A stretch of DNA of 64,000 bases from Actinomadura craniellae (GCF_003289645.1 NZ_QLYX01000003.1:372001-436000), one strand, 5' to 3'. Positions 1-64,000 are shown, counted from the stretch's first letter. Translations and numbers: made by a program. The notes: a model not told the origin generated them from the sequence alone.

Positions 1-769
1 AGTCGAGCGCGATCGCGCCGGCCGCGCCCAGCTTGACCGCCACCACCGGTAGCCGTTCGGCCAGCGCGTCGAGCGCCCGTTCGGGCGAGTCGGTGCGGGT
101 GTAGGCCATCGCCTCGACCGCGTTGGGCAGGAACACGTCGACGTGTTCCAGCCGGTCGAGCACGGAGGCGCACCAGGTCTCGGTGTGGTCCCAGCCCAGG
201 TCGGCGAAGACCAGCGAGCCGGCCGCGCGCATCCGTGCCGCCCAGTCGGGGACGGGGTGGGCGAGGTCGACGAAGCAGACGGCGGCCCGGGGCGGGGCGG
301 TGACCAGTTCCTCGGGCGGGGTGGCGGGCGGCCGGCTGTAGGTGACCATGCTGCGGTCGGCGGCGTAGCCCAGTGAGACGGTGACGGGTGTCGGCCAGCC
401 GGGCATCCGCCGCGCCCAGCGCAGGTCCACGCCCTCCTGCTCGGCCAGGGTGCGCCACAGGTAGGAGCCGAACATGTCGTCGCCGAAGGCGGCGGCCAGC
501 CCCACGTGCAGGCCGAGCCGGCTCATCGCCACCGCGATGTTGGCGATGCCGCCGGGGGCCGACCCCAGCCCGTCGGTGACCAGTTCGGTGCCGGGCGGTG
601 GCAGGCCGGGCAGGCCGGTGAAGATCATGTCCATGAAGACCCGGCCGGACAGGAAGACGTCGAGTTCCGTGTCCAGATCGGGCAGTCGGTCGGCGACCAG
701 CTCGCGCTCGGCGCAGGGGTCGTTCAGCTGTGGCTCCGGGACGGTTCCCGGAGGCGGCCGATAACTCAT
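1..769 (-). CDS. PfkB-family sugar/nucleoside kinase, C-terminus outside window
   Basis: ATP-dependent kinase of the ribokinase (PfkB) family, acting on a sugar or nucleoside hydroxyl in the cytosol; the substrate cannot be read from sequence. From the ATG at 769 about 256 codons are visible before the left edge, so the C-terminal signature carrying the catalytic Asp is missing. The N-terminal PfkB signature is clear: APGGIANIAVAMSRLG at about residues 71-86, followed by the GDDMFG stretch. A GGGGAGG ribosome site lies 4 nt before the ATG. The gene runs in the same direction as the SIMPL and PLP-enzyme genes behind it, with a 63-nt gap, so it may end that transcript. Family call is firm, substrate unknown. 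Confidence 0.85.
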   Translation of the reverse strand, partial: MSYRPPPGTVPEPQLNDPCAERELVADRLPDLDTELDVFLSGRVFMDMIFTGLPGLPPPGTELVTDGLGSAPGGIANIAVAMSRLGLHVGLAAAFGDDMFGSYLWRTLAEQEGVDLRWARRMPGWPTPVTVSLGYAADRSMVTYSRPPATPPEELVTAPPRAAVCFVDLAHPVPDWAARMRAAGSLVFADLGWDHTETWCASVLDRLEHVDVFLPNAVEAMAYTRTDSPERALDALAERLPVVAVKLGAAGAIALD

Positions 770-832
770 CGTGCCTCCCCGATGCGGCTCAGCGCCGCAG
801 ACACTACCGGCGGGTCATGACAGTGTGCGCCT

Positions 833-1504
833 TCAGCCCAGCTCGGGTGCGGTGGCGGTGAAGCGCGCCTCCACGGAGACCCGCACGGTCTGCGTCGCGG
901 GCGCCAGGTCGATGGCTTCGGGCTCGCCCTGGCCCACTCCGCCGACGGCGAAGGCCGCCATCGGCACCGCGCCGTCCATGTCGACCGTGCCCCGGCTGCC
1001 CAGCCCCTCGTCGGAGAGCTCGACCAGCCCGGTGATCCGGCAGCCCAGCGCCGCCGCGTAGCCGCGTGCCCGCTCGACCGCCCGCTCGGCGGCTTGCCCG
1101 GCGGCCTGCCGGTAGACCTCGCTGTCCGGCCGCAGCTCCCAGAACGGGCCGTGGACCTCGGTGCGTTCCAGGTCGCCGAGCCGGGCGACCAACTCGCCCA
1201 GCGCGGTGAAGTCGGTGACCACGACCTTGATCAGGACGGTGCCCTGGTAGTGCCTGATCTCACCCTCGCGCCGTCCGTAACGCAGCACCGGAGTGATCGA
1301 CAGGCCGCCGGTCTCCACCCGTTCGACCGCCTCGCCGTAGGACTCGATCAGGTCGAGACAGCGCCGGTTGTGTTCGGTCAGCCGGTCCAGCGCGGCCCGC
1401 CGGTCGTCGTCCTTGGACTGGACGTACACCGCCAGCCGAGCGATCTCCGGCTCGACTTCGATGACGGCTTCACCCCGCACACTGATGATCGGAACATCGC
1501 TCAT
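833..1504 (-). CDS. SIMPL domain protein (DUF541)
   Basis: A 223-residue protein of the SIMPL/DUF541 family (relatives include BP26). The N-terminal strand ISVRGEAVIEVEPEIARL and the later AERAVERARGYAAALGCRI stretch are typical. Most family members are periplasmic or secreted, but this copy has no signal peptide, so a cytosolic location is inferred. The molecular role is not established. I chose the ATG at 1504; a TTG nine bases upstream is in frame but less likely. The start lies 24 nt after the stop of the PLP enzyme, so the two are probably co-transcribed. Confidence 0.8.
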   Translation of the reverse strand: MSDVPIISVRGEAVIEVEPEIARLAVYVQSKDDDRRAALDRLTEHNRRCLDLIESYGEAVERVETGGLSITPVLRYGRREGEIRHYQGTVLIKVVVTDFTALGELVARLGDLERTEVHGPFWELRPDSEVYRQAAGQAAERAVERARGYAAALGCRITGLVELSDEGLGSRGTVDMDGAVPMAAFAVGGVGQGEPEAIDLAPATQTVRVSVEARFTATAPELG

Positions 1505-1528
1505 GCGGCCCAACCTACCTACCGGAGG

Positions 1529-2713
1529 TCAGAGGAAGGCGTGTCCTTCGCCCCGGTAGGTGGGGACGGTCCCGGTCACCTGGTCGCCCTCGATCAGGTG
1601 CAGGGCGTCGAACCGTTCGCACAGCTCACCGGCCTTGGTGTGCCGGAACCACACCCGGTCGCCCAGGCCCAGCAGGTCGGCGGCGTCGCCGAGCAGGGGC
1701 GTCTGTACCTCACCGGCGCCCTCCTCACCGTCGTAGGAGAGCCCGGCGGGCAGGTACGGCCGGGGTAGCCGCATGGTGTCGCCCGGGCCGGACGCCAGGT
1801 AGCCGCCGCCCAGGCAGGTGACCACCTTGGGGCCGGGCCGCCGGACCACCGGCAGCGCGAACAGCGCGGCGGGCCGGCCGGTGAAGTTGGAGTAGTGGTC
1901 GAACAGGTGCGGCTGGTACAGCCCGGATCCGGCGGCGACCTCGGTGACGGCGCGCTCGGCGGCGGTCTTCTCCACGCTGCCGGTGCCGCCGCCGTTGACG
2001 AACTCCAGTTCGGCGATCCGGCGTACCGCGCGCACGATGGCGGCCCGGCGCCGGGCCAGTTCCAGCCGGGAGCGGGCTTGCATGGCGCGGATCGCCCGGG
2101 CCCGCCCGGGCCGGCCGGGGGGCCGGTCGCCGACCCCGGCGATCTGCGACTCGTAGGCCATCAGGCCGACCAGGCGCAGGCCCGGCCGCTTGGCGATCTG
2201 CTCGGCCAGCGCGGCGACCTGTTCGGGGGTGTGCAGCGGGGAGCGGCGGGCGCCGATCCGGACCCGGCCACCGAGCGGCCGGTAGCCGGCGTCGATGTCG
2301 ATGCAGACCCGGATCTCCCGGCCGCCCGCGCACTCCTCGATCAGGTCGAGGTGGTCGGCTGAGTCGACCATCAGCGTCACGGTGGCGGCCGCGTGCTCGT
2401 CGGCGGCGAGCGCGGCGAGGGCCGCCCGGTCGGCGGTCGGGTACGCGACGAGGATGTCGTCGCTCAGCCGGTGCCCGGCCAGCCAGAGCGCCTCGGGCAG
2501 GGTGAAGGCCATGATCCCGGCGAAGCCGTCGAGGGCCAGGACCCGTTCGAGCAGCGGGCGGCAGCGCACCGACTTGCTCGCCACCCGGATCGGCTTGCCG
2601 CCCGCCCGGCGGGTCAGGTCGGCGGCGTTGGCGTGGAAGGCGTCCATGTCGACGGCGGCGAAGGGCGCGTCGAGCCCGGCGGTGGCGAGGTCGTAGCGCG
2701 CCCGGAGGTCCAT
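1529..2713 (-). CDS. PLP-dependent alanine racemase-fold amino acid deaminase/aldolase
   Basis: A 394-residue fold-type III PLP enzyme of the group annotated as amino acid deaminase/aldolase or D-threonine aldolase-like. The PLP lysine is K47 in IRVASKSVR. The TIM-barrel continues through [22 protein letters not shown] and GLMAYESQI, and a second domain ends with [14 protein letters not shown]. The likely reaction is cleavage or deamination of a D-hydroxyamino acid; the substrate is not visible. ATG 2713 was chosen because the protein then begins [11 protein letters not shown], as in relatives; the longer frame upstream has no ribosome site. It is the first gene of a pair with the SIMPL protein. 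Confidence 0.75.
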
Positions 2714-2769
2714 GCTGCTCAGCGTGTCACACCATCCGGAAAAAGATGAATAGTGCTCACATATTTTGC

Positions 2770-3717
2770 TCAGCTCCGCGGATGAGCGGCGAAGAAGTCC
2801 CACAGCCGTTCCGTGGCGGTGCCCGGCCAGCGATGCCCGCCGCCCGCCACCCGGCACAGTTCCACCTCGGCCCCGCCACGGCCCCGGCCGGTGGTCCGGC
2901 AGAGCGTGGACGACCGGTTCAGGGTGGTCCGCCGCAGCGCCGGCAGCCCGTTGGCCCGCCGCCAGAAATCGATCGAGTACTGCACCGGAGGGAACGGCCG
3001 CTCGTCGTTGATGTCCCGCCGCCCGCCGCCGTCGTAGGGCACGCTGCGGTCGGCCGTGCCGTGGTAGACCAGCACCGGCACCGGGCGGGACGGCTCGCAG
3101 CGCTTCATCACCAGGGCCGCCGAGACCACCCCGATCGCGGCGAACCGGCCCGGCCCCTCGCAGGCCAGCCGGTACGCCATGCCCGCACCGTTGGAGAAGC
3201 CGGTGGCGTAGATCCGGTCGGGGTCGGCGAAGCCCGCGTCGACCAGCGTGTCGGCCAGCTTGGTGAGGAAGCCGACGTCATCGACGTTCCCCACCTTGGC
3301 CGGACCGCAGCAGTCGCCCGCGTTCCACGACAGCATGAAGCCGTCGGGGTAGGCGACGAGGAACCCGTGCTCGTCGGCCGGCCCGTCGAAGCCCGTCAGC
3401 CTGCGCATCCGGTCCATGGTGCTCGCGCCGCCGTGCATCGCCAGCACCAGCGGCAGCGGCCGGGCGGGCCGGCCGTTCCGGAACCGCCCCCGGGCCAGCC
3501 TGGGCGGCACGTGCAGCAGGTACTCGCGATGGCCGGGGCCCTTGACGTCCAGCTTCAGCCGGTGCGTGCCCGCCGCGGTCGGCAGCCCCCGCACGGCGGT
3601 CGGCCGGCCGTCCTCGCCCGGCTGCTCGCCGTCCACGGGTTCGCATCCGGCCAGGGCGAGCAGCACGGCCAGGAACGGGGGGAGGGTCCTTCTCGACAAG
3701 GGGAGGATCCTTCTCAT
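2770..3717 (-). CDS. Lipoprotein esterase, LpqC/PHB-depolymerase-like (paralogue 1)
   Basis: A 315-residue alpha/beta hydrolase of the LpqC / feruloyl esterase / polyhydroxybutyrate depolymerase group. A signal sequence ends in the lipobox LAGC (Cys25), so the protein should be anchored to the outer face of the membrane. The nucleophile is S175 in GFSNGAG. A later HGTADRSVPYD probably carries the acid and GGGHRWP the His. The YPDG-x5-WNAGDCCG segment is a family mark and contains adjacent cysteines. Start ATG 3717 gives the signal peptide. It is the last of three tandem paralogues and the only lipoprotein among them. The substrate, an ester of a plant aromatic or polyester, is inferred only. 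Confidence 0.82.
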   Translation of the reverse strand: MRRILPLSRRTLPPFLAVLLALAGCEPVDGEQPGEDGRPTAVRGLPTAAGTHRLKLDVKGPGHREYLLHVPPRLARGRFRNGRPARPLPLVLAMHGGASTMDRMRRLTGFDGPADEHGFLVAYPDGFMLSWNAGDCCGPAKVGNVDDVGFLTKLADTLVDAGFADPDRIYATGFSNGAGMAYRLACEGPGRFAAIGVVSAALVMKRCEPSRPVPVLVYHGTADRSVPYDGGGRRDINDERPFPPVQYSIDFWRRANGLPALRRTTLNRSSTLCRTTGRGRGGAEVELCRVAGGGHRWPGTATERLWDFFAAHPRS

Positions 3718-3767
3718 GGGCACCGATCTAACCGGCCCACGCCCCGGTAAACGGGAGCGCCCCCGCA

Positions 3768-4658
3768 TCAGGCCGCGCCTAGGCGCTCCTGCTCGAAGAA
3801 GTCCCAGATCGTGGCGCTGGCATCGACGCCCTTGCCGGTTCCGCGCGGCCACTGGTGGATACCGTCGATGACCTTGCAGAACCGGACCTCGGTGCGCAGC
3901 GGGCCGCGTTCGGTGGCCCGGCACTCCGTCGAGGACCGGTTCAGCACCAGCCGGCTCAGCGGGCCGACCTGGTTGAGCTGCCGCCAGCGGTCGATCACCG
4001 ACATCGTCGACGGGAACGGCCGCCAGTTGTTCCAGTCCATCATCCCGCCGCCCTCGAACGGCACGGAGCCGTCCTCGGTGCCGTGGAAGGTGATTACCGA
4101 GGTGCCTCGGCTGGGGTTGCAGGAGGTGGCCAGCGCGCCGGCGACCACCCCGACGGCGGCCACCCGGTCCGGGCGCTCGCAGGCGTACCGGTAGGCCATG
4201 CCGCCGCCGTTGGAGAACCCGGTGAGGTACACGCGGCGGGGATCGGCCAGCCCCAAGCGCACCAGCGAGTCGATCAGCCGGTCGAGGAAGGTCACGTCGT
4301 CGATGCCGAGCGCGCGGGCGAACACGCAGCAGCCGCCCGCGTTCCAGGTGCTCAGGATCCCGTCGGGATAGGCGACCAGGAAGCCCTCCCGGTCGGCGAC
4401 CGCGTCCAGCCCCGTCATGTCGCGCATGATGTGCATGTCGTTCAGCCCGCCGTGCAGGGCGATGACCAGCGGCCGGCGGCCGGCGGTCCGGGGCGGCACC
4501 CGCAGCAGGAACTGGCGGTCCCACTCGCCGGGCGTCTTCATCGTGCGCTTGTACGTTCCCGGGCGGACGGCTCCGGCGGCCGCCTCGGGGGTGGGCCCGG
4601 CCGGGAGGAGGGCGAGCACGAGTGCGAGCACGGCGGAGCACAGGACGGCGATTCGCAT
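3768..4658 (-). CDS. Secreted LpqC-like esterase (paralogue 2)
   Basis: A 296-residue secreted alpha/beta hydrolase closely related to its two neighbours. A signal peptide covers about residues 1-28 (hydrophobic VLALVLALLPAG core), with no lipobox, so the enzyme is probably released. The nucleophile is S149 in LTGFSNGGG. The conserved segment WNAGGCCVFARALGIDDVTF is identical in paralogue 3, which marks 2 and 3 as the most recent duplicates. C-terminal HQWPRG carries the likely catalytic His. It starts at ATG 4658, 58 nt after paralogue 3. The 50-nt gap to paralogue 1 has no obvious terminator, so the three are probably one transcript. Confidence 0.82.
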   Translation of the reverse strand: MRIAVLCSAVLALVLALLPAGPTPEAAAGAVRPGTYKRTMKTPGEWDRQFLLRVPPRTAGRRPLVIALHGGLNDMHIMRDMTGLDAVADREGFLVAYPDGILSTWNAGGCCVFARALGIDDVTFLDRLIDSLVRLGLADPRRVYLTGFSNGGGMAYRYACERPDRVAAVGVVAGALATSCNPSRGTSVITFHGTEDGSVPFEGGGMMDWNNWRPFPSTMSVIDRWRQLNQVGPLSRLVLNRSSTECRATERGPLRTEVRFCKVIDGIHQWPRGTGKGVDASATIWDFFEQERLGAA

Positions 4659-4716
4659 GCTAGTTGATCTATCCTCCGGCCGGTTCGGGTGAGTAGTGAA
4701 CGCCGTATAGAAGCGG

Positions 4717-5646
4717 TCACTGACTTCCCTGTGACGGCGACGGCGACGGCGGGGCGGGGAACCCGCGCCGGTGCCGCGCGAAGAAGTCCCACAGCACCGG
4801 GGTCAGGTCGACTCCGATGAGGCCCCCGCCGCGGTGCCACTCGTGCCCGCCTCCGGTGATCTTGCAGAACATCACCTCGGCCACATGCCGGGGGCCGGTG
4901 GTGCGGCACTGCGTCCACGCCTCGTCCAGCACCGGCGGGCCGAACGGGGGCTGCCGGTTGATCCGGCGCCAGAAGTCGATCGTCTCCTCCACCGGGGCGA
5001 ACGGGGTGTCGCTGCCCAGGTCCATGTTCCCGCCCCCGCCGTAGGGCACGAGGATGTCCCAGGTGCCGTGGAAGGTGATCACCGGGACCCGGCGCTCGGG
5101 CTTGCACGGGGTGCCTAGCGCGCCGGAGACCACCCCCACCGAGGCCACCCGGCCCGGGCGCTCGCAGGCGTACCGGTAGGCCATGCCGCCGCCGTTGGAG
5201 AACCCGGTGAGGTGGATTCGGTGCGGGTCGGCCAGCCCGGCCCGCACCAGCGAGTCGATCAGCATGTCGAGGAAGGTCACGTCGTCGATGCCGAGCGCGC
5301 GGGCGAACACGCAGCAGCCGCCCGCGTTCCAGGTGCGCAGCACCCCGTTGGGGTAGGCGACCAGGACGCCGTCGCGGTCGGCGAGTTCGTCCAGCCCGGC
5401 CAGTTCGCGCAACCCGCTCATGTTGCTGCCCCCGCCGTGCATGGCGATCACCAGGGGCCGGGGCCGGGCCCGGCCCGGCGGGACGTGCAGCAGGTAGTCG
5501 CGGACGAGTCCGTCGGGCGTCGTCACCTTGCGGGTGTGCGTGCCCGGCGGCAGGGTCTCGGCGGCGGCGGGTCCGGGAACGAGCAGAGAAGGCAACAGGA
5601 AGAACAACAGGGAGAACAGCGACAGGGACAGGACCGAAATGCGCAT
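4717..5646 (-). CDS. Secreted LpqC-like esterase (paralogue 3)
   Basis: A 309-residue secreted hydrolase of the same family and first gene of the tandem trio. The signal peptide is strongly hydrophobic (LSLFSLLFFLLPSLL, about residues 8-22) and ends near AAAE. The nucleophile is S150 in LTGFSNGGG; HGTWDILVPYGGG probably holds the acidic residue and GGHEWHRGG the His. I used ATG 5646 because it gives a clean signal peptide; a 14-residue extension upstream is in frame but lacks one. The promoter should lie in the 175-nt region shared with the divergent purU. Confidence 0.82.
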   Translation of the reverse strand: MRISVLSLSLFSLLFFLLPSLLVPGPAAAETLPPGTHTRKVTTPDGLVRDYLLHVPPGRARPRPLVIAMHGGGSNMSGLRELAGLDELADRDGVLVAYPNGVLRTWNAGGCCVFARALGIDDVTFLDMLIDSLVRAGLADPHRIHLTGFSNGGGMAYRYACERPGRVASVGVVSGALGTPCKPERRVPVITFHGTWDILVPYGGGGNMDLGSDTPFAPVEETIDFWRRINRQPPFGPPVLDEAWTQCRTTGPRHVAEVMFCKITGGGHEWHRGGGLIGVDLTPVLWDFFARHRRGFPAPPSPSPSQGSQ

Positions 5647-5821
5647 GCCGAGTGGTCTACCGTCCTGCCGGAGTCGGACAACAGGCACGATCGTTGACAG
5701 GTCGGACTTATTTTTGCGTCGTTATGTATGAACACTCCGTTCAGTTCCCCCAGGGCGCGCAACCCGGCAGGCCGACCGGCGTAGAGTTGGCACACCCGCC
5801 GTACGCTGGGAGAACCGATCC

Positions 5822-6673
5822 GTGAACCACATCCTGACCCTGTCGTGCCCCGACCGTCCCGGCATCGTGGCGGCCGTTTCCGGAGCGCTCGCGGCGCGCG
5901 GCTGCAACATCCTGGAGAGCCAGCAGTACGGCGACCCGGACACCGGCCGGTTCTTCATGCGGGTGCGGTTCACCATCCCGGACGGCGACCTGGCAGACGT
6001 CCTGCGGGCCGACTTTGCCGCACTGGCCCCCGAGTTCGCGCTCGACTGGCGGCTGGACGACGCGTCCGCCCGGGCCCGAGTGCTGATCATGGTCTCCAAG
6101 GGCGGGCACTGCCTGAACGACCTGCTCTACCGGCAGCGCTCCGGCCTGCTCGACATCGACGTCGTCGCGGTGGTCTCCAACCACCCGGACCTGCGCCCGC
6201 TCACCCAGTCCTACGGCGTCGACTACCACCACCTGCCGATCGGGCCGGGCGGCAAGGCCGCCCAGGAGGCCGAGGTGCTGACCCTGGTCCAGCACTACCA
6301 GGCCGACCTGGTGGTGCTCGCCCGCTACATGCAGGTGCTCTCCGACGACCTGTGCGCCAAGCTGCCGGGCCGCATCATCAACATCCACCACTCCTTCCTG
6401 CCGAGCTTCAAGGGCGCCCGGCCGTACCACCAGGCGCACGCCCGCGGGGTCAAGCTGATCGGCGCCACCGCGCACTACGTCACCGCCGCGCTCGACGAGG
6501 GGCCGATCATCGAGCAGGAGGTCGCCCGGGTCGACCACGCCCACAGCCCGGCCGACCTGATGGCGGTCGGCCGGGACATGGAGTGCCTGGCGCTGGCCCG
6601 CGCGGTGCGCTGGCACGCCGAGCACCGGGTGCTGCTCAACGGTGACAAGACCGTGGTGTTCCGCCAGTCCTGA
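5822..6673 (+). CDS. purU: Formyltetrahydrofolate deformylase
   Basis: Hydrolyses 10-formyltetrahydrofolate to formate and tetrahydrofolate, balancing the C1-folate pool and feeding formate to purine synthesis. The 283-residue protein has an N-terminal ACT domain (residues 1 to about 85, starting LTLSCPDRPGIVAAVSG) and a C-terminal formyltransferase-fold domain with ARYMQVLSDDL and the catalytic region IINIHHSFLPSFKGARPY. Length is normal for PurU. The GTG at 5822 is preceded by GGGAGAACC. It stands alone and divergent from the esterases, although the nearby gcvTH-glyA genes also serve C1 metabolism. Confidence 0.95.
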   Translation: MNHILTLSCPDRPGIVAAVSGALAARGCNILESQQYGDPDTGRFFMRVRFTIPDGDLADVLRADFAALAPEFALDWRLDDASARARVLIMVSKGGHCLNDLLYRQRSGLLDIDVVAVVSNHPDLRPLTQSYGVDYHHLPIGPGGKAAQEAEVLTLVQHYQADLVVLARYMQVLSDDLCAKLPGRIINIHHSFLPSFKGARPYHQAHARGVKLIGATAHYVTAALDEGPIIEQEVARVDHAHSPADLMAVGRDMECLALARAVRWHAEHRVLLNGDKTVVFRQS

Positions 6674-6751
6674 CTCGCCTGAGCTGGGATAACACCCAGT
6701 GATCGGGTATGTATGCGCTGTCTCGGACGCCGGGGAGTCGGAGGAAGCGTG

Positions 6752-7231
6752 ATGCAGCGCGGTCGGCCGGAAGGCGATCCCGCCGGGGGCGGGCGGACGA
6801 GCGTCGTCGACTCGGTCGTGGCGAAGATCGCGAGTCTGGCGGCGCGCGAGGTCGGCGGCGTCCACGGGCTGGGCCCGGGCTCGGCCCGCCTCGGTGCGGG
6901 CGGCGAGCGGCTGCCCCGGGTGACGCTGTCCGGCCCGGCCACAGGTCCCGGCGAGCGCCGGGCCGCCATCGACCTCGACCTCGTCGTCGACTACGGGGTC
7001 TCGATCCCCGATCTGGCCGCCGCGGTCCGCCGCAACGTGGCCGCCGAGGTCGAGCAGATGTGCGGCCTGGAAGTGGTCGAGGTGAACGTGGTGGTCGACG
7101 ACGTGTACCTGCCCGACGACACCGCCCTGACGCCGATGAGAGAACCGGGAACGGCCGGGCCGCCGGGGGCGACGCCCGCCGAGGGGAGGGCCGGATGGCC
7201 GAGAACACGATCTTTTCGCTGGCCGGGTTGA
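6752..7231 (+). CDS. Asp23/Gls24 family envelope stress protein (first copy)
   Basis: A 159-residue Asp23/Gls24 (DUF322) protein. The core runs VVAKIASLAAREVGGVHGL, a glycine-rich loop, IDLDLVVDYGVSIPDLA and VVEVNVVVDDVYLP. Family members sit under the membrane, tethered by AmaP, and are linked to cell-envelope stress. ATG 6752 has a GGAGGAA site 5 nt upstream; a GTG directly before it is also possible. It heads a five-gene plus-strand operon in which every gene overlaps the next or is separated by 2 nt. The 37-nt overlap with the next gene is unusually long, so the last 12 codons here also encode part of its neighbour. Confidence 0.85.
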   Translation: MQRGRPEGDPAGGGRTSVVDSVVAKIASLAAREVGGVHGLGPGSARLGAGGERLPRVTLSGPATGPGERRAAIDLDLVVDYGVSIPDLAAAVRRNVAAEVEQMCGLEVVEVNVVVDDVYLPDDTALTPMREPGTAGPPGATPAEGRAGWPRTRSFRWPG

Positions 7232-7398
7232 GCTTCGGCAGCGCGCTGGGCTTCGCGGGCGCGTTCGGGGGGTTCCAGGCGTTCGTCCTCGTGCTGCTGC
7301 TCGGCGTGGTCGGCCTGCTGGCCGGCCGGGCCCTGACGGGGGAACTGGACCTGGGCGAACTGCTCGGCACGGTCGTGACCCGCCGGAAGTCGCCGTGA
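7195..7398 (+). CDS. DUF2273-like small membrane protein of Asp23 operon
   Basis: A 67-residue protein, almost all one hydrophobic hairpin (LGFAGAFGGFQAF then VLVLLLGVVGLLAGRALTG) with a charged tail ending TRRKSP. It resembles the DUF2273 small proteins that accompany Asp23 genes; an accessory membrane role is inferred from that context. ATG 7195 is preceded by GAGGGGAGG. The gene overlaps the first asp23 copy by 37 nt and its stop overlaps the GTG of the second copy (GTGA). Confidence 0.72.
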   Translation: MAENTIFSLAGLSFGSALGFAGAFGGFQAFVLVLLLGVVGLLAGRALTGELDLGELLGTVVTRRKSP

Positions 7399-7661
7399 CC
7401 ACGGTGCGCGGCACCACCACGGTCACCGACCGGGCCATCGCCCGGATCGCTGCCCACGCCACCGGCGGGTCCGCCGCCATGGCCACCGTCGAGCGGGGCG
7501 GCGTCCTGGCCTGGGTGGCGGTGGCGATGCCGTACCCGGTGCCGATCGGCCCGGCCGCCGACCGGATGCGCCAGGAGATCGCCACCCGGGTCCGGCAGAT
7601 GACCGGCCTGCCCGTCCATCAGGTGGACATCGAGGTCACCGAGTTGGAGCCGGACCGGTGA
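7395..7661 (+). CDS. Short Asp23/Gls24 domain protein (second copy)
   Basis: An 88-residue minimal Asp23-like protein. It keeps the fold outline ITDRAIARIA-type helix, AWVAVAMPYPVPIGPAADRM and MTGLPVHQVDIEVTELEP, matching the C-terminal half of the longer copy upstream. GTG 7395 overlaps the previous stop and its own stop overlaps the GTG of the next gene (GTGA), so translation is coupled on both sides. It may form mixed assemblies with the first Asp23 protein, which is inference. Confidence 0.75.
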   Translation: MTTVRGTTTVTDRAIARIAAHATGGSAAMATVERGGVLAWVAVAMPYPVPIGPAADRMRQEIATRVRQMTGLPVHQVDIEVTELEPDR

Positions 7662-8254
7662 CCGTCCGGGGGCGGACGCTCGCCGTGCGGGCCGCGCGGC
7701 GGACGTTCCCGCCGGCGCGGACCACGCCGGCCGCGCTGGCGGCCACGGCCCTGACCGTCGCCGGGGCGGTCGTCGCCCTCGAAGTGGTCACCGCGCTGGC
7801 GGGCCGGCCCTGGTACCTGGTCCGCTACGACCGCCTGGCGGCCTGGGCGGCGGGGACGCGGTGGAACGACCCTGCGGTCATCGCGACGACCGCCGTCGTC
7901 TCCCTGCTGGGCCTGGGTTCCCTGCTGCTGGGCGTGCTGCCGGGCCGGCCCCGCCTGCTCCCGCTGCGCGCGGACGGCCGGGACCCGGTGTTCGGGGTGA
8001 CCCGGGGCGGGCTGTGCCGGACGCTGGCCGCCGCGGCCGAGGACGTCGACGGGGTGGCGCGGGTCCGCCGGGTCAGGCTGCACGGCGACCGGGTGACGAT
8101 CGACGTGGCCGGCGAGCGGCGTGTCCCCGTCGGCCCCGCCCGCGCCGAGGACGACCTGGGCCGCCGGGTGGAGGACGCCGTCCGGGTCCGGCTCGGCGAA
8201 CTGGGGGTGCGGCCGATCGAGCCCGTGATCCGGTCCCGCCCGCTGGACGGCTGA
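7658..8254 (+). CDS. DUF6286-like membrane protein of Asp23 operon
   Basis: A 198-residue protein with two membrane segments (about residues 24-45, LAATALTVAGAVVALEVVTAL, and about 67-87, VIATTAVVSLLGLGSLLLGVL) and a C-terminal alpha/beta domain of about 100 residues that matches the DUF6286 proteins found in actinomycete Asp23 operons. The biochemical role is unknown; the soluble domain resembles the Asp23-like fold in its VARVRRVRLHGDRVTIDV pattern. GTG 7658 overlaps the previous stop. The next gene starts 2 nt after this stop. Confidence 0.7.
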   Translation: MTVRGRTLAVRAARRTFPPARTTPAALAATALTVAGAVVALEVVTALAGRPWYLVRYDRLAAWAAGTRWNDPAVIATTAVVSLLGLGSLLLGVLPGRPRLLPLRADGRDPVFGVTRGGLCRTLAAAAEDVDGVARVRRVRLHGDRVTIDVAGERRVPVGPARAEDDLGRRVEDAVRVRLGELGVRPIEPVIRSRPLDG

Positions 8255-8256
8255 CC

Positions 8257-8814
8257 GTGCCCGCCCCGCGGCGTCCCGGCGACCCCCGGCGGGGGCTCAC
8301 CGTCACCGGCGTGCTGCTGCTGGCGGTGGGGCTGGCCGGGCTGGGCCGGGCGCTGGGCGGCTGGGGCCGGGACCGGGCAGCCGCCCCGCTGCTCACCGAC
8401 GAGATGCGCCGGTTCGCCGCCGAACACGCCTGGTTCTGGCCGCTGGTCGCCACGCTGGTCGCCGCGGTCGCGCTCACCGGGCTGCGCTGGCTGATCCTCC
8501 AGGGCGACGCCGACCGGCCGGCCCGCCTCACGCTCCCCCTGCCGGACGAGGGCGGCGCCACCCGGGTTCTCACCCGGGCCGCGGCCACCGCGCTGGAGTC
8601 CGACGTCGCGGCGCTGCCGGGCGTGCGGTGGGCCCGGGTCCGGGTCCGGGGCGACCCGGACCGCCCCCGGCTGCTGATCTCCGTCGGCTATGCCGACCGC
8701 GCCGACCTCGCGGAGCTGCGCCGGCACATCGAGCGGGAGGCGCTGCCGCGGCTGCGCACCGCGCTGGAACCGGCGGTGCCGCCCGCCACCGTCCGGGTGC
8801 ACTTCGTCGACTGA
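8257..8814 (+). CDS. AmaP-like alkaline-shock membrane anchor protein
   Basis: A 185-residue protein with two membrane helices (about residues 12-30 and 56-75) and a cytoplasmic C-terminal domain, the layout of AmaP, which tethers Asp23 to the membrane. The tail pattern LPGVRWARVRVRGDPDRPRL and the ending TVRVHFVD agree with AmaP-type proteins in actinomycetes. GTG 8257 starts 2 nt after the DUF6286 gene. It is the last gene of the operon; a strong bidirectional hairpin follows at 8818-8850. Confidence 0.7.
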   Translation: MPAPRRPGDPRRGLTVTGVLLLAVGLAGLGRALGGWGRDRAAAPLLTDEMRRFAAEHAWFWPLVATLVAAVALTGLRWLILQGDADRPARLTLPLPDEGGATRVLTRAAATALESDVAALPGVRWARVRVRGDPDRPRLLISVGYADRADLAELRRHIEREALPRLRTALEPAVPPATVRVHFVD

Positions 8815-8817
8815 CGC

Positions 8818-8850
8818 GGACCCGGTGGCGGGGCGACCGCCACCGGGTCC
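8818..8850. terminator. Bidirectional hairpin terminator between Asp23 operon and glyA
   Basis: Two perfect 14-bp arms, GGACCCGGTGGCGG and its complement, surround a 5-nt loop. The hairpin fills the 43-nt gap between two convergent operons. No T-run follows on either strand, as is common in high-GC actinomycetes. Confidence 0.75.
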
Positions 8851-8857
8851 CAGCGGT

Positions 8858-10114
8858 TCACAGCCCCGGGTAGAGCGGGTGCTTGTCGGCCAGCGCGCGC
8901 ACCCGGGCGGCCAGCGCGGCGCCGTCGTAGGACGGCTGCAACGCCAGCGCGATGATGTCCGCGACCTCGGCGAAGTCGTCGGCCCCGAAGCCCCGGGTGG
9001 CCAGCGCGGGGGTGCCGATCCGCAGCCCGGAGGTCACCATCGGCGGGCGCGGGTCGTTGGGCACCGCGTTCCGGTTGACCGTGATGCCGATCTCGTGCAG
9101 CCGGTCCTCGGCGTCCCGGCCGGTGATCTCGGAGTCGACCAGGTCGACCAGCACCAGGTGGACGTCCGTGCCGCCGGTCAGCACCTTCACCCCGGCCTTG
9201 GCGGAGTCCTCCGCCAGCAGCCGCTCGGCGATCAGCCGGGCACCCTCCAGCGTCCGGACCTGCCGGTCCTTGAACTCCTCGGACGCGGCGACCTTCAGCG
9301 CCACCGCCTTGGCCGCGATCACGTGCTCCAGCGGCCCGCCCTGCATGCCGGGGAAGACCGCCGAGTTGATCTTCTTGGCGTACTCCTCGCGGCACAGGAT
9401 CAGCCCACCGCGCGGACCGCCCAGCGTCTTGTGCGTGGTGGTGGTGACGATGTCGGCGTGCGGCACCGGGGAGGGGTGCAGCCCCGCCGCCACCAGACCG
9501 GCGAAGTGCGCCATGTCGACCATCAGCAGCGCGCCCACCGAGTCGGCGATCTCGCGGAACGCCGCGAAGTCGAGCTGCCGCGGGTAGGCCGACCAGCCCG
9601 CGATGATCATCTTGGGCCGGTGCTCCGCCGCCAGCGCCGCGACCTCGTCCATGTCGACCAGGCCGTCACCGGGACGCACGTGGTACGGCACCACGTTCAG
9701 CGTCTTGCCGGAGTAGTTGAGCCGCATCCCGTGGGTCAGGTGCCCGCCGTGTGCCAGGTCCAGGCCCAGGATCGTGTCGCCGTGCTGGAGCAGCGCGAAG
9801 TAGACCGCCGTGTTGGCCTGCGCCCCCGAGTGCGGCTGGACATTGGCGTGCTCGGCGCCGAACAGCGCCTTGGCCCGCTCGATGGCCAGGCTCTCGGTCA
9901 CGTCGACGTACTCGCAACCGCCGTAGTAGCGCCGGCCGGGGTAACCCTCGGCGTACTTGTTGGTCAGGACCGAGCCCTGCGCCTCCAGCACCGCCACCGG
10001 GGCGAAGTTCTCCGACGCGATCATCTCCAGCGTGGACTGCTGCCGGCGCACCTCGGCGTCGACGGCCGCCGCCACCTCGGGATCGACCGCGGCGAGTGAG
10101 TCGTACAGTGTCAT
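8858..10114 (-). CDS. glyA: Serine hydroxymethyltransferase
   Basis: Interconverts serine plus tetrahydrofolate with glycine plus 5,10-methylene-tetrahydrofolate (PLP enzyme, cytosol). The 418-residue protein has the expected SASENFAP-like start (IASENFAP), the YYGGCEYVD substrate loop and the PLP-lysine motif [13 protein letters not shown] near residue 227. Length is normal. ATG 10114 follows gcvH by 28 nt, so glyA is the third gene of gcvT-gcvH-glyA. The context suggests coupling of glycine cleavage to serine formation. The end is marked by the hairpin at 8818-8850. Confidence 0.97.
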
Positions 10115-10142
10115 CGCTCGTGCTCCTTCGGGATCGCTCGGT

Positions 10143-10538
10143 TCAGGCCGACTCGTCGGTGAGCCGGGTGTAGGCCTCGGCGTCCAGCAGGTCGCCGGGC
10201 TCTCCCTCGACCCGGACCTTGAAGATCCAGCCCTCGCCGTACGGGTCGTCGTTGATCACCTTGGGCTGCTCGATCGCGGCGGGGTTGATCGCGGTGATCT
10301 CACCGCTCACCGGCGAGAACAGGTCGCTGACCGACTTGGTCGACTCGATCTCGCCACAGGGCTCGCCCGCCTCGACCCGCTCGCCCTCGCCCTTGTTCAA
10401 CTCCAGGTAGACGATCTCACCCAGGGCGTCCGCGGCATGCGCCGTGATGCCCACGGTGACGACGTCTCCGGCCCCGTCCGCCAGGCCCGCCACCCACTCG
10501 TGCTCTTCGCTGTACTGAAGCTGCTCGGGAACGCTCAC
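10143..10538 (-). CDS. gcvH: Glycine cleavage system H protein
   Basis: Lipoyl carrier of the glycine cleavage complex, shuttling the aminomethyl group between P, T and L proteins. The 131-residue protein has EHEWV near the start and the lipoyl lysine K68 in [10 protein letters not shown], plus the C-terminal [12 protein letters not shown] 10538 is used, with AGGAG 7 nt upstream, and it lies 1 nt after the gcvT stop, so translation is probably coupled. Family and role are certain. Confidence 0.97.
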
Positions 10539-10539
10539 G

Positions 10540-11622
10540 TTAACTCCTCTTGTAGAAAGGCAGGGCCACCACGTCGACAGGCTCCTGCCTACCCCGTACG
10601 TCCACGGCCAGTTCGCCGGAGTGCCCGGCGTCCAGGTAGGCCATGGCGATGGGCGTGCCCAGTGTCGGCGACGGCGCGCCGCTCGTCACGGCGCCGCACG
10701 GCGTGCCGTCGGACGTGACCACCGCGTACCCCTGGCGCGGGGCCCGGCGCCCCCGCGCCACCAGCCCCACGAGGGTACGGCCGGGCGGTGTCCGCGACAG
10801 CGCCGTCAACGCCTCCTTGCCCACGAAGTCGCCGGGCTTGCCGAGCTTCACCACCCGGCCCAGACCCGCCTCGTACGGCGTCGTCTCGGTGGTGAGCTCG
10901 TTTCCGTACAGCGGCATGCCCGCCTCCAGCCGGAGCGTGTCGCGCGCCGACAGCCCCGCCGGGGTGACCCCCTCGACCCCGGCCAGCGCCCGCCACAGCG
11001 GTACCGCGTCCCCGGCCGAGACGAACAGCTCGAACCCGTCCTCGCCGGTGTAGCCGGTCCGGGCGAGCAGCGCGTCGGCGCCCGCCACCACACCGTCCAT
11101 GATCGCGTAGTACCGCAGGTCGGCGAGCGGCGCGTCGGTGAACCCCGCCAGGATCTCCTGCGCCCGGGGGCCCTGCAGCGCGATCAGCGCGTACTCGGCG
11201 GACCGGTCGGTGACGACCGTGTCGAACCCGGCGGCGCGGTCGAGCAACTCGGCCAGCACCGTCGCGGCGTTGGCGGCATTGGCGACGACCATGAACGTCT
11301 CATCCGCGAGCCGGTAGACGATCAGGTCGTCGAGCACCCCGCCCGCCGGGTTGCAGATCATCGTGTAACGCGCCCGGCCCACCGCCAGCGCCGAGATCTC
11401 GCCGACCAGGGCATGGTCGAGGGCCGCGCCGGCCTGCGGGCCGGACAGGAAGATCTCGCCCATGTGCGAGAGGTCGAACAGCCCCGCGGAGGTGCGCACC
11501 GCCCGGTGCTCGACGGTCTCCCCGGCGTACCGCAGGGGCATGGCGTAGCCCGCGAAGTCGACGAGGGTGGCGTCGAGCTCGACGTGCACGTCGTGCAGCG
11601 GCGTCTTTTTGGACGCGGACAT
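10540..11622 (-). CDS. gcvT: Glycine cleavage system aminomethyltransferase (T protein)
   Basis: Transfers the methylene group from aminomethyl-lipoyl H protein to tetrahydrofolate, releasing ammonia. The 360-residue protein starts MSASKKTPLHDVHVELDA and has GLFDLSHMGEI, the folate-binding GEDGFELFV region and the C-terminal beta-barrel. ATG 11622 was chosen over a 45-codon upstream extension because GGAG lies about 8 nt before it and family members begin here. gcvP is not in the window, so the decarboxylase subunit must be encoded elsewhere. Three 12-bp repeats lie in the leader (11644-11679). Confidence 0.96.
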   Translation of the reverse strand: MSASKKTPLHDVHVELDATLVDFAGYAMPLRYAGETVEHRAVRTSAGLFDLSHMGEIFLSGPQAGAALDHALVGEISALAVGRARYTMICNPAGGVLDDLIVYRLADETFMVVANAANAATVLAELLDRAAGFDTVVTDRSAEYALIALQGPRAQEILAGFTDAPLADLRYYAIMDGVVAGADALLARTGYTGEDGFELFVSAGDAVPLWRALAGVEGVTPAGLSARDTLRLEAGMPLYGNELTTETTPYEAGLGRVVKLGKPGDFVGKEALTALSRTPPGRTLVGLVARGRRAPRQGYAVVTSDGTPCGAVTSGAPSPTLGTPIAMAYLDAGHSGELAVDVRGRQEPVDVVALPFYKRS

Positions 11623-11643
11623 GGTGCAACTCCTTCTCGCGGG

Positions 11644-11679
11644 CACGTGAGAGCACACGTGACAGCCCATGTGACAGTA
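11644..11679 (-). promoter_or_regulatory. Three tandem 12-bp CACGTG repeats in gcvT leader
   Basis: Read on the minus strand, three units TGTCACATGGGC, TGTCACGTGTGC and TCTCACGTGCCC follow one another with an exact 12-nt period, starting about 20 nt upstream of gcvT. Each contains the palindrome CAYGTG. The position between gcvT and the divergent M50 protease gene suits an operator array or leader element; the binding factor is unknown. I do not see the conserved core of a glycine riboswitch here. Confidence 0.5.
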
Positions 11680-11795
11680 ATCGTCCCACTCATCCGCCCG
11701 GGACCGGTCGCCGACCGGTCGAGCCCGCGGAACCACCGGGCGACAGGCCCGGATCACGTACCCTGGGACGGATTGCCGGAGATCACGGAGGACCG

Positions 11796-13097
11796 ATGGA
11801 ATCGCTGATCGTGCTGGGCGGCGCGCTGCTGTTCTTCCTGCTGCTCCTGGTCTCGATCGGCCTGCACGAGCTGGGGCACTTCTCGTTCGCCAAGCTCTTC
11901 GGCGTGCGCACCACCCAGTTCATGGTGGGGTTCGGCCCGACCATGTGGTCCCGGCACAAGGGCGAGACCGAGTACGGCATCAAGTGGATCCCGCTCGGCG
12001 GCTACATCCGCATGATCGGCATGCTGCCCCCGCAGAAGGGCGACACCCCCGGCCAGGCCCGCACGATGCGGACCGGGCCGTTCCAGGGCCTGATCGACTC
12101 GGCCCGCGGCGCCGCCCTGGAGGAAGTGCGGCCCGGCGACGAGAACCGCGTCTTCTACGCCAAGAAGTGGTGGCAGAAGCTCATCATCATGTTCGCCGGC
12201 CCCGCGATGAACATCCTCCTGGCGATCCTGTTCTTCGGCATCCTGATCATGGGTATCGGCACCAGCCAGCCACAACCCGTGGTCGGCGCGGTCTACCAGT
12301 GCTCCATCCCCGCCGCGGAGGCCGGCCGCGAGTGCCGGCCCGGCGAGCCGCTCACCCCCGCCGCGGCGATGGGCCTGCGGCCCGGCGACCGCTTCATCTC
12401 CTACGACGGGCAGCGGATCGAGTCGTACCCGCAGATGCAGCGGCTGATCCGCGACTCCGCGGGCCGCACGGTCGAGATCGTCGTATCCCGGGACGGGCAG
12501 CAGATCAGGAAGAGCGTCCCGATCACCTCCAACCAGCTGCAGTCACTGGACGACCCCGACAAGATCGAGACGGTCGGTTTCCTCGGCATCGCCTCGATGC
12601 TGGAACGGGAACGGCAGGGCCCCGGGGCCGTCGTCTCGCACATGGGCGACATGACCGTGCACACCGTCACCGCGCTGATCCAGATGCCGCAGAAAATGGT
12701 CGGGGTCTGGGATGCCGCCTTCGGCGGTGAGGAACGCGACCCCGAAGGGCCGATCGGAGTGGTCGGCGCCAGCCGGATCGGCGGCGAGGTCCTGGCCTCC
12801 GAACACCAGGCGCTCGACAAGCTCTCCTGGTTCATCATGCTGCTCGCCGGGGTGAACTTCGCCGTCGGCATGTTCAACCTGGTCCCCCTGCTGCCCCTCG
12901 ACGGCGGGCACATCGCCGGCGCCCTGTGGGAGGCCATCAAGCGCGGCGCGGCCCGCGTCCTGCGCAGACCCGACCCCGGGTACGTGGACGTGGCCAAGGC
13001 GTTGCCGCTCACCTACGTGGTGGCGGTCGTCCTCATGGTGATGGGCGCCCTGCTCATCTACGCCGACCTGGTCAACCCGATCCACTTCCAGGGATAG
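11796..13097 (+). CDS. Site-2 (M50) zinc metalloprotease, RseP/Rip1-like
   Basis: Intramembrane protease of 433 residues that cleaves anti-sigma factors or other membrane substrates in regulated intramembrane proteolysis. The zinc motif HELGH is at residues 24-28 in the first membrane helix. A PDZ domain spans about residues 185-265 (GLRPGDRFISYDGQRI). The second catalytic motif NLVPLLPLDGGH lies near residues 360-372. Further membrane helices are at about 128-150 and 405-425. ATG 11796 has GGAGG 7 nt upstream. It diverges from gcvT. In actinomycetes this gene often sits beside dxr and ispG; those are not adjacent here. Confidence 0.93.
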   Translation: MESLIVLGGALLFFLLLLVSIGLHELGHFSFAKLFGVRTTQFMVGFGPTMWSRHKGETEYGIKWIPLGGYIRMIGMLPPQKGDTPGQARTMRTGPFQGLIDSARGAALEEVRPGDENRVFYAKKWWQKLIIMFAGPAMNILLAILFFGILIMGIGTSQPQPVVGAVYQCSIPAAEAGRECRPGEPLTPAAAMGLRPGDRFISYDGQRIESYPQMQRLIRDSAGRTVEIVVSRDGQQIRKSVPITSNQLQSLDDPDKIETVGFLGIASMLERERQGPGAVVSHMGDMTVHTVTALIQMPQKMVGVWDAAFGGEERDPEGPIGVVGASRIGGEVLASEHQALDKLSWFIMLLAGVNFAVGMFNLVPLLPLDGGHIAGALWEAIKRGAARVLRRPDPGYVDVAKALPLTYVVAVVLMVMGALLIYADLVNPIHFQG

Positions 13098-13391
13098 TGG
13101 GCTGTGTTTGCTTGGCGCTCGTTCCTCGCGCTTGTCCGGTGTTTGCTTGGCTCGCTTCGCTCGCTTGTCGCGGCGCCTTCGGCGCGCCGTCTTCCCTCGT
13201 CGTGGTGAAGATCGCTCGTTCCTCACGATCTTCACCACTCCTCAGTCCAGACGACGCGGGCGCCGCTCCCTGACCGCCTCGCTTCGCATCGGCACCTATC
13301 TCGTCCGGCTGGTTTGCAGTGGGCTCGGTCCGGGCGGGGGAGGGCAGGGGCGCTGGGGGTGCTGGACGGAAGGGCGTAGGGGCGGAGCGGG
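13098..13391. other. Intergenic region with low-complexity repeats and perfect hairpin
   Basis: Gap of 294 nt between two convergent genes. It contains purine/pyrimidine-biased CTCGCTTCGCTCGC-like stretches of a kind repeated elsewhere in the window (37144-37376) and the 13-bp inverted repeat at 13202-13238. I see no convincing gene in it. Confidence 0.6.
13202..13238. terminator. Perfect 13-bp inverted repeat, likely bidirectional terminator
   Basis: Arms GTGGTGAAGATCG (13202-13214) and CGATCTTCACCAC (13226-13238) are perfectly complementary around an 11-nt loop. It lies between the convergent M50 protease and cysteine desulfhydrase genes, where a terminator is expected. Confidence 0.6.
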
Positions 13392-14498
13392 TCAAGGGGT
13401 GTCGGGGATGTTGTTCATGGTGCCGGTGGTGGGGAAGGCGCGGAGGGTTTTCAGGTAGGGGGCGATGTCGATGCCCTGGGTGGTCAGCCAGGTGTTCGAG
13501 CCGTAGGTGTCGGTGTAGCGTTCGCCGCCGTCGCAGATCAGGGTGACGACGCTGCCCCGTTCGCCGCGGGCGAGCATTTCGGCGATCAGTTCCGCGACGC
13601 CCCACATGGCGGTGCCGGTTGAGGCGCCGACGCTGCGGCCGGTGACCTCGGTGGTCCAGCGCATGGCCGCGATGGAGGCACCGTCCGGTACCTGGATCAT
13701 GCGGTCGATCACGGTGGGCAGGAAGGACGGCTCGACCCGCGGGCGGCCGATGCCCTCGATGCGTGAGCCGGGTGCGGTGCGGGTGGGGTCGGCGTCCACC
13801 CAGCCGCCGAAGAAGGCCGAGCCTTCGGGGTCGACCACCGCGACCCGGGTCTGGAAGCGGCGGTAGCGCGCGTACCGGCCGATGGTGGCCGAGGTGCCGC
13901 CGGTGCCCGCGCCGACCACCACCCAGGTCGGTTCGGGGAAGCGTTCCAGCGCCATCTGCTCGAAGATCGACTCGGCGATGTTGTTGTTGCCGCGCCAGTC
14001 GGTGGCGCGCTCGGCGTAGGTGAACTGGTCCATGTAGTGGCCGCCGGTCTCCGCGGCCAGCCGGCGCGACTCGGCGTAGATCTCCGACGGGTTGTCGACC
14101 AGGTGGCAGCGCCCGCCCTGGAACTCGATCAGCGCGATCTTCTCGGGGCTGGTGCCCCGGGGGATCACCGCGACGAACGGCAGCCCGAGCAGCCGGGCGA
14201 AGTACGCCTCGCTGACCGCGGTGGAGCCGCTGGACGCCTCGATGATCGTGGTGCCGGCGCGGATCCAGCCGTTGGCCAGGCTGTACAGGAAGAGCGAGCG
14301 GGCCAGGCGGTGCTTGAGCGAACCGGTCGGGTGCACCGACTCGTCCTTGAGGTACAGGTCGATGCCCCAGCGCTCCGGCAGCGGGAAGACGTGCAGGTGG
14401 GTGTCGGCGCTGCGGTTGGCGTCGGCCTCCACCCGGCGGATCGCTTCGGCGACCCATGCCCGGCACGGCGGGTCGGGGTGGTCGGCGGACCGGCTCAT
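13392..14498 (-). CDS. cds1: PLP-dependent L-cysteine desulfhydrase (Cds1-type)
   Basis: A 368-residue fold-type II PLP enzyme that matches, in my recollection, mycobacterial Cds1 (Rv3684) along its length; Cds1 releases H2S, pyruvate and ammonia from cysteine. PLP lysine is K62 in [11 protein letters not shown], with the substrate loop [15 protein letters not shown] and the phosphate-binding [16 protein letters not shown]. The [16 protein letters not shown] stretch is characteristic of this subgroup rather than of CysK/CysM. I used ATG 14498; a GTG nine bases upstream is an alternative. It diverges from the DUF4239 gene. Roles in H2S production and redox buffering are known for Cds1 and inferred here. 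Confidence 0.85.
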
Positions 14499-14618
14499 GG
14501 CCTTCACGATATCTCCGCACGTGCCACGGGACGGCGGGGTAAGAGCTGCGCCCGGGGGGTCGGCTGGGGTTCAATGAACGGTAACGCTTCGCAGTGAAAT
14601 GATCACCCCTCGGAGGCG

Positions 14619-15383
14619 ATGTTGACGTTGTCGATCGAACCCGTTCTCGCCGCGCTGGCGGCGGTGGCCCTGGTCGTGGTCGTCGCACTGGTGACGCGGG
14701 GGCGCGGCACCAGCGACGGCGACCCCGACGGGGCCACCGCCGGGCACGCCGGGTCGATGCTCTCCGCGCTGTTCCTGCTCATCTTCGCGATCGCCGTGAT
14801 CATTCCGTGGACCACGGCCGACGAGGCCGAGCGCAACACCGGAGTGGAGTCGCAGGGTCTGGTCGAGGCGTACTGGCGGGCCGAAGGGCTGCCCGAGGCC
14901 GACCGGGCCGCCGTCCGCAACGAGATCAGGGGGTACATCGACTTCGTGGTCCGGGAGGAGTGGCCGCTGATGGGCCGGGGTGAGCTCAGCCCCGAGGGCT
15001 GGCGGCGGCTGGACGCGATCCGCGCCCGGCTGGCCGCGCTCCGGCTGAAGGACGATGACGCCTCGGACGCCCGCGCCGACACCGCGGAGCGGATCCGCGA
15101 GGTCTACGCGGCCCGCCGCCAGCGCGCGTCCGACGCCGCGTCCGGGCTGCCGGCCGGGGTGCTGTTCTTCATGGTCCTGACCGGAGTGATCATGATCGTC
15201 TTCCCCTTCATGGTGGGTGCCCGGCCCCGCGGCATGACCCTGGCCGCCCTGGGCGTGATGGCCGCCCTGCTGGGCGTCGGCATGTACCTGGTCTTCGACA
15301 TCGACCAGGCCTTCTCCGGCGGCCTGGGCGTGGGCCCGGAGGCGTTCACCGACGCCCACCAGGAGATCTCACGAGTCCCCTGA
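14619..15383 (+). CDS. DUF4239 (bestrophin-like) membrane protein
   Basis: A 254-residue membrane protein of the DUF4239 family. Hydrophobic helices lie at about residues 5-24, 47-64, 178-198 and 206-226, with a soluble helical domain of about 110 residues between the second and third (LVEAYWRAEGLPEADR onward). That pairs-of-helices layout is typical. Function is unknown; the bestrophin likeness would suggest an anion channel but is not evidence. ATG 14619 has GGAGG 2-3 nt closer than usual (CGGAGGCG then ATG). Stands alone. Confidence 0.7.
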   Translation: MLTLSIEPVLAALAAVALVVVVALVTRGRGTSDGDPDGATAGHAGSMLSALFLLIFAIAVIIPWTTADEAERNTGVESQGLVEAYWRAEGLPEADRAAVRNEIRGYIDFVVREEWPLMGRGELSPEGWRRLDAIRARLAALRLKDDDASDARADTAERIREVYAARRQRASDAASGLPAGVLFFMVLTGVIMIVFPFMVGARPRGMTLAALGVMAALLGVGMYLVFDIDQAFSGGLGVGPEAFTDAHQEISRVP

Positions 15384-15409
15384 GACTGGTCTCGAAGGGC
15401 CTGGGCGCT

Positions 15410-15495
15410 GGTGGTCCCGGTTCCCTCGCGCAGGACCAGGCGGCCCTGGCGGGGCGCGCCTCGCAGGTGACGTGCCGCCGGGGTCTCCGGTACCG
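15410..15495. repeat. Direct repeat, copy A
   Basis: Begins GGTGGTCCCGGT and shares the block GTGACGTGCCGCCGGGGT with copy B at 15634-15711, with an internal insertion. The same orientation as B. Roughly three quarters of aligned bases agree by eye. Confidence 0.6.
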
Positions 15496-15556
15496 CCCCG
15501 GCTCACCCGCCAACCCGACCAGAAGCCCACCACCTGGCACAAGTGCCTGCACCGAT

Positions 15557-15604
15557 GATCATTGAGGATAGGTGGTGTTCTGGCCCCACCTATCCTCAAC
15601 GATC
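15557..15604. repeat. 48-nt inverted repeat (hairpin) between the two direct repeats
   Basis: Arms 15557-15575 and 15586-15604 are 19 nt each with a single mismatch (GATCATTGAGGATAGGTGG against GATCGTTGAGGATAGGTGG on the complement), loop of 10 nt. No T-run follows, and it is 174 nt past the DUF4239 stop, so a plain terminator is not the only reading; a REP- or MITE-like unit fits better with the flanking direct repeats. Confidence 0.65.
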
Positions 15605-15633
15605 ACTTGAGCAAGGAACCGGAGGCGGGTGTT

Positions 15634-15711
15634 GGTGGTCCCGGTCGGCTCGTGCAGGATCAGGCCGACATGGGCCCTGCGCGTGACGTGCCGCCGGGGT
15701 TGCCGGCACCG
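15634..15711. repeat. Direct repeat, copy B
   Basis: Diverged second copy of 15410-15495 in the same orientation, starting GGTGGTCCCGGTCGGC and ending in the shared GTGACGTGCCGCCGGGGT block followed by TGCCGGCACCG. Confidence 0.6.
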
Positions 15712-15800
15712 GCCGAGACGCAACCCGGGTATCGAAGTCGGGCGGGGGCGGCCGCACCGCCTGGAACCCAACAGTGCGGCGTACGCCGTACGGCCGGTGA

Positions 15801-17111
15801 TCAGCGGGTTTTGGCGAAGACCGCGGTCGTCCCGGCCGAGATGACGACCGTGAGCACGATCAGCACCAAGATCTTCTGTAGTGGGCCACGCCGCTTCGCT
15901 CCGATCCGGGCGGGCGGGACGCGTTGCTCCCGCTGGCTGGGCACCGCCCGGGGGCGGGGCGCGGGCGCGGGCAGGGGCCGGGGCACCACCGGTGCGGCCG
16001 CCACCGGCCGGGGCGCGGCGGGCGCCGGGGCCGGGCGGGCGGGGACCACCGGCACGACCGGCGGGGCGGGCTGCTCCGGCGCGGGCGGGGGTGGCACCGG
16101 CAGGGCGGGGGACGGCGGAGAAGGCACGGGTACCGGCGGCTTCGGCGGCGGTGCCGCCGGGCTGCACTGGGCCGGGATGTGCACCGCGGGCGGCAGGATC
16201 GCCACCGAGATCGGCGGTACTGGCAGTACCGGCACGTCCACGCAGATCACGGGCGCCGTGACGGTCACGCACGGCACCAGGGAGACCGGTACCGCGACCA
16301 GCACCGGCGTCCCGCCGGGCACCGCGGGCCGGGGCACCGGCCGCCGGACGACGCAGGGTGCGAGCGAGAGCCCGGACGGCGACACCGTCACGTACGCGAG
16401 CGTCGCCGGCGGCGTTCCGCCACAGGACAGCAGGCCCGGCACGGAACAGTGCGCCGCCACCGAAGCCCCCGGCAGGGAGATCGTCCCGGAGACCGGTGTC
16501 GTGGGGCCGGCCGAGACGTCGATCGCCAGGTCGCCCGAGAGTGAGACGGACAGCGGGGCACACCCCACCTGCCCGGGGGCCGCGCAGAGATCCGACGAGG
16601 TTCCCCCAGGCGGCAGGAGCGCCGCGGAACCCGGCGGCACCGGCGGGACCGCACCGGACGGCGGTACGGACCCGATCGGCGGGTCGGCACAGACCACGGG
16701 AGTGAGGGGAGTGCAGAGCAGGGGCTTCGCGCTCGTTCGGGGCCGCGCAGGCGTGCTCCCGGCGGGCCGCGCGGAACCCCCGGTACGGCGCGAGGTGGCC
16801 GCCGGTGCGGGGGGTGGGATGGAGGCGGGCGGCGGATAACCACGGACCTCGCCCGGCGGCACCGGCGCGACCGGCGGTGCCGGGGGCCGTGGCGCGAGCG
16901 GCGGTGCCGGAGGCCGTGGCGCGGGCTGAGGCGGGCGGGGGCCCGGCGGCGGGCAGCCGAGAACCGGGACCGGCAGGAGCGCACAGTGCGCGGGTGCCGG
17001 TGGGGACAGGGCGACGGCGGGTGCCGCGGTGCCGAGCAGCACCACCGCGGTGGCGGCTGCCCCGGCCGCGAGCCGTATGGTCCGGCGGGCGCCGGTGAAC
17101 GAGTAGCGCAT
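15801..17111 (-). CDS. Pro-rich cell-surface protein with repeated Cys pairs
   Basis: A 436-residue secreted protein I do not recognise. Features in order: signal peptide (residues 1 to about 35, ending PAVA), Pro/Ala-rich segment, a central part of about 220 residues carrying five pairs of cysteines spaced C-x7 to C-x9-C (for example CALLPVPVLGC, CTPLTPVVC, CSVPGLLSC), a second Pro/Ala/Val-rich segment, and a C-terminal hydrophobic helix (ILVLIVLTVVISAGTTAVF) with a short basic tail AKTR. No LPxTG motif is present, so it would be membrane-anchored and reach through the wall. ATG 17111 has GGAGGG upstream. A wall or spore-surface structural role is inference. Confidence 0.7.
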   Translation of the reverse strand: MRYSFTGARRTIRLAAGAAATAVVLLGTAAPAVALSPPAPAHCALLPVPVLGCPPPGPRPPQPAPRPPAPPLAPRPPAPPVAPVPPGEVRGYPPPASIPPPAPAATSRRTGGSARPAGSTPARPRTSAKPLLCTPLTPVVCADPPIGSVPPSGAVPPVPPGSAALLPPGGTSSDLCAAPGQVGCAPLSVSLSGDLAIDVSAGPTTPVSGTISLPGASVAAHCSVPGLLSCGGTPPATLAYVTVSPSGLSLAPCVVRRPVPRPAVPGGTPVLVAVPVSLVPCVTVTAPVICVDVPVLPVPPISVAILPPAVHIPAQCSPAAPPPKPPVPVPSPPSPALPVPPPPAPEQPAPPVVPVVPARPAPAPAAPRPVAAAPVVPRPLPAPAPRPRAVPSQREQRVPPARIGAKRRGPLQKILVLIVLTVVISAGTTAVFAKTR

Positions 17112-17359
17112 CGTGACCCTCCGAGCTCCCTCAGTGGTCATCGTTGCACCCGGGGTCGTGTCCTGTACGCCGAAATGACGACTCTCACCGGTAGGTCACT
17201 CTCGCGGCACCGTGCCCCGCCGCACCTCCGGAGCGCGATGCGTCTGCCGGCGGGATACGGCCGGGAGTGCGGGGGTGGGGGGCAGGTCCCGTTGAAGACC
17301 CCAGGTCGGTCGGCCGCCGGGGTGGACCCGGCGGGAGGTGCTCACCTATGTCATCTTTG

Positions 17360-18874
17360 TCAGTCGTCGAAGGTCGCCAGGGCGCGGACGGTGTCGATGG
17401 TGTCGGCCTCGGCGGCGGTCTTGTCGTCGCGGTAGCGCAGGACCCGGGCGAAGCGCAGGGCCAGGCCGCCGGGGTAGCGGGGGCTGCGCTGCACCCCGTC
17501 GAAGGCGATCTCGACGACCTGTTCGGGGCGCAGGTGCACCGTGTAGGAGTCGTCGTGCACGGCCAGTTCGCGGAACCGCTCGGTCTGCCAGGCCAGCAGC
17601 TCGTCGGTGAGCCCCTTGAACGTCTTGCCGAGCATGACGAAGCCGCCGGTGGCGGGGTCGCGGGCGCCCAGGTGCAGGTTGGACAGGTAGCCGCGGCGGC
17701 GGCCGTTGCCCCGCTCGACGGCGAGCACGACCAGGTCGAGCGTGTGCCGGGGCTTGACCTTGATCCACCCGGCGCCGCGACGGCCCGCCGTGTACGGGGT
17801 GTCGAGCGACTTGACCACCACCCCCTCGTGTCCGAGCCGCACCGCCTCGGCGAAGAAGTCGGCCGCTGCGGCCGGCGAGCCGGTGACCGTGCGCGGGATC
17901 AGCAGGGGTTCCGGCGCGATCGCGGCCAGCGCCGCCCAGCGTTCGGCGCCGGGCCGGTCGAGCAGGTCGGTGCCGTCCAGGTGCAGGGCGTCGAACAGGA
18001 ACACCGACAGTTCGGCGGTACCGCCCGCCCGGGTGGCGGTGCGGGCGGCGGTTTCCTGGAACGGGCGGGGACGCCCGTCGGGGCGCAGCGCGATCAGCTC
18101 GCCGTCGAGCACGGCGGACCGGGCCGGCAGCGCGCGCAGCGCCGCGACCACCTCGGGCAGCCGGTCGGTGATGTCGTCGAGCGTGCGGGTGAACACGCGG
18201 ACCCGGTCGCCGGCGATGTGGATCTGCGCTCGGACGCCGTCGAGCTTCCACTCCACCGCGGCGGGCGACACGCGCTCCAGCGCCGCGTCGATCGAGGGCG
18301 CGCTCGCCGCGAGCATCGGCTTGACCGGGCGGCCGACCTCCAGCCCGAAGCCGCGTAGCGCCGCCACGCCTCCGTCGAGCGCCGCGGTGGCCACTGGCCC
18401 GAGCGCCCCGCGCAGCATCACCGCCCGGCGCACCTCGGCGGCCGGCACCTTGGCCGCGGCGGCCACCGCGTCGGCCATCACTCCGTGCAGCGCCCCCTGC
18501 CGCAGTTCGCCGGACAGCAACCGGACCAGGAAGTCCTGCTCGGCCGCGGTGGCCCGGGCCAGCAGGGCGCCGACCGCCTCGCGCCGGGCGGCCACCGACC
18601 CCCGCCCGGACAGCGCGCCGATCCGGCCGAACCCGGCGTCGACCTCGGCCACCGTGAGGGAGGCGGTGGCGGCGGGCGGGGGCAGGTCGCGCAGGCTCGC
18701 CCAGCCGACCCCGATCTGGCGTTGGGGAAGCTCGCCGGACAGGTACGCCACGACGGTCGCCACGGTGTCGGGCCCGGCCGCGCGCAGGCACCCGGCGAGC
18801 AGGTCGATCTTGGCCCGCCGGGCGGACGCGTCGGCCACGGCCCGCGAGGTCAGCGCGATCTCCTCCAGCAGCAT
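17360..18874 (-). CDS. ligB: ATP-dependent DNA ligase (LigB-type)
   Basis: Seals nicks in DNA using ATP, in addition to the NAD-dependent LigA present in all bacteria. The 504-residue protein has an N-terminal DNA-binding domain (to about 180), the adenylation domain with the AMP-accepting K210 in [10 protein letters not shown], motif III-like [12 protein letters not shown], motif [14 protein letters not shown], motif V WIKVKP, and a C-terminal OB domain. Domain order and length match actinobacterial LigB (Rv3062-type). ATG 18874 has GAGGGA upstream. No Ku or polymerase domain is fused or adjacent, so it is not LigD. Confidence 0.92.
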
Positions 18875-19009
18875 TCCCTCATTGTCGCCCCGGGGTCCGA
18901 CACACCCACCCGATCTTCGTGTGGGTCGCGTCCGCGGAGGCGTGGCGCGGGGGCGGGCGGATTGCCTACCGTCGGGGGGACGGCTGAACCGGGAGCGAGG
19001 GGAGCGGGA

Positions 19010-19753
19010 GTGCGGCGTTCGGCAGAGCCCTTCCAGCGGGTCTACTCGCCGCCTGAGCCACCGGGCAAGGTGCGCCGGTCGGCGATCAGGGTGCTCAAGG
19101 CGTTGCTGGTCGTCGCCGCGGTGGCGGGGACGGTCGCCGCGGCGGTGATCTTCCTGTCCGGCGATCGCGACCCGGAGCGCGTGGCCCGGCCGGCGTCCCC
19201 GACCGCGGAACGGCCGTCCGGCAGCCCGACCGCCGCCCCGTCGGTGGTGTCCCGAGCGTTCACCCGCCTGCCGCCCGCCTGCTCCGCGCCTGCGGCGGAG
19301 ACCGTGCGCCGGCTGGTGCCCGGCGCGATGCTGCAGCGCAGCGCGAACAACACGCTGACGACCTGTACGTACTCGGCGAGCGGGCCGGAGTTCCGGTGGT
19401 TGCGGGTGGAGGTCCGGTTGCACGCCCCGGCGGACAGCGAGACGCCCACCCGGGATGCGCGCGACTTCTTCGCCGCCCAGTTCGCCCAGGCCCGGCAGGG
19501 GGCGGACCCCATCGCCCGCACGGTGAGCCTGCGCGCGGAGCCGGGGCTGGGGGACGAGGCGTACCGCTGGTTCAAGGTCGACAAGGGGCAGCCGACGGCC
19601 GTCGGGGTCGTGGCGACGCGATTGCGTAACGCAATTATAACGGTCAGTTACAGCGAGGAGGCAGCGGGTAAGGGCACCCCCGACGCGCGTGAGGAAAGAT
19701 GTTTGACTGAGGCGACGCGGGTCACCCGAGAAGTGCTTGCAGGCTTCCCTTAA
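19010..19753 (+). CDS. Hypothetical membrane-anchored extracytoplasmic protein
   Basis: A 247-residue protein of unknown function. A basic N-terminus is followed by one membrane helix (about residues 28-50, [19 protein letters not shown]), a Pro/Ser-rich linker and an outside domain of about 165 residues with three cysteines ([26 protein letters not shown]). The YSASG..F.WL..EVRL and LGDEAYRW patterns recall DUF3558-like sensor lipoproteins of actinomycetes, but the lipobox is absent. GTG 19010 follows a GGAG-rich stretch. The 3' end is relatively AT-rich. Alone on the plus strand. Confidence 0.6.
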
Positions 19754-19942
19754 ACCATTCTTGACCAAAGTCGGCCGATCGCATGATTTGTCAGGCCGGG
19801 AGTCGTAGGGTGAGATTTCCCAATAAGGGGTGGGAGCCGAGCCGGTGCGGGGTTGTGCATCGGAGCGGCGGTGGGGATGAGTGGTGTGGGAGCGACGGCG
19901 AAGGGGCCGTCCTTCGTGCGCCCCGAGGAGGAGGCGAAAGAC

Positions 19943-19978
19943 GTGAGCGCACAACCCGGTGGAGTGTCCTGGGTCTAG
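19943..19978 (+). CDS. Possible 11-residue leader peptide
   Basis: GTG 19943 opens [11 protein letters not shown] and stops at TAG 19978. A GGAGGAGG run ends about 9 nt upstream, the best ribosome site in the region. It could be a leader peptide, a fragment of a decayed gene, or chance. No attenuator-type codon run is present. Confidence 0.25.
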
Positions 19979-20224
19979 CCAGGGCCAGGTGAACGACGAG
20001 GTTCGGTGGACCGTCGGGCGTGGGGGCGCTCGGCGGTCTTCCTGTATCCGGGGGAAGGTGAAAACGCCTCGCTTCCGTTGTCTCCCCTGGTGGTCGGCCA
20101 TTAGGGAAAGGCCTCACTCTCGCAGCCAGAGTACTGGTTGGAATTTCAGTGATAATCCGGCTACCAATGGTCATGACTCGCGAAGAACCTCCTGATGTGC
20201 CCGATTGGATGGCGATCAAACACG

Positions 20225-20260
20225 CCCCCTCCTGCCGGTGCACGCCCGGCGGCAGGGGGG
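20225..20260 (+). terminator. Strong GC hairpin upstream of phosphopantetheinyl transferase gene
   Basis: CCCCC-TC-CTGCCG (20225-20237) pairs with CGGCAG-GGGGG (20250-20260) with a 2-nt bulge. It ends the unexplained intergenic region and lies 75 nt before the next gene, so it could terminate a small RNA transcribed on the plus strand. Confidence 0.45.
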
Positions 20261-20335
20261 TGTCTGAATGGTGACCGAGTAGTGACTGATCGGTGATAAG
20301 TGATGGAATGATCGGGAGGTGGCGGCAGAGGAGGC

Positions 20336-21007
20336 ATGGTGGAACCGGTGACCGTCTGGTGGGCGAGCGTGCGCGAGGCCGGCCCCGCGCACCTGGCGTT
20401 GCTCGACGAGGTGGAGCGGGCCCGGCGCGAGCGGTACCTGCGTGACGTCGACCGCGACCGGTTCACCCTCGGCGCGGCCGTCACCCGGCTGGCCGCCGGC
20501 CGGGAGCGGGGCCTGCCGCCGGACCGAGTCCCGCTGACCCGGACCTGTCCCGACTGCGGTGCCCCGCACGGGCGGCCCGTGATCGCCGGCGGGCCGCACA
20601 TCTCCGTCTCGCACTCCGGCGACCGGGTCGCGGTGGCCGTCTCGGCGCACGGGCCGGTGGGGGTGGACGTCGAAGCCGCCGGCCGGTCGCTCGCCGAGGT
20701 GGCCGCCCAGCTGCTCGGCCCGGACGAACGCGTTCGGGACGCCGCGGACCTGCTGACGTACTGGACCCGCAAGGAGGCGGTGCTCAAGGTCACCGGCGAC
20801 GGCCTGCGGGTGCCGCTGACCGACGTGCGGGTGAGCGGTCCGGGCGAGCCGCCCCGCCTGCTGGACTGGGCCGGCCGGCCCGGGCTGGCCGGCCGGATCA
20901 CGCTGTGCGCGCTCGACCCCGGCCCCGGCCACGCGGCCTGCCTGGCCCTGCTCGACCAGCCGGCCGCCGAGGTGGTCGAGCGGCCGGCGGCGGAACTGCT
21001 GCGCTGA
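20336..21007 (+). CDS. 4'-phosphopantetheinyl transferase (Sfp-type)
   Basis: Attaches the phosphopantetheine arm of CoA to carrier proteins of fatty-acid, polyketide or peptide synthases. The 223-residue length fits the Sfp group. Mg-binding motif GVDVE (D111, E113) and the WTRKEAVLK motif (about 143-151) are both present, as is the SVSHSGD substrate loop. The start is ambiguous: ATG 20336 is only 1 nt from GAGGAGG, while GTG 20339 or GTG 20348 are better spaced. No synthase genes are near, so it is probably a housekeeping or general activator. Confidence 0.9.
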   Translation: MVEPVTVWWASVREAGPAHLALLDEVERARRERYLRDVDRDRFTLGAAVTRLAAGRERGLPPDRVPLTRTCPDCGAPHGRPVIAGGPHISVSHSGDRVAVAVSAHGPVGVDVEAAGRSLAEVAAQLLGPDERVRDAADLLTYWTRKEAVLKVTGDGLRVPLTDVRVSGPGEPPRLLDWAGRPGLAGRITLCALDPGPGHAACLALLDQPAAEVVERPAAELLR

Positions 21008-21019
21008 GCGCCGGGCCGG

Positions 21020-22129
21020 TCAGGCCCCGGCGACCTCGGTGGCGATCACCGCGTCGACCTCGGCCTTGCGCTCGGCCTCCTCGGCGGCGAACCGCTCGGC
21101 GTCCAGCTTGTCGGCGATGTCCTCGTCCTGCTTCATCAGGGCTTCGAGGTCGGCCTTGGACATCTCCAGCACGCCCATGTCGTCGTAGGCGGCCTGGACG
21201 CGCTCGCTCCACAGCCCGATGTCCCGCACGCACGGCACGATCCGGCTGAACAGCAGGCTCTGGAACATCCGGACGTAGGGGGAGTTGTCGATGAGCTTCT
21301 CGGCCTCGTTCACGTCGATGCCGAAGTTGGTCCAGACCTCCCGGCCGCGGATCCGGTCGCGCATCAGATGGCAGCCCTCGATGACGAACTCCTCGCGCTC
21401 GCGGAGCTCGGCGGCCGAGAGCTGCTTGTAGTAGTCGCGCAGCGCCAGCCGGCCGAAGGCCACGTGCCGGGCCTCGTCCTGCATCACGTAGGTCAGGATC
21501 TGCTTGGGCAGCGGCTTGGTGGTGACGTCGCGGATGACGCCGAACGCGGCCAGCGCCAGGCCCTCGATGAGCACCTGCATGCCCAGGTAGGGCATGTCCC
21601 ACCGGGAGTCCCGCAGCGTGTCGTTCAGCAGGTCCTGCAACTTGGTGTTGATCGGGTAGAGCATCCCGATCTTCTCGTGCAGGAACCGGGAGAAGATCTC
21701 GACGTGCCGGGCCTCGTCCATGGTCTGGGTGGCCGAGTAGAACTTGGCGTCGACGTCCGGCACCGACTCCACGATCCGGGCGGCGGTCACCATCGCGCCC
21801 TGCTCGCCGTGCACGAATTGGGAGAACTGCCAGGACGCCTGGTGCCGGCGCAGCTCACCGCGCTGCTCGGGGGTGAGCATGTCCCAGTACTTGGTGCCGT
21901 AGATGGCCAGCGACTGGTCGGGGACGCCCATCACGTCGTGCGGGTCGACCTCCAGGTCCCAGTCGATGCGCTTGGTGCCGTCCCACTGCCGGTCTTTGCC
22001 CTTCTGGTAGAGGGCCAGCAGCTTCTCCCGGTTCTCGTCGTACTCCCAGTTGAAGCGGGTGGCCCCGGCCATCGGGACGTCCCAGGTGTCCCGCCCGGCG
22101 GGAAAGGTGTAGAGCTCGTGGGTCGACAT
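21020..22129 (-). CDS. Ferritin-like diiron oxygenase
   Basis: A 369-residue helical protein with a full diiron ligand set: E109, E139-x-x-H142 (DEARHVEIF), E189 and E219-x-x-H222 (DEARHVAFG). This is the R2/ferritin-like arrangement used by fatty-acid hydroxylases, N-oxygenases and R2-like oxidases. The substrate is unknown. The C-terminus is a charged helix rich in Glu/Ala. ATG 22129 has a near-perfect anti-16S site GGAGGTGATCC directly upstream, pointing to high expression. It diverges from a TetR gene, and two palindromic operators lie between them, so it is very likely the TetR target. Confidence 0.8.
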   Translation of the reverse strand: MSTHELYTFPAGRDTWDVPMAGATRFNWEYDENREKLLALYQKGKDRQWDGTKRIDWDLEVDPHDVMGVPDQSLAIYGTKYWDMLTPEQRGELRRHQASWQFSQFVHGEQGAMVTAARIVESVPDVDAKFYSATQTMDEARHVEIFSRFLHEKIGMLYPINTKLQDLLNDTLRDSRWDMPYLGMQVLIEGLALAAFGVIRDVTTKPLPKQILTYVMQDEARHVAFGRLALRDYYKQLSAAELREREEFVIEGCHLMRDRIRGREVWTNFGIDVNEAEKLIDNSPYVRMFQSLLFSRIVPCVRDIGLWSERVQAAYDDMGVLEMSKADLEALMKQDEDIADKLDAERFAAEEAERKAEVDAVIATEVAGA

Positions 22130-22155
22130 GGATCACCTCCGTGAGGGTTGACCGT

Positions 22156-22170
22156 ACGTACGCCGTACGT
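22156..22170. promoter_or_regulatory. Palindromic operator 1 (ACGTAC-N3-GTACGT)
   Basis: A 15-bp palindrome ACGTAC-GCC-GTACGT in the 106-nt gap between the divergent diiron oxygenase and TetR genes. The same sequence recurs 2 bp further on. TetR repressors commonly bind such sites. Confidence 0.7.
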
Positions 22171-22172
22171 CA

Positions 22173-22187
22173 ACGTACGATGTACGT
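22173..22187. promoter_or_regulatory. Palindromic operator 2 (ACGTAC-N3-GTACGT)
   Basis: Second 15-bp palindrome ACGTAC-GAT-GTACGT, centre 17 bp from the first. The pair could hold two TetR dimers side by side. Confidence 0.7.
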
Positions 22188-22235
22188 AACGTGGCACGGG
22201 GTAGTACGGGTGTCAATGGCGAGAGGAGCCGACCG

Positions 22236-22874
22236 ATGCCGACCGATCTGCCCCGCCCGGCCCTCACCCGCGCCCGCATCGTGCAGGCGGCGGTGGAACT
22301 GATCGAGCGGGAGGGCACCGCCGCCCTGTCGATGCGCCGGGTGGCGGCCTCGCTCGACGTCGCGGTGATGTCGCTGTACAACCACGTGCCGAGCAAGGCG
22401 GCGCTGCTGGAGGGCGTGGCCGAGTACGTGGTGGCCGGCATGGACCTGGCCGACGACCCGGCCGAGGACTGGCGGGAGCGGGCCCGGGCGCTGGCCCGCG
22501 CGTTCCGCAAGGTGGCCCGCGACTACCCGCGCTGCATGAACGTCGTCCTCACGCACGAGATCGACTCCCCGATCGGGCTGCGCCCCGCCGAGCGGGCCCT
22601 GGGGCTGGCCGCCGCGGCCGGCTTCGGCGGCGACACCGCGGTGCGCATCATGCGGGCCCTGCTGGCGTACGCCCTCGGCGCCCAGATGCGCGAGATCGGC
22701 GCGGCCAAGATGCTCGACGGGCTGCCCGAGCGGACGTTCGAGTCGGTCGACCCGGCCGAGTTCCCGCATGTGCTGGCGTTCGCCCCCGCGCTGGTCCGGC
22801 ACGACCCCGAGGCCGACTTCGAGTTCGGCCTCGACCTGCTGCTGGCCGCGGTGGACGGGCTGCCGCGGAGCTAG
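22236..22874 (+). CDS. TetR-family repressor, divergent to diiron oxygenase
   Basis: A 212-residue TetR/AcrR-type regulator. The helix-turn-helix lies at about residues 27-47 (ALSMRRVAASLDVAVMSLYNHV). The C-terminal ligand domain resembles those with the DYPRCMNVVL helix; ligand unknown. ATG 22236 is preceded by GAGAGGAG; a longer frame from 22191 lacks a ribosome site and would run into the operators. It should control itself and the diiron oxygenase through the two ACGTAC-N3-GTACGT sites. Its stop codon overlaps the stop of the convergent TetR gene by 4 nt (CTAG). Confidence 0.85.
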   Translation: MPTDLPRPALTRARIVQAAVELIEREGTAALSMRRVAASLDVAVMSLYNHVPSKAALLEGVAEYVVAGMDLADDPAEDWRERARALARAFRKVARDYPRCMNVVLTHEIDSPIGLRPAERALGLAAAAGFGGDTAVRIMRALLAYALGAQMREIGAAKMLDGLPERTFESVDPAEFPHVLAFAPALVRHDPEADFEFGLDLLLAAVDGLPRS

Positions 22875-23488
22875 CCGTGCCCGGGGACGTGCACCTTGAG
22901 GCCGTGCCAGCTGAAGTCGCTCATGTACCGGGCGGCCTCTTCGGCGGTGACCTCGGGGTGGTGCGTGCGCCAGATCGCCAGCCGCTCGCAGGCGCCGATG
23001 ATGATCTCGGCGTAGGCCTCGACCGCGTGCGCCGGGACATCAGGGGCGAAGGCGGCCAGGACGGGCGCGATCAGCCCGCTCTGCTGCCGCCGGGCGGCCT
23101 CGATGGCCTCGGAGGTGGCGGACGGCAGCGCCATCGGCTCCTGGATCAGCATCGCGAACGAGCGGCTGCGGGTGTCCATGAACGCGAAGTACGCGGACAT
23201 CCCGCGGCGCAGGATCTCCTCCGGCTCGGTGACCCCGGACATGGCGGCGGCGGTGGCGTCGTACAGTTCGGTGCGGACCCGGGCGACGCAGGCCAGCAGC
23301 AGCCCGTCCTTGGAGCCGAAGTACTCGTACAGCATCGGCTTGGAGACCCCGCACCGCTCGGCGATCTCGTCCATCGAGGCGGCCCGGTAGCCCCGCTCGG
23401 CGAAGACCTGCTCGGCGACGTCGAGCATCTGGCGCTCGCGCTCGGGGCGGGACATGCGCCGCCGTCGGGTGGGGGTGGCGCTGCTCAC
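22871..23488 (-). CDS. TetR-family regulator, divergent to monooxygenase
   Basis: A 205-residue TetR regulator. The DNA-binding domain is at about residues 14-60 with the recognition helix in AERCGVSKPMLYEYFGSK. The C-terminal half is the TetR_C type with SFAMLIQEPMAL. GTG 23488 is used; an ATG at 23455 would remove 11 basic residues and has no ribosome site. It diverges from the flavin monooxygenase, and the palindromes at 23523-23553 are its probable operator. It ends on the shared CTAG with the TetR gene at 22236. Confidence 0.83.
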   Translation of the reverse strand: MSSATPTRRRRMSRPERERQMLDVAEQVFAERGYRAASMDEIAERCGVSKPMLYEYFGSKDGLLLACVARVRTELYDATAAAMSGVTEPEEILRRGMSAYFAFMDTRSRSFAMLIQEPMALPSATSEAIEAARRQQSGLIAPVLAAFAPDVPAHAVEAYAEIIIGACERLAIWRTHHPEVTAEEAARYMSDFSWHGLKVHVPGHG

Positions 23489-23522
23489 GAGGAAACCCTA
23501 TCCACTCGATCTCCCTGGACCG

Positions 23523-23553
23523 ACCTACTGATGGTAACTTACTCGGAGTAGGT
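23523..23553. promoter_or_regulatory. Nested palindromes, likely TetR operator for the monooxygenase
   Basis: The 11-bp palindrome TACTCGGAGTA (23540-23550) sits inside a wider inverted repeat ACCTACT (23523-23529) / AGTAGGT (23547-23553). The site is in the 91-nt divergent gap between a TetR gene and the monooxygenase gene. Confidence 0.55.
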
Positions 23554-23579
23554 AACAGTCGGAGGCTAAGGATCTCTCC

Positions 23580-25037
23580 ATGAACGAGCGTCCCGCGATC
23601 GTCATCATCGGCTCCGGATTCGCCGGCCTCGGCATGGCGATCCAGCTCAAGAAGGCCGGCTTCCACGACTTCGCCATCCTGGAGAAATGCGCCGAGCTCG
23701 GCGGGACCTGGCGGGACAACACCTATCCCGGCTGCGCCTGCGACGTCCCGTCCCACATGTACTCCTACTCCTTCGAGCTGAACCCGCGCTGGTCGCGGAT
23801 GTTCGCGCCGCAGCAGGAGATCTGGGACTACATGCGCCGCGTCGCCGCCAAGTACGACCTGGAACGGCACATCCGCTACGGCGCCGAGGTCGAGTCGATG
23901 GAGTGGGACGACGCCGCCGGCCACTGGGACGTCAGCCTGGCGGGCGGCGACGTGGTCCGCGGGCGGGCGGTGGTCTCGGGCGTGGGCGCGCTGCACATCC
24001 CGTCCGTCCCCGACCTGCCCGGGCTGGCGCGCTTCACCGGAAAGACGTTCCACTCCGCCCAGTGGGACCACGACTACGACCTGACCGGCAAGCGGGTCGC
24101 GGTGATCGGCACCGGCGCCTCGGCCGTCCAGTTCGTGCCGCAGATCGCCGAGCGGGTCGACCGGCTGCACCTGTTCCAGCGGACGCCGCCGTGGGTCCAG
24201 CCCAAGCCCGACTTCTCCTTCTCCCGCCCGTTCCAGGGGGCACTGGAGCGGGTGCCCGGCGCCACCCGGGCGCTGCGCAACACCATCTACTGGGGGCTGG
24301 AGACCCGCGCCGTCGGCTTCGCCCTCGACCCCCGGCTCGCCAAGCCGCTGGAGCGGATGGCGCTCCGGCACATCGAGCGGCAGATCCCCGACCCCGAACT
24401 GCGCGCCAAGGTGACCCCCGACTACACGTTCGGCTGCAAGCGGGGGCTGCTGTCCAACGACTACTATCCGGCGCTGACCCGGCCCAACGTCGACCTGGTC
24501 ACCGACGGCATCACCGAGATCCGGGAGCGCTCGGTCGTCACCGCCGACGGCACCGAGCACGAGGTGGACGCGATCATCTTCGGCACCGGCTTCAAGGTCG
24601 TCGACGCGCTGGCCGACCTGCGCATCGTCGGCCGCGGCGGGCTGAAGATCCAGGAGCGCTGGCGGGACGGCATCGAGGCGCACCACGGCATCACCCTGCC
24701 CGGCTTCCCGAACTTCTTCATGCTGCTCGGCCCCAACACCGGGCTCGGCCACAACTCGGTGGTCTTCATGATCGAGCAGCAGGTGGCCCACGTCATGAGC
24801 TGCCTGAAGCTGCTGGCCGAGCACGGTGCCGGGACCATCGAGCCCACCGAGACGGCCCTGCGCCGGTTCAACGACCGGATCCACCGCCGGCTGCGCAAGG
24901 CCGTGTGGAACGAGGGCGGCTGCGACAGCTGGTACCTGGACGAGAACGGGGTCAACCGCACCCTGTGGCCGGGCTTCACCTTCGAGTACTGGGCGGGCAC
25001 CCGCCGGGCCCGCGCCCGGGACTACGTGCTGCGCTGA
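23580..25037 (+). CDS. Flavin-containing Baeyer-Villiger-type monooxygenase
   Basis: A 485-residue FAD/NADPH monooxygenase that inserts oxygen into ketones or oxidises heteroatoms. FAD motif GSGFAG at 11-16, NADPH motif GTGASA near 178, and between them the Baeyer-Villiger fingerprint FTGKTFHSAQWDHD. Residues GGTWRDNTYPGCACDVPSH are typical of the EthA/MymA-related group. The last 16 nt overlap the convergent TetR gene at 25022. ATG 23580 has AAGGA 8 nt upstream. Being flanked by two TetR genes suggests induction by a lipophilic ligand. A role in steroid or lipid oxidation, given the mce operon nearby, is inference. Confidence 0.88.
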   Translation: MNERPAIVIIGSGFAGLGMAIQLKKAGFHDFAILEKCAELGGTWRDNTYPGCACDVPSHMYSYSFELNPRWSRMFAPQQEIWDYMRRVAAKYDLERHIRYGAEVESMEWDDAAGHWDVSLAGGDVVRGRAVVSGVGALHIPSVPDLPGLARFTGKTFHSAQWDHDYDLTGKRVAVIGTGASAVQFVPQIAERVDRLHLFQRTPPWVQPKPDFSFSRPFQGALERVPGATRALRNTIYWGLETRAVGFALDPRLAKPLERMALRHIERQIPDPELRAKVTPDYTFGCKRGLLSNDYYPALTRPNVDLVTDGITEIRERSVVTADGTEHEVDAIIFGTGFKVVDALADLRIVGRGGLKIQERWRDGIEAHHGITLPGFPNFFMLLGPNTGLGHNSVVFMIEQQVAHVMSCLKLLAEHGAGTIEPTETALRRFNDRIHRRLRKAVWNEGGCDSWYLDENGVNRTLWPGFTFEYWAGTRRARARDYVLR

Positions 25038-25684
25038 TCCTCGGGCGGCGCGAAGATCGGCCGCATTCCGGCGACCAGCTGCCTGATGACCGGGCGCTGC
25101 TCCTCCGGGGTGCGGCCGCACAGCCCGAAGACCTGGTCGAGCCCGTCGTAGTAGGGCGCCAGCGCCAGGTACGGCAGGACCAGCAGGATCACGGCGGCGA
25201 GCACGTCGAGGTCGGCGTCCGCCCGGATCCCGCCGCCCTGGTGCCACATCGTCAGCGCCGGCCGGACGACCTGGAGCGTGTGCCGGCCGGCGGTGTCGCG
25301 GACGATGCCCCGGACGCCGTTGTCGATCTCCAGGTTGGTGGCCGCGGTGATCGCCCGGTCCAGCGGGTGCTCGGCCATGTACTCGGTCCACAGGAACAGC
25401 ACGTCGACCAGCCACTCGTCGAAGGGCTGGTCGAGGTCGACCTGGGCCATCCGCCGTTCCATCTCCTCGCGGACCCGGCGGGAGGCCTCGTCGCAGACGT
25501 AGGCGAAGAACTCCTGCTTGTCGGTGAAGTACTGGAAGAGCGAGCCCTTGGCGATGCCCGCCTCGCGGGCGATGGTGTTGAGGCTGCCGGTGGAGTAGCC
25601 GTTCTCGCCGAACTCGCGCGTCGCCACTTCGAGGACCCGCTCGCGCTTGGCGACGTCGAGCCGGAACCAGGTCGATGTGGGCAT
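25022..25684 (-). CDS. TetR-family regulator, convergent to monooxygenase
   Basis: A 220-residue TetR regulator with the helix-turn-helix at about residues 31-51 (LNTIAREAGIAKGSLFQYF). The C-terminal domain is of the type with TEYMAEHPLDRAITAATN. It overlaps the 3' end of the monooxygenase gene by 16 nt. ATG 25684 starts MPTSTWFRLD; the ribosome site is weak. Target unknown; it might act on the monooxygenase, the next TetR gene or a distant locus. Confidence 0.83.
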   Translation of the reverse strand: MPTSTWFRLDVAKRERVLEVATREFGENGYSTGSLNTIAREAGIAKGSLFQYFTDKQEFFAYVCDEASRRVREEMERRMAQVDLDQPFDEWLVDVLFLWTEYMAEHPLDRAITAATNLEIDNGVRGIVRDTAGRHTLQVVRPALTMWHQGGGIRADADLDVLAAVILLVLPYLALAPYYDGLDQVFGLCGRTPEEQRPVIRQLVAGMRPIFAPPEDQRST

Positions 25685-25775
25685 GGGCGTCAGCTTCCGT
25701 CAGGACACCGTGACTGGAAGGTCAGGTTAGCGGTCCGGGCGGCGGTTCGTCCGGCGAACCCGGGGCCGGCGGGGA

Positions 25776-26399
25776 TCATCCGGCCAGCCTCAGCAGGATG
25801 CGGCAGATCTCGTCGATGATCTCGGCGGCCTGGCCCTCGTCCTCGGCGGTGGCGATCTCCCGGCCGGCCTCGCCGATGACGCTGGTCAGCACCAGGCCGA
25901 GCACCTCGGCGGAGCGGCCCTCGTCGGCCGAGTCCGGGCCGCGCAGCAGCCGCAGGTTCTGCGCCAGCCACTGCCGCGACCGGCTGCGGCGCATCAGCGA
26001 GAACCCCGGTGGCCCCTCGCCTCCCTGGAACAGCCGGGCCACCTCCCGGTGCTCCCAGCAGACCTCCAGGTAGGCGCGGGCGCCCGCGACGAACAGCGCC
26101 ATCGGGTCCGGCTCGCCGGACTTGCGGGCCGCGGCGACCGCCAGTGCCGCCCGCCGCTCCTGCTCCCGGGTGTGGTCCTCCCACAGGGCCAGGTACAGGC
26201 CGGCCTTGCCGCCGTAGTGGTGGTAGAGGCTGCCGACGCTGATGCCGGAGCGCTCCACGATCTCGGCGATGCCCGCGTCCGGGTAGCCCCGGTCGGCGAA
26301 GATCTGCTGTGCCGCGGTGAGCAGTGCCTGCCGGGTGGCGTCGGCCCGGGCCCACTGCCGCCCGCCACCGGCCTCGTTCACCTGCCGCGTCGTTCCCAT
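25776..26399 (-). CDS. TetR-family regulator
   Basis: A 207-residue TetR regulator; helix-turn-helix at about residues 43-63 (IAEIVERSGISVGSLYHHY). I chose ATG 26399, since the frame upstream has no recognisable ribosome site and family members begin shortly before this helix. It is the fourth TetR gene in about 4 kb. Target and ligand unknown. It lies 62 nt past the stop of the transglycosylase-like gene and is on the same strand. Confidence 0.82.
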   Translation of the reverse strand: MGTTRQVNEAGGGRQWARADATRQALLTAAQQIFADRGYPDAGIAEIVERSGISVGSLYHHYGGKAGLYLALWEDHTREQERRAALAVAAARKSGEPDPMALFVAGARAYLEVCWEHREVARLFQGGEGPPGFSLMRRSRSRQWLAQNLRLLRGPDSADEGRSAEVLGLVLTSVIGEAGREIATAEDEGQAAEIIDEICRILLRLAG

Positions 26400-26461
26400 G
26401 CCCAATATCGTCGCACCACACCTCGCCGGGACGGTCCGATGCCGCCCGGTGGCGCCACTCC

Positions 26462-27154
26462 CTAGTACCAGTTGTTGCGCTGCCAGAAGCTCCAGGCCCC
26501 GCACGGATCCTTGTAGCGGGCCTTGATGTAGCTCAGTCCCCAGGCGATCTGGGTGGGCGAGCTCGTCCGCCAGTCGGCGCCCGCCGTGGCCATTTTGTTG
26601 CCGGGCAGCGCCTGCGGGATGCCGTAGGCGCCGCTGGAGGGGTTCTCGGCCCGTTCGTTCCAGTTGCTCTCGTGCTCCCAGAGCGTCAGCAGGGACGGCC
26701 AGCAGCGGCTCCAGCCCTTGTAGGCGTTCATCCGCTTGCCGTACGCCTTGTTCTGCGCGGCGCTGGGGTTGCTCCGGGCGAGCGCGGCGGAGGCCGAGGC
26801 GGACGCCCGGATCCTGGCCTGCTTGCGCTCGCGCTCGGCCTTGACGCGGGCGATCTCCTCGGCCTTCTTCTGTTCCTCGTAGGCGCGCTTCTTCGCGGCG
26901 GCCACCGCGTCGGCGGCGACCTTGTCCATGTCGCGGTCGGATCGGGTGAGCAACAGCATCAGGTCGTCGGCGGAGGCGTCGGTGGCCGGTGCCTCGCCCC
27001 GGCCGAAGCCGACGTTCACCACCACGGCGGACAGCACCGCCATCGCGCCCAGGGTGAACGTGACGTTGCTGGTCAGGACGCGGCGGAGCAAACCGGGCCG
27101 GGGATACCGGTCGTCCCGGCGGGCGCGCCGACGATGCGTACCGTTATCGCGCAT
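26462..27154 (-). CDS. Membrane-anchored lytic transglycosylase-like protein
   Basis: A 230-residue envelope protein. A basic N-terminus precedes one membrane helix (about residues 30-50, VTFTLGAMAVLSAVVVNVGF). A Lys/Glu/Ala-rich coiled-coil stretch follows (about 80-125), then a C-terminal SLT-like domain with LLTLWEHESNWNERAENP (Glu of the lysozyme-like active site) and GAYGIPQALPGNKM. Such domains cleave peptidoglycan. ATG 27154 gives this layout; the ribosome site is weak. It diverges from the mce operon, and the two share a 268-nt regulatory region. Confidence 0.8.
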   Translation of the reverse strand: MRDNGTHRRRARRDDRYPRPGLLRRVLTSNVTFTLGAMAVLSAVVVNVGFGRGEAPATDASADDLMLLLTRSDRDMDKVAADAVAAAKKRAYEEQKKAEEIARVKAERERKQARIRASASASAALARSNPSAAQNKAYGKRMNAYKGWSRCWPSLLTLWEHESNWNERAENPSSGAYGIPQALPGNKMATAGADWRTSSPTQIAWGLSYIKARYKDPCGAWSFWQRNNWY

Positions 27155-27422
27155 AGGCGTAGATTGCTCCAACTTCTACCGAGTGCGCTGATTATTCACC
27201 AAATACGTACGAGCTGGCGTTGTGGGTTCGACCAGTCCTCGCCAGCGGGTGTCCCACTGGGTAGGAGTGCCCGCTGGTACCGGTTCTGGTGTGCCACTTT
27301 GGCCTGTACACATCCCGCTGAGCGGCCTGGTAAGTACTCGCTTTTTAGAACCTGTTCCAATAGAGTGCTCCAGATCACATCAGTGGCGTACGTCACTTGC
27401 CTCCAGTACGAAGGAGGGCGGA
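27155..27422. other. Regulatory region between transglycosylase-like gene and mce operon
   Basis: AT-richer than the genes around it. It carries a 14-bp KstR-like palindrome (27346-27359), a TAGAGT hexamer at 27361-27366 that could be the -10 box of the mce promoter, and a strong ribosome site (GGAGGG) just before ATG 27423. I see no gene in it. Confidence 0.6.
27346..27359. promoter_or_regulatory. KstR-like operator before the mce operon
   Basis: TAGAACCTGTTCCA fits the TnnAACnnGTTnnA pattern that I recall for the TetR-type cholesterol regulator KstR of mycobacteria and rhodococci. It would lie just upstream of, and abut, a TAGAGT -10-like box (27361-27366), a repressing position. Confidence 0.6.
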
Positions 27423-27461
27423 ATGTCCGCTGTGCCAGCCCCCGACGAGAGCCCCCGCTGA
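27423..27461 (+). CDS. 12-residue peptide translationally coupled to yrbEA
   Basis: ATG 27423 opens MSAVPAPDESPR and its TGA overlaps the yrbEA ATG (TGATG). The only good ribosome site before the operon, AGGAGGG, is spaced for this ATG and not for yrbEA, so yrbEA probably depends on ribosomes finishing this peptide. The yrbEA frame has no usable start upstream of 27461. The peptide itself may have no function. Confidence 0.5.
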   Translation: MSAVPAPDESPR

Positions 27462-28264
27462 TGGTGCAGACCCTGTCGAGAACGCCTGACCTGCTGCGGC
27501 AGCGGGTCCTGCGCGCGCTCGACGAGGCGGGCATCCTCGCGGTGACCTTCCTGGAGGGGATGCGCCGCAGCTGGGACGTCCGCACCTGGTGGGGCGAGTT
27601 CATCGAGCAGTGCTGGTTCATCGCCCGGGTGACGGCCCTGCCGGTGATCCTGATCGCGCTGCCCCTCGGCTCGACGATCTCACTCCAGGTCGGCGACATC
27701 TCCCGGCAGATCGGCGCCCAGTCCGCCACCGGCGCGGCCGTGATCACCGCACTGGTCCGGGACGTGGCGCCGCTGGCCGCCGCGCTCCTCATCGCCGGGG
27801 CCGCCGGGTCGGCGATCACCGCCGACATGGGAGCCCGGCACATCCGGGACGAGCTGTCGGCCATGGAGGTGATGGGGATCAACCCCGTCCACCGGCTGGT
27901 CACCCCCCGGCTCTGGGCGGCCAGCACCGTCGCCGTGCTGCTCTGCTCCCTGATCATCATGTCCGGCGTGGTCGGCGGCTACTACTTCAACGTCGTCCAG
28001 CAGGGCGTGAGCCCCGGCGCCTACTTCGACGGCGCCACCTCGCTGCTGCAGTTCTCCGACTTCGCGGTCACCCTGGCCAAGGCGTGGATCTTCGGCTTCA
28101 TCGCCGCGGCGGTCGCCTGCTACAAGGGGATGAACTGCGCCCTCGGACCGATCGGGGTGGGGCGGGCCGTCAACCAGGCGACGGTGGTCACCTCGATCCT
28201 CGTGTTCGCCGCCAACTACGTCATCACGGTGCTGTACTACGTTCTCGTCCCCCCGAGGTTCTGA
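27461..28264 (+). CDS. yrbEA: YrbE/MlaE-type permease A of Mce lipid importer
   Basis: Integral membrane permease subunit (267 residues) of an ABC-like Mce transporter that moves lipids or steroids inward. Five or six hydrophobic helices are visible, with the MlaE family core LIAGAAGSAITADMGARHIRDELSAMEVMGINP at about 110-142 (EQ-loop-like contact for the ATPase). ATG 27461 overlaps the leader-peptide stop. No MceG ATPase gene lies in this window, as usual for actinomycetes, where it is encoded elsewhere. Confidence 0.93.
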   Translation: MVQTLSRTPDLLRQRVLRALDEAGILAVTFLEGMRRSWDVRTWWGEFIEQCWFIARVTALPVILIALPLGSTISLQVGDISRQIGAQSATGAAVITALVRDVAPLAAALLIAGAAGSAITADMGARHIRDELSAMEVMGINPVHRLVTPRLWAASTVAVLLCSLIIMSGVVGGYYFNVVQQGVSPGAYFDGATSLLQFSDFAVTLAKAWIFGFIAAAVACYKGMNCALGPIGVGRAVNQATVVTSILVFAANYVITVLYYVLVPPRF

Positions 28265-29118
28265 TGGTCGCCACCTCACCCGTGCGGACGCTCGGCCGGG
28301 CCGTCCAGACCCGCGCGACCCGGTTGACCGGCGCGGCCGGGATGCCCGTCTTCCTGGGCCGGGTCGTCTACCACCTGGTCTTCGACATCGCGCTGCGCCG
28401 CAAGTACGGCAAGACGATCGTGCAGCAGATGAGCGACATCACGATCGGCGTCGGCGCCCTGGTGCTGGGCGGCGGCATGGTGTTCGTGATCTTCGCGATG
28501 TCGTTCTTCACCGGGCTCACCGTCGGCATGCAGGGCTACCCCGGCCTGGAACGGATCGGCGTCGAGGCGTTCGCCGGGCTGGTGGCCAGCTTCGCCAACG
28601 TCCGCGAGGTCACCCCCATCATCGCCGGGGTGGCGCTGATCGCCCAGGTGGGCTCGTCCTTCACCGCCGAGATCGGCGCGATGCGGATCTCCGAGGAGAT
28701 CGACGCGCTGGAGGTCATGGGCATCAACTCGCTGGCCTACCTGGTGTGCACCCGGATCACCGCGGCGGTGCTCGCGCTGATCCCGCTCTACCTGCTGTCG
28801 CTGTTCGCCAGCTTCTTCGCCACCCGGACGATCACCGTCTACTACTTCGGGCTGTCCCCGGGGATCTACGACTACTACTTCCACCTGTACCTGCCGCCGA
28901 TCGACGTGTTCTACAGCGTCATCAAGGTGGCGGTGTTCGCGTTCATCATCATCTTCATCCACTGCTACCGGGGCTACTACGCCGCCGGCGGGCCGGTCGG
29001 GGTGGGCGTGGCGGCGGGCCGGGCGATCCGGGAGTCCATGGTGGCCATCGTGGTGATGAACCTGATCCTCTCCTACATCTTCTGGGGACACGGCGGCTCG
29101 GTGAGGTTGACAGGTTGA
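28264..29118 (+). CDS. yrbEB: YrbE/MlaE-type permease B of Mce lipid importer
   Basis: Second permease subunit (284 residues), pairing with YrbEA. The conserved stretch is IAQVGSSFTAEIGAMRISEE then IDALEVMGINSLAYLV. Its ATG overlaps the yrbEA stop (TGATG) and its own stop overlaps the TTG start of mceA, showing tight coupling. Hydrophobic helices are typical of the family, including the C-terminal MVAIVVMNLILSYIFW. Confidence 0.93.
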   Translation: MVATSPVRTLGRAVQTRATRLTGAAGMPVFLGRVVYHLVFDIALRRKYGKTIVQQMSDITIGVGALVLGGGMVFVIFAMSFFTGLTVGMQGYPGLERIGVEAFAGLVASFANVREVTPIIAGVALIAQVGSSFTAEIGAMRISEEIDALEVMGINSLAYLVCTRITAAVLALIPLYLLSLFASFFATRTITVYYFGLSPGIYDYYFHLYLPPIDVFYSVIKVAVFAFIIIFIHCYRGYYAAGGPVGVGVAAGRAIRESMVAIVVMNLILSYIFWGHGGSVRLTG

Positions 29119-30149
29119 GCGACGAGACCCTTTCCCTGAAGTCCCGGCTGATCTACGCGGCGGCGGGGCTGTCGATCCTGGCCGCCGGGGCCGCGGCCAC
29201 CGTGGCCGGCGTCCGCACCACGCACCCGGGCGCGACCTACTACTCGGCCTCCTTCGGCCGGGCCGGCCAGGGGCTGGACGAGCGCTCGGACGTGAAGATC
29301 CGCGGCATCGCGGTCGGCGGCGTCGAATCCGTCCGGCTCGACTCCGCCGGCCGGGCACTGGTCCGGTTCCGGGTGGACGAGGGCGTCCGGGTGCCGTCCA
29401 CCACGATCGCGCAGATCGAACCCGTCTCGGTGTTCGGGCCCAAGGACCTGGTCCTGGACCTCGGCGCCGGCGAGGGCCGGGGGCCGTACCTGGCGGACGG
29501 CGCCAAGGTCACTCAGACCAAGGACCCCGAGGAACTGTCCGACATCGCCTGGCCGGCCTACAACCTGACCAGGGCGATCAACCCCGACGACCTCACCGTC
29601 CTGATGCACACCTTCTCGGCGGGGCTGAACGGGCAGGGCCCGGCGCTGCGCCGGACGATCGACAACGGCGCCAAGCTGATCGACCTGACCCACGCCAACC
29701 GGGCGGCCATCGGTTCGCTGCTGTCCGACGTGAACCTGCTGACCGGAACGTTCGAGGACCGCGGCGACACCTTCGTGGGCCTGGCCCGCGACCTCAACGA
29801 GCTCTCGCCCGCGCTGGCCGGGAAGCCGGACCAGTTCGCCAAGCTGCTCGACGGGACGAGCCGGCTCAGCGCCACCGTGGGCGACCTCCTCGACCGGCAC
29901 GGGTACCGGATCGGCCAGATCGTCGACGGGGCGGGCCGGACGGTGTCCGTGGTCTACCAGGAGCGGCGGAACATACCGCTGCTGATCGACAGCCTGAACG
30001 GGTTCTTCGAGGGGCTCGCCTCGGTGATCCGGATCCCCGGCCCCGAGGGTTCGGTGATCGCCCAGGCGGTCAACTACCTGCCGCTCGACATCTGCCGGAT
30101 CATCCAGGACGTCTGCGGCCCGATCACCACCGGAACGGGAGGCCGCTGA
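29115..30149 (+). CDS. mceA: Mce-family substrate-binding protein A
   Basis: A 344-residue Mce protein: one N-terminal membrane helix (about 14-34), the MCE/MlaD domain (about 42-120, with GLDERSDVKIRGIAVGGVES), a long helical region and a tail with two cysteines in the ending CRIIQDVCGP. Mce proteins form a hexameric tube that carries lipid across the cell wall to YrbE. The start is TTG 29115, overlapping the yrbEB stop; no better in-frame start exists. Confidence 0.9.
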   Translation: MSDETLSLKSRLIYAAAGLSILAAGAAATVAGVRTTHPGATYYSASFGRAGQGLDERSDVKIRGIAVGGVESVRLDSAGRALVRFRVDEGVRVPSTTIAQIEPVSVFGPKDLVLDLGAGEGRGPYLADGAKVTQTKDPEELSDIAWPAYNLTRAINPDDLTVLMHTFSAGLNGQGPALRRTIDNGAKLIDLTHANRAAIGSLLSDVNLLTGTFEDRGDTFVGLARDLNELSPALAGKPDQFAKLLDGTSRLSATVGDLLDRHGYRIGQIVDGAGRTVSVVYQERRNIPLLIDSLNGFFEGLASVIRIPGPEGSVIAQAVNYLPLDICRIIQDVCGPITTGTGGR

Positions 30150-31234
30150 TGGCGGGCAGGCGACGGCGCGGCACCGCGAGCCGCGGCCCCGACCGCGGCG
30201 CGCTCTACCGGTTCCTCGCGTTCGCCCTGGTCACCGGGTTCCTGACGGTGGCCATCGGCAACCAGATCCTGGGCGCGAGCCTGGCCGACCGGTACACCCT
30301 GACCGCCACCTTCGACGACGTGACCGGGCTGCTCACCGGCGACCAGGTCAAGGTGTCGGGCGCGCCGGTCGGCAAGGTCACCGAGATCGGGGTCGCGGGC
30401 GGCCGGGCCGTGGTCGAGATGGAGGTCGACCGGGCGGTCCGGGTACCGGTCGACTCGACCGCCGCGGTCCGCTGGCGCAACATGGCCGGCCAGCGGATGG
30501 TCTACCTGATCCCGGGCCGGGAACAGACGATGCTCGGGGACGGCGCCCGGGTGCGGCACACCCAGTCCGTGGTCGACCTGAGCGAGGTCGTCAACAGCCT
30601 CGGGCCGCTGACCCGCAGCCTCGACCCCCAGCAGCTCAACAAGGTGCTCAACGCCTTCGCCCAGTCCCTGGACGGCAACTCGGGCAACGTCAACCTGATG
30701 ATCGGCAACCTGGAGGGGCTGCTGCAGACCTTCTCCACCCGCAAGACGGCGATCACCCAGATGACCAGGGACTTCAAGACGGTCAGCGACGCGGTGGCAC
30801 AGCGGGACCGGCAGATCGCGCAGAGCATCGACAACCTCCAGGAACTCACTGAGGTGTTCGCCCGCAACGACGAGCTGCTGCAGAGCGCGGTGCTGGAGAT
30901 CTCCGGGGTCACCACCAGCCTCAACCAGGTGCTCGGCGGCAACGAGGTCCAGCTCGGCCGGATCATCCGGAACCTGACCGAGTTCACCGACACGGCCCGG
31001 CTCAACCTCAACCAGCTGGAGAAGCTGGTGCAGAACCTGCCGCTGGCGCTGCGGCAGCTGTTCGCCGCGGCCAACGGCGGCCACTTCCTGCGCACCAACG
31101 TGATCTGCCTCAACCTGAGCCCCGGGGAGTGCCCCTGGAAGATGGAGTTCCCGTCGGGGAACAACGGCTCGGGCGCCTCGCAGCAGGAGCTGAAGCGGCT
31201 GGAGCAGATCCTCAAGGGTCAGGGGGCCGGCTGA
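30149..31234 (+). CDS. mceB: Mce-family protein B
   Basis: A 361-residue Mce protein. Membrane helix at about 22-42, MCE domain at about 48-125 (ATFDDVTGLLTGDQVKVSGAPVG), then a long amphipathic helical region with NLNQLEKLVQNLPLALR. Near the C-terminus two cysteines occur in ICLNLSPGECPW, a mark of MceB. ATG overlaps the mceA stop (TGATG). Confidence 0.92.
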   Translation: MAGRRRRGTASRGPDRGALYRFLAFALVTGFLTVAIGNQILGASLADRYTLTATFDDVTGLLTGDQVKVSGAPVGKVTEIGVAGGRAVVEMEVDRAVRVPVDSTAAVRWRNMAGQRMVYLIPGREQTMLGDGARVRHTQSVVDLSEVVNSLGPLTRSLDPQQLNKVLNAFAQSLDGNSGNVNLMIGNLEGLLQTFSTRKTAITQMTRDFKTVSDAVAQRDRQIAQSIDNLQELTEVFARNDELLQSAVLEISGVTTSLNQVLGGNEVQLGRIIRNLTEFTDTARLNLNQLEKLVQNLPLALRQLFAAANGGHFLRTNVICLNLSPGECPWKMEFPSGNNGSGASQQELKRLEQILKGQGAG

Positions 31235-32244
31235 TGGCGCTCAGATCGCTGCAGGACATGAACCGCCGGGTGGTGGCGGTCGTCTCGATCTCCCTGCTGA
31301 CCGTGGGGTGCCTGTTCGCCTTCGCGGCCGGCCAGCTCAGGCTGTTCGAGGGCGGTTACGAGATGAGCGGGGTGTTCACCGAGACCGGCGGCATGAAGCC
31401 CGGCGACGACGTCCGGGTGGCCGGGGTGAAGGTCGGCCGGGTCAGGTCGGTCGAGCCGGACTTCACCCGCGGGCACATCGTCATGACCTGGCAGGTCGAC
31501 GGCGGCGTCCAGCTCGGTTCCCGCACCCGGGCCGACATCCAGACCGCCACCCTGCTGGGCGGCCGGTACCTGCGGCTGTCGGGCCCGGTGGCCCGGCCGT
31601 ACATGGCGGACCTGCCGGCGGACCGGCGGCGCGTCCCGCTGGAGCGCACCAGCGTCCCGTTCACCGTCACCGACGCGATCGAGGGGGCCAGCGAGCTCAC
31701 CGGCACACTGGATCAGCGGGCGGTCGACAAGCTGCTCGACGAGGTCGCGAAGATCGAGACCCCCGACCGGCAACGGCTGGCGCGGATGCTGCGGGACTTC
31801 AAGGAGCTGTCGACCGCCCTCAACGAGGAGTACCCCAACATCCAGGCGCTGATCGCCAACAGCAAGAAGATCACCGGCACGCTGGCCGCCAAGGACCGGC
31901 AGCTCAAGGCGATCGTCGACAACAGCCAGGTGCTGCTGCGCGCGCTGGTGCAGCGCCGCAACGAACTGGCCGCCACCATCGGCCAGGGCAACCGCACGGT
32001 GCGGACGCTGAGCCAGGTCATCGGCCGGCACGAGCGGGATCTCAACCGGCTGCTGGACAATCTGCACCTGGTGACGGCGCGGCTGGCCCCCAACATGGAC
32101 GCCCTCAACGCCGACCTGGCGCTGCTCGGCCCGACGTTCCGGCAGGTGGCCAACGTCCGCGGCAACGGCCCCTGGGTCGAGGGGCTGATGACCGGTCTCG
32201 GCCCGCTCCAGCCCACCGGCCCCCACTCCACCCGGAGGCCCTGA
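31234..32244 (+). CDS. mceC: Mce-family protein C
   Basis: A 336-residue Mce protein with membrane helix at about 12-32, MCE domain at about 40-118 (TETGGMKPGDDVRVAGVKVG) and helical tail. It lacks the long Pro-rich tail that several mycobacterial MceC proteins have. ATG 31234 overlaps the mceB stop. Confidence 0.92.
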   Translation: MALRSLQDMNRRVVAVVSISLLTVGCLFAFAAGQLRLFEGGYEMSGVFTETGGMKPGDDVRVAGVKVGRVRSVEPDFTRGHIVMTWQVDGGVQLGSRTRADIQTATLLGGRYLRLSGPVARPYMADLPADRRRVPLERTSVPFTVTDAIEGASELTGTLDQRAVDKLLDEVAKIETPDRQRLARMLRDFKELSTALNEEYPNIQALIANSKKITGTLAAKDRQLKAIVDNSQVLLRALVQRRNELAATIGQGNRTVRTLSQVIGRHERDLNRLLDNLHLVTARLAPNMDALNADLALLGPTFRQVANVRGNGPWVEGLMTGLGPLQPTGPHSTRRP

Positions 32245-33269
32245 TGCGCCCTGCCCTGCCGATGCTCGCCGGCTGCCTGGCGATCCTCACCGCGCTCGGC
32301 GGCTGCTCGGTGATCGAGCCGGCCGACGAGCGGCAAATGACCGTCTACTTCCCGCGGGCCCGGTCGTTCTTCGCCGAGTCCAAGGTCAAGATCATGGGTG
32401 CCGATGTGGGCCGGGTCGACCGGGTGCGGAACATGGGTGACCGGATCCGGGTCGACTTCCACATCGAGGGCGACATCCCGCTGCCCAGGGGGGTGCACGC
32501 CTCGATCGTGCCGCTGAACCTGGTGGGCGAGCGCAACCTCGTCCTGCACCCGCCGTGGAAGCCCGGCACTCCCAAGGAGCCGGGCAACGTCATCCCGATG
32601 GAGCGCACCCACGTCCCGGTCGAGACCGACGACGCGCTGCGCTCGTTCACCAAGGTGGCCGACGCGCTCGACCCGACCAAGGTGAACGCCGCGCTGGGCC
32701 GGACGGCCGACTCGTTCGAGGGCAACGGCCAGGAGTTCAACGCCGCGCTGCAGCAGGCCGCCCAGCTGACCGAGAACATCGCCGGCCAGGACCAGGAACT
32801 GCTGGAGGTCGCCCGGAACCTGCAACGGCTGGCGGGCGTGGTCCGCGGCCGCGAGCAGGTGATCGGCACGATGATCCAGAACTTCGGTGAGGTCAGCCGG
32901 GTGCTGAGCGCCGAGCGGGGCGAGATCCAGGAACTCGTCCGCAACATCCTGGTGCTGGCCCGCAAGGGCGACGCGATCATCAAGAAGTACGACGGGCAGC
33001 TGCCGCAGGACCTGGCGGTGCTGACCCGGGCGGTCCTGGTGCTCCAGGGCAACGTGGGCTCGCTGGGCCAGTTGCTGGAGGCGCTGCCGCACATCGGCGG
33101 GGCGCTGATCAACGGTTACGACGCCCAGAACCGGGCGCTGACCATCCGGTTCGCGACCGACGCGTTCCTGCGCACCTGGCTGAAGAGCATCGAGGGCACC
33201 GACGACATCGGCTGCCCGCTGCCGAAGCCGAACTCCAACTGTCCCTGGGACGACGGAGGTGCCTCGTGA
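32244..33269 (+). CDS. mceD: Mce-family lipoprotein at the D position
   Basis: A 341-residue Mce protein whose N-terminus is a lipoprotein signal, LTALGGCSV, with the lipid cysteine at about residue 21. MCE domain follows at about 30-108 (ARSFFAESKVKIMGADVGRV). The ending GCPLPKPNSNCPW holds two cysteines. In mycobacterial operons the lipoprotein is usually MceE; here both D and E positions have lipoboxes. ATG overlaps the mceC stop. Confidence 0.9.
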   Translation: MRPALPMLAGCLAILTALGGCSVIEPADERQMTVYFPRARSFFAESKVKIMGADVGRVDRVRNMGDRIRVDFHIEGDIPLPRGVHASIVPLNLVGERNLVLHPPWKPGTPKEPGNVIPMERTHVPVETDDALRSFTKVADALDPTKVNAALGRTADSFEGNGQEFNAALQQAAQLTENIAGQDQELLEVARNLQRLAGVVRGREQVIGTMIQNFGEVSRVLSAERGEIQELVRNILVLARKGDAIIKKYDGQLPQDLAVLTRAVLVLQGNVGSLGQLLEALPHIGGALINGYDAQNRALTIRFATDAFLRTWLKSIEGTDDIGCPLPKPNSNCPWDDGGAS

Positions 33270-34342
33270 TCCGCGGATCCGGTCTCGTCCTGCTCGCACT
33301 GGCGGTGGCGGCGGCGTGGGGACTGGCGGGGTGCTCGCTGCCCACCACCGGCGCGCCGCAGGGCGACATGACCGTCACCGCCGTCTTCGCCGACTCCCAG
33401 AACCTGGTCAGCGGGCACAGCGTCCAGCTCGCGGACGTCAAGATCGGCTCGATCACCGGGGTCGAGCTCGACACCAGGACGTACAAGACCAAGGTCACCA
33501 TGTCCCTCATGGACGGCTACCGGCTGCCGGTGGGCACTTCGGCCGAGGTCGCGGTGACCTCCCTGCTGGGCGAGAACTTCGTCCGGCTGAGCCTGCCCCC
33601 GGGCGGCAGCCTGAGCCGGGGCCCGTTCATCGCCGACGGCGGGCAGATCACGCGGACCAGCGTGCAGCCGCAGTTCGAGCAGGTCGTCGGGCAGGCCGGC
33701 CCGCTGCTCAAGGCACTGGCCGGCGACGACGTCGCCACCGTGGTCAACGCCGGGGCGACGGCCCTGGACGGCAACGGCGAGAAGCTCAACGCGATGCTCG
33801 CCAAGTCCAGCGACCTGCTCCGGATCGTCGGCGCCCAGCGGGCCGAACTCGGCGCCTCGGTGGACCGGATGGCCAAGCTGAGCCGGTCGCTGGCCAGGGG
33901 CGAGGACCAGCTGGGCCGGGCCCCCCGCGAGCTGGAGCGCACCACCCGGCTGCTCAACGAGAACAAGGACAAGATCCTCAAAACCGTCGAGAACCTGACC
34001 CGGATGGCGCGACTGCTCAACGACCGGGTGCTGGAGGGCCGGGTCCAGCGGTTCAAGACCCTGGTGAACCAGCTCGACCCGGTGCTGGCCCAGCTCGCCG
34101 GCGACCGGCAGCGGCTGACCCGGCTGATCAACGGCCTGGTGTCGTTCGAGCAGCAACTGCCCAAGGCCACCTACGACGGGCAGCTGCTGCTGTACGCGGT
34201 GCTCAAGTTCGTGACGGCGGACGGAAAGATCATCCCGGCCGGGAGCACCGGCGGTGGGGGCGGTGCCGCGCCCGCCCGGCTGCCCGCCGGGGTGCAGGGC
34301 GCGTTCCCCACCCTCGGCGGTGCGCTGGGAGGTGGCCGGTGA
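33266..34342 (+). CDS. mceE: Mce-family lipoprotein E
   Basis: A 358-residue Mce lipoprotein; lipobox LAGC with Cys at about residue 23, MCE domain at about 35-115 (LVSGHSVQLADVKIGSITGV), helical region with ERTTRLLNENKDKILKTVENL, and a Gly/Ala/Pro-rich tail. GTG 33266 overlaps the mceD stop (GTGA). Confidence 0.92.
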   Translation: MIRGSGLVLLALAVAAAWGLAGCSLPTTGAPQGDMTVTAVFADSQNLVSGHSVQLADVKIGSITGVELDTRTYKTKVTMSLMDGYRLPVGTSAEVAVTSLLGENFVRLSLPPGGSLSRGPFIADGGQITRTSVQPQFEQVVGQAGPLLKALAGDDVATVVNAGATALDGNGEKLNAMLAKSSDLLRIVGAQRAELGASVDRMAKLSRSLARGEDQLGRAPRELERTTRLLNENKDKILKTVENLTRMARLLNDRVLEGRVQRFKTLVNQLDPVLAQLAGDRQRLTRLINGLVSFEQQLPKATYDGQLLLYAVLKFVTADGKIIPAGSTGGGGGAAPARLPAGVQGAFPTLGGALGGGR

Positions 34343-35619
34343 ACCGGCGGATCCTGGTCAACCTGACCGTCTTCCTGACGCTCGGCGGGATGCTGACGTT
34401 CTGGGCGTTCCAGAACGTGGTCAAGTTCGACGTCTTCGAGCGCCCGTACCACCTGACCGTGGAGTTCGCCTCCTCGCCCGGCCTGCACCCCAACTTCGAG
34501 GTCGACTACCTCGGCCTCAAGGTCGGCAAGATCGACTCCGTCCGGCTGCGGAACGGCAAGGTCGTGGTGGTGCTCGACATCGACCGCGGGATCAGGATCC
34601 CGCAGGGGGTGCACGCCGCCGCCGCCCGCAAGTCGGCGGTGGGCGAGCCGGTCGTCGAGCTCACCCCCGCCCCCGGCCGAGGCAACGCCCCGCCGATGGA
34701 GCCGGGCTCGGTGATCCCGATCCAGCGGACCTCGGTGCCGCCCGCCTACAGCGACCTGTTCGGCGCGGTGAACAAGGCGGTCGGGGCGATCGACCCGGCG
34801 GACGTCCGGGTGCTGACCAGCGAGCTGGCCATCGCGTGGAACGGCCGCGCCGACTCGCTGCGGCAGATCATCGGCGGTACCGACCAGCTCACCACCACCT
34901 TCGCCCAGAACGGCGAGCTGCTGGACGGGCTCACCAAGGACCTGAGCCGGATCACCCGCGTGCTGGCCGAGAACCGGGGCGACCTCGCCGCGGGGGTCGA
35001 CGACCTTGCGGCGCTGATCGGCGCGCTCAGCGACGTCCGGGGTGAGCTGACCGCGCTGCGCGACCAGGGGCCGGGCCTGATCGGCCGGCTCGACACCCTG
35101 CTCATGGACACCCGGCTGGACCTCGACTGCTCGCTGGCCGCGCTCGGCGACTTCTTCCCCAGGCTGGCCGCGCCGGCCTACCTGGAGAACCTGCGCGCCA
35201 CGCTGACCCAGTCACCCCAGCTGGGACACGTGCTCAACAACATCATCTCCAGGGGCGAGGACGGCGACTACACCCTGCGGGTGATGTTCATGATCACCGC
35301 GAACACGCCGGCCACGCTGGAGTACAAGTACCCGCTGCCGCAGCCGGAGATCCCCAAGCCACGGACCTGTGCCGGTGGCCGCACCCCGGGCAAGGTCGCG
35401 CAGAAGTCGTACGTCGGCGCGCGCCCGGGCGACACCTTCCCGACCCACGACCCGGCGGTCAACCGGCCGGAGCGGGCACGGAAGACCGCCACCGAGGGGA
35501 CCCCCGGCGGCCCGCCCGCCTGGCTGATCTACCTGCCCCCGGTGATCGCCCTGCTGGTGTTGATCAAGGTTGTGGCGGGTACGGCGCCGGTCCTGGCCCG
35601 CCGGCGCAGGAAGCGCTGA
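34339..35619 (+). CDS. mceF: Mce-family protein F with extra C-terminal membrane helix
   Basis: A 426-residue Mce protein. N-terminal helix at about 5-26, MCE domain at about 34-115 (PGLHPNFEVDYLGLKVGKID), helical region, then a Pro-rich segment and a second hydrophobic helix near the end (LIYLPPVIALLVLIKVVAG) followed by ARRRRKR. The C-terminal helix would return the chain to the membrane. GTG 34339 overlaps the mceE stop. Last of the six mce genes. Confidence 0.9.
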   Translation: MNRRILVNLTVFLTLGGMLTFWAFQNVVKFDVFERPYHLTVEFASSPGLHPNFEVDYLGLKVGKIDSVRLRNGKVVVVLDIDRGIRIPQGVHAAAARKSAVGEPVVELTPAPGRGNAPPMEPGSVIPIQRTSVPPAYSDLFGAVNKAVGAIDPADVRVLTSELAIAWNGRADSLRQIIGGTDQLTTTFAQNGELLDGLTKDLSRITRVLAENRGDLAAGVDDLAALIGALSDVRGELTALRDQGPGLIGRLDTLLMDTRLDLDCSLAALGDFFPRLAAPAYLENLRATLTQSPQLGHVLNNIISRGEDGDYTLRVMFMITANTPATLEYKYPLPQPEIPKPRTCAGGRTPGKVAQKSYVGARPGDTFPTHDPAVNRPERARKTATEGTPGGPPAWLIYLPPVIALLVLIKVVAGTAPVLARRRRKR

Positions 35620-35646
35620 CCCGACGACCCCCCGAGGAGCATCGCA

Positions 35647-36936
35647 GTGACATCGAACGACGGCCGCGCGGACACCGGCGAGCGGGAGGAACGGGAGGAG
35701 CAGCAGGAGCGGAAGGCCCGGAAGAAGGTCCGTAGGGTCCGGGTCATCGAGGTCATCGACGACGAGGACCTCGACGAGGTCCTGGCCGCGCTGGACGAGG
35801 CCGACGAGGACGAGCCCCCCGCCAGGCGGCGCCCGAGGGAGAACGGGTCGGCCGCGCGGGCCCGGACCGCCGAACCCGAGGATGACGCCGAGCCGGCGCC
35901 CGCCCGGAAGCGGGCTCGGAGCGCTGAGCGCGAAGAGGACGCCGAGCCGGCGCCCGCTGGGAAGCGGCGGTCCCGGGGCGCCGAGCTCGAAGAGGACGCC
36001 GAACCGGCGCCCGCTGGGAAGCGAACCCGGAGCGCCGAGCTCGAAGAGGACGCCGAGCCGGCGCCGGCCGGGAAACGGTCCCGGAGCGCCGAGCTCGAAG
36101 AGGATGCGGAATCTGCGCCCGCCCGGAAGCGGTCCCGGGGCGCCGAGCTCGAAGAGGACGCCGGGCCGGCGCCTGCCCGGAAGAGGACCCGGGGCGCCGA
36201 GCTCGAAGAGGACGCCGGGCCGGCGCCTGCCCGGAAGAGGACCCGGCGGGTCGAGCCCGACGCCGACGAGGAGGAGCCGCGGCCGGCCGGGGCCGGGGAC
36301 GACGAGTCGGTGGCGGCCTTCCGGGCGGCTAAGGCCCGGAAGGCCGCCGCCCCGTCCCGGCCGGCGGCGCTGGCGGCCTCGCCGAGGCTGACCGCCGCGC
36401 TGGTCACGGTGCTGGTCGTCGTCCTGGCCGTCCTGCTGGCCTGGCAGTGGCGGACGGCGGGCTCCCTGGCCGCCGAGCAGGACGAGCGCGCCGCGGTGGC
36501 CAAGGTGGCGGGGGAGTACGGCAACGTCGCGTTCTCCTACACCGCCGTCGACTACCGGCAGCAGATAGCCCGCAACCAGCGGCTGCTGGGCGGCGACCTC
36601 CTCGCCACCTACAACCGGAGCACCGCCCCCAACCTGGGCAACGTTTTCGGGAAGAACCCCCAACTGGTGATGTCCTCGAAGATCAAGAAGGTCTATGTCG
36701 GGGACGTCATCGGTGACCTGGCCACCGCGGTCATCCTGGTCGACATCAGGTTGCAGACGCCCGAGGGTGCCAACGACGGTGCCGACACGCTGCTGCGCCT
36801 GGCCCTCAAGCGGGAGTCCGACGGCTGGAAGGTGACCGAGCAGCGCGCCTCCGGCCAGGGCGACGGCGACCTCACCGCCGATCTGCCCACCGCGCCCAGC
36901 ACCACGCCCAAGCCCACCCCCACCGCGAAGGACTGA
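35647..36936 (+). CDS. Mce-associated (Mas-type) membrane protein with 18-residue repeats
   Basis: A 429-residue protein. The N-terminal 70 residues are highly charged, then about seven copies of an 18-residue unit such as TRSAELEEDAEPAPAGKR (about 72-198), a short linker, one membrane helix (about 248-267, ALVTVLVVVLAVLLAWQW) and an outside Mas-like domain (about 270-400) that has the NTF2-like pattern of Mce-associated proteins. The repeats would be cytoplasmic, alternating acidic and basic. GTG 35647 has GAGGAG upstream; the gene follows mceF by 27 nt and ends the operon. Confidence 0.78.
   Translation: MTSNDGRADTGEREEREEQQERKARKKVRRVRVIEVIDDEDLDEVLAALDEADEDEPPARRRPRENGSAARARTAEPEDDAEPAPARKRARSAEREEDAEPAPAGKRRSRGAELEEDAEPAPAGKRTRSAELEEDAEPAPAGKRSRSAELEEDAESAPARKRSRGAELEEDAGPAPARKRTRGAELEEDAGPAPARKRTRRVEPDADEEEPRPAGAGDDESVAAFRAAKARKAAAPSRPAALAASPRLTAALVTVLVVVLAVLLAWQWRTAGSLAAEQDERAAVAKVAGEYGNVAFSYTAVDYRQQIARNQRLLGGDLLATYNRSTAPNLGNVFGKNPQLVMSSKIKKVYVGDVIGDLATAVILVDIRLQTPEGANDGADTLLRLALKRESDGWKVTEQRASGQGDGDLTADLPTAPSTTPKPTPTAKD
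35860..36241 (+). repeat. Seven 54-bp coding repeats in the Mas-type gene
   Basis: The DNA repeats with a 54-nt period and encodes units like SRGAELEEDAGPAPARKR. The third-codon bases are nearly identical between later copies, a sign of recent expansion and of likely copy-number variation between strains. Confidence 0.8.
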
Positions 36937-37436
36937 GAGCGGCCGTACGGGGGCGGGTGCGTGCCGCGGCGCACCGAACCAGGGACCGAACACGCGTTTT
37001 CCCGGATGGTCCGGCATATCGGTCAGGGGACACCATAGGGGTGTCGGATGAAGGTACGCGCCGATTGCACGCTCCGGCGCCGCGTCCGATACAGAGGTGG
37101 TCCGGTGCCGGGGTGCGAGGGGGCGCGCACCGGACCACCGCCCGAGCCGAGGGAGCGAGCGTAGCGAGTGAGCGAGGTGCGGGCGGCGGGGGTGCTGCCC
37201 GAGCCGAGGGAGCGAGCGTAGCGAGCGAGGTGCGGGCGGCAGGGGGAGTGTCCGAGCCGAGGGAGCGCGGCGAGGCGAGGGCGGCGGGGGTGCCGTCCGA
37301 GCTGAGTGAGCGCGGCGAGGGCAGTAGGGGAGTGCCCGATCCGAGGGGACCGGGGCGGGCGGCGGGGGTGCCGCCCGGCCCGGCGGGTCGGGCGCGGAGA
37401 GTGAGCCGGGGGTCGGGCGGCCGGGGGGCCGCCCGA
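36937..37436. other. 500-nt intergenic region with degenerate tandem repeat
   Basis: Gap between the convergent mce operon and the trans-sulfuration gene. The first 200 nt show only short GC hairpins; the rest is a five-copy degenerate repeat (37144-37376). No credible gene. Confidence 0.6.
37144..37376. repeat. Five-copy degenerate tandem repeat
   Basis: Units begin GAGCCGAGGGAGCG and end GGGGGTGC-N-GCCC or a close variant, with lengths falling from 57 to 39 nt (starts at 37144, 37201, 37254, 37299, 37338). The internal GCGAGCGTAGCGAG motif resembles the pyrimidine-strand stretches at 13130-13180. Confidence 0.65.
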
Positions 37437-38618
37437 TCACTCCTTCGCGGCGGCGAGCGCCTGTTCGAAGTCGGCCCACAGGTCGCCGGGGTGCTCGATG
37501 CCCACCGCGACCCGGACGGTGCCCGCACCGATCCCGGCGGCGGCCAGCCCCTCGGCGTCGAGCATCCGGTGCGAGGTGCTGGCGGGGTGCATCACCAGCG
37601 TCTTCACGTCGCCCAGCGACACCGCGAGCGCGGCCAGCCGCACCGACTCGATGAAGGCGCGGCCCGCGTCCCGGCCGCCGGTCAGCTCGAACGAGAGCAC
37701 GCCGCCGGCTCCGTCGGGCAGTAGCCGCCGGGCCACCTCGTGCTGCGGGTGGCCGGGCAGGCCGGGGTAGTGCACCCGCTCCACCGCGGGGTGCGCGGCG
37801 AGCCGCTCGGCCAGTTCCTGCGCGTTGGAGCAGTGCCGGGCGATCCGCAGCGGCAGCGTGGCGAGCCCGCGCAGCAGCAGCCAGGCGGCGAACGGGTCGG
37901 TGACCGGGCCCAGCTCGGTGAACTGGTTCCACACCGTGCGGTGCACCCCGGGGTCGGCGAACACCGCGACCCCGCCGAGGACGTCCGCGTGGCCGCAGAT
38001 GTACTTGGTGGCCGAGTGCAGCGAGATGTCCGCGCCGTACTCCAGCGGCCGGCAGAGCAGGGGGGTGGCGAAGGTGTTGTCGACCACGCTCAGCACGCCC
38101 TCGCCGGCCGCCTCGATCAGCGCGGGCAGGTCGGCCACCTGGGTGCTGGGGTTGGCGATCGTCTCCAGGTAGAGCATCCGGGTGGTGGGCCGGACGGCGG
38201 CCCGCACCTCGCCGGGGTCGGTGCCGGAGACGTAGGTGACCTCGACGCCCCGGCGCTCGGCCAGGTCGCGGACCAGCGCGTGCGTCCCGCCGTACAGGGA
38301 GTGCTGGATGACCAAGTGGTCACCGGCGCTCAGCAGGCCCAGCAGCACCGCGCTGATGACGCCCATCCCGGAGGAGGCGGACAGCGCGCCGGTCCCGCCC
38401 TCCAGGTCGGCGACGGCCTCCTCGAGGGCACGGACCGTCGGGTTCCCCATCCGGCTGTAGAAGTAGGCGTCACCGGGTCCGTCGAACGCCTCGGCCAGGG
38501 TGTCGGCTTCGGTGTAACCGAACAGGTGCCCCTGGTAGAGGGGCACGCTGAGCGGCCGCCCCGCGGCGGGTTGCGGGATGGGCGGGTGGACGGCGCGGGT
38601 CTCGGGGTGCAGGCTCAT
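37437..38618 (-). CDS. Trans-sulfuration PLP enzyme (cystathionine/methionine gamma-lyase-like)
   Basis: A 393-residue Cys/Met metabolism PLP enzyme. Visible marks: YSRMGNPTVRALE, GTGALSASSGMG, VDNTFATP, and the PLP lysine in DISLHSATKYICGH (about residue 202). The reaction could be methionine gamma-lyase, cystathionine gamma-lyase or O-acetylhomoserine sulfhydrylase; the sequence does not decide. ATG 38618 has AGGTGG upstream. It is not linked to other sulfur genes here. Confidence 0.85.
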   Translation of the reverse strand: MSLHPETRAVHPPIPQPAAGRPLSVPLYQGHLFGYTEADTLAEAFDGPGDAYFYSRMGNPTVRALEEAVADLEGGTGALSASSGMGVISAVLLGLLSAGDHLVIQHSLYGGTHALVRDLAERRGVEVTYVSGTDPGEVRAAVRPTTRMLYLETIANPSTQVADLPALIEAAGEGVLSVVDNTFATPLLCRPLEYGADISLHSATKYICGHADVLGGVAVFADPGVHRTVWNQFTELGPVTDPFAAWLLLRGLATLPLRIARHCSNAQELAERLAAHPAVERVHYPGLPGHPQHEVARRLLPDGAGGVLSFELTGGRDAGRAFIESVRLAALAVSLGDVKTLVMHPASTSHRMLDAEGLAAAGIGAGTVRVAVGIEHPGDLWADFEQALAAAKE

Positions 38619-38695
38619 ATCGTCCACCTTCGACCGGGCGCCCCCCGGCTGACCAGTGCCAATCGGGGAAAGTGGCCCACTCCACGGGCCGGGTC

Positions 38696-39838
<1,143 letters not shown>

Positions 39839-39880
39839 GGCTTCGATGATCAGGTGCCCGGGACGTGCCCGTCCACCGAA

Positions 39881-40675
39881 TTACGCGGCCGGTTCGCCCT
39901 TGGCCCGCTCGGCCTCCCGGGCCGCGTGCCGGGCGGCGCGCTCCTCGAGCTCCTTACGGTCGAGCTCGGCGGCCTCCTCCGGGGTGGGCGCGGTGCCCCC
40001 CAGGTGCGCGGGCAGCCACCACTTCTCGTTCTCGGCCGGGGTGTCGGGGTACTCGCGCTGTGCCCGGTCCACCAGCTCGCTCATCTGGGCGCGCAGCTCT
40101 TCATTGATCTTGTTGAAGTCGTCGCCGCGCTTGGGGTACATCGGCTCGCCGACGAGGATCGTGATCGGGATCTTGCGCTGGAACAGCCGCTTGGGCCGGT
40201 TCTTGGTCCACATCCGCTGGGTGCCCCACAGCGCGATCGGCACCATCGGGACGCCGGCCGCGGCGGCCATCCGCGCGGCCCCGTTCTTGATGTCCTTGAC
40301 GGTGAAGGACTGGCTGATGGTGGCCTCGGCGAAGACGCCGATGACCTCGCCGCCCTTCAGCGCGTTCAGGGCCGCCCGGTAGGAGGCGGCCCCGGCCTCC
40401 CGGTCGACGGGGATGTGGTGCATCCCGCGCATCAGCGGGCCGGAGATCCGGTGGTCGAAGACCTCTTTCTTCGCCATGAACCGGACCAGCCGCCCGGAGG
40501 GGTTGGCGGCGAGCCCGGCGAAGATGAAGTCGAGGTAGCTGATGTGGTTGCTCACCAGCACGACACCGCCGGTCTGCGGGATCCGCTCGGCGCCCTCGAC
40601 GTGGAACCGCATGCCCAGCACGCGGAAGAGGGTCTTCGCAGCGGTGATGACCGGGGGATACACGAACTCCGTCAT
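39881..40675 (-). CDS. 1-acyl-glycerol-3-phosphate acyltransferase-like (PlsC)
   Basis: A 264-residue glycerophospholipid acyltransferase. Block I NHISYLD gives the H-x4-D pair (H44, D49); block III is FAEATIS where most relatives have FPEGTRS, so Glu is kept but the Gly is Ala. Acts at the membrane in phospholipid or triacylglycerol synthesis. The last 45 residues are Glu/Arg/Ala-rich, longer than in minimal family members. With the wax ester/DGAT gene 1 kb away it may feed storage-lipid synthesis (inference). Confidence 0.85.
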   Translation of the reverse strand: MTEFVYPPVITAAKTLFRVLGMRFHVEGAERIPQTGGVVLVSNHISYLDFIFAGLAANPSGRLVRFMAKKEVFDHRISGPLMRGMHHIPVDREAGAASYRAALNALKGGEVIGVFAEATISQSFTVKDIKNGAARMAAAAGVPMVPIALWGTQRMWTKNRPKRLFQRKIPITILVGEPMYPKRGDDFNKINEELRAQMSELVDRAQREYPDTPAENEKWWLPAHLGGTAPTPEEAAELDRKELEERAARHAAREAERAKGEPAA

Positions 40676-40729
40676 GGAGGCACCGTAACCTACGCTCTTC
40701 GTTACCCCCGAGTCACCGGGGCGGACGGC

Positions 40730-41407
40730 TCAGGGGAGTTTCCAGTCGAGCGGCGCGGCACCCTGCCGCTCCAGCGACTGGTTGGCGCGGCTGAACGGGC
40801 GGGAGCCGAAGAAGCCCCGGTCGGCGGACATCGGGCTCGGGTGCGCCGACTCGATGCACGGCACCCCGCCCAGCAGGGGACGCAGGTTGCGCGCGTCACG
40901 ACCCCAGAGGATCGCCACCAGCGGCTGGCCGCGGCCGGCCAGCGCCCGGATCGCCTGCTCGGTGACCTCTTCCCAACCCTTGCCCCGGTGCGAGGCGGGC
41001 TTGCGCGGCGCCACGGTCAGCGCCCGGTTGAGCAGCAGCACCCCCTGCTCGGTCCAGGGGGTGAGGTCGCCGGTGCTCGGCTCGGGGTGGCCGAGGTCGT
41101 CGCAGTACTCACGGAAGATGTTGATCAGGCTGCCGGGCAGCGGCCGCACCTGCGGCGCCACCGAGAAGCTCAGCCCCACCGCGTGCCCCGGGGTGGGGTA
41201 GGGGTCCTGCCCGACGATGAGCACCCGCACCTGGTCGAACGGCTGCCGGAAGGCGCGCAGGATGTTGTCGCCGGCGGGGAGGTAGCGGCGGCCCGCGGCC
41301 ACCTCGGCGCGCAGGAACTCGCCCATCGCGGCGATGCGGCCGGCGGCCGGCTCCAGTGCGGCGGCCCAACCGGCCTCGACGATCTCGGTCAGCGGACGTC
41401 CCGTCAT
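40730..41407 (-). CDS. ung: Uracil-DNA glycosylase (family 1)
   Basis: Removes uracil from DNA. The 225-residue protein has the catalytic motif GQDPYP (D68), the NRALT substrate loop and the HPSPMS motif near 190. Length is normal. ATG 41407 is 197 nt from the divergent acyltransferase gene. No unusual features. Confidence 0.95.
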
Positions 41408-41526
41408 GGGGCTTCAGCCTAGTGCCGCGCCGGGGCCGGTTCGGGGTGTTTACTGGTGATCTACGAGGCCGTTTTTCGGACGATTGTTCATCAGGTTAAA
41501 GGGCCGTTACTTTCCGCTTTCAGCCG

Positions 41527-41555
41527 TTGACCTACCACTGGGTACTGCGTACTTC
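41527..41555 (+). promoter_or_regulatory. Candidate sigma-70-type promoter for the wax ester/DGAT gene
   Basis: TTGACC (41527-41532), 17-nt spacer, TACTTC (41550-41555). A start site near 41562 would give a 5' leader of about 43 nt. The surrounding stretch is AT-rich for this genome. The -10 box is weak. Confidence 0.35.
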
Positions 41556-41604
41556 GTGGTGTATGGCCACGCAGAATCCACGATCCCTGGGGATGTAGCC
41601 GATA

Positions 41605-43038
41605 ATGCGCCAGTTGACCGCTTTGGACGCAAATTTCCTGAATGCCGAGGGTGGTGGGACCCTCACCCACATCGCCGGGCTCGCGGTGCTCGACCCGACG
41701 ACCCGTCCTGGCAACCGACTGACCTGCGCGGACCTGGCCCGGCTGGTCGCCGAGCGCGCCTCGCTGGCAGCACCGCTACGCCAGCGGCTCGTCTCGGTGC
41801 CGCTGGGACTCGACCGGCCCTACTGGGCCGACGACCCCGACTTCGACCCGGCCTGGCACATCTCCGAGGTGGGCCTGCCCGCCCCCGGGGACGACGCCCA
41901 GCTCGCCGAGACCGTGGCCCTACTGCACGAGCGCGAACTCGACCGCTCCCGGCCGCTGTGGGAGGCCGTCATCATCCAGGGCCTGCTGGGCGGCCGGGTC
42001 GCCGTCTACGCCAAGGTCCACCACGCCGCCACCGACGGGGTGCTCGCCGCCGACATCCTGGCCGCGCTGCTGGACCTGTCGCCCGAACCCCGCCCGGTGC
42101 CCGAGGCCGGCGCCGAGCCCGTCCCGGCCCCCAGCCCCGCCGCCATGGTGAGCGCCGGCCTCACTCGCTCGGTGTTCCATCCCGTCGCGGCCGCGCGGTC
42201 ACTGGCCCAGGCCGCCCCCTACCTCGACGAGGTGCCGCTGCTCGGGCAGCTTCCCGGCGCGCGCCGGGTGGCCCGGGCCCTCCAGGAGGCGCTCGGCCGC
42301 GACCCGCTGCCGCCCGGCCCCCGGCTGGTCGCGCCGCCGACCCCGTTCAACGGGCCTGTCGGCCGCCGCCGCTCGGTCGCCTTCGGCTCGCTCCCGCTGG
42401 CGGAGGTCAAGCGCGCCCGGGGGGCCCTCGGCGGCAGCGTCAACGACGTGGTGATGGCGCTGTGCGCCGCGGCGCTGCGGCGCTGGCTGGACAAGCGCGG
42501 CCGGCTGCCCGACGTCCCGCTGGTCGCCGCGGTGCCCGCCTCGCTGCGGCGGCGCTCCGCCGCGGCGGACGGCGCGAACCAGGTCTCGGTCATGCTCGCC
42601 CAGCTGCCCACCCACCTGGACGACCCGGCCGAGCGGTTCACCGCCATGCGGCAGGGGATGGCCGCGGCCAAGCGCCGGTTCGCCGTCACCGGCGGGGGCT
42701 GGCTGGACGCGCTCAGCCAGCTCGCGCCCGTCCCGCTGTCGGGCCCGCTGGTCCGGCTGGCGATGCGCACCGGGTCCGTCCGGCCGATCAACCTGATGGT
42801 GTCGAACGTGCCGGGCCCGCAGTTCCCGCTGTACCTGTGCGGGGCCCGGGTGCTCGCCTACCACCCGGTCTCGGTCGTCAGCGACCTGACCGGCGGGATC
42901 AACATCACCGTCTTCTCCTACGACGGCCGGCTCGACATCGGCATCGTGGCCTGCCGCGACATGGTGCCCGACCCCGGCGAGCTGATCGACCACCTCGACG
43001 ACGCCCTCGACGAGCTGAAGGGACTGCTAGAGCCCTAG
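41605..43038 (+). CDS. Wax ester synthase / diacylglycerol acyltransferase (WS/DGAT)
   Basis: A 477-residue bifunctional acyltransferase making wax esters and triacylglycerol from acyl-CoA at the membrane/lipid body surface. The catalytic motif HHAATDG is at residues 139-145, the GSVNDVVMALCAAALR region near 275, and the C-terminal VSNVPGP motif near 395. Length is normal. ATG 41605 begins MRQLTALDANFL as in relatives. It may work with the PlsC-like enzyme upstream; a link to Mce-imported fatty acids is inference. Confidence 0.92.
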   Translation: MRQLTALDANFLNAEGGGTLTHIAGLAVLDPTTRPGNRLTCADLARLVAERASLAAPLRQRLVSVPLGLDRPYWADDPDFDPAWHISEVGLPAPGDDAQLAETVALLHERELDRSRPLWEAVIIQGLLGGRVAVYAKVHHAATDGVLAADILAALLDLSPEPRPVPEAGAEPVPAPSPAAMVSAGLTRSVFHPVAAARSLAQAAPYLDEVPLLGQLPGARRVARALQEALGRDPLPPGPRLVAPPTPFNGPVGRRRSVAFGSLPLAEVKRARGALGGSVNDVVMALCAAALRRWLDKRGRLPDVPLVAAVPASLRRRSAAADGANQVSVMLAQLPTHLDDPAERFTAMRQGMAAAKRRFAVTGGGWLDALSQLAPVPLSGPLVRLAMRTGSVRPINLMVSNVPGPQFPLYLCGARVLAYHPVSVVSDLTGGINITVFSYDGRLDIGIVACRDMVPDPGELIDHLDDALDELKGLLEP

Positions 43039-43106
43039 CACCGGCCCGGCTCCGCGAGGCCGTGGTCGACGCAGACCGGCTTGAAGGGCCTGCTAGAGCC
43101 CCAGCG
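43016..43106. repeat. Two 25-nt direct repeats, 66 nt apart, over two stop codons
   Basis: Positions 43016-43040 and 43082-43106 share TGAAGGG-N-CTGCTAGAGCCC-N-AGC with 22 of 25 bases equal. The first copy codes the end of WS/DGAT and holds its stop; the second holds the stop of the convergent NUDIX-like gene. Confidence 0.6.
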
Positions 43107-44124
43107 CCGTCCGGTGCCGCCGGGCGAGGGCGAGGACGGCGGCGCCCGCGGGCTGCATCGGCTCGACCGCCGCCGGCTCCGGCGGGAACGGGACCCGGCT
43201 CACCCGGCCCTCGTCGTTCGTCTCCACCAGCCCGCCGAACTCGGCGTCGAACACCTCCGGGTCGAACACCGCCACGACCAGCAGATCGACGCTCAGCGTG
43301 AGCGGATCGGCGCCCAGACCCAGCCAGTGCACCCGGATCAGCCCCGCCCGGCGGGCCTCGGTCAGCCGCCGGTGGAACGGCCAGGACTCCTGGTCGAAGT
43401 TCGGGCCGTACTCCTCGGGCGCGCCCAGGAACTCCTCCGCGTACTCGCGGACCATGCACCGCCAGGGGTCCAGGTCGGCCCGCTCGTCGGCCACCTGCTG
43501 GAACACCCCCACCGGCATCACCTGGTGCAGCCCGCCCGCGTGTACCACCTTCGCCGGGTCGCGCCAGTGCAGGACGAACTCCGGCACGGCCCCCGCGCGG
43601 ACCGTCAGGACGGTGATCGCGGGCAGCGCCGGCCGCCGGGACAGGTCCCCCGGGGCGCCGACCGCCCCGCGCAGCGCCGTCCCCCCGGCGGCGAGCTCGT
43701 GGCCCAGCGCCTCGCCCACGTCCACCCCGTCGAAGTACCGCGCCGGGCCGAACCGCAGCACGCGCTCCCCGGCCAGGTCGGCGCCGAGCAGCCGGTAGGC
43801 CGGGCGGTTCTCGAACACGGCCGACGGGGCCAGCGCGGCCAGCGCCGCGGAGTACGACTCCAGCCCGGCCGTCAGCTCCGGCCCGGCACCGGTCACCGCG
43901 GGCGGGCCGGGGCGGGCATCCCAGCCGAGCCGGACGTCCGCCAGCGGCACCGGGGCGGCGGGCAGCCACTCCGGGCGGTGCAGCAGCGTGGTGCCCTCGA
44001 CCCGGGGCACGCCCGGGTACAGCTCCGCCGCGGCCAGGCCCAGCTCGTGCCGCCGCCGGTTCAGGTCGGCCCGCACCGCCCGCCAGCGCTCGGCCCGTCC
44101 CGGGCCGGCGGGGTTCAGTCCCAC
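43093..44124 (-). CDS. NUDIX-like hydrolase domain protein
   Basis: A 343-residue protein of uncertain function. The middle and C-terminal parts look NUDIX-like: GLHQVMPVGVFQQ then REYAEEFLGAPEEY at about 235, a degenerate NUDIX box in which the usual Gly before the last position is shifted. The N-terminal half has no family I recognise. The GTG at 44124 overlaps the DUF4253 gene by 10 nt and has a poor ribosome site; a GTG further in is possible. The overlap suggests a two-gene unit. Confidence 0.5.
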   Translation of the reverse strand: MGLNPAGPGRAERWRAVRADLNRRRHELGLAAAELYPGVPRVEGTTLLHRPEWLPAAPVPLADVRLGWDARPGPPAVTGAGPELTAGLESYSAALAALAPSAVFENRPAYRLLGADLAGERVLRFGPARYFDGVDVGEALGHELAAGGTALRGAVGAPGDLSRRPALPAITVLTVRAGAVPEFVLHWRDPAKVVHAGGLHQVMPVGVFQQVADERADLDPWRCMVREYAEEFLGAPEEYGPNFDQESWPFHRRLTEARRAGLIRVHWLGLGADPLTLSVDLLVVAVFDPEVFDAEFGGLVETNDEGRVSRVPFPPEPAAVEPMQPAGAAVLALARRHRTALGL

Positions 44125-44969
44125 CAGAAGGACCAGGATCGGGCGCCGCGGATCGTCTCGGCGTACTCCACCAGCGTGCCCGGCCCTTGGACGATGTTCT
44201 CCGGGCAGAAGGTCCAGTGCTCGGCCGCCACGTGCAGGGCGTGCCGGGAGGTGACCGGGGGAGCGGCCACGCTCAGCTCCAACGTGTTGAACCCCAGGCC
44301 GACCACGCGCGCGCCGAACCGGTCCTCCCAGGAGCGCACCACCGCGGCCAGCGGGGCGGTCCAGTGGTTGTGGTTGAGCGCGCCCTGCCAGCCGATCACG
44401 GCCAGCGCGTCGGCGCCGCGGCCCGCGGCCACCAGGCCCAGCGGGGTGCCGCGCCGGACGAGCAGGTCGGCGTACCGGTCGGCGGCCAGGTCGGGGTCCT
44501 CCACCAGCCGGCCCGGCGGGGCCAGCCCCGGGCAGTGCCGCCCGTAGGGGTCGATCTCGTCGAGCTGGCCGTGCGGTTGGGCGGACACCCAGTCGGCCCA
44601 CACCTCGGACACGAAGGCCCCGGCGTCGTAGGCGTCGATCTCACCGACCGGCTCGGGCGCGACCTGCCCGGCCGACCAGGGCTGGGTCGAGTCGTCCAGC
44701 AGCACCGGCCACAGGCCCGAGTCGCGGTGCTCGGCCCGCAGCCGGGCCCAGAGCCCGGGCCGCGCCGGCTCGTCGGTCAGCCAGCAGGCCGGCCGGCGGA
44801 CGCGCTGGCGCTGGCGGTATCCGGGGTCCGGCCACACCAGGGCACCGGGAGGAAGTCCGGCCGACAGCGCCCGCCCGGCGCCGCCGTCGGCGAAGAGCCG
44901 GCTCAGCTCCGGCGGCAGCGTCCGCCCGCCTCCATGATCTTCCATCTCGGCCATCTCGGTATGGATCAC
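44115..44969 (-). CDS. DUF4253 domain protein
   Basis: A 284-residue protein whose C-terminal half matches the DUF4253 family: GLGFNTLELSVAAPPV, ALHVAAEHWTFCPENI and the ending WSFWWD. Function unknown; such proteins are common in Streptomyces-like genomes and probably cytosolic. GTG 44969 has GGAGG 7 nt upstream. It overlaps the NUDIX-like gene by 10 nt. Confidence 0.75.
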   Translation of the reverse strand: MIHTEMAEMEDHGGGRTLPPELSRLFADGGAGRALSAGLPPGALVWPDPGYRQRQRVRRPACWLTDEPARPGLWARLRAEHRDSGLWPVLLDDSTQPWSAGQVAPEPVGEIDAYDAGAFVSEVWADWVSAQPHGQLDEIDPYGRHCPGLAPPGRLVEDPDLAADRYADLLVRRGTPLGLVAAGRGADALAVIGWQGALNHNHWTAPLAAVVRSWEDRFGARVVGLGFNTLELSVAAPPVTSRHALHVAAEHWTFCPENIVQGPGTLVEYAETIRGARSWSFWWD

Positions 44970-45152
44970 GCCGAAACCTCCCCGACACCAGCGAGATCGT
45001 AGTCGGCACGGGCCATGTTCGTGTCGCGGCTGCCGGGATACGACCTATCAGGTGCCGCGATCGTCACACTGTGGTGCCGGAACATCCGCTCCGGTCCGTG
45101 ACGTTGTCGGCACGGTGACAGGACCTGGACCCGAGCCGAAGAGGAGCGCCGA

Positions 45153-45530
45153 GTGAGAATTCCCAAGCGCGTCAACACCGCCTGGGACTGGGCAGAGGCC
45201 AACCAGCGCGTGCTGGTGGTCGTGATGACCCTGGTGATCGCGGCGCTCGCGATCCCCTGGCAGCCCGCACTCGCCGCCTTCGTCGTCGGGCTCTCCGCCG
45301 GCGGCCTGCTGGTGCACCGCCGGATGGCGCGCCGGGCGACCCGGCTGCGGACCGAGATCGACGACCTGCTCCGGGAGAACGGCGCGCTCCAGCACCGCAA
45401 CATCGTGCTCTCCAGCGGGGTGCTCACCTCGCAGGCGCTGCTCACCCAGCGGCTGCCGGTCATCCCCGACGAACTGGAGGAGGCCGAGGAGGCCGGGGAA
45501 GCCAAGGGAGCTGACCAGGACGGCCCCTGA
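45153..45530 (+). CDS. Hypothetical small membrane protein with coiled coil
   Basis: A 125-residue protein with two closely spaced membrane helices (about 19-35, VLVVVMTLVIAALAIPW, and 40-55) and then a charged helical stretch (RRATRLRTEIDDLLRENGALQHRN) likely to form a coiled coil, ending in an acidic tail. Function unknown. GTG 45153 with GAGGAG upstream. It converges on the phosphatase gene with a shared hairpin over both stops. Confidence 0.6.
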   Translation: MRIPKRVNTAWDWAEANQRVLVVVMTLVIAALAIPWQPALAAFVVGLSAGGLLVHRRMARRATRLRTEIDDLLRENGALQHRNIVLSSGVLTSQALLTQRLPVIPDELEEAEEAGEAKGADQDGP

Positions 45531-45548
45531 ACCATCAGGTCAGGGGCC
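45522..45548. terminator. Hairpin overlapping both convergent stop codons
   Basis: Arms GGCCCCTGA (45522-45530) and TCAGGGGCC (45540-45548) are perfect complements around a 9-nt loop. The plus-strand stop TGA is the end of the left arm and the minus-strand stop lies in the loop. Likely a compact bidirectional terminator. Confidence 0.65.
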
Positions 45549-46260
45549 GGGCCGCGGCGGCGAAGCCCGGGTCGAGGTGGGCGGTGTCGTTGTAGCGGCG
45601 GACGATCCACTGCGGCCCCACGACGACCAGGTGGGAGATCGAGCCGTTGTCGCAGCCCAGGAACGCGAACGGCCGGGACCGCGCGGCCAGCGCCAGCGCC
45701 TGCGCGATCACCCCGCCGTGGGTGAAGACCGCCAGCCGCCGGCCCGGGTTGGCGGCGGCCAGCCCGTCGACGGCTGCGCGCACCCGGGCGGCGAACTTCT
45801 CCGCGGGCTCGGCGCCCGGGATCACGTCCCACCGCTCCTCGGCCCACAGCCGCTGCGCCACCGGGCCGTTCTCGGCGACCATCCGGCGGAACAGCCCGCC
45901 CTCCCACGCACCGAGGTGGACCTCGCGCAGCCCGGCCGTCACCACCGGCTCCAACCCCAGCCGGGCGGCGAGCGGCGCGGCGGTCTGCACGGTACGGCGC
46001 AGCGTGGTGACGTGGATCGCGTCCACGTGCTCGCCGCCCAGCCGGAGCGCCACCCGCTCGGCCTGCTCGCGCCCGCCAGGCGCCAGTTCCGGATCGCCGT
46101 GCCCGTCGACCAGCGGGAACGGCCGGTCAGGCCGGGCCGGCTCCGACTCGCCGTGCCGGATCAGCAGCAGTTCGGTGGCACCCGCGGGCGGCTGGAAGCG
46201 GGCCTGCCGGTACTCGTCGGGTGAACCAGGAGAACCTGAAGAACCTGGAGAAGTGGTCAC
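45535..46260 (-). CDS. Histidine phosphatase (phosphoglycerate mutase superfamily)
   Basis: A 241-residue phosphatase. The catalytic His is in LLLIRHGESEP near residue 35, with the second His in FTHGGVIAQ near 180 and a Glu in HLGAWEGG. The N-terminal 25 residues are Ser/Gly/Pro-rich. It belongs to the acid-phosphatase/PhoE-like branch; substrate unknown. GTG 46260. It lies 28 nt past the stop of the cvnD-type gene on the same strand, so it could share that transcript. Confidence 0.85.
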   Translation of the reverse strand: MTTSPGSSGSPGSPDEYRQARFQPPAGATELLLIRHGESEPARPDRPFPLVDGHGDPELAPGGREQAERVALRLGGEHVDAIHVTTLRRTVQTAAPLAARLGLEPVVTAGLREVHLGAWEGGLFRRMVAENGPVAQRLWAEERWDVIPGAEPAEKFAARVRAAVDGLAAANPGRRLAVFTHGGVIAQALALAARSRPFAFLGCDNGSISHLVVVGPQWIVRRYNDTAHLDPGFAAAARPLT

Positions 46261-46288
46261 GGCTTCCGAACCTAGCGCCCCGGCCCGG

Positions 46289-46891
46289 TTACGTGGGCGA
46301 GGGCTCCTTCGGCCGGGTGCCCCGCATGCCCATGGCGTGCCGGACGAGCTTGATCAGGACGTCCTTGCACGACTCCCGGTCCCGGGCGTCGCACAGCATC
46401 ACCGGCACGTTCGGCGGCAGGTTCAGCGCGAGCTTCACCTCGTCCAGCTCGTACTGGCGGGCCCCCTCGAAGCAGTTGACCGCCACGATGAACGGGGTGC
46501 CGCGCCGCTCGAAGTAGTCCACCGAGGGGAAGCAGTCGGCCAGCCGGCGGGTGTCGGCGAGGACCACCGCGCCCAGCGCGCCGAGCGCCACCTCGTCCCA
46601 GACGAACCAGAACCGCTCCTGACCGGGCGTGCCGAACAGGTAGAGGACGAACTCCTCACCCATCGTGATGCGGCCGAAGTCCATCGCCACGGTGGTGGTG
46701 TTCTTGGCCTCCACCCCGGAGATGTCGTCGACGCCCACGCCCTGGTCGGTGAGGACCTCTTCGGTGCGCAGCGGTTTGGTCTCCGAGACGGTGCCGACCA
46801 TGGTGGTCTTGCCGACCCCGAAGCCGCCGGCGATCAGAATCTTGATCGCCGTGGGCATCCGGCGGCCTCGTCTAGAGCGCCCGGAGTCCAT
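46289..46891 (-). CDS. cvnD: Conservon GTPase-like protein CvnD
   Basis: A 200-residue Ras-like ATP/GTP-binding protein of the CvnD (MglA-like) group. Walker A GGFGVGKTT is at about 22-30, the switch regions ITMGEEFVLYLFGTPGQERF near 82 and VAVNCFEGARQYELDE near 140. In conservons it acts as the small G-protein under the CvnA sensor kinase. ATG 46891 overlaps cvnC by 20 nt; an ATG at 46858 with GAGG upstream is an alternative. Confidence 0.9.
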   Translation of the reverse strand: MDSGRSRRGRRMPTAIKILIAGGFGVGKTTMVGTVSETKPLRTEEVLTDQGVGVDDISGVEAKNTTTVAMDFGRITMGEEFVLYLFGTPGQERFWFVWDEVALGALGAVVLADTRRLADCFPSVDYFERRGTPFIVAVNCFEGARQYELDEVKLALNLPPNVPVMLCDARDRESCKDVLIKLVRHAMGMRGTRPKEPSPT

Positions 46892-47258
46892 CGATCACCG
46901 CCTCGTACATCCTGATGTCGGCCATGTCGGCCTCTGAATCGGGTTCCTGGACGGCCACGTAACCCTTGTCGAGCAGGTCGCCGAGCAGGACCCGGACGGT
47001 GCCTGCCGGCAGGTCGAGATGCCCGGTCAGCTCGGCCACGGACATGATGTCCTGGCAGAGCCGCAGGATGGCCAGATGCTCGGGGCCGAGCCCCGGCTCG
47101 GAGGTCGGGGCGGGCTGGGTGGCCTCGACGAGCGTGATGAGGTCGAACTTGCCGCGGATGGGCTGGATGCGACCGCTCGTCATCACGTACGGGCGGACCA
47201 TCGGCCCGGCGTGCTCGTCGAGCCAGCGTTCCTCGTTGCGATCCTCGGGTGAGTTCAT
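46872..47258 (-). CDS. cvnC: Conservon protein CvnC (DUF742)
   Basis: A 128-residue DUF742 protein, with MVRPYVMTSGRIQP near 20 and LDLPAGTVRVLLGDLLDKGYV near 80, the winged-helix-like core typical of CvnC. It binds the CvnB/CvnD partners in the known conservon model. The start lies 4 nt after the cvnB stop. Confidence 0.92.
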   Translation of the reverse strand: MNSPEDRNEERWLDEHAGPMVRPYVMTSGRIQPIRGKFDLITLVEATQPAPTSEPGLGPEHLAILRLCQDIMSVAELTGHLDLPAGTVRVLLGDLLDKGYVAVQEPDSEADMADIRMYEAVIDGLRAL

Positions 47259-47262
47259 GACC

Positions 47263-47685
47263 TCAGCTCGTGCCGTTGGTGGACGCCGCCGTCCGGGACG
47301 GCGAGGTCAGGTGATGACCGACGCTGGTCACGAGCATGGCCATCTCGTAGGCGATCAGACCGACGTCGGCGTCCTCGGTGGCCAGCACCGCCAGGCAGGC
47401 GCCCTTGCCCGCCACGGTCACCAGGAGGAACGCCGACTGCATCTCGATGATGGTCTGCCGGACCGTGCCACCGCCGAACCGCTCGCCGGCCCCGCGGGCC
47501 AGGCTCTGGATCCCGGCCGCCACGGCCGACAGGTGCTCGGCGTCGTCCTGGCCGAAGTCGCGGGACGCCGCCATGAGCAGCCCGTCGGCGGAGAGCACGA
47601 TCGCGTGCTGGGTCTCGGCGACCCGCTTGACCAGGTCGTCCAGCAACCAGGCCAGATCAACGGATGAACCTGTCTTCTGCACCAC
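47263..47685 (-). CDS. cvnB: Conservon protein CvnB (roadblock/LC7)
   Basis: A 140-residue roadblock/LC7 protein. LAWLLDDLVKRVAETQHAIVLSADGL near the start and IQSLARGAGERFGGG follow the family. GTG 47685 has AAAGGA 8 nt upstream, which I prefer to a 15-codon longer frame from 47730. CvnB is the likely GTPase regulator for CvnD. Confidence 0.9.
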   Translation of the reverse strand: MVQKTGSSVDLAWLLDDLVKRVAETQHAIVLSADGLLMAASRDFGQDDAEHLSAVAAGIQSLARGAGERFGGGTVRQTIIEMQSAFLLVTVAGKGACLAVLATEDADVGLIAYEMAMLVTSVGHHLTSPSRTAASTNGTS

Positions 47686-47784
47686 TCGTTGTCCTTTTCT
47701 ACTTCCCGCCGCCGCGGTCCCGTGGCTCATCGGGCGCCGGGTCGGTCGTTGTCGACTCTGGGTGGGCGCGGAACCCGGGTCAGG

Positions 47785-50130
47785 TCACTCGTCCGGCTGT
47801 TCTGCCGGACCCTTCCCGAGCTTCTTCGCTGCCGCCGACCTGCCGCGGCGAGTGCCCGACTGGTAGGAGCCGAACATCTGGCGGATCTCCTCCGGCGACC
47901 GGCTGCCGGGCTCCTCCTCCTCCAGGCTCTCGGTCGTGGTCGGCGTGTCGGTGCGCAGCGCCGGGGCCAGGCTCGCCTGGGGGACCCGGAGCGGCAGCCC
48001 CGACGGGGTGGTCTCGGTCTCGGCCGGTTCGGCCGGCGCGTCGGTACCGCTGGTGATCTCTTCGATGGCGGGCTCCGGGGGGGTACGGGGCTCGGGTACG
48101 GGCCGGGGCACGGCCGAGACGTTCTTCTCGACCTGGACCATCGGCCTTTCCGCACGGGCGGTGCGGAGATCATCGATCTTCACGGGCTCGCCGTTCCGCC
48201 GGGCGCCGACGGCCGCGGGCACCGGGGTCTCGCCGCTGGCCGCGCTGTCGCCGCCTTCGATGTCCTCCACCAGCTCGCGCGGGACGAGCACGACGGCCGT
48301 GGTACCGCCGTAGGCGGAACGCTTGAGGGAGACCTGCAGTTCGTACCGCTGGGCCAGCCGGCCGACCACGTACAGGCCGAGCTGCACGGAGCTCGACATG
48401 TTGAACTCGGGCGGGTCCATGATCCGGCTGTTGATCTCGGCGAGCCGCTCGTCGGTCATGCCGAGCCCGCGGTCCTCGATCTCCACCGCGTACCCGCTGG
48501 CGACCATGTGACCGCTCACCTGGACCAGGGTGTAGGGCGGGGAGAAGGAGACCGCGTTCTCGATCAGCTCGGCGAGCAGGTGGGTGATGTCACCGACGGC
48601 GCGGCCGGTCAGCGAGACCGGGCCCATCGGCGACACGGTGACCCGGGTGTAGTCCTCGACCTCGCCGACCGCGGCGCGGACGACGTCGACCATCGTGACC
48701 GACTTCTTCCAGCCACGGGCCGGGGTGGAGCCCGACAGGACGATGAGGTTCTCGGCGTTGCGCCGCATGCGGGTGGCGAGGTGGTCCAGGCGGAACAGGT
48801 CCTCCAGTTCCTGCTCCTCGACCTCGCGGCGTTCCATCGCGTCCAGCAGGGTCAGTTGCCGGTGCACCAGGGTCTGGCTGCGGCGGGCCAGGCTGAGCAG
48901 GATGTCGCGGATGCCGCGGCGCAGTTCGGCCTGCTCGACGGCGGTCCGGATCGCGGTCTCCTGGACCACGTTGAACGCCTGGCCCACCTGGCCGATCTCG
49001 TCGTCACCGAACTGCAGCGGCGGGGCCTCCTTGGCGACGTCCACGGTCTCGCCGTGACCGAGCCGGTCGACCACGCGGGGCAGCCGGTTGTCGGCCAGGT
49101 CGTGCGCGGCGTCCCGCAGCTTCTCCAGTTGGCGGACCAGGGCCCGGGCCGTGGTGATGGAGACGATGACGGAGGCGATGACCGCGAGCAGTCCCAGCCC
49201 ACCGGCCAGCACCAGCCGGACGATGACGCCCGCGGCGACCGGCTTGGCCGCGTCGACGAGCTTGTCACCGGCGCCCAGCGTCGTCTTCGTGATCTCGTCC
49301 AGCGCCGGCCGGGTGACGTTCTGCCACTGCTCGCCGGTGAGCGGCGGTCGCTGGCTGAGCCGGCCGTGCTGGATCACGAGGTCCTCGGTGGCCCGCAGCC
49401 GGTTGAGCGCCGGGCTGGCGTTCAACCGCGGGGCCAGTGCCGGGTCGACGTCGGCGAGCTTGGTCTGGGCGTCGCCCATGAAGAGCCGCCGGGCGCCGAC
49501 CATCTGGACGAACTCGTTGTGCTCGGCGGCGGTCACCCGGCCGGCGGAGATCATGCCCGCCAGCAGGGCGTCCTCCTCCGAGAGGAGTTCGGTGGCCCGG
49601 GTCATCTCGATCAGGGTCCGGGTGTCCTGGGCGAGTTTCTTGTCGTCCAGGGTCGCCATGTAGGTGTACATCTGGAACAGCGTGCTGATCGTGTCCGAGT
49701 ACGCGGTGGCCGCCCGGGTACGGTCCAACACCCGGCCGTCGACGTCCTGGCGGGTGGCGGCGAGGCCGTTCAGCCGTCGGGTCATCTCCGTGAGGTGCCG
49801 CTTCAGCGTGTCGCTGGCCGCCAGGTCGACGTTGCGGGAGCCGATCCCCTCGATGAACTTCGCCCGGGCCCGGTCGGTGCGGGCCCGCTGCGTGTCCAGG
49901 GCTGCACGCTGCCCGCCGCTGCCGAGGGCGACCAGGGTGAGCCGGCGCTCCTGCTGCAGTTCGGCGAGCAGCGGTTCGCTGGGCTGCACCACGCTCGAGT
50001 CGAGTGTGGCGACCCAGAGCATGTTCAGGCCCTCGCGCACGGTCACCCAGGCGGCGAACATCCACAGCGCGGTGAGTGACAGGATCAGCGCGGTGACCTT
50101 GGTCCGCAGACGGGAGTTGCGGAAGCGCAT
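47785..50130 (-). CDS. cvnA: Conservon sensor histidine kinase CvnA (NIT-HAMP type)
   Basis: A 781-residue membrane sensor. Membrane helix at about 12-32, extracellular nitrate/nitrite-sensing-like (NIT) domain to about 290, second helix at about 298-322, HAMP region to about 390, dimerisation region LFRLDHLATRMRRNAENLIVL near 450 and an ATPase domain with ELIENAVSFSPP (N box, near 520) and DRGLGM. A Pro-rich, acidic tail of about 140 residues follows. The signal sensed is unknown. It leads cvnA-B-C-D and starts 211 nt past the class II cyclase, on the same strand. Confidence 0.92.
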   Translation of the reverse strand: MRFRNSRLRTKVTALILSLTALWMFAAWVTVREGLNMLWVATLDSSVVQPSEPLLAELQQERRLTLVALGSGGQRAALDTQRARTDRARAKFIEGIGSRNVDLAASDTLKRHLTEMTRRLNGLAATRQDVDGRVLDRTRAATAYSDTISTLFQMYTYMATLDDKKLAQDTRTLIEMTRATELLSEEDALLAGMISAGRVTAAEHNEFVQMVGARRLFMGDAQTKLADVDPALAPRLNASPALNRLRATEDLVIQHGRLSQRPPLTGEQWQNVTRPALDEITKTTLGAGDKLVDAAKPVAAGVIVRLVLAGGLGLLAVIASVIVSITTARALVRQLEKLRDAAHDLADNRLPRVVDRLGHGETVDVAKEAPPLQFGDDEIGQVGQAFNVVQETAIRTAVEQAELRRGIRDILLSLARRSQTLVHRQLTLLDAMERREVEEQELEDLFRLDHLATRMRRNAENLIVLSGSTPARGWKKSVTMVDVVRAAVGEVEDYTRVTVSPMGPVSLTGRAVGDITHLLAELIENAVSFSPPYTLVQVSGHMVASGYAVEIEDRGLGMTDERLAEINSRIMDPPEFNMSSSVQLGLYVVGRLAQRYELQVSLKRSAYGGTTAVVLVPRELVEDIEGGDSAASGETPVPAAVGARRNGEPVKIDDLRTARAERPMVQVEKNVSAVPRPVPEPRTPPEPAIEEITSGTDAPAEPAETETTPSGLPLRVPQASLAPALRTDTPTTTESLEEEEPGSRSPEEIRQMFGSYQSGTRRGRSAAAKKLGKGPAEQPDE

Positions 50131-50339
50131 TACATGGCCTCAACAAAGAATTAAGAGATGCTCGCATTGGTCCGAAGAATTTAACGGTTGCGAAGCATCT
50201 GGTGTCGGGCGCATGGGCGGTGGCTCGTAACCGTCCCACGCTGCGCAGAACCTTAGCAACACCATCAAACCCGCTCAAGGTGAATCGTCTACATCGCCAT
50301 AGACGGGGCGTATGCCCAGGTAATAAGCGGTAGGTGAGA

Positions 50340-50355
50340 TTTCATCTAGATGAAA
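50340..50355. promoter_or_regulatory. Perfect 16-bp palindrome at the class II cyclase stop
   Basis: TTTCATCTAGATGAAA is fully symmetric and includes the cyclase stop codon. It has no loop, so a protein-binding site is more likely than a hairpin. It lies 209 nt upstream of cvnA and could be an operator for the conservon. Confidence 0.35.
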
Positions 50356-51889
50356 CGTGCGCGTTGTCCAGCGCGAGTCCGCGTGCGGCGAGTACGGCCG
50401 ATCGTACGATCGCCGTGGGCAGATAGAGATCCTTGTCATGCCACAGGGCGGGCTCGTCGGGACCCGGCGCGGTGGCCGGCAGCCGGTCCAGACCCCGGGC
50501 CACGGCGGCGCGCGCCGCCTCGGCACTCTCGCCGTCGGCGGGCCGGGAGAGGAGCAGGATCTGCATCGCGTACGCCGTCTCCTCGGCGGTGCCGGACCAG
50601 TGGCCCCACGAGCCGTCGGGACGCTGGGAGTCCAGCACCCACCGCCGGGCCCGGTGCACCGCGGGGCCGCCCGTCGCGCCGCCGAAGCGTTCCAGTGCGA
50701 GCGCACAACAGGCCGTCGCGTAGTAGGGCGAGGCGTGCCAGCGATCCCGCCAGCTTCCGTCGGGTTCCTGGCGGCCGGCCAGCCAGGCCCCGACCCGGGC
50801 GATCGTGGCGGCGTAGCGCGGAGCCTCGGCGGGCACGGCGGCGGCGTACTGCCCGAACGCCTCCAGCACGTGCGCGTTGGTGCTGACGGAGACCCCGTCC
50901 TCGCCCGGCCAGGTGGCGAAGTGGGCGCCGGCCTCGTACGCCCACAGCGGGTCGGGACGACGCGGGGCGCCGAGCAGGGCCAGCGCGTACAACGCCCCGG
51001 ACGTGGTGTCGGCGTCCGCCGGCAGGCCCGCGGCGGCCGGGGCGCCCCGCTCCCCGACGGCGTCCGCCAGTTCGCGCACCAGCGTGTCCGGCACGGTGAC
51101 CGGGATGCCGGCCCGGGCCAGCCAGCCCAGTACCCAGCCGCGTTCGAAGACGGTGATGGGCAGGCCGCACGGCACCGGTCCCCCGTGCGGGCGGGCGGCC
51201 TCCTCGAGGTAACGGCGGGCCGGATGGTCGGGCTCGGGCTCCTGGTCGCCGAGCCAGGCGGCGGTGGCGGCGGGGGAGGCACCGATCGTGCCGGTGCTCT
51301 GCGGGCGGAGCGCCGGCAGGCCGCGCGCGGCGTCGCCGGCGAGTTCCAGGGCGTGGATCAGCTTCTCCGGTATCTCGCCGCCGCCGGTGAGCACGGACCG
51401 GATGACCGGCAGCAGCGCTCCGTCCAGTTTCGGGGGGGACGGCAGCGGCTCGGCCAGCCGGCGGTTGATCAGTTCGATCAGGGCGGGTGCGAGGTGCTCG
51501 ATCGCCGGCATGTCGGGGAGCGCCGGGCCGCCGCCGGAGAGCCACCGGCGCAGCACCGCCACACCGCGCTCGGCGGACCGTGCCAACTCAGGGTCGTGCG
51601 GCCGGGCGGCGAGCAGCGCCTCGGTCGCGCTGAGCGTGGGGACGAGCGCGTAACCGGGGTCGGGCGCCCCCCAGCCGCCGTCCGGTCGCTGGGTGGCGAC
51701 CAGGTAGTCCAGCCGCTGCCGGTGCCCGGCCAGCCAGGGCGTCAGGCTGATCACCCGGCCGGTCTCGTAGACCGAGGGCGAGACCCTGCCCCAGGGCTCG
51801 GTCAGCAGGCCGTCCACCAGTTCCTGGGCGGCCGCGGCGATCTCCGCCACCGGTCCGGTGCGGGCCGGCGGCGGATGGCCGGCGCTCAC
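50342..51889 (-). CDS. Class II diterpene cyclase (protonation-type)
   Basis: A 515-residue class II terpene cyclase expected to convert geranylgeranyl diphosphate to a bicyclic diphosphate (labdane, halimane or clerodane type). Protonation-site motif D292-A-D294-T-T replaces the textbook DxDD; DxDTT is, as I recall, found in several actinomycete class II cyclases. QW-like motifs QRPDGGWGAP (67-76) and SQRPDGSWGHW (421-431), RWHASPYYAT near 383, and LWHDKDLYLPTAIVRS near 482 fit the family. No class I DDxxD is present. GTG 51889 overlaps the P450 stop by 4 nt (GTGA), so the two are translationally coupled. Confidence 0.88.
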   Translation of the reverse strand: MSAGHPPPARTGPVAEIAAAAQELVDGLLTEPWGRVSPSVYETGRVISLTPWLAGHRQRLDYLVATQRPDGGWGAPDPGYALVPTLSATEALLAARPHDPELARSAERGVAVLRRWLSGGGPALPDMPAIEHLAPALIELINRRLAEPLPSPPKLDGALLPVIRSVLTGGGEIPEKLIHALELAGDAARGLPALRPQSTGTIGASPAATAAWLGDQEPEPDHPARRYLEEAARPHGGPVPCGLPITVFERGWVLGWLARAGIPVTVPDTLVRELADAVGERGAPAAAGLPADADTTSGALYALALLGAPRRPDPLWAYEAGAHFATWPGEDGVSVSTNAHVLEAFGQYAAAVPAEAPRYAATIARVGAWLAGRQEPDGSWRDRWHASPYYATACCALALERFGGATGGPAVHRARRWVLDSQRPDGSWGHWSGTAEETAYAMQILLLSRPADGESAEAARAAVARGLDRLPATAPGPDEPALWHDKDLYLPTAIVRSAVLAARGLALDNAHVSSR

Positions 51890-53256
51890 GCCGGGTGCCC
51901 GGTGCGGATCACCGGCTGGAGCGTCATCCCTATCTTGTCGCGGGGGCGTACGGTCGCCGCGATCCGGCCCTTGACGGGCCTCGGGTCGGTCAGCTTCGGC
52001 CGGAAGCGGCTGAGGATGGCGGCCACGATGAGCTGCGCCTCGATGTTGAAGACGTGCATGCCGAGGCACTGGTGCTGCCCCCCGCCGAACGGGAAGTAGG
52101 CGTAGCGGTGCCGGTTCCGGGCGTTCTCGGGGCGGAACCGCTCGGGGTCGAAGGTGAGCGGGTCCGGCCAGATGGATTCCAGGTGGTGGGTGATGAGCGG
52201 GCTGAACAGCATGGTCGCGCCGGCCTCGATCTTCACTCCGTCGATCACGTCGGAGCCGACGGCCGTGCGGGGGAACAGCCAGCCCACCGGGAACAGCCGC
52301 AGCAGTTCCTGGATGACCATCCGGGTGTATTCCAGGTCCGGCAGGTGCTGGGGGCCGACCGGATCGGACCCGACCACGCGGTCGATCTCCTCGTAGAGGG
52401 TCTCGGCCACCTCGGGATTCGCTTCCAGGGCGGGCCACAACCAGGTCAGCGCCACGGAGGTGGTCTCGGTGCCCGCTCCGAGCATGCTGACCACGTCGTC
52501 GCGGATCTGCCGGTCGGTGAGGGGCTCGCCGTCCGGTCCCCTGACCCGGCACAGCGTGGCGATGACGTCGTCACCGCCGTCGTCGAGCCGCCGGACCTCC
52601 CGGATCACCGGGTACACCACGGAGTCGACCGTCTTGACGGAGCGTAGGAAGGCCCGGTCGCCGGGCAGCGGGACCGCGTTGGGGACGAAGGGCAGCAGCA
52701 GGCGGAAGGCGATGGAGTGCACGATCGTCTCGAACGCGGGAACCAGCAGGGCATTGCCCTGCTGGGAGATCCGGTCACCGAAGAAGATCTTGATGACGGT
52801 CTGGTTGACGACGCTGTTCATCTCCTGGGAGGCCTCGACCGTCCGGCCGGACCGGCCGCGCCAGGCCATCTGATCGACCGCCTGGTTGACGGTTTCGGCC
52901 ATCCGCTCGGTCAGGGATGTGACGTTCCGCGAGGTGAAGACGGGCTGCAGGTTGCGGCGGCTGTGCTCCCAGGTCGGGCCGTCACCCAGGATGCCGTCGC
53001 CCAGCAGGCGTTCGAGAGCGTTCCAGAACATGCCTTTACGCCGGTAGTTCGCGGAATTACCGCGCAACACGTGCTGGACATGATCGGGATCGGTCACCAG
53101 ATACGGTCGGAACGTTCCCGCATTCAGCCGAATGATCTCCCCGGAGGCGTCGGTGCCGACCTTTTCGAAAGCGGCCAGCGGGTCACGGAGGAATCCGGGT
53201 GCGAGTCGGCGGAGCGGAACTGTTCGAGCTGGTCTCGCTCTCGGATCGGTTGACAT
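51886..53256 (-). CDS. Cytochrome P450, probable terpenoid oxidase
   Basis: A 456-residue P450 probably hydroxylating the diterpene product. Oxygen-binding helix GAGTETT (260-266), ELLR (ExxR, 317-320), and heme motif FPFGGGQHQCLG with Cys397. No membrane anchor, so soluble, and redox partners must come from elsewhere. It has an intact ExxR, so it is not the ExxR-lacking CYP157 type that often follows conservons. ATG 53256 diverges from the class I synthase across a 342-nt region. It is the first gene of the two-gene minus unit. Confidence 0.92.
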   Translation of the reverse strand: MSTDPRARPARTVPLRRLAPGFLRDPLAAFEKVGTDASGEIIRLNAGTFRPYLVTDPDHVQHVLRGNSANYRRKGMFWNALERLLGDGILGDGPTWEHSRRNLQPVFTSRNVTSLTERMAETVNQAVDQMAWRGRSGRTVEASQEMNSVVNQTVIKIFFGDRISQQGNALLVPAFETIVHSIAFRLLLPFVPNAVPLPGDRAFLRSVKTVDSVVYPVIREVRRLDDGGDDVIATLCRVRGPDGEPLTDRQIRDDVVSMLGAGTETTSVALTWLWPALEANPEVAETLYEEIDRVVGSDPVGPQHLPDLEYTRMVIQELLRLFPVGWLFPRTAVGSDVIDGVKIEAGATMLFSPLITHHLESIWPDPLTFDPERFRPENARNRHRYAYFPFGGGQHQCLGMHVFNIEAQLIVAAILSRFRPKLTDPRPVKGRIAATVRPRDKIGMTLQPVIRTGHPA

Positions 53257-53598
53257 TAAGAGCCGCCCTCACTTCGCGGTGTGGCATTATCCTGCTTGGC
53301 AGGCGAAGATCGTGGGTTCGCTACGGATAGCGATCATCGACTGTCGCCTTGTGACCTCGCTCGACAGGTGAGTTGCATTTGTCATCAATGAACAACGGGA
53401 GTATCACACGCCCCTCTTTGGGGGACAAGATCGCAAAGGTCATAGTTTGGGGCCTATGGGAGTGATGTACCTATCACTCCGGTTTGATCTAGCATGGTGC
53501 GTCCCTGATCAGCTATGTTGATCTTGATCGGGTGATGCCCCGGCTTCGCCCCGGCAGGTCTTCGTCGAGGCGAAGCAGCAGCTCACGAGGGGTTTTCG
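53257..53598. other. Divergent promoter region of the diterpenoid cluster
   Basis: AT-rich compared with the genes. It holds the 22-bp palindrome at 53459-53480, a short hairpin CCCC-TCTTT-GGGG near 53411-53423, and GATCTTGATC repeats near 53519-53529. No gene. Confidence 0.6.
53459..53480. promoter_or_regulatory. 22-bp palindrome GGAGTGAT-N6-ATCACTCC
   Basis: Perfect 8-bp arms (53459-53466 and 53473-53480) around GTACCT. It sits in the divergent region between the P450 and the class I terpene synthase, where it could control both arms of the cluster. No regulator gene is in the cluster itself. Confidence 0.6.
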
Positions 53599-54630
53599 GT
53601 GGTTCAGTCAGACCGGCGTTCGTACTTCGACATCCATAACGCCGTTGTGGGCAGCGTGCTCCCGGATGCTCATCCGCTGAAGGGGATCCCGGTCGAGGAT
53701 CTCGACGCGGTGCTCGACGGGGCGGTGGCGACGACACGCTCCGTGAGCGAGCTGTTGCGGCCCTATTCGGTTCTTTATCCCGACGGCCGGCGCACCGAAA
53801 GCCGGCTCGCCTTCTGCTGCCTGTCGGCGGCGGCCACCTTTCCCGGCGCGGCCATCGACGTGCTGACCGATATGGCGGCGCTGACCATGCTGCTGTTCGG
53901 CGTGGACGACGTCACAGACGAAATCGTCGAGAGCTGTACCGACGAACAGTTCGAGTCTTTCACCACGGACCTGTACGCCGTCCTGGCCGGTGGCGCGGCG
54001 GGCGAGTGGGACCCGGCGGGGCCCGCGGGCCAGGTGCTGGCCGCCTGGAGCCTGTGGAGCGAGCGCTTCCACGCCCGGCCCATCGCGGGGGCGCACGTCG
54101 CCGAGGTGATCGAGCAGTTGAAGGTGGCGCAGCGGGCGTTGACCCGGGAGCGGCGCTGGACCGCCGGGACCGCACCCCTTCCCTCCTACGCCGAATACCT
54201 CGACAACGGTCTCGTCACGTGTTTCTACCCGCTGTGGTGGGTGGCGGCCCTGGGCGTCTGCGGGCCGGAGCCGGCCGTGACCGAACACGCACGGCAGATC
54301 GAATCGGCGACCCGGGTAGGGGCCTCGTGCATTCGGCTGGCCAACGACGTCCGCTCGTTCGAGCGGGAGAAGCGCGAAGGCAAGCACAATGCCATCTCCG
54401 TGCTCCAGAGCGCCGGCGCGAGCGAGGACGAGGCGATTCGACGGGTGCTCGACCATATTGCCGAGCTCACGGTCGAGTTCGAGGCCGGGCTATCAAGCTT
54501 CCCCGCCGAGTTGGCCGCTATCGCCGATTGGCAGCGACGGAGTGTGCGTTTCCATCACCACTGGTTCATGGCGCGTGACACCCACGGTTTCAGTGTGACG
54601 GAACTGGCGGCGCAGGCCGCTTCGGCGTAA
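53599..54630 (+). CDS. Class I terpene synthase (ionisation-type)
   Basis: A 343-residue class I terpene synthase. Metal motif DDVTD (D103, D104, D107) and NSE motif N249-D250-x2-S253-x3-E257 are complete, and RLANDVRSFERE and HHHWF near the end fit. By context it takes the class II product and removes the diphosphate to a diterpene. GTG 53599 has GAGGGG upstream. The next gene, GGPP synthase, starts 158 nt later on the same strand. Confidence 0.9.
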   Translation: MVQSDRRSYFDIHNAVVGSVLPDAHPLKGIPVEDLDAVLDGAVATTRSVSELLRPYSVLYPDGRRTESRLAFCCLSAAATFPGAAIDVLTDMAALTMLLFGVDDVTDEIVESCTDEQFESFTTDLYAVLAGGAAGEWDPAGPAGQVLAAWSLWSERFHARPIAGAHVAEVIEQLKVAQRALTRERRWTAGTAPLPSYAEYLDNGLVTCFYPLWWVAALGVCGPEPAVTEHARQIESATRVGASCIRLANDVRSFEREKREGKHNAISVLQSAGASEDEAIRRVLDHIAELTVEFEAGLSSFPAELAAIADWQRRSVRFHHHWFMARDTHGFSVTELAAQAASA

Positions 54631-54788
54631 CGCACTGTGACAATCGGGCTGGTCAGCGCCTCCGATCATGGAAAGATTACGTTAACTTCGCGCATTTTTC
54701 GACTGTGGTGTTCTCATTCATCGACTTATCTGCAATTCTAGGTGAAAGATCACCATCATTCCGTGACCTGGGTAGGGAATGACCAGTC

Positions 54789-55850
54789 GTGACGCTCGAT
54801 GTTTCTGGCCTGTGTAAACCCGAAATTGATGTGACCGAAACCCTGGGGCAATGCCGGGAGTTGGTCGAACCGGTGCTGCGTGAGGCGGTCGCCGGGCTGC
54901 ATCCCTGGCCGGGGCGGATGGCGGCCTTCACGTTCGGCTGGATCGAGGCTGACGGCACCCCCCGGGAGGGCTCCGGCGGCAAGGGGATGCGCCCGGCACT
55001 GGCCGTGCTGTCGGCCCGGGCCGTGGGAGCCCCGCCGGAGGCCGCGGTGGCCGGGGCGGTCGCGGTGGAACTCGTGCACGCCTTCTCCCTGGTACACGAC
55101 GACATCATGGACGGCGACGAGCTCCGCCGGCATCGCGAGACCGCCTGGAAGGCCTACGGCGTCGGCCCCGCGGTGCTGGCCGGGGACGCCCTGCTGGCGC
55201 TGGCCATGGGGACCCTCGCCCAGGCGTCGGGCGGGGACGCGGTGGCCGCGCTCGCCCGGCTGTCGGACACGCTCGTCGAGCTCGTCAACGGCCAGGCCGA
55301 CGACGTCGCCTTCGAGAACCGGCCGTGGAGCGGCCCGGAGGCGGTCACCGTCGAGGAGTACCAGGAGATGGCCGCGGGCAAGACCGGTTCCCTGCTCGGC
55401 TGCGCCGCGGCGGTCGGCGCGCTGCTCGGTGGCGGCCCGGCCGCCCTGGCCGACGAGATGGCCCGGATGGGACGCCTGCTCGGCATCGCCTTCCAGGCCG
55501 TCGACGACCTGCTGGGCATCTGGGGCGACCCGGCGACCACCGGCAAGCCGGTTTTCAACGACCTGCGGCAGCACAAGAAGACCCTGCCGGTCGTCGCCGC
55601 GCTGCGGTCGGACACCGAACCGGGCCGGCAACTGGCGGACCTGCTCGAAACCGGGCGCCCGCTCGACGAGGACCTGCTCCGGCTCGCCGCCGAACTGGTC
55701 GATCGGGCCGGCGGCCGGGACTTCGCCCAGGAGCAGGCCGAGACCCACCTGGAAGAGGCCCTGAAGATCATTGAGTCCGCGGCGCTCGACACCGCCGCGG
55801 CCGGGGAACTGGCCGCGCTGTCCCGGTACATCGTCCGGCGCAGCCACTGA
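54789..55850 (+). CDS. Geranylgeranyl diphosphate synthase
   Basis: A 353-residue trans-prenyl diphosphate synthase. First Asp-rich motif VHDDIMDGD (D104, D105, D108) and second motif DDLLGIWGD (from D239). The KGMRP and AAGKTG motifs match. Product length cannot be fixed from the motif alone but C20 fits the class II plus class I pair. GTG 54789. It supplies GGPP to the cluster. No mevalonate genes are near, so precursor comes from the MEP pathway (inference). Confidence 0.92.
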   Translation: MTLDVSGLCKPEIDVTETLGQCRELVEPVLREAVAGLHPWPGRMAAFTFGWIEADGTPREGSGGKGMRPALAVLSARAVGAPPEAAVAGAVAVELVHAFSLVHDDIMDGDELRRHRETAWKAYGVGPAVLAGDALLALAMGTLAQASGGDAVAALARLSDTLVELVNGQADDVAFENRPWSGPEAVTVEEYQEMAAGKTGSLLGCAAAVGALLGGGPAALADEMARMGRLLGIAFQAVDDLLGIWGDPATTGKPVFNDLRQHKKTLPVVAALRSDTEPGRQLADLLETGRPLDEDLLRLAAELVDRAGGRDFAQEQAETHLEEALKIIESAALDTAAAGELAALSRYIVRRSH

Positions 55851-55946
55851 TCTCCGGTTCGCCGGATTCGCGGGATCTGCGCTGCTAATTTTTGCGTGCG
55901 GTCGAGCCCGCAGGGTCCCGGCCGGCCACGGGGGAGGTAGCACGGG

Positions 55947-57821
55947 GTGGGTCAGCTCAAGCGGCGTGACCGGATGCGGTACTGGTTCGACAACACCATG
56001 TCGCGGGGCACCTCGGCGCTGATCGGCTGGCTCGGCCTGGCCTCCGGGGTGCTCATCCTGGCGGTGGCCTCGCTGGCCATGGTGATCGCGCCGCGCGACG
56101 CGGGCGACAACGGGCACTGGCCCGGAGTGCTGTGGCGCAGCCTGCTGCGCACGCTCGACCCGGGCACCATGGGCGACGACGAGGGCTCGGCGCCGTTCCT
56201 GGCCCTGATGCTGGCGGCCACCGTCGGCGGCATCTTCATCGTCAGCGCACTGATCGGCGTGCTGACGACCGGCCTCGAAGGAAAGATCACCGAGCTGCGC
56301 AAGGGCCGGTCGCGGATCGTCGAGCAGCGCCACACCGTGGTGCTGGGCTGGTCCGACCAGGTGTTCACGGTGATCACCGAACTGGTCGAGGCCAACCAGA
56401 GCCGGCGCCGCTCCTGCATCGCGATCCTCGCCGACCACGACAAGGTCGACATGGAGGACGCGATCCGCGCCCGGGTCGGCGACACCGGCCGCACCCGGGT
56501 GGTGTGCCGGCGCGGCAACCCGCTCAAGGTCGCCGACCTGGAACTGGTCAGCCCCGGCACCGCCCGGTCGATCGTGGTGCTGTCACCGCCGGTCGAGGAC
56601 CCCGACATCCACGTCATCAAGACGCTGCTGTCGCTGGGCGCCCGGACCTGGGACGAGCCCCGGCCGCACGTGGTCGCGGCGGTGCACGACTCGGCCAACC
56701 TGCCCGCGGCCCGGCTGGCCGGCGGCCCGTCCGCACACGTGATCGACGCCGACGACCTGGCGATCCGGCTGATCGTGCAGTCCCACCGGCAGTCGGGGCT
56801 GTCCACGGTCTGCACCGACCTGCTGAACTTCGAGGGCCACGAGTTCTACATGCGTCCCGAGCCGGCGCTGACCGGGGTGACCTACGCCGCCGCGCTGGAC
56901 GCCTACGACCTGGGCATCCCCGTCGGGTTGCGGCGCGCGGACGGGGAGGTCCTGGTCAACCCGCCGATGGACACGGCGATCCGCGCCGACGACGAGGTCA
57001 TCGTGCTGGCCGAGGACGACCTGCTGATCCGGCTGGCCACCGGCCGGCCGCCGGTGCACGAGGAGGCGATCGCCACCGCCGCCCCGCACCCGCAGGAGCC
57101 CGCGCGGACGCTGCTGATCGGCTGGAACCACCGCGCCCCGAAGATCATCGGCATGCTCGACGAGTTCGTCCGGCCCGGCTCGTACCTGGAGATCGCCGCG
57201 CTGCGCGCCGACCCCAGCGGTGAACTGCCCCGGCTGAAGAACCTGACGACGGGGTTCACGCACTGCGACGACACCGACCGCACCGACCTGGAGAAGCTCG
57301 ACGTCGGCTCCTACCAGCACATCATCGTGCTGTCGGACGCCGGCTTCGACCCGGCCGTCTGCGACGCCCGCACCCTGGTGACCCTGCTGCACCTGCGCGA
57401 CATGGAGGAGACCCTGGGCGACCCGTACTCCATCGTCAGCGAGATCAACGACGACGCCAACCGCGAGGTCGCGCAGGTCACCAAGGCCGACGACTTCGTG
57501 GTCAGCGACAAGCTGATCAGCCTGACCCTGACCCAGCTCAGCGAGAACCGGCACCTGTACGACGTCTTCATCGACCTGCTGGAACCGCTGGGCTCCGAGC
57601 TCTACCTCAAGCCCGCGGCCGACTACCTGGTCCCCGGCGTCCCCGCCAACTTCGCCACCCTCATCGAGTCGGCCCGCCGGCGCGGCGAGACGGCCCTCGG
57701 CTACCGGCTGGGCGCCCGCTTCCACGAGCCCCCGAAGTACGGCATCGTCCTCAACCCCGACAAGTCCGCCCCGCTCACCCTCACCGAAGACGACAAGGTC
57801 ATCGTCCTCGCCGAGGACTGA
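55947..57821 (+). CDS. CASTOR/POLLUX-like ion channel with NAD-binding domains
   Basis: A 624-residue membrane protein with two N-terminal helices (about 26-49 and 87-110) and then two RCK/TrkA-N-like domains (HTVVLGWSDQVFTVITEL near 128 and RTLLIGWNHRAPKIIGML near 388), as in bacterial homologues of CASTOR/POLLUX. Ion conducted is unknown; K+ or Ca2+ by homology. GTG 55947 has GGGGGAGG upstream. It follows GGPPS by 96 nt on the same strand but has no visible link to it. Confidence 0.8.
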   Translation: MGQLKRRDRMRYWFDNTMSRGTSALIGWLGLASGVLILAVASLAMVIAPRDAGDNGHWPGVLWRSLLRTLDPGTMGDDEGSAPFLALMLAATVGGIFIVSALIGVLTTGLEGKITELRKGRSRIVEQRHTVVLGWSDQVFTVITELVEANQSRRRSCIAILADHDKVDMEDAIRARVGDTGRTRVVCRRGNPLKVADLELVSPGTARSIVVLSPPVEDPDIHVIKTLLSLGARTWDEPRPHVVAAVHDSANLPAARLAGGPSAHVIDADDLAIRLIVQSHRQSGLSTVCTDLLNFEGHEFYMRPEPALTGVTYAAALDAYDLGIPVGLRRADGEVLVNPPMDTAIRADDEVIVLAEDDLLIRLATGRPPVHEEAIATAAPHPQEPARTLLIGWNHRAPKIIGMLDEFVRPGSYLEIAALRADPSGELPRLKNLTTGFTHCDDTDRTDLEKLDVGSYQHIIVLSDAGFDPAVCDARTLVTLLHLRDMEETLGDPYSIVSEINDDANREVAQVTKADDFVVSDKLISLTLTQLSENRHLYDVFIDLLEPLGSELYLKPAADYLVPGVPANFATLIESARRRGETALGYRLGARFHEPPKYGIVLNPDKSAPLTLTEDDKVIVLAED

Positions 57822-57929
57822 TCCGGCCCGGCCCCCGCCCGGCTACGACGGCTCCGCGCGGCCCGGCCGTCCGGTGGTCCTTCGGCCCCCGGGGGTGCGG
57901 TGTCCCGGGGACCGAGGGATCGCCGGACG

Positions 57930-58370
57930 TCAGTTCGGGGACAGGACGATCAGGCGGCGCGCGGCCCGGACGAGGGCCCGCGAGACGCTGTGCGGTGTGG
58001 GGACGATGACGTCGGTGGGGTGCGCGGCGGCGAAGTCGGCGAAGATGTGGTCGCGGCTGGCGATGGAGAACTCGGTGAAGCCGTGGCCGGCCAGGAACCT
58101 GCCGCGGTCCAGCAGGACGTGGTCGGCGCCGTCCCGGCCGCGCGGGGCGACCGCGATCGGCAGGCGCAGGGCGATGAACAGTTCCAGGTGCTGCTTGAGC
58201 GCCCAGGGGCGGGCCACCAGCAGCCGGTGGTGCACGGGGCCCGCGGTCTCGACGGTCCTGATCAGGCGGTCGGCGACCAGCCCGTAGTCGGCCAGCCGGG
58301 CGCTCTCGAAGAGCATGTTCTCGAAGTCGATGAGTAGTGCGCGGCGGGGTGCTGCGTTCCGGTGGTTCAT
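57930..58370 (-). CDS. NYN/PIN-like domain protein
   Basis: A 146-residue protein. The N-terminal RALLIDFENML is the conserved acidic strand of NYN domains, a PIN-like nuclease fold; GRDGADHVLLD and HIFADFAAAHP supply further acidic residues. A nuclease or RNA-processing role is inferred. ATG 58370. Convergent with the ion-channel gene. It is shorter than most NYN proteins. Confidence 0.6.
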   Translation of the reverse strand: MNHRNAAPRRALLIDFENMLFESARLADYGLVADRLIRTVETAGPVHHRLLVARPWALKQHLELFIALRLPIAVAPRGRDGADHVLLDRGRFLAGHGFTEFSIASRDHIFADFAAAHPTDVIVPTPHSVSRALVRAARRLIVLSPN

Positions 58371-58592
58371 GGGGGGCTCCGCTCACGAACGGGATGAATA
58401 AGTGGTTTCTCGGCGCTCCAGGGCGGGTGTCGGTGCGGGACGGCGGTCGCCGTCATCGGGTCTGACTGTGTACGGGAGGTGAAAGTTCCCTTACCGGGAT
58501 TCTTACCGGATCGACGTCATTTCACAGCCTGCCGGGCGAAGCAGCCGACCAGCGACGCCATGCCACCGCCGCGTACTCGGGCTGCCGGTACG

Positions 58593-59555
58593 GTGAGCGG
58601 CGTGCCGATCGACTCCCTGCGGGTGCTGTTCCACTTCGACGCGGGCCCGGCGCTGCGCGAGCGGTTGGTGCCGCTGCTGGCGGGCCTGGACGTGCGCTGG
58701 TGCGCCGAGCAGGACGAGGAACGGTTCGCCGGGCTGCTGCCCGACACCGACGTGCTCTGGCACGTGTTGCGGCCGATCACCGCGGCCGACTTCGACCGGG
58801 CGCCGCGGCTGCGGCTGGTGCAGAAGCTGGGCACGGGCGTCAACACCATCGACCTCGACCGGGCCCGGGCGGGCGGGGTGGCGGTTGCCAACATGCCCGG
58901 CGCCAACGCCCAGGCCGTGGCCGAGCAGGCGCTCGCGCTGATGCTCGCCGCGCTGCGCCGGGTCGTCCCGCTGGACGCCGCCACCCGGGCCGGGCGGGGC
59001 TGGCCGGTCGACACCTCGCTGCCGGAGAAGATGGGCGAGATCGCCGGGCGCACCGTGGGGCTGGTCGGGTTCGGCTCCGTCGGCCGGATACTGGCGCCCC
59101 CGCTGGCCGCGCTGGGCGCCACGGTGCTGCACCACACCCCGTCCGGCGGCCCGGCGACGCCGGGCTGGCGGACGCTGGACGACCTGCTCGCCGAGTCCGA
59201 CATCGTCTCGCTGCACCTGCCGCTGACCGCGGAGACCGACCGGCTGATCGACGCCCGGCGGCTGGCGCTGATGCGGCCGGGGGCGATCCTGGTGAACACC
59301 GCGCGCGGCGGGGTGGTGGACCAGCCCGCCCTGGTGGCGGCGCTGCGCTCCGGGCACCTGCGCGCGGCCGGCCTGGACGTCTTCTCCGCCGAGCCCGTCG
59401 ACCCGGCCGACCCCTTGCTGCGGCTCGACAACGTTGTCGTCGCCCCGCACGCCGCCTGGCTCACCCTGGAGACGATGGAACGCAGCGTCCGCGCCGCCGC
59501 CGGCAACTGCCACCGCCTGGCGGCGGGTGAGCCCCTGCTGAACCGGGTGGTCTGA
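58593..59555 (+). CDS. D-isomer-specific 2-hydroxyacid dehydrogenase
   Basis: A 320-residue NAD(P)-dependent dehydrogenase. The dinucleotide motif GLVGFGSVG is near 150; the catalytic Arg is in NTARGG, the Glu in DVFSAEP and the His in APHAAW. Substrate is not clear; hydroxypyruvate, glyoxylate or phosphoglycerate-like acids are all possible. The start is uncertain: GTG 58593 and GTG 58602 are in frame, as is an ATG at 58560 without ribosome site. Confidence 0.85.
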
Positions 59556-59628
59556 GACCCCGGTAGTCCGACGATCCGCATATAGTCGTACGGTTATTGC
59601 GGGAAATGTCGGGTTCAAGGGAGAACGC

Positions 59629-60621
59629 ATGGCCGTCGCAGGGGTTCCGCTGTCGGTGCTCAGCCTGGCGCCGATTCCGCAGGGGCGGACCGCCGCCGAC
59701 GCGCTGCGGGCGACCACCGAGCAGGCGCGGCGCGCCGAGGAGTGGAACTACCTGCGGTTCTGGGTGGCCGAGCACCACAACATGCCGGCGGTGGCCAGCT
59801 CCGCCACGTCCATCCTGATCGGGCACCTCGCCGGAGCCACGTCCCGGATCAGGGTCGGCTCGGGCGGCGTCATGCTGCCCAACCACGCGCCGTACATCAT
59901 CGCCGAGCAGTTCGGCACCCTCGCCACGCTGTACCCGGACCGGATCGACCTGGGGTTGGGCCGCGCGCCCGGCACCGACCCCTGGACCGCCCGGGCGCTG
60001 CACCGCGACCCGTCGGGCGGGCTGGACTTCCCCGACCAGGTCGCCGAGCTGCGCGGCTACCTGGCGCCCCCGACCCCCGGCCGCCGGGTCCGCGCCATTC
60101 CCGGCGAGGGGACGCAGGTGCCCGTCTGGCTGCTGGGATCCAGCCTGTTCAGCGCCCGGCTGGCGGCCCGGGAGGGGCTGCCGTTCGCGTTCGCCTCGCA
60201 CTTCGCGCCCGACCAGCTGCACGCGGCCCTGGAGGTGTACCGGCGGGAGTTCCGCCCCTCCGCCGAACTGGACCGGCCGCACGCGATGGCCGGGCTCAAC
60301 GTCATGGTGGCCGACACCGACGAGCGGGCCCGGTACGAGTTCAGCAGCGTGCAGCAGCGGGTGCTGTCGATCGTCCGCGGCGACATCGGGATGCCGCCGC
60401 CGGTCGCGGACATCGACGCCCTCTGGACCCCCGCCGAGGCGCAGGCCGTCGGTTCCATGCTGCGCGAGGCCGTCGTCGGCGCGCCCGGGACCGTCCGCCG
60501 CGGCCTGCTGGAGTTCGTCGAGCGCACCGGCGCGGACGAGCTGATCGTGGTGAGCGAGCCCTTCGACCCCGCCGCCCGGCTGCGCTCCCTGGAACTGCTG
60601 GCCGAGCTCTGGGAGCTGTGA
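59629..60621 (+). CDS. LLM-class flavin-dependent oxidoreductase
   Basis: A 330-residue luciferase-like monooxygenase of the MsnO8-related class. N-terminal [11 protein letters not shown] and [30 protein letters not shown] and [13 protein letters not shown] are the family marks. It needs reduced FMN from a separate reductase. Substrate unknown. ATG 59629 follows GGAG. Its stop is 2 nt from the stop of the convergent DUF7662-like gene. Confidence 0.88.
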
Positions 60622-60623
60622 GT

Positions 60624-61196
60624 TCAGGCGCGGACGGCGCGGAAGCGCACCCGCTGGCCGGGGATGTCCACGGTCTCCACGTGGTAGCCGGCCGACATCC
60701 ACGCCTGCGCCTGCTCCTGCCGTGAGTCGTTGTCCCACCAGTGCGCCAGCCGCGGGTTCCGGGCGGACGGGGGCAGGTGCACGCCGCCCATGGTGACCTC
60801 GATGTCGTCGAACGTCATCTCGATCCGCTCCCCGCCGTGCTGGAGGAGGTAGTCCGACAGCGGCCGGTACCTGGTCGGCGGCGGGAGCGGGGCCTCGATC
60901 AGCCACTCCCGTGCCGCCCGGGTGGGCAGCGCGATGAACGAGCAGTTCCGCCAGCGCCGCTGCTGGTCGGGCGTGTGCAGCGGGGCGACCAGGTACTTCT
61001 CGTCGGGCGGCCGGCCCTCGATCCGGGTCAGCGTGCCGACCCGGTTGGGGTCCCAGCCCCGGCCGAAGTCCGTGATCTCCAGGACGAGGTCGCCCGGCCG
61101 CGGGGCGAGCATGCGCTCGGCCAGCGGGGTGCCCTGGCTGGCCAGGAACAGCTCGTGGCCGAGCACGGCGAGGATGCGAGCCTCCTCCGGTGTCAC
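60624..61196 (-). CDS. Hypothetical protein with DUF7662-like C-terminal domain
   Basis: A 190-residue protein. The C-terminal 80 residues (YRPLSDYLLQHGGERIEMTF to VHLPPSAR, AHWWDND, AWMSAGYHVETVD) resemble DUF7662. The N-terminal part resembles nothing I recognise. GTG 61196 has GGAGCGAGGA upstream. Function unknown. Confidence 0.55.
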   Translation of the reverse strand: MTPEEARILAVLGHELFLASQGTPLAERMLAPRPGDLVLEITDFGRGWDPNRVGTLTRIEGRPPDEKYLVAPLHTPDQQRRWRNCSFIALPTRAAREWLIEAPLPPPTRYRPLSDYLLQHGGERIEMTFDDIEVTMGGVHLPPSARNPRLAHWWDNDSRQEQAQAWMSAGYHVETVDIPGQRVRFRAVRA

Positions 61197-61309
61197 TCCT
61201 CGCTCCGTTCGAACCCTGTGCGGGAACCGCGTTCGCTATGTCCGACACTTTCAGGATTGGTGGTAGATCGAGGGCGCGCCAGAGGTGGCAGATCGCAACT
61301 GGGAAACGA

Positions 61310-61341
61310 AAAGCCCCGCACCGTTCCCGGTGCGGGGCTTT
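61310..61341 (-). terminator. Rho-independent terminator of the cold-shock gene
   Basis: Arms AAAGCCCCGCACCG (61310-61323) and CGGTGCGGGGCTTT (61328-61341), loop of 4 nt, followed on the minus strand by TTTTCGTTT. It lies 13 nt after the cold-shock stop. Confidence 0.85.
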
Positions 61342-61353
61342 CAGCGTCTCGGA

Positions 61354-61557
61354 TCAGAGGACGCGGATCGACTCGGCCTGCAGGCCCTTCTGGCCCTGGG
61401 TGACCTCGAACTCCACGGCCTGACCCTCCTGGAGCTCACGGAAGCCGTTGCCCAGGATGTTCGAGTAGTGCGCGAAGACGTCAGCGCCGCCGCCGTCCTG
61501 GGCGATGAAGCCGAAGCCCTTTTCCGCGTTGAACCACTTCACGGTGCCGGTAGCCAT
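61354..61557 (-). CDS. csp: Cold-shock domain protein
   Basis: A 67-residue single-strand nucleic-acid-binding protein. RNP1-like KGFGFI and RNP2-like DVFAHY motifs are intact, in [10 protein letters not shown]-x-EKGFGFI order. It is an RNA chaperone in the cytosol. I use ATG 61557; a start seven codons upstream lacks support. The long leader (61558 to about 61700) has a hairpin, and the terminator follows, so this is a monocistron. Confidence 0.95.
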
Positions 61558-61904
61558 ATACCGTCTGTACTCCTTCACGGGTGCCGGACCCGCACCTTAC
61601 GGACCCGGTGTCGCCGCGATGACTCCAGAAAAACGAAATGCGCCTGAGGGTCAACCAGCAGGCGCACATAAAGTCTCATGGGAACCACAACTGCAACGCC
61701 ACTTAGACTAGCACGCTCCGGCCACCGCTTCGCGTGATCTAGGTCACCGGCCCACGGGTATCGGCGAGATCGCCCAGGTTACGGGTGCGGTCGCACAAGG
61801 TTCCCGGCCGTCCGGTGGCGCCGCTCCCCGGGTTGCGGCCGGCCTCTGGATCCCCGATTCGCCGCGTGTTGAACTCGCGACCGAGTCGAGGAGCGGGAGC
61901 CGGA
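61558..61904. other. Divergent region between cold-shock and arabinanase genes
   Basis: 347 nt without a gene. The first part is the probable long leader of the cold-shock mRNA, with an inverted repeat TGCGCCTG / CAGGCGCA at 61639-61666. TAGTCT on the minus strand near 61705-61710 could be the -10 box. The rest shows no clear feature. Confidence 0.5.
61639..61666 (-). promoter_or_regulatory. Hairpin in cold-shock 5' leader
   Basis: Perfect 8-bp arms TGCGCCTG and CAGGCGCA separated by 12 nt, about 80-110 nt before the cold-shock start. Leaders of csp mRNAs often fold in a temperature-sensitive way; that role here is inferred. Confidence 0.45.
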
Positions 61905-62921
61905 ATGACCGACATCACACCGCGGGAGCACCGCCGCGGCATCTCGTGGGTCTCGAAGATCACAGCCATCGCGGCGGCGAGCACGCTGATCTTCGCGACC
62001 CTGACCGGGACGGCGCACGCCGCCTACCCCGACCCGGGGCTGGTCCGCGGCGACGTCTTCACCCACGACCCCACGATGATCCGCACCTCGGACGGGACGT
62101 ACTACACCTACTCCACCCACAACGGGCTGGAGGCCCGCTCGTCGACCAACCGGATCGACTTCGCCGCCGCCGGTGCCGCGCTGCCGTCCGGCGCGTCCTG
62201 GGCCCGGCAGTACAGCGGCGACGCCCGGGAGCTGTGGGCGCCGGACGTGTCGTACCAGAACGGCCAGTACTACATGTACTACTCGGCCTCCTCGTTCGGC
62301 TCCAACCACTCGGCGATCGGCCTGGCCATCAGCAGCACCGGCCGGCCGGGCAGCTGGCGGGACCGCGGCCGGGTCATCACGTCCTCCTCACGTGACAGTT
62401 TCAACGCCATCGACCCGCAGCTCACGGTGGACGCCCAGGGCCGCTGGTGGCTGGCGTTCGGCTCGTGGTGGACGGGGATCAAGATGATCCGGATCGACCC
62501 CGCCACCGGCAACCGGCACGCCGACCGGACGATCCACAGCCTGGCCGGCCGGACCCGGACCGACCTGGGCATCGAGGCACCGCACATCGTCCACCGGGGC
62601 GGCTACTACTACCTGTTCACCTCGTGGGACCTGTGCTGCCGCGGCACGGGCAGCACCTACAAGATCATGGTCGGCCGCTCGGCGAGCATCACCGGCCCGT
62701 ACGTCGACCGCAACGGCGTCCGGCTGACCAGCGGCGGCGGCACCGAGGTGCTGGCGACCCACGGCGGCCGGGTGATCGGGCCGGGCGGGCAGAGCGTCTA
62801 CCGCGACGGCACCCAGGACCTGCTCGTCTACCACTACTACGACCGGACGGACGGCGGCCGGCACAAGCTCGGCATCAACTACCTCGGCATCGACGCGGCC
62901 GGCTGGCCGTACGTGTGGTGA
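61905..62921 (+). CDS. Secreted arabinan endo-1,5-alpha-L-arabinosidase (GH43)
   Basis: A 338-residue secreted glycoside hydrolase with a five-bladed propeller fold. Signal peptide ends about residue 40 (TLTGTAHA). GH43 catalytic residues are likely D55 (THDPTMIR), D170 (NAIDPQLT) and E224 (GIEAPHI). It degrades arabinan side chains of pectin. ATG 61905 is preceded by GGAG. The pectate lyase gene follows 20 nt later, so the two form an operon. Confidence 0.9.
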   Translation: MTDITPREHRRGISWVSKITAIAAASTLIFATLTGTAHAAYPDPGLVRGDVFTHDPTMIRTSDGTYYTYSTHNGLEARSSTNRIDFAAAGAALPSGASWARQYSGDARELWAPDVSYQNGQYYMYYSASSFGSNHSAIGLAISSTGRPGSWRDRGRVITSSSRDSFNAIDPQLTVDAQGRWWLAFGSWWTGIKMIRIDPATGNRHADRTIHSLAGRTRTDLGIEAPHIVHRGGYYYLFTSWDLCCRGTGSTYKIMVGRSASITGPYVDRNGVRLTSGGGTEVLATHGGRVIGPGGQSVYRDGTQDLLVYHYYDRTDGGRHKLGINYLGIDAAGWPYVW

Positions 62922-62941
62922 CGGGAAGAAAGGAGCGCACG

Positions 62942-63904
62942 ATGCGAACGTCCTTCAAGATCCTCGGCGGGACCGCCGTGCTCGCCCTGACGGCGGCGGG
63001 CTGGGCGGTGCCGGCGCAGGGCGCCCCGCAGGCCGCGGCCTACGAGAGTGCCCCCGTCGGGTACGCGAGCATGAACGGCGGCACCACCGGAGGGGCCGGC
63101 GGCACCACGGTGACCGTCGGCAACGCCACGCAGTTCCGGCAGTACGCCAACGCGAGCGGCCGGTACGTCATCCAGGTGACCGGCACGATCTCGCTGTCCG
63201 GGATGCAGCGGGTCGCCTCCGACAAGACGATCATCGGTGTCGGCACGTCGGGCCGGATCGTCGGCGGCGGGCTCACCCTCAACGGGGTCCGGAACGTCAT
63301 CATCCGGAACCTGACCTTCAGCGGCGCCAACGACGACGCGATCAACATCCAGGACTCGACGACCAACGTCTGGATCGACCACAACGACCTGACCGACGCC
63401 TATGACGGCGTGCTCGACATCAAGCGCGGCTCCGACTACGTCACGGTCTCCTGGAACCGGGTGTACGGCCAGGACAAGGCGATGCTGCTCGGGCACTCCG
63501 ACGACAACGGCGCCCAGGACCGGGGCCGGCTGCGGGTGACCTACGTGCACAACTACTTCGACGGGACCAACCAGCGGCAGCCCCGGGTGCGCTTCGGCAA
63601 CCCGGTGCACGTGGTGAACAACTACTACCGGAACATCGGCAGCTACGGCGTGGCCTCCACCAACCAGGCCGGAGTGTACGTCGAGCGCAACTACTTCGAG
63701 AACACCCGCCAGCCCACGGTCACCCAGACGGGCGAGTCGTCCTCCGGCTACCTCAGCCTGGCGGGCAACCACCTGGTCGGCTCGGGCACCCCGCAGTCGA
63801 GGTACCCCACCCTGGTGCGGGCGATCCCCTACTCCTACGCCCCCGACGCGGCCCAGGACGTGAAGTCCATCGTCATGGCCGGTGCCGGGGTGGGCAAGGT
63901 CTGA
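62942..63904 (+). CDS. Secreted pectate lyase (PL1)
   Basis: A 320-residue secreted polysaccharide lyase with a right-handed beta-helix. Signal peptide covers about residues 1-27 (ending PAQGA). Family marks: VIIRNLTFSGANDDAINIQ, VWIDHNDL, and RQPRVRFG with the likely catalytic Arg. It cleaves polygalacturonate by beta-elimination, needing calcium. ATG 62942 has AAAGGAG upstream. Second gene of the GH43-PL1 pair and followed by a terminator. Confidence 0.92.
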   Translation: MRTSFKILGGTAVLALTAAGWAVPAQGAPQAAAYESAPVGYASMNGGTTGGAGGTTVTVGNATQFRQYANASGRYVIQVTGTISLSGMQRVASDKTIIGVGTSGRIVGGGLTLNGVRNVIIRNLTFSGANDDAINIQDSTTNVWIDHNDLTDAYDGVLDIKRGSDYVTVSWNRVYGQDKAMLLGHSDDNGAQDRGRLRVTYVHNYFDGTNQRQPRVRFGNPVHVVNNYYRNIGSYGVASTNQAGVYVERNYFENTRQPTVTQTGESSSGYLSLAGNHLVGSGTPQSRYPTLVRAIPYSYAPDAAQDVKSIVMAGAGVGKV

Positions 63905-63910
63905 TCCGGC

Positions 63911-63944
63911 GGCTCCGGCGGGCGGGCTTCCGCCTGCCGGAGCC
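63911..63944 (+). terminator. Terminator after the pectate lyase gene
   Basis: Arms 63911-63925 and 63930-63944 pair over 15 bp with one mismatch around GCTT, followed by CTTCCTT. It begins 7 nt after the stop of the pectate lyase gene. Confidence 0.8.
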
Positions 63945-64000
63945 CTTCCTTGACACCCCTCAGCAATGTGTGACATCAATCGAGACGATCGTTTTCTTGA

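Follow-up and report, generated by a model that had tools for sequence, protein, structure and literature searches.

Compact clusters that unite genes for a GGPP synthase, a class II cyclase, a class I synthase and a P450 are already known, as are conservons and some pairings of a conservon with a biosynthetic cluster. Cyslabdan (cld), raimonol (rmn) and biformene (lrd) each have such a compact four-gene set, and the organization is highly conserved in the n-CPP/cyslabdan group. For Salinispora, PMC9814573, citing Xu 2014, describes a terp1/sat cluster in which SaDTS/Sat1646, SaCPS and CYP1051A1 lead to isopimara-8,15-dien-19-ol. Sat1646 itself makes isopimara-8,15-diene, and its cluster is nearly identical to Salinispora terp1 (PMC9814573). 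Among class II cyclases, the position of PtmT2 D502 and Tpn2 G485 decides between labdane and clerodane products, and roles have been assigned to the Mg-binding DxxxxE motif and the activating histidine (PMC9814783). Conservons are now also referred to as actinobacterial G protein systems; one of them, Cvn8, represses an adjacent lanthipeptide cluster (PMC13343842), and the described indole prenyltransferase clusters always have conservons beside them (PMC3617294). A P450 can also belong to a conservon as CvnE, which is encoded after cvnD and is paired with a CvnA without a sensory domain (PMC13343842, PMC8510531). Our own literature search, largely of openly accessible papers, returned no relevant paper linking conservons with diterpenes.

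Here we describe a locus in a 64,000-nucleotide stretch of the Actinomadura craniellae genome (GCF_003289645.1, NZ_QLYX01000003.1:372001-436000), referred to below as the window. The locus is an eight-gene unit in which a conservon, cvnA-D, is joined to a labdane-related diterpene pathway. We think it probable that this labdane-type pathway sits on an ancestral chassis whose class I synthase has been replaced, that it is under conservon control, and that it leads to a skeleton other than isopimaradiene.

Gene content and proposed reaction order

Pfam and PDB searches were concordant on all four enzyme families and, together with the motifs, they bear out the four genes (class II cyclase, P450, class I synthase and GGPP synthase) that an earlier note on this DNA had placed at 50342-55850 (Table 1). 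The DADTT motif, the intact P450 heme motif, DDVTD and the NSE motif were all located as it had claimed. Of the two Asp-rich motifs it ascribed to the GGPP synthase, the first is there as DDIMD, while the second is present as the variant DDLLG. The class II open reading frame as listed (736 aa) runs too far 5', into the P450 gene, and its start is most likely the GTG at 51850, 35 bases past the P450 stop. A repeat search of the divergent intergenic region returned one imperfect direct repeat in addition to the short inverted repeat. The class I and P450 genes have a G+C content of 0.68, compared with 0.71-0.76 in neighboring genes, which is compatible with acquisition but is no proof of it.

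Table 1. Features of the diterpene locus, with positions counted from the first nucleotide of the window.
Feature	Position	Strand	Evidence or remark
Class II diterpene cyclase, DxDTT variant	50342-51850	-	phmmer best PtmT2 5bp8, E 2.8e-115
DADTT motif, class II cyclase	51002-51016	-	DxDD variant, central Asp retained
WHDKDLY motif, class II cyclase	50423-50443	-	Asp = PtmT2 D502 / Tpn2 G485; Tyr = Tpn2 Y489
DMPAIE (DxxxxE, Mg-binding), class II cyclase	51497-51514		
TNAH (activating His), class II cyclase	50870-50881		
Cytochrome P450	51886-53256	-	Pfam p450, E 4.5e-70; nearest PDB entry 3dbg
Heme motif FGGGQHQCLG, P450	52060-52089		
Divergent intergenic region between arms, putative promoter region	53257-53598		low G+C, one short inverted repeat
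Class I terpene synthase	53599-54630	+	Terpene_syn_C_2, E 5.7e-20
DDVTD metal-binding motif, class I synthase	53905-53919	+	
NDVRSFERE (NSE) motif, class I synthase	54343-54369	+	
Polyprenyl (GGPP) synthase	54789-55850	+	Pfam polyprenyl_synt, E 1.3e-57
CvnA, sensor-kinase-like with NIT sensor domain, HAMP, HATPase	47785-50130	-	Pfam NIT, E 3.7e-39; HAMP; HATPase_c
CvnB, roadblock/LC7 protein	47263-47730	-	Pfam Robl_LC7, E 1.9e-26
CvnC, DUF742 protein	46872-47258	-	Pfam DUF742, E 2.8e-36
CvnD, small Ras/MglA-like GTPase	46289-46891	-	Pfam ATP_bind_1, E 4e-31

Directly to the left of the class II gene and on the same strand lies an intact four-gene conservon (50130-46289, Pfam), which encodes a kinase-like protein, a roadblock protein, a DUF742 protein and a small GTPase in this order. 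Neighboring conservon genes are separated by short gaps or overlaps, and a gap of 211 bp separates the class II gene from cvnA. CvnD matches the TIGR00231 small_GTP model with an E value of 2.1e-05, under the model cut-off. The extent first proposed for the cluster is right for the enzymes, but its boundary is too narrow, as the conserved locus includes the conservon (46289-50130). The accompanying statement that the gene set lacks a regulator is wrong, as a complete conservon adjoins the cluster and is conserved with it.

We rejected an extension of the locus to the right past the GGPP synthase gene, where Castor/Pollux-like channel, hydroxyacid dehydrogenase and luciferase-like genes are unmatched in related loci, and an extension to the left into a histidine phosphatase gene (45535-46260) that is unmatched in any related locus. 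The Castor/Pollux-type ion channel gene (55947-57821) directly follows the GGPP synthase gene and is not conserved with the cluster. Elsewhere in the window there are Mce4_CUP1/MlaD-domain genes of the lipid or sterol uptake type (30149-34342), which are likely part of an mce operon, and a gene for a wax ester synthase/diacylglycerol acyltransferase (41605-43038) near the diterpene locus.

The predicted structure of the class II cyclase (AlphaFold, pLDDT 74.5) has a beta-gamma didomain fold like that of PtmT2 and Tpn2; the best Foldseek match was 5bp8 (TM 0.84/0.82, 45% identity), and 7xkx gave 0.80/0.82. In all 55 aligned class II rows DxD[T/S][T/S] replaces DxDD, and three further loci are alike. 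As in the whole clade, the window enzyme keeps the central Asp of DxDD and has Thr in place of the last one. Conservation in the alignment extends to the activating His, to DxxxxE, and to two residues at the diphosphate side, a Trp and an Arg. The Asp equivalent to PtmT2 D502 occurs in 53 of the 55 rows (WHDKDLY in 51 and one-residue variants in two), the other two being gapped there. Because the central Asp, the His, DxxxxE, the diphosphate-side residues and the D502-equivalent Asp are kept, we predict that the central Asp protonates GGPP and that the product is of the copalyl (labdane) type. The DxDTT motif might instead reflect an altered class II chemistry, for example a substrate of different chain length or a cyclase with little or no activity, since the last Asp of DxDD is missing from every row and drimenol synthases, which belong to a different superfamily, are known to have DxDTT (PMC9128629). 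However, the central Asp, the activating His, DxxxxE and the D502-equivalent Asp are kept across a family-wide clade, and a GGPP synthase-like gene was found in 37 of the compared loci, so that an altered chemistry appears highly improbable. The cues to the stereochemistry of the predicted copalyl-type product differ: the nearest characterized enzyme of known structure makes the ent form, whereas the chassis resembles a normal-CPP cluster.

The class I synthase combines DDxxD and NSE motifs in a modeled alpha-helical fold, and D103, D104 and D107 of DDVTD are invariant in a 23-row class I alignment. The best fold matches of its AlphaFold model (pLDDT 88.7) are tolypothrichol synthase 9kgb and Sat1646 7e4n, with Z scores of about 31. 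By sequence, the nearest solved class I enzyme is also tolypothrichol synthase 9kgb (E 2.9e-21, 25-26% identical), and the identity to Sat1646 and LrdC is ~20%. It is not an enzyme of the Sat1646 type: it matches 7e4n at only E 8.6e-09, compared with 1.5e-89 between Sat1646 and the class I gene of a related locus (L189). We conclude that the window enzyme is a distant relative of tolypothrichol synthase and that it replaces the Sat1646-type class I synthase of most related loci. No paper on tolypothrichol was found in our literature search.

Besides its heme motif, the P450 carries ELLR and an I-helix GAGTETT. The GGPP synthase scored 304.5 bits against the IdsB GGPP synthase model (cut-off 475). 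The same protein scored 412.8 bits against the NCBIfam family 2 encapsulin cargo polyprenyl transferase model (cut-off 450), which is higher than its IdsB score. HMG-CoA reductase is absent from the window genome while dxs, of the MEP pathway, is present, which explains the earlier observation that the gene set lacks mevalonate genes.

From the observed gene content, motifs, folds, conserved linkage and pattern of class I replacement we infer a reaction order, a product, an acquisition route and a regulatory link. The GGPP synthase would convert MEP-derived precursors to GGPP, which the DxDTT class II cyclase would protonate via its central Asp to give a copalyl-type diphosphate; the class I synthase would ionize this intermediate to a diterpene olefin or alcohol, and the P450 is predicted to oxidize that diterpene. 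The labdane-related reading given in the earlier note is backed by the families, motifs, folds and conserved gene order, with reaction order and product as predicted steps. It is also conceivable that the two cyclases do not act in series, in which case the class I enzyme would take GGPP directly and the locus would make two products. There are many similarly folded bacterial class I enzymes that do use FPP or GGPP directly, and the class I and class II genes lie on opposite arms. Yet one class I gene accompanies the class II gene in all but three of 60 class II loci, the nearest cyanobacterial sequence relatives of the class I enzyme are also encoded beside a class II gene, and Sat1646 and LrdC, both of which use CPP, are among the closest folds. 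Because of the constant pairing and the cyanobacterial neighborhoods, action in series is supported, and we regard separate use of GGPP as very unlikely.

Class I types among related loci

We compared the window with 343 genomes of one actinobacterial family, whose name, Streptosporangiaceae, was deduced from the membership of Nonomuraea. The loci fetched were 24 Nonomuraea class I loci, 30 class II loci from many genera, and seven obtained via a Sat-type class I query, six of them with a class II gene. A class I or class II gene was what qualified a locus for inclusion, and the counts below describe such loci and not conservons at large. A relative of the class II cyclase is encoded in 209 of the 343 genomes and in 30 of 68 genera. 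In a phylum-wide sample, the class II alignment gave only weak partial matches outside the family; a locus from another family (L239) came from the Sat-type class I query.

The window-type class I gene is much less widespread, occurring in 25 of the 343 genomes, namely that of the window and 24 of one other genus, Nonomuraea, and a search repeated with an alignment over the order led to the same genus. Beyond the window this type was seen only in Nonomuraea and, distantly, in cyanobacteria. A contig scan with the single class I protein gave no match, whereas the alignment-based scan did. We also noted a Brasilonema locus with class II, P450 and class I genes in a row (L068, 4735-9014) and a Scytonema tolypothrichoides locus with class II and class I genes (L069, 6274-9062).

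The usual order of the related loci is P450, a class I gene of ~300 codons, class II and cvnA-B-C-D. The typical extra gene between P450 and class II encodes a Sat1646-type class I synthase, as in L189 with the match to Sat1646 given above. The window has no Sat-type gene at this place: its P450 gene directly adjoins the class II gene, and the different class I gene stands in the opposite arm. Across the 60 class II loci, 34 have a Sat-type and 23 a window-type class I gene; three have neither and none has both. No Sat-type class I gene was detected in the window genome with a query that matches 17 relatives of the family. Two Nonomuraea loci (L195 and L208, genomes G159 and G158) encode a diverged Sat1646-like class I enzyme with 38% identity to the L189 copy; the gene is antisense between cvnA and class II and stands in for the window-type gene, which makes this a third class I arrangement, and these loci are nested among window-type ones.

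Phylogenetic trees group the window with Sat-type loci of other genera, for the class II cyclase (SH-aLRT 83), for CvnA (100, in a nine-row clade) and for the GGPP synthase (support 99, eight rows); the P450 tree does not place the window. Forcing the window together with Nonomuraea was rejected at p-AU 0.026 for class II and 0.036 for the GGPP synthase, values that are moderately below 0.05 and come from quick trees with long branches, for a grouping picked after the trees had been seen. We propose that the chassis, consisting of the conservon, class II, P450 and often the GGPP synthase, is ancestral in the family, normally with a Sat1646-like class I gene between P450 and class II, and that in the window lineage the Sat-type gene would have been lost and a tolypothrichol-synthase-like class I gene placed in the opposite arm. 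Because the window class II, CvnA and GGPP synthase group with Sat-type loci and the position of the class I gene differs, it is simplest to assume that the window lineage and Nonomuraea each exchanged their class I gene independently. An alternative to a second transfer is old shared ancestry of the window and Nonomuraea class I genes followed by losses, and the window class I enzyme is indeed only 40-50% identical to the Nonomuraea copies.

As the class I synthase is different, the skeleton is predicted to differ from isopimaradiene. One could object that this is an ordinary compact labdane cluster of the terp1/sat, cld, rmn or lrd kind with a known isopimarane or biformene-type product, to which the type of class I enzyme is irrelevant. 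The same four enzyme classes are present, related loci match the description of Salinispora terp1/sat in gene content, and different class I enzymes can give the same olefin, with both Sat1646 and Stt4548 making isopimara-8,15-diene according to the literature. But the class I enzyme is about 20% identical to Sat1646 and LrdC, with its nearest relative being tolypothrichol synthase at 25-26%, and its gene lies in another place and arm than the Sat-type gene. A known product of this kind is, in our judgment, unlikely.

Linkage of the conservon with the diterpene pathway

A conservon adjoins the class I gene in all 24 Nonomuraea genomes, 23 of which have the class II and P450 genes at the same place as well. 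Conservon genes stand beside the class II gene in every one of the 60 fetched class II loci, with CvnD detected in 59 and the exception being a contig that ends inside cvnA. One of the 60, L239, comes from a different family within the class and shares the gene order. The linkage lasts at about 50-65% protein identity through many genera and this one other family, despite class I swaps and rearrangements. The association of the diterpene enzymes is not due to chance, because dozens of genomes have this set of genes grouped in one place. In three loci (L190, L192 and L194, in genomes G291, G260 and G253) a class II gene and intact cvnB-C-D are present, but cvnA is reduced to remnants and the P450 gene is missing, and in L192 and L194 no class I gene was detected either; these three look like decaying versions of the unit. 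Nonomuraea dietziae (G171), the one exception among the 24, has its pathway split, with one locus with conservon, class I and P450 and no class II (L032), and another with a second conservon, class II, GGPP synthase and a P450 fragment (L140).

Because the linkage is conserved, and because of the precedents of the Cvn8 lanthipeptide cluster and the indole prenyltransferase clusters, we consider it most likely that the conservon regulates expression of the genes next to it upon a signal that CvnA perceives through its NIT domain, with the caveat that a conserved neighbor need not regulate its neighbor. The conservon might otherwise be an old neighbor that controls something else, the diterpene genes being regulated independently; the 211-bp gap would suit such an arrangement, and the window genome has nine CvnD copies. 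Against this, the linkage has been kept over the identities and lineages given above, and the CvnA tree unites the CvnAs of the window and Nonomuraea diterpene loci in a clade (100/98) that is separate from the remaining conservons in those genomes. Independent regulation therefore seems rather doubtful to us. We also considered the P450 as a CvnE-type accessory of the conservon and rejected it, because the P450 gene is on the upstream side, past class II, and because CvnA does carry a sensory domain, NIT.

Across the family, the locus might even form a signaling system complete in itself, in which the conservon would sense the diterpenoid, its own or a neighbor's, and control its synthesis, so that a class I swap would change the signal and lineage-specific diterpene signals would arise on one conserved G-protein-like chassis; we offer this as a distinctly improbable extension. 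Little is known of what conservons sense and act upon, and a conservon tied to one four-enzyme pathway in most genomes of the family makes a small, clean test system. Naturally occurring exchanges of the class I gene on one conserved chassis offer ready material for finding new diterpene skeletons, and they let one ask how a regulator stays with a pathway while the product changes. The DxDTT class II clade, in turn, provides a variant of the acid motif.

Comparison with described systems

The earlier note could not match the locus to a described pathway. This holds for the class I enzyme and for the DxDTT motif, which differ, but not for the chassis, which resembles Salinispora terp1/sat and the compact four-gene labdane clusters. 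Terp1/sat and the window both have class II, class I and P450 in one compact cluster, and terp1/sat has a Sat1646-type class I enzyme, the type shared by most relatives of the window locus. Compared with terp1/sat by its description, the window has a class I gene of another subfamily in another place, its own adjoining GGPP synthase gene, and a conservon. The cld, rmn and lrd clusters share the same four enzyme classes in a compact set, and LrdC of the biformene cluster is about 21% identical to the window class I enzyme in a structure alignment.

Among single enzymes, PtmT2, the ent-copalyl diphosphate synthase of Streptomyces platensis (5bp8), is 45-51% identical to the window class II cyclase, the value varying with the alignment used. 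The two have in common the fold, the Mg motif, the activating His and the D502 position, whereas PtmT2 has DSDD where the window enzyme has DxDTT. Tolypothrichol synthase 9kgb and the Scytonema tolypothrichoides open reading frame in L069 are identical in sequence over the region that could be aligned. The gene for this cyanobacterial enzyme adjoins a class II gene, as does the window-type class I gene, but there is no conservon in the fetched neighborhood. Finally, Cvn1-13 of S. coelicolor (PMC13343842, PMC8510531) consist of the same four proteins in the same order, the CvnA of the window having a NIT-HAMP-HATPase architecture, and what distinguishes the conservon of the window is that it is tied to a diterpene pathway.
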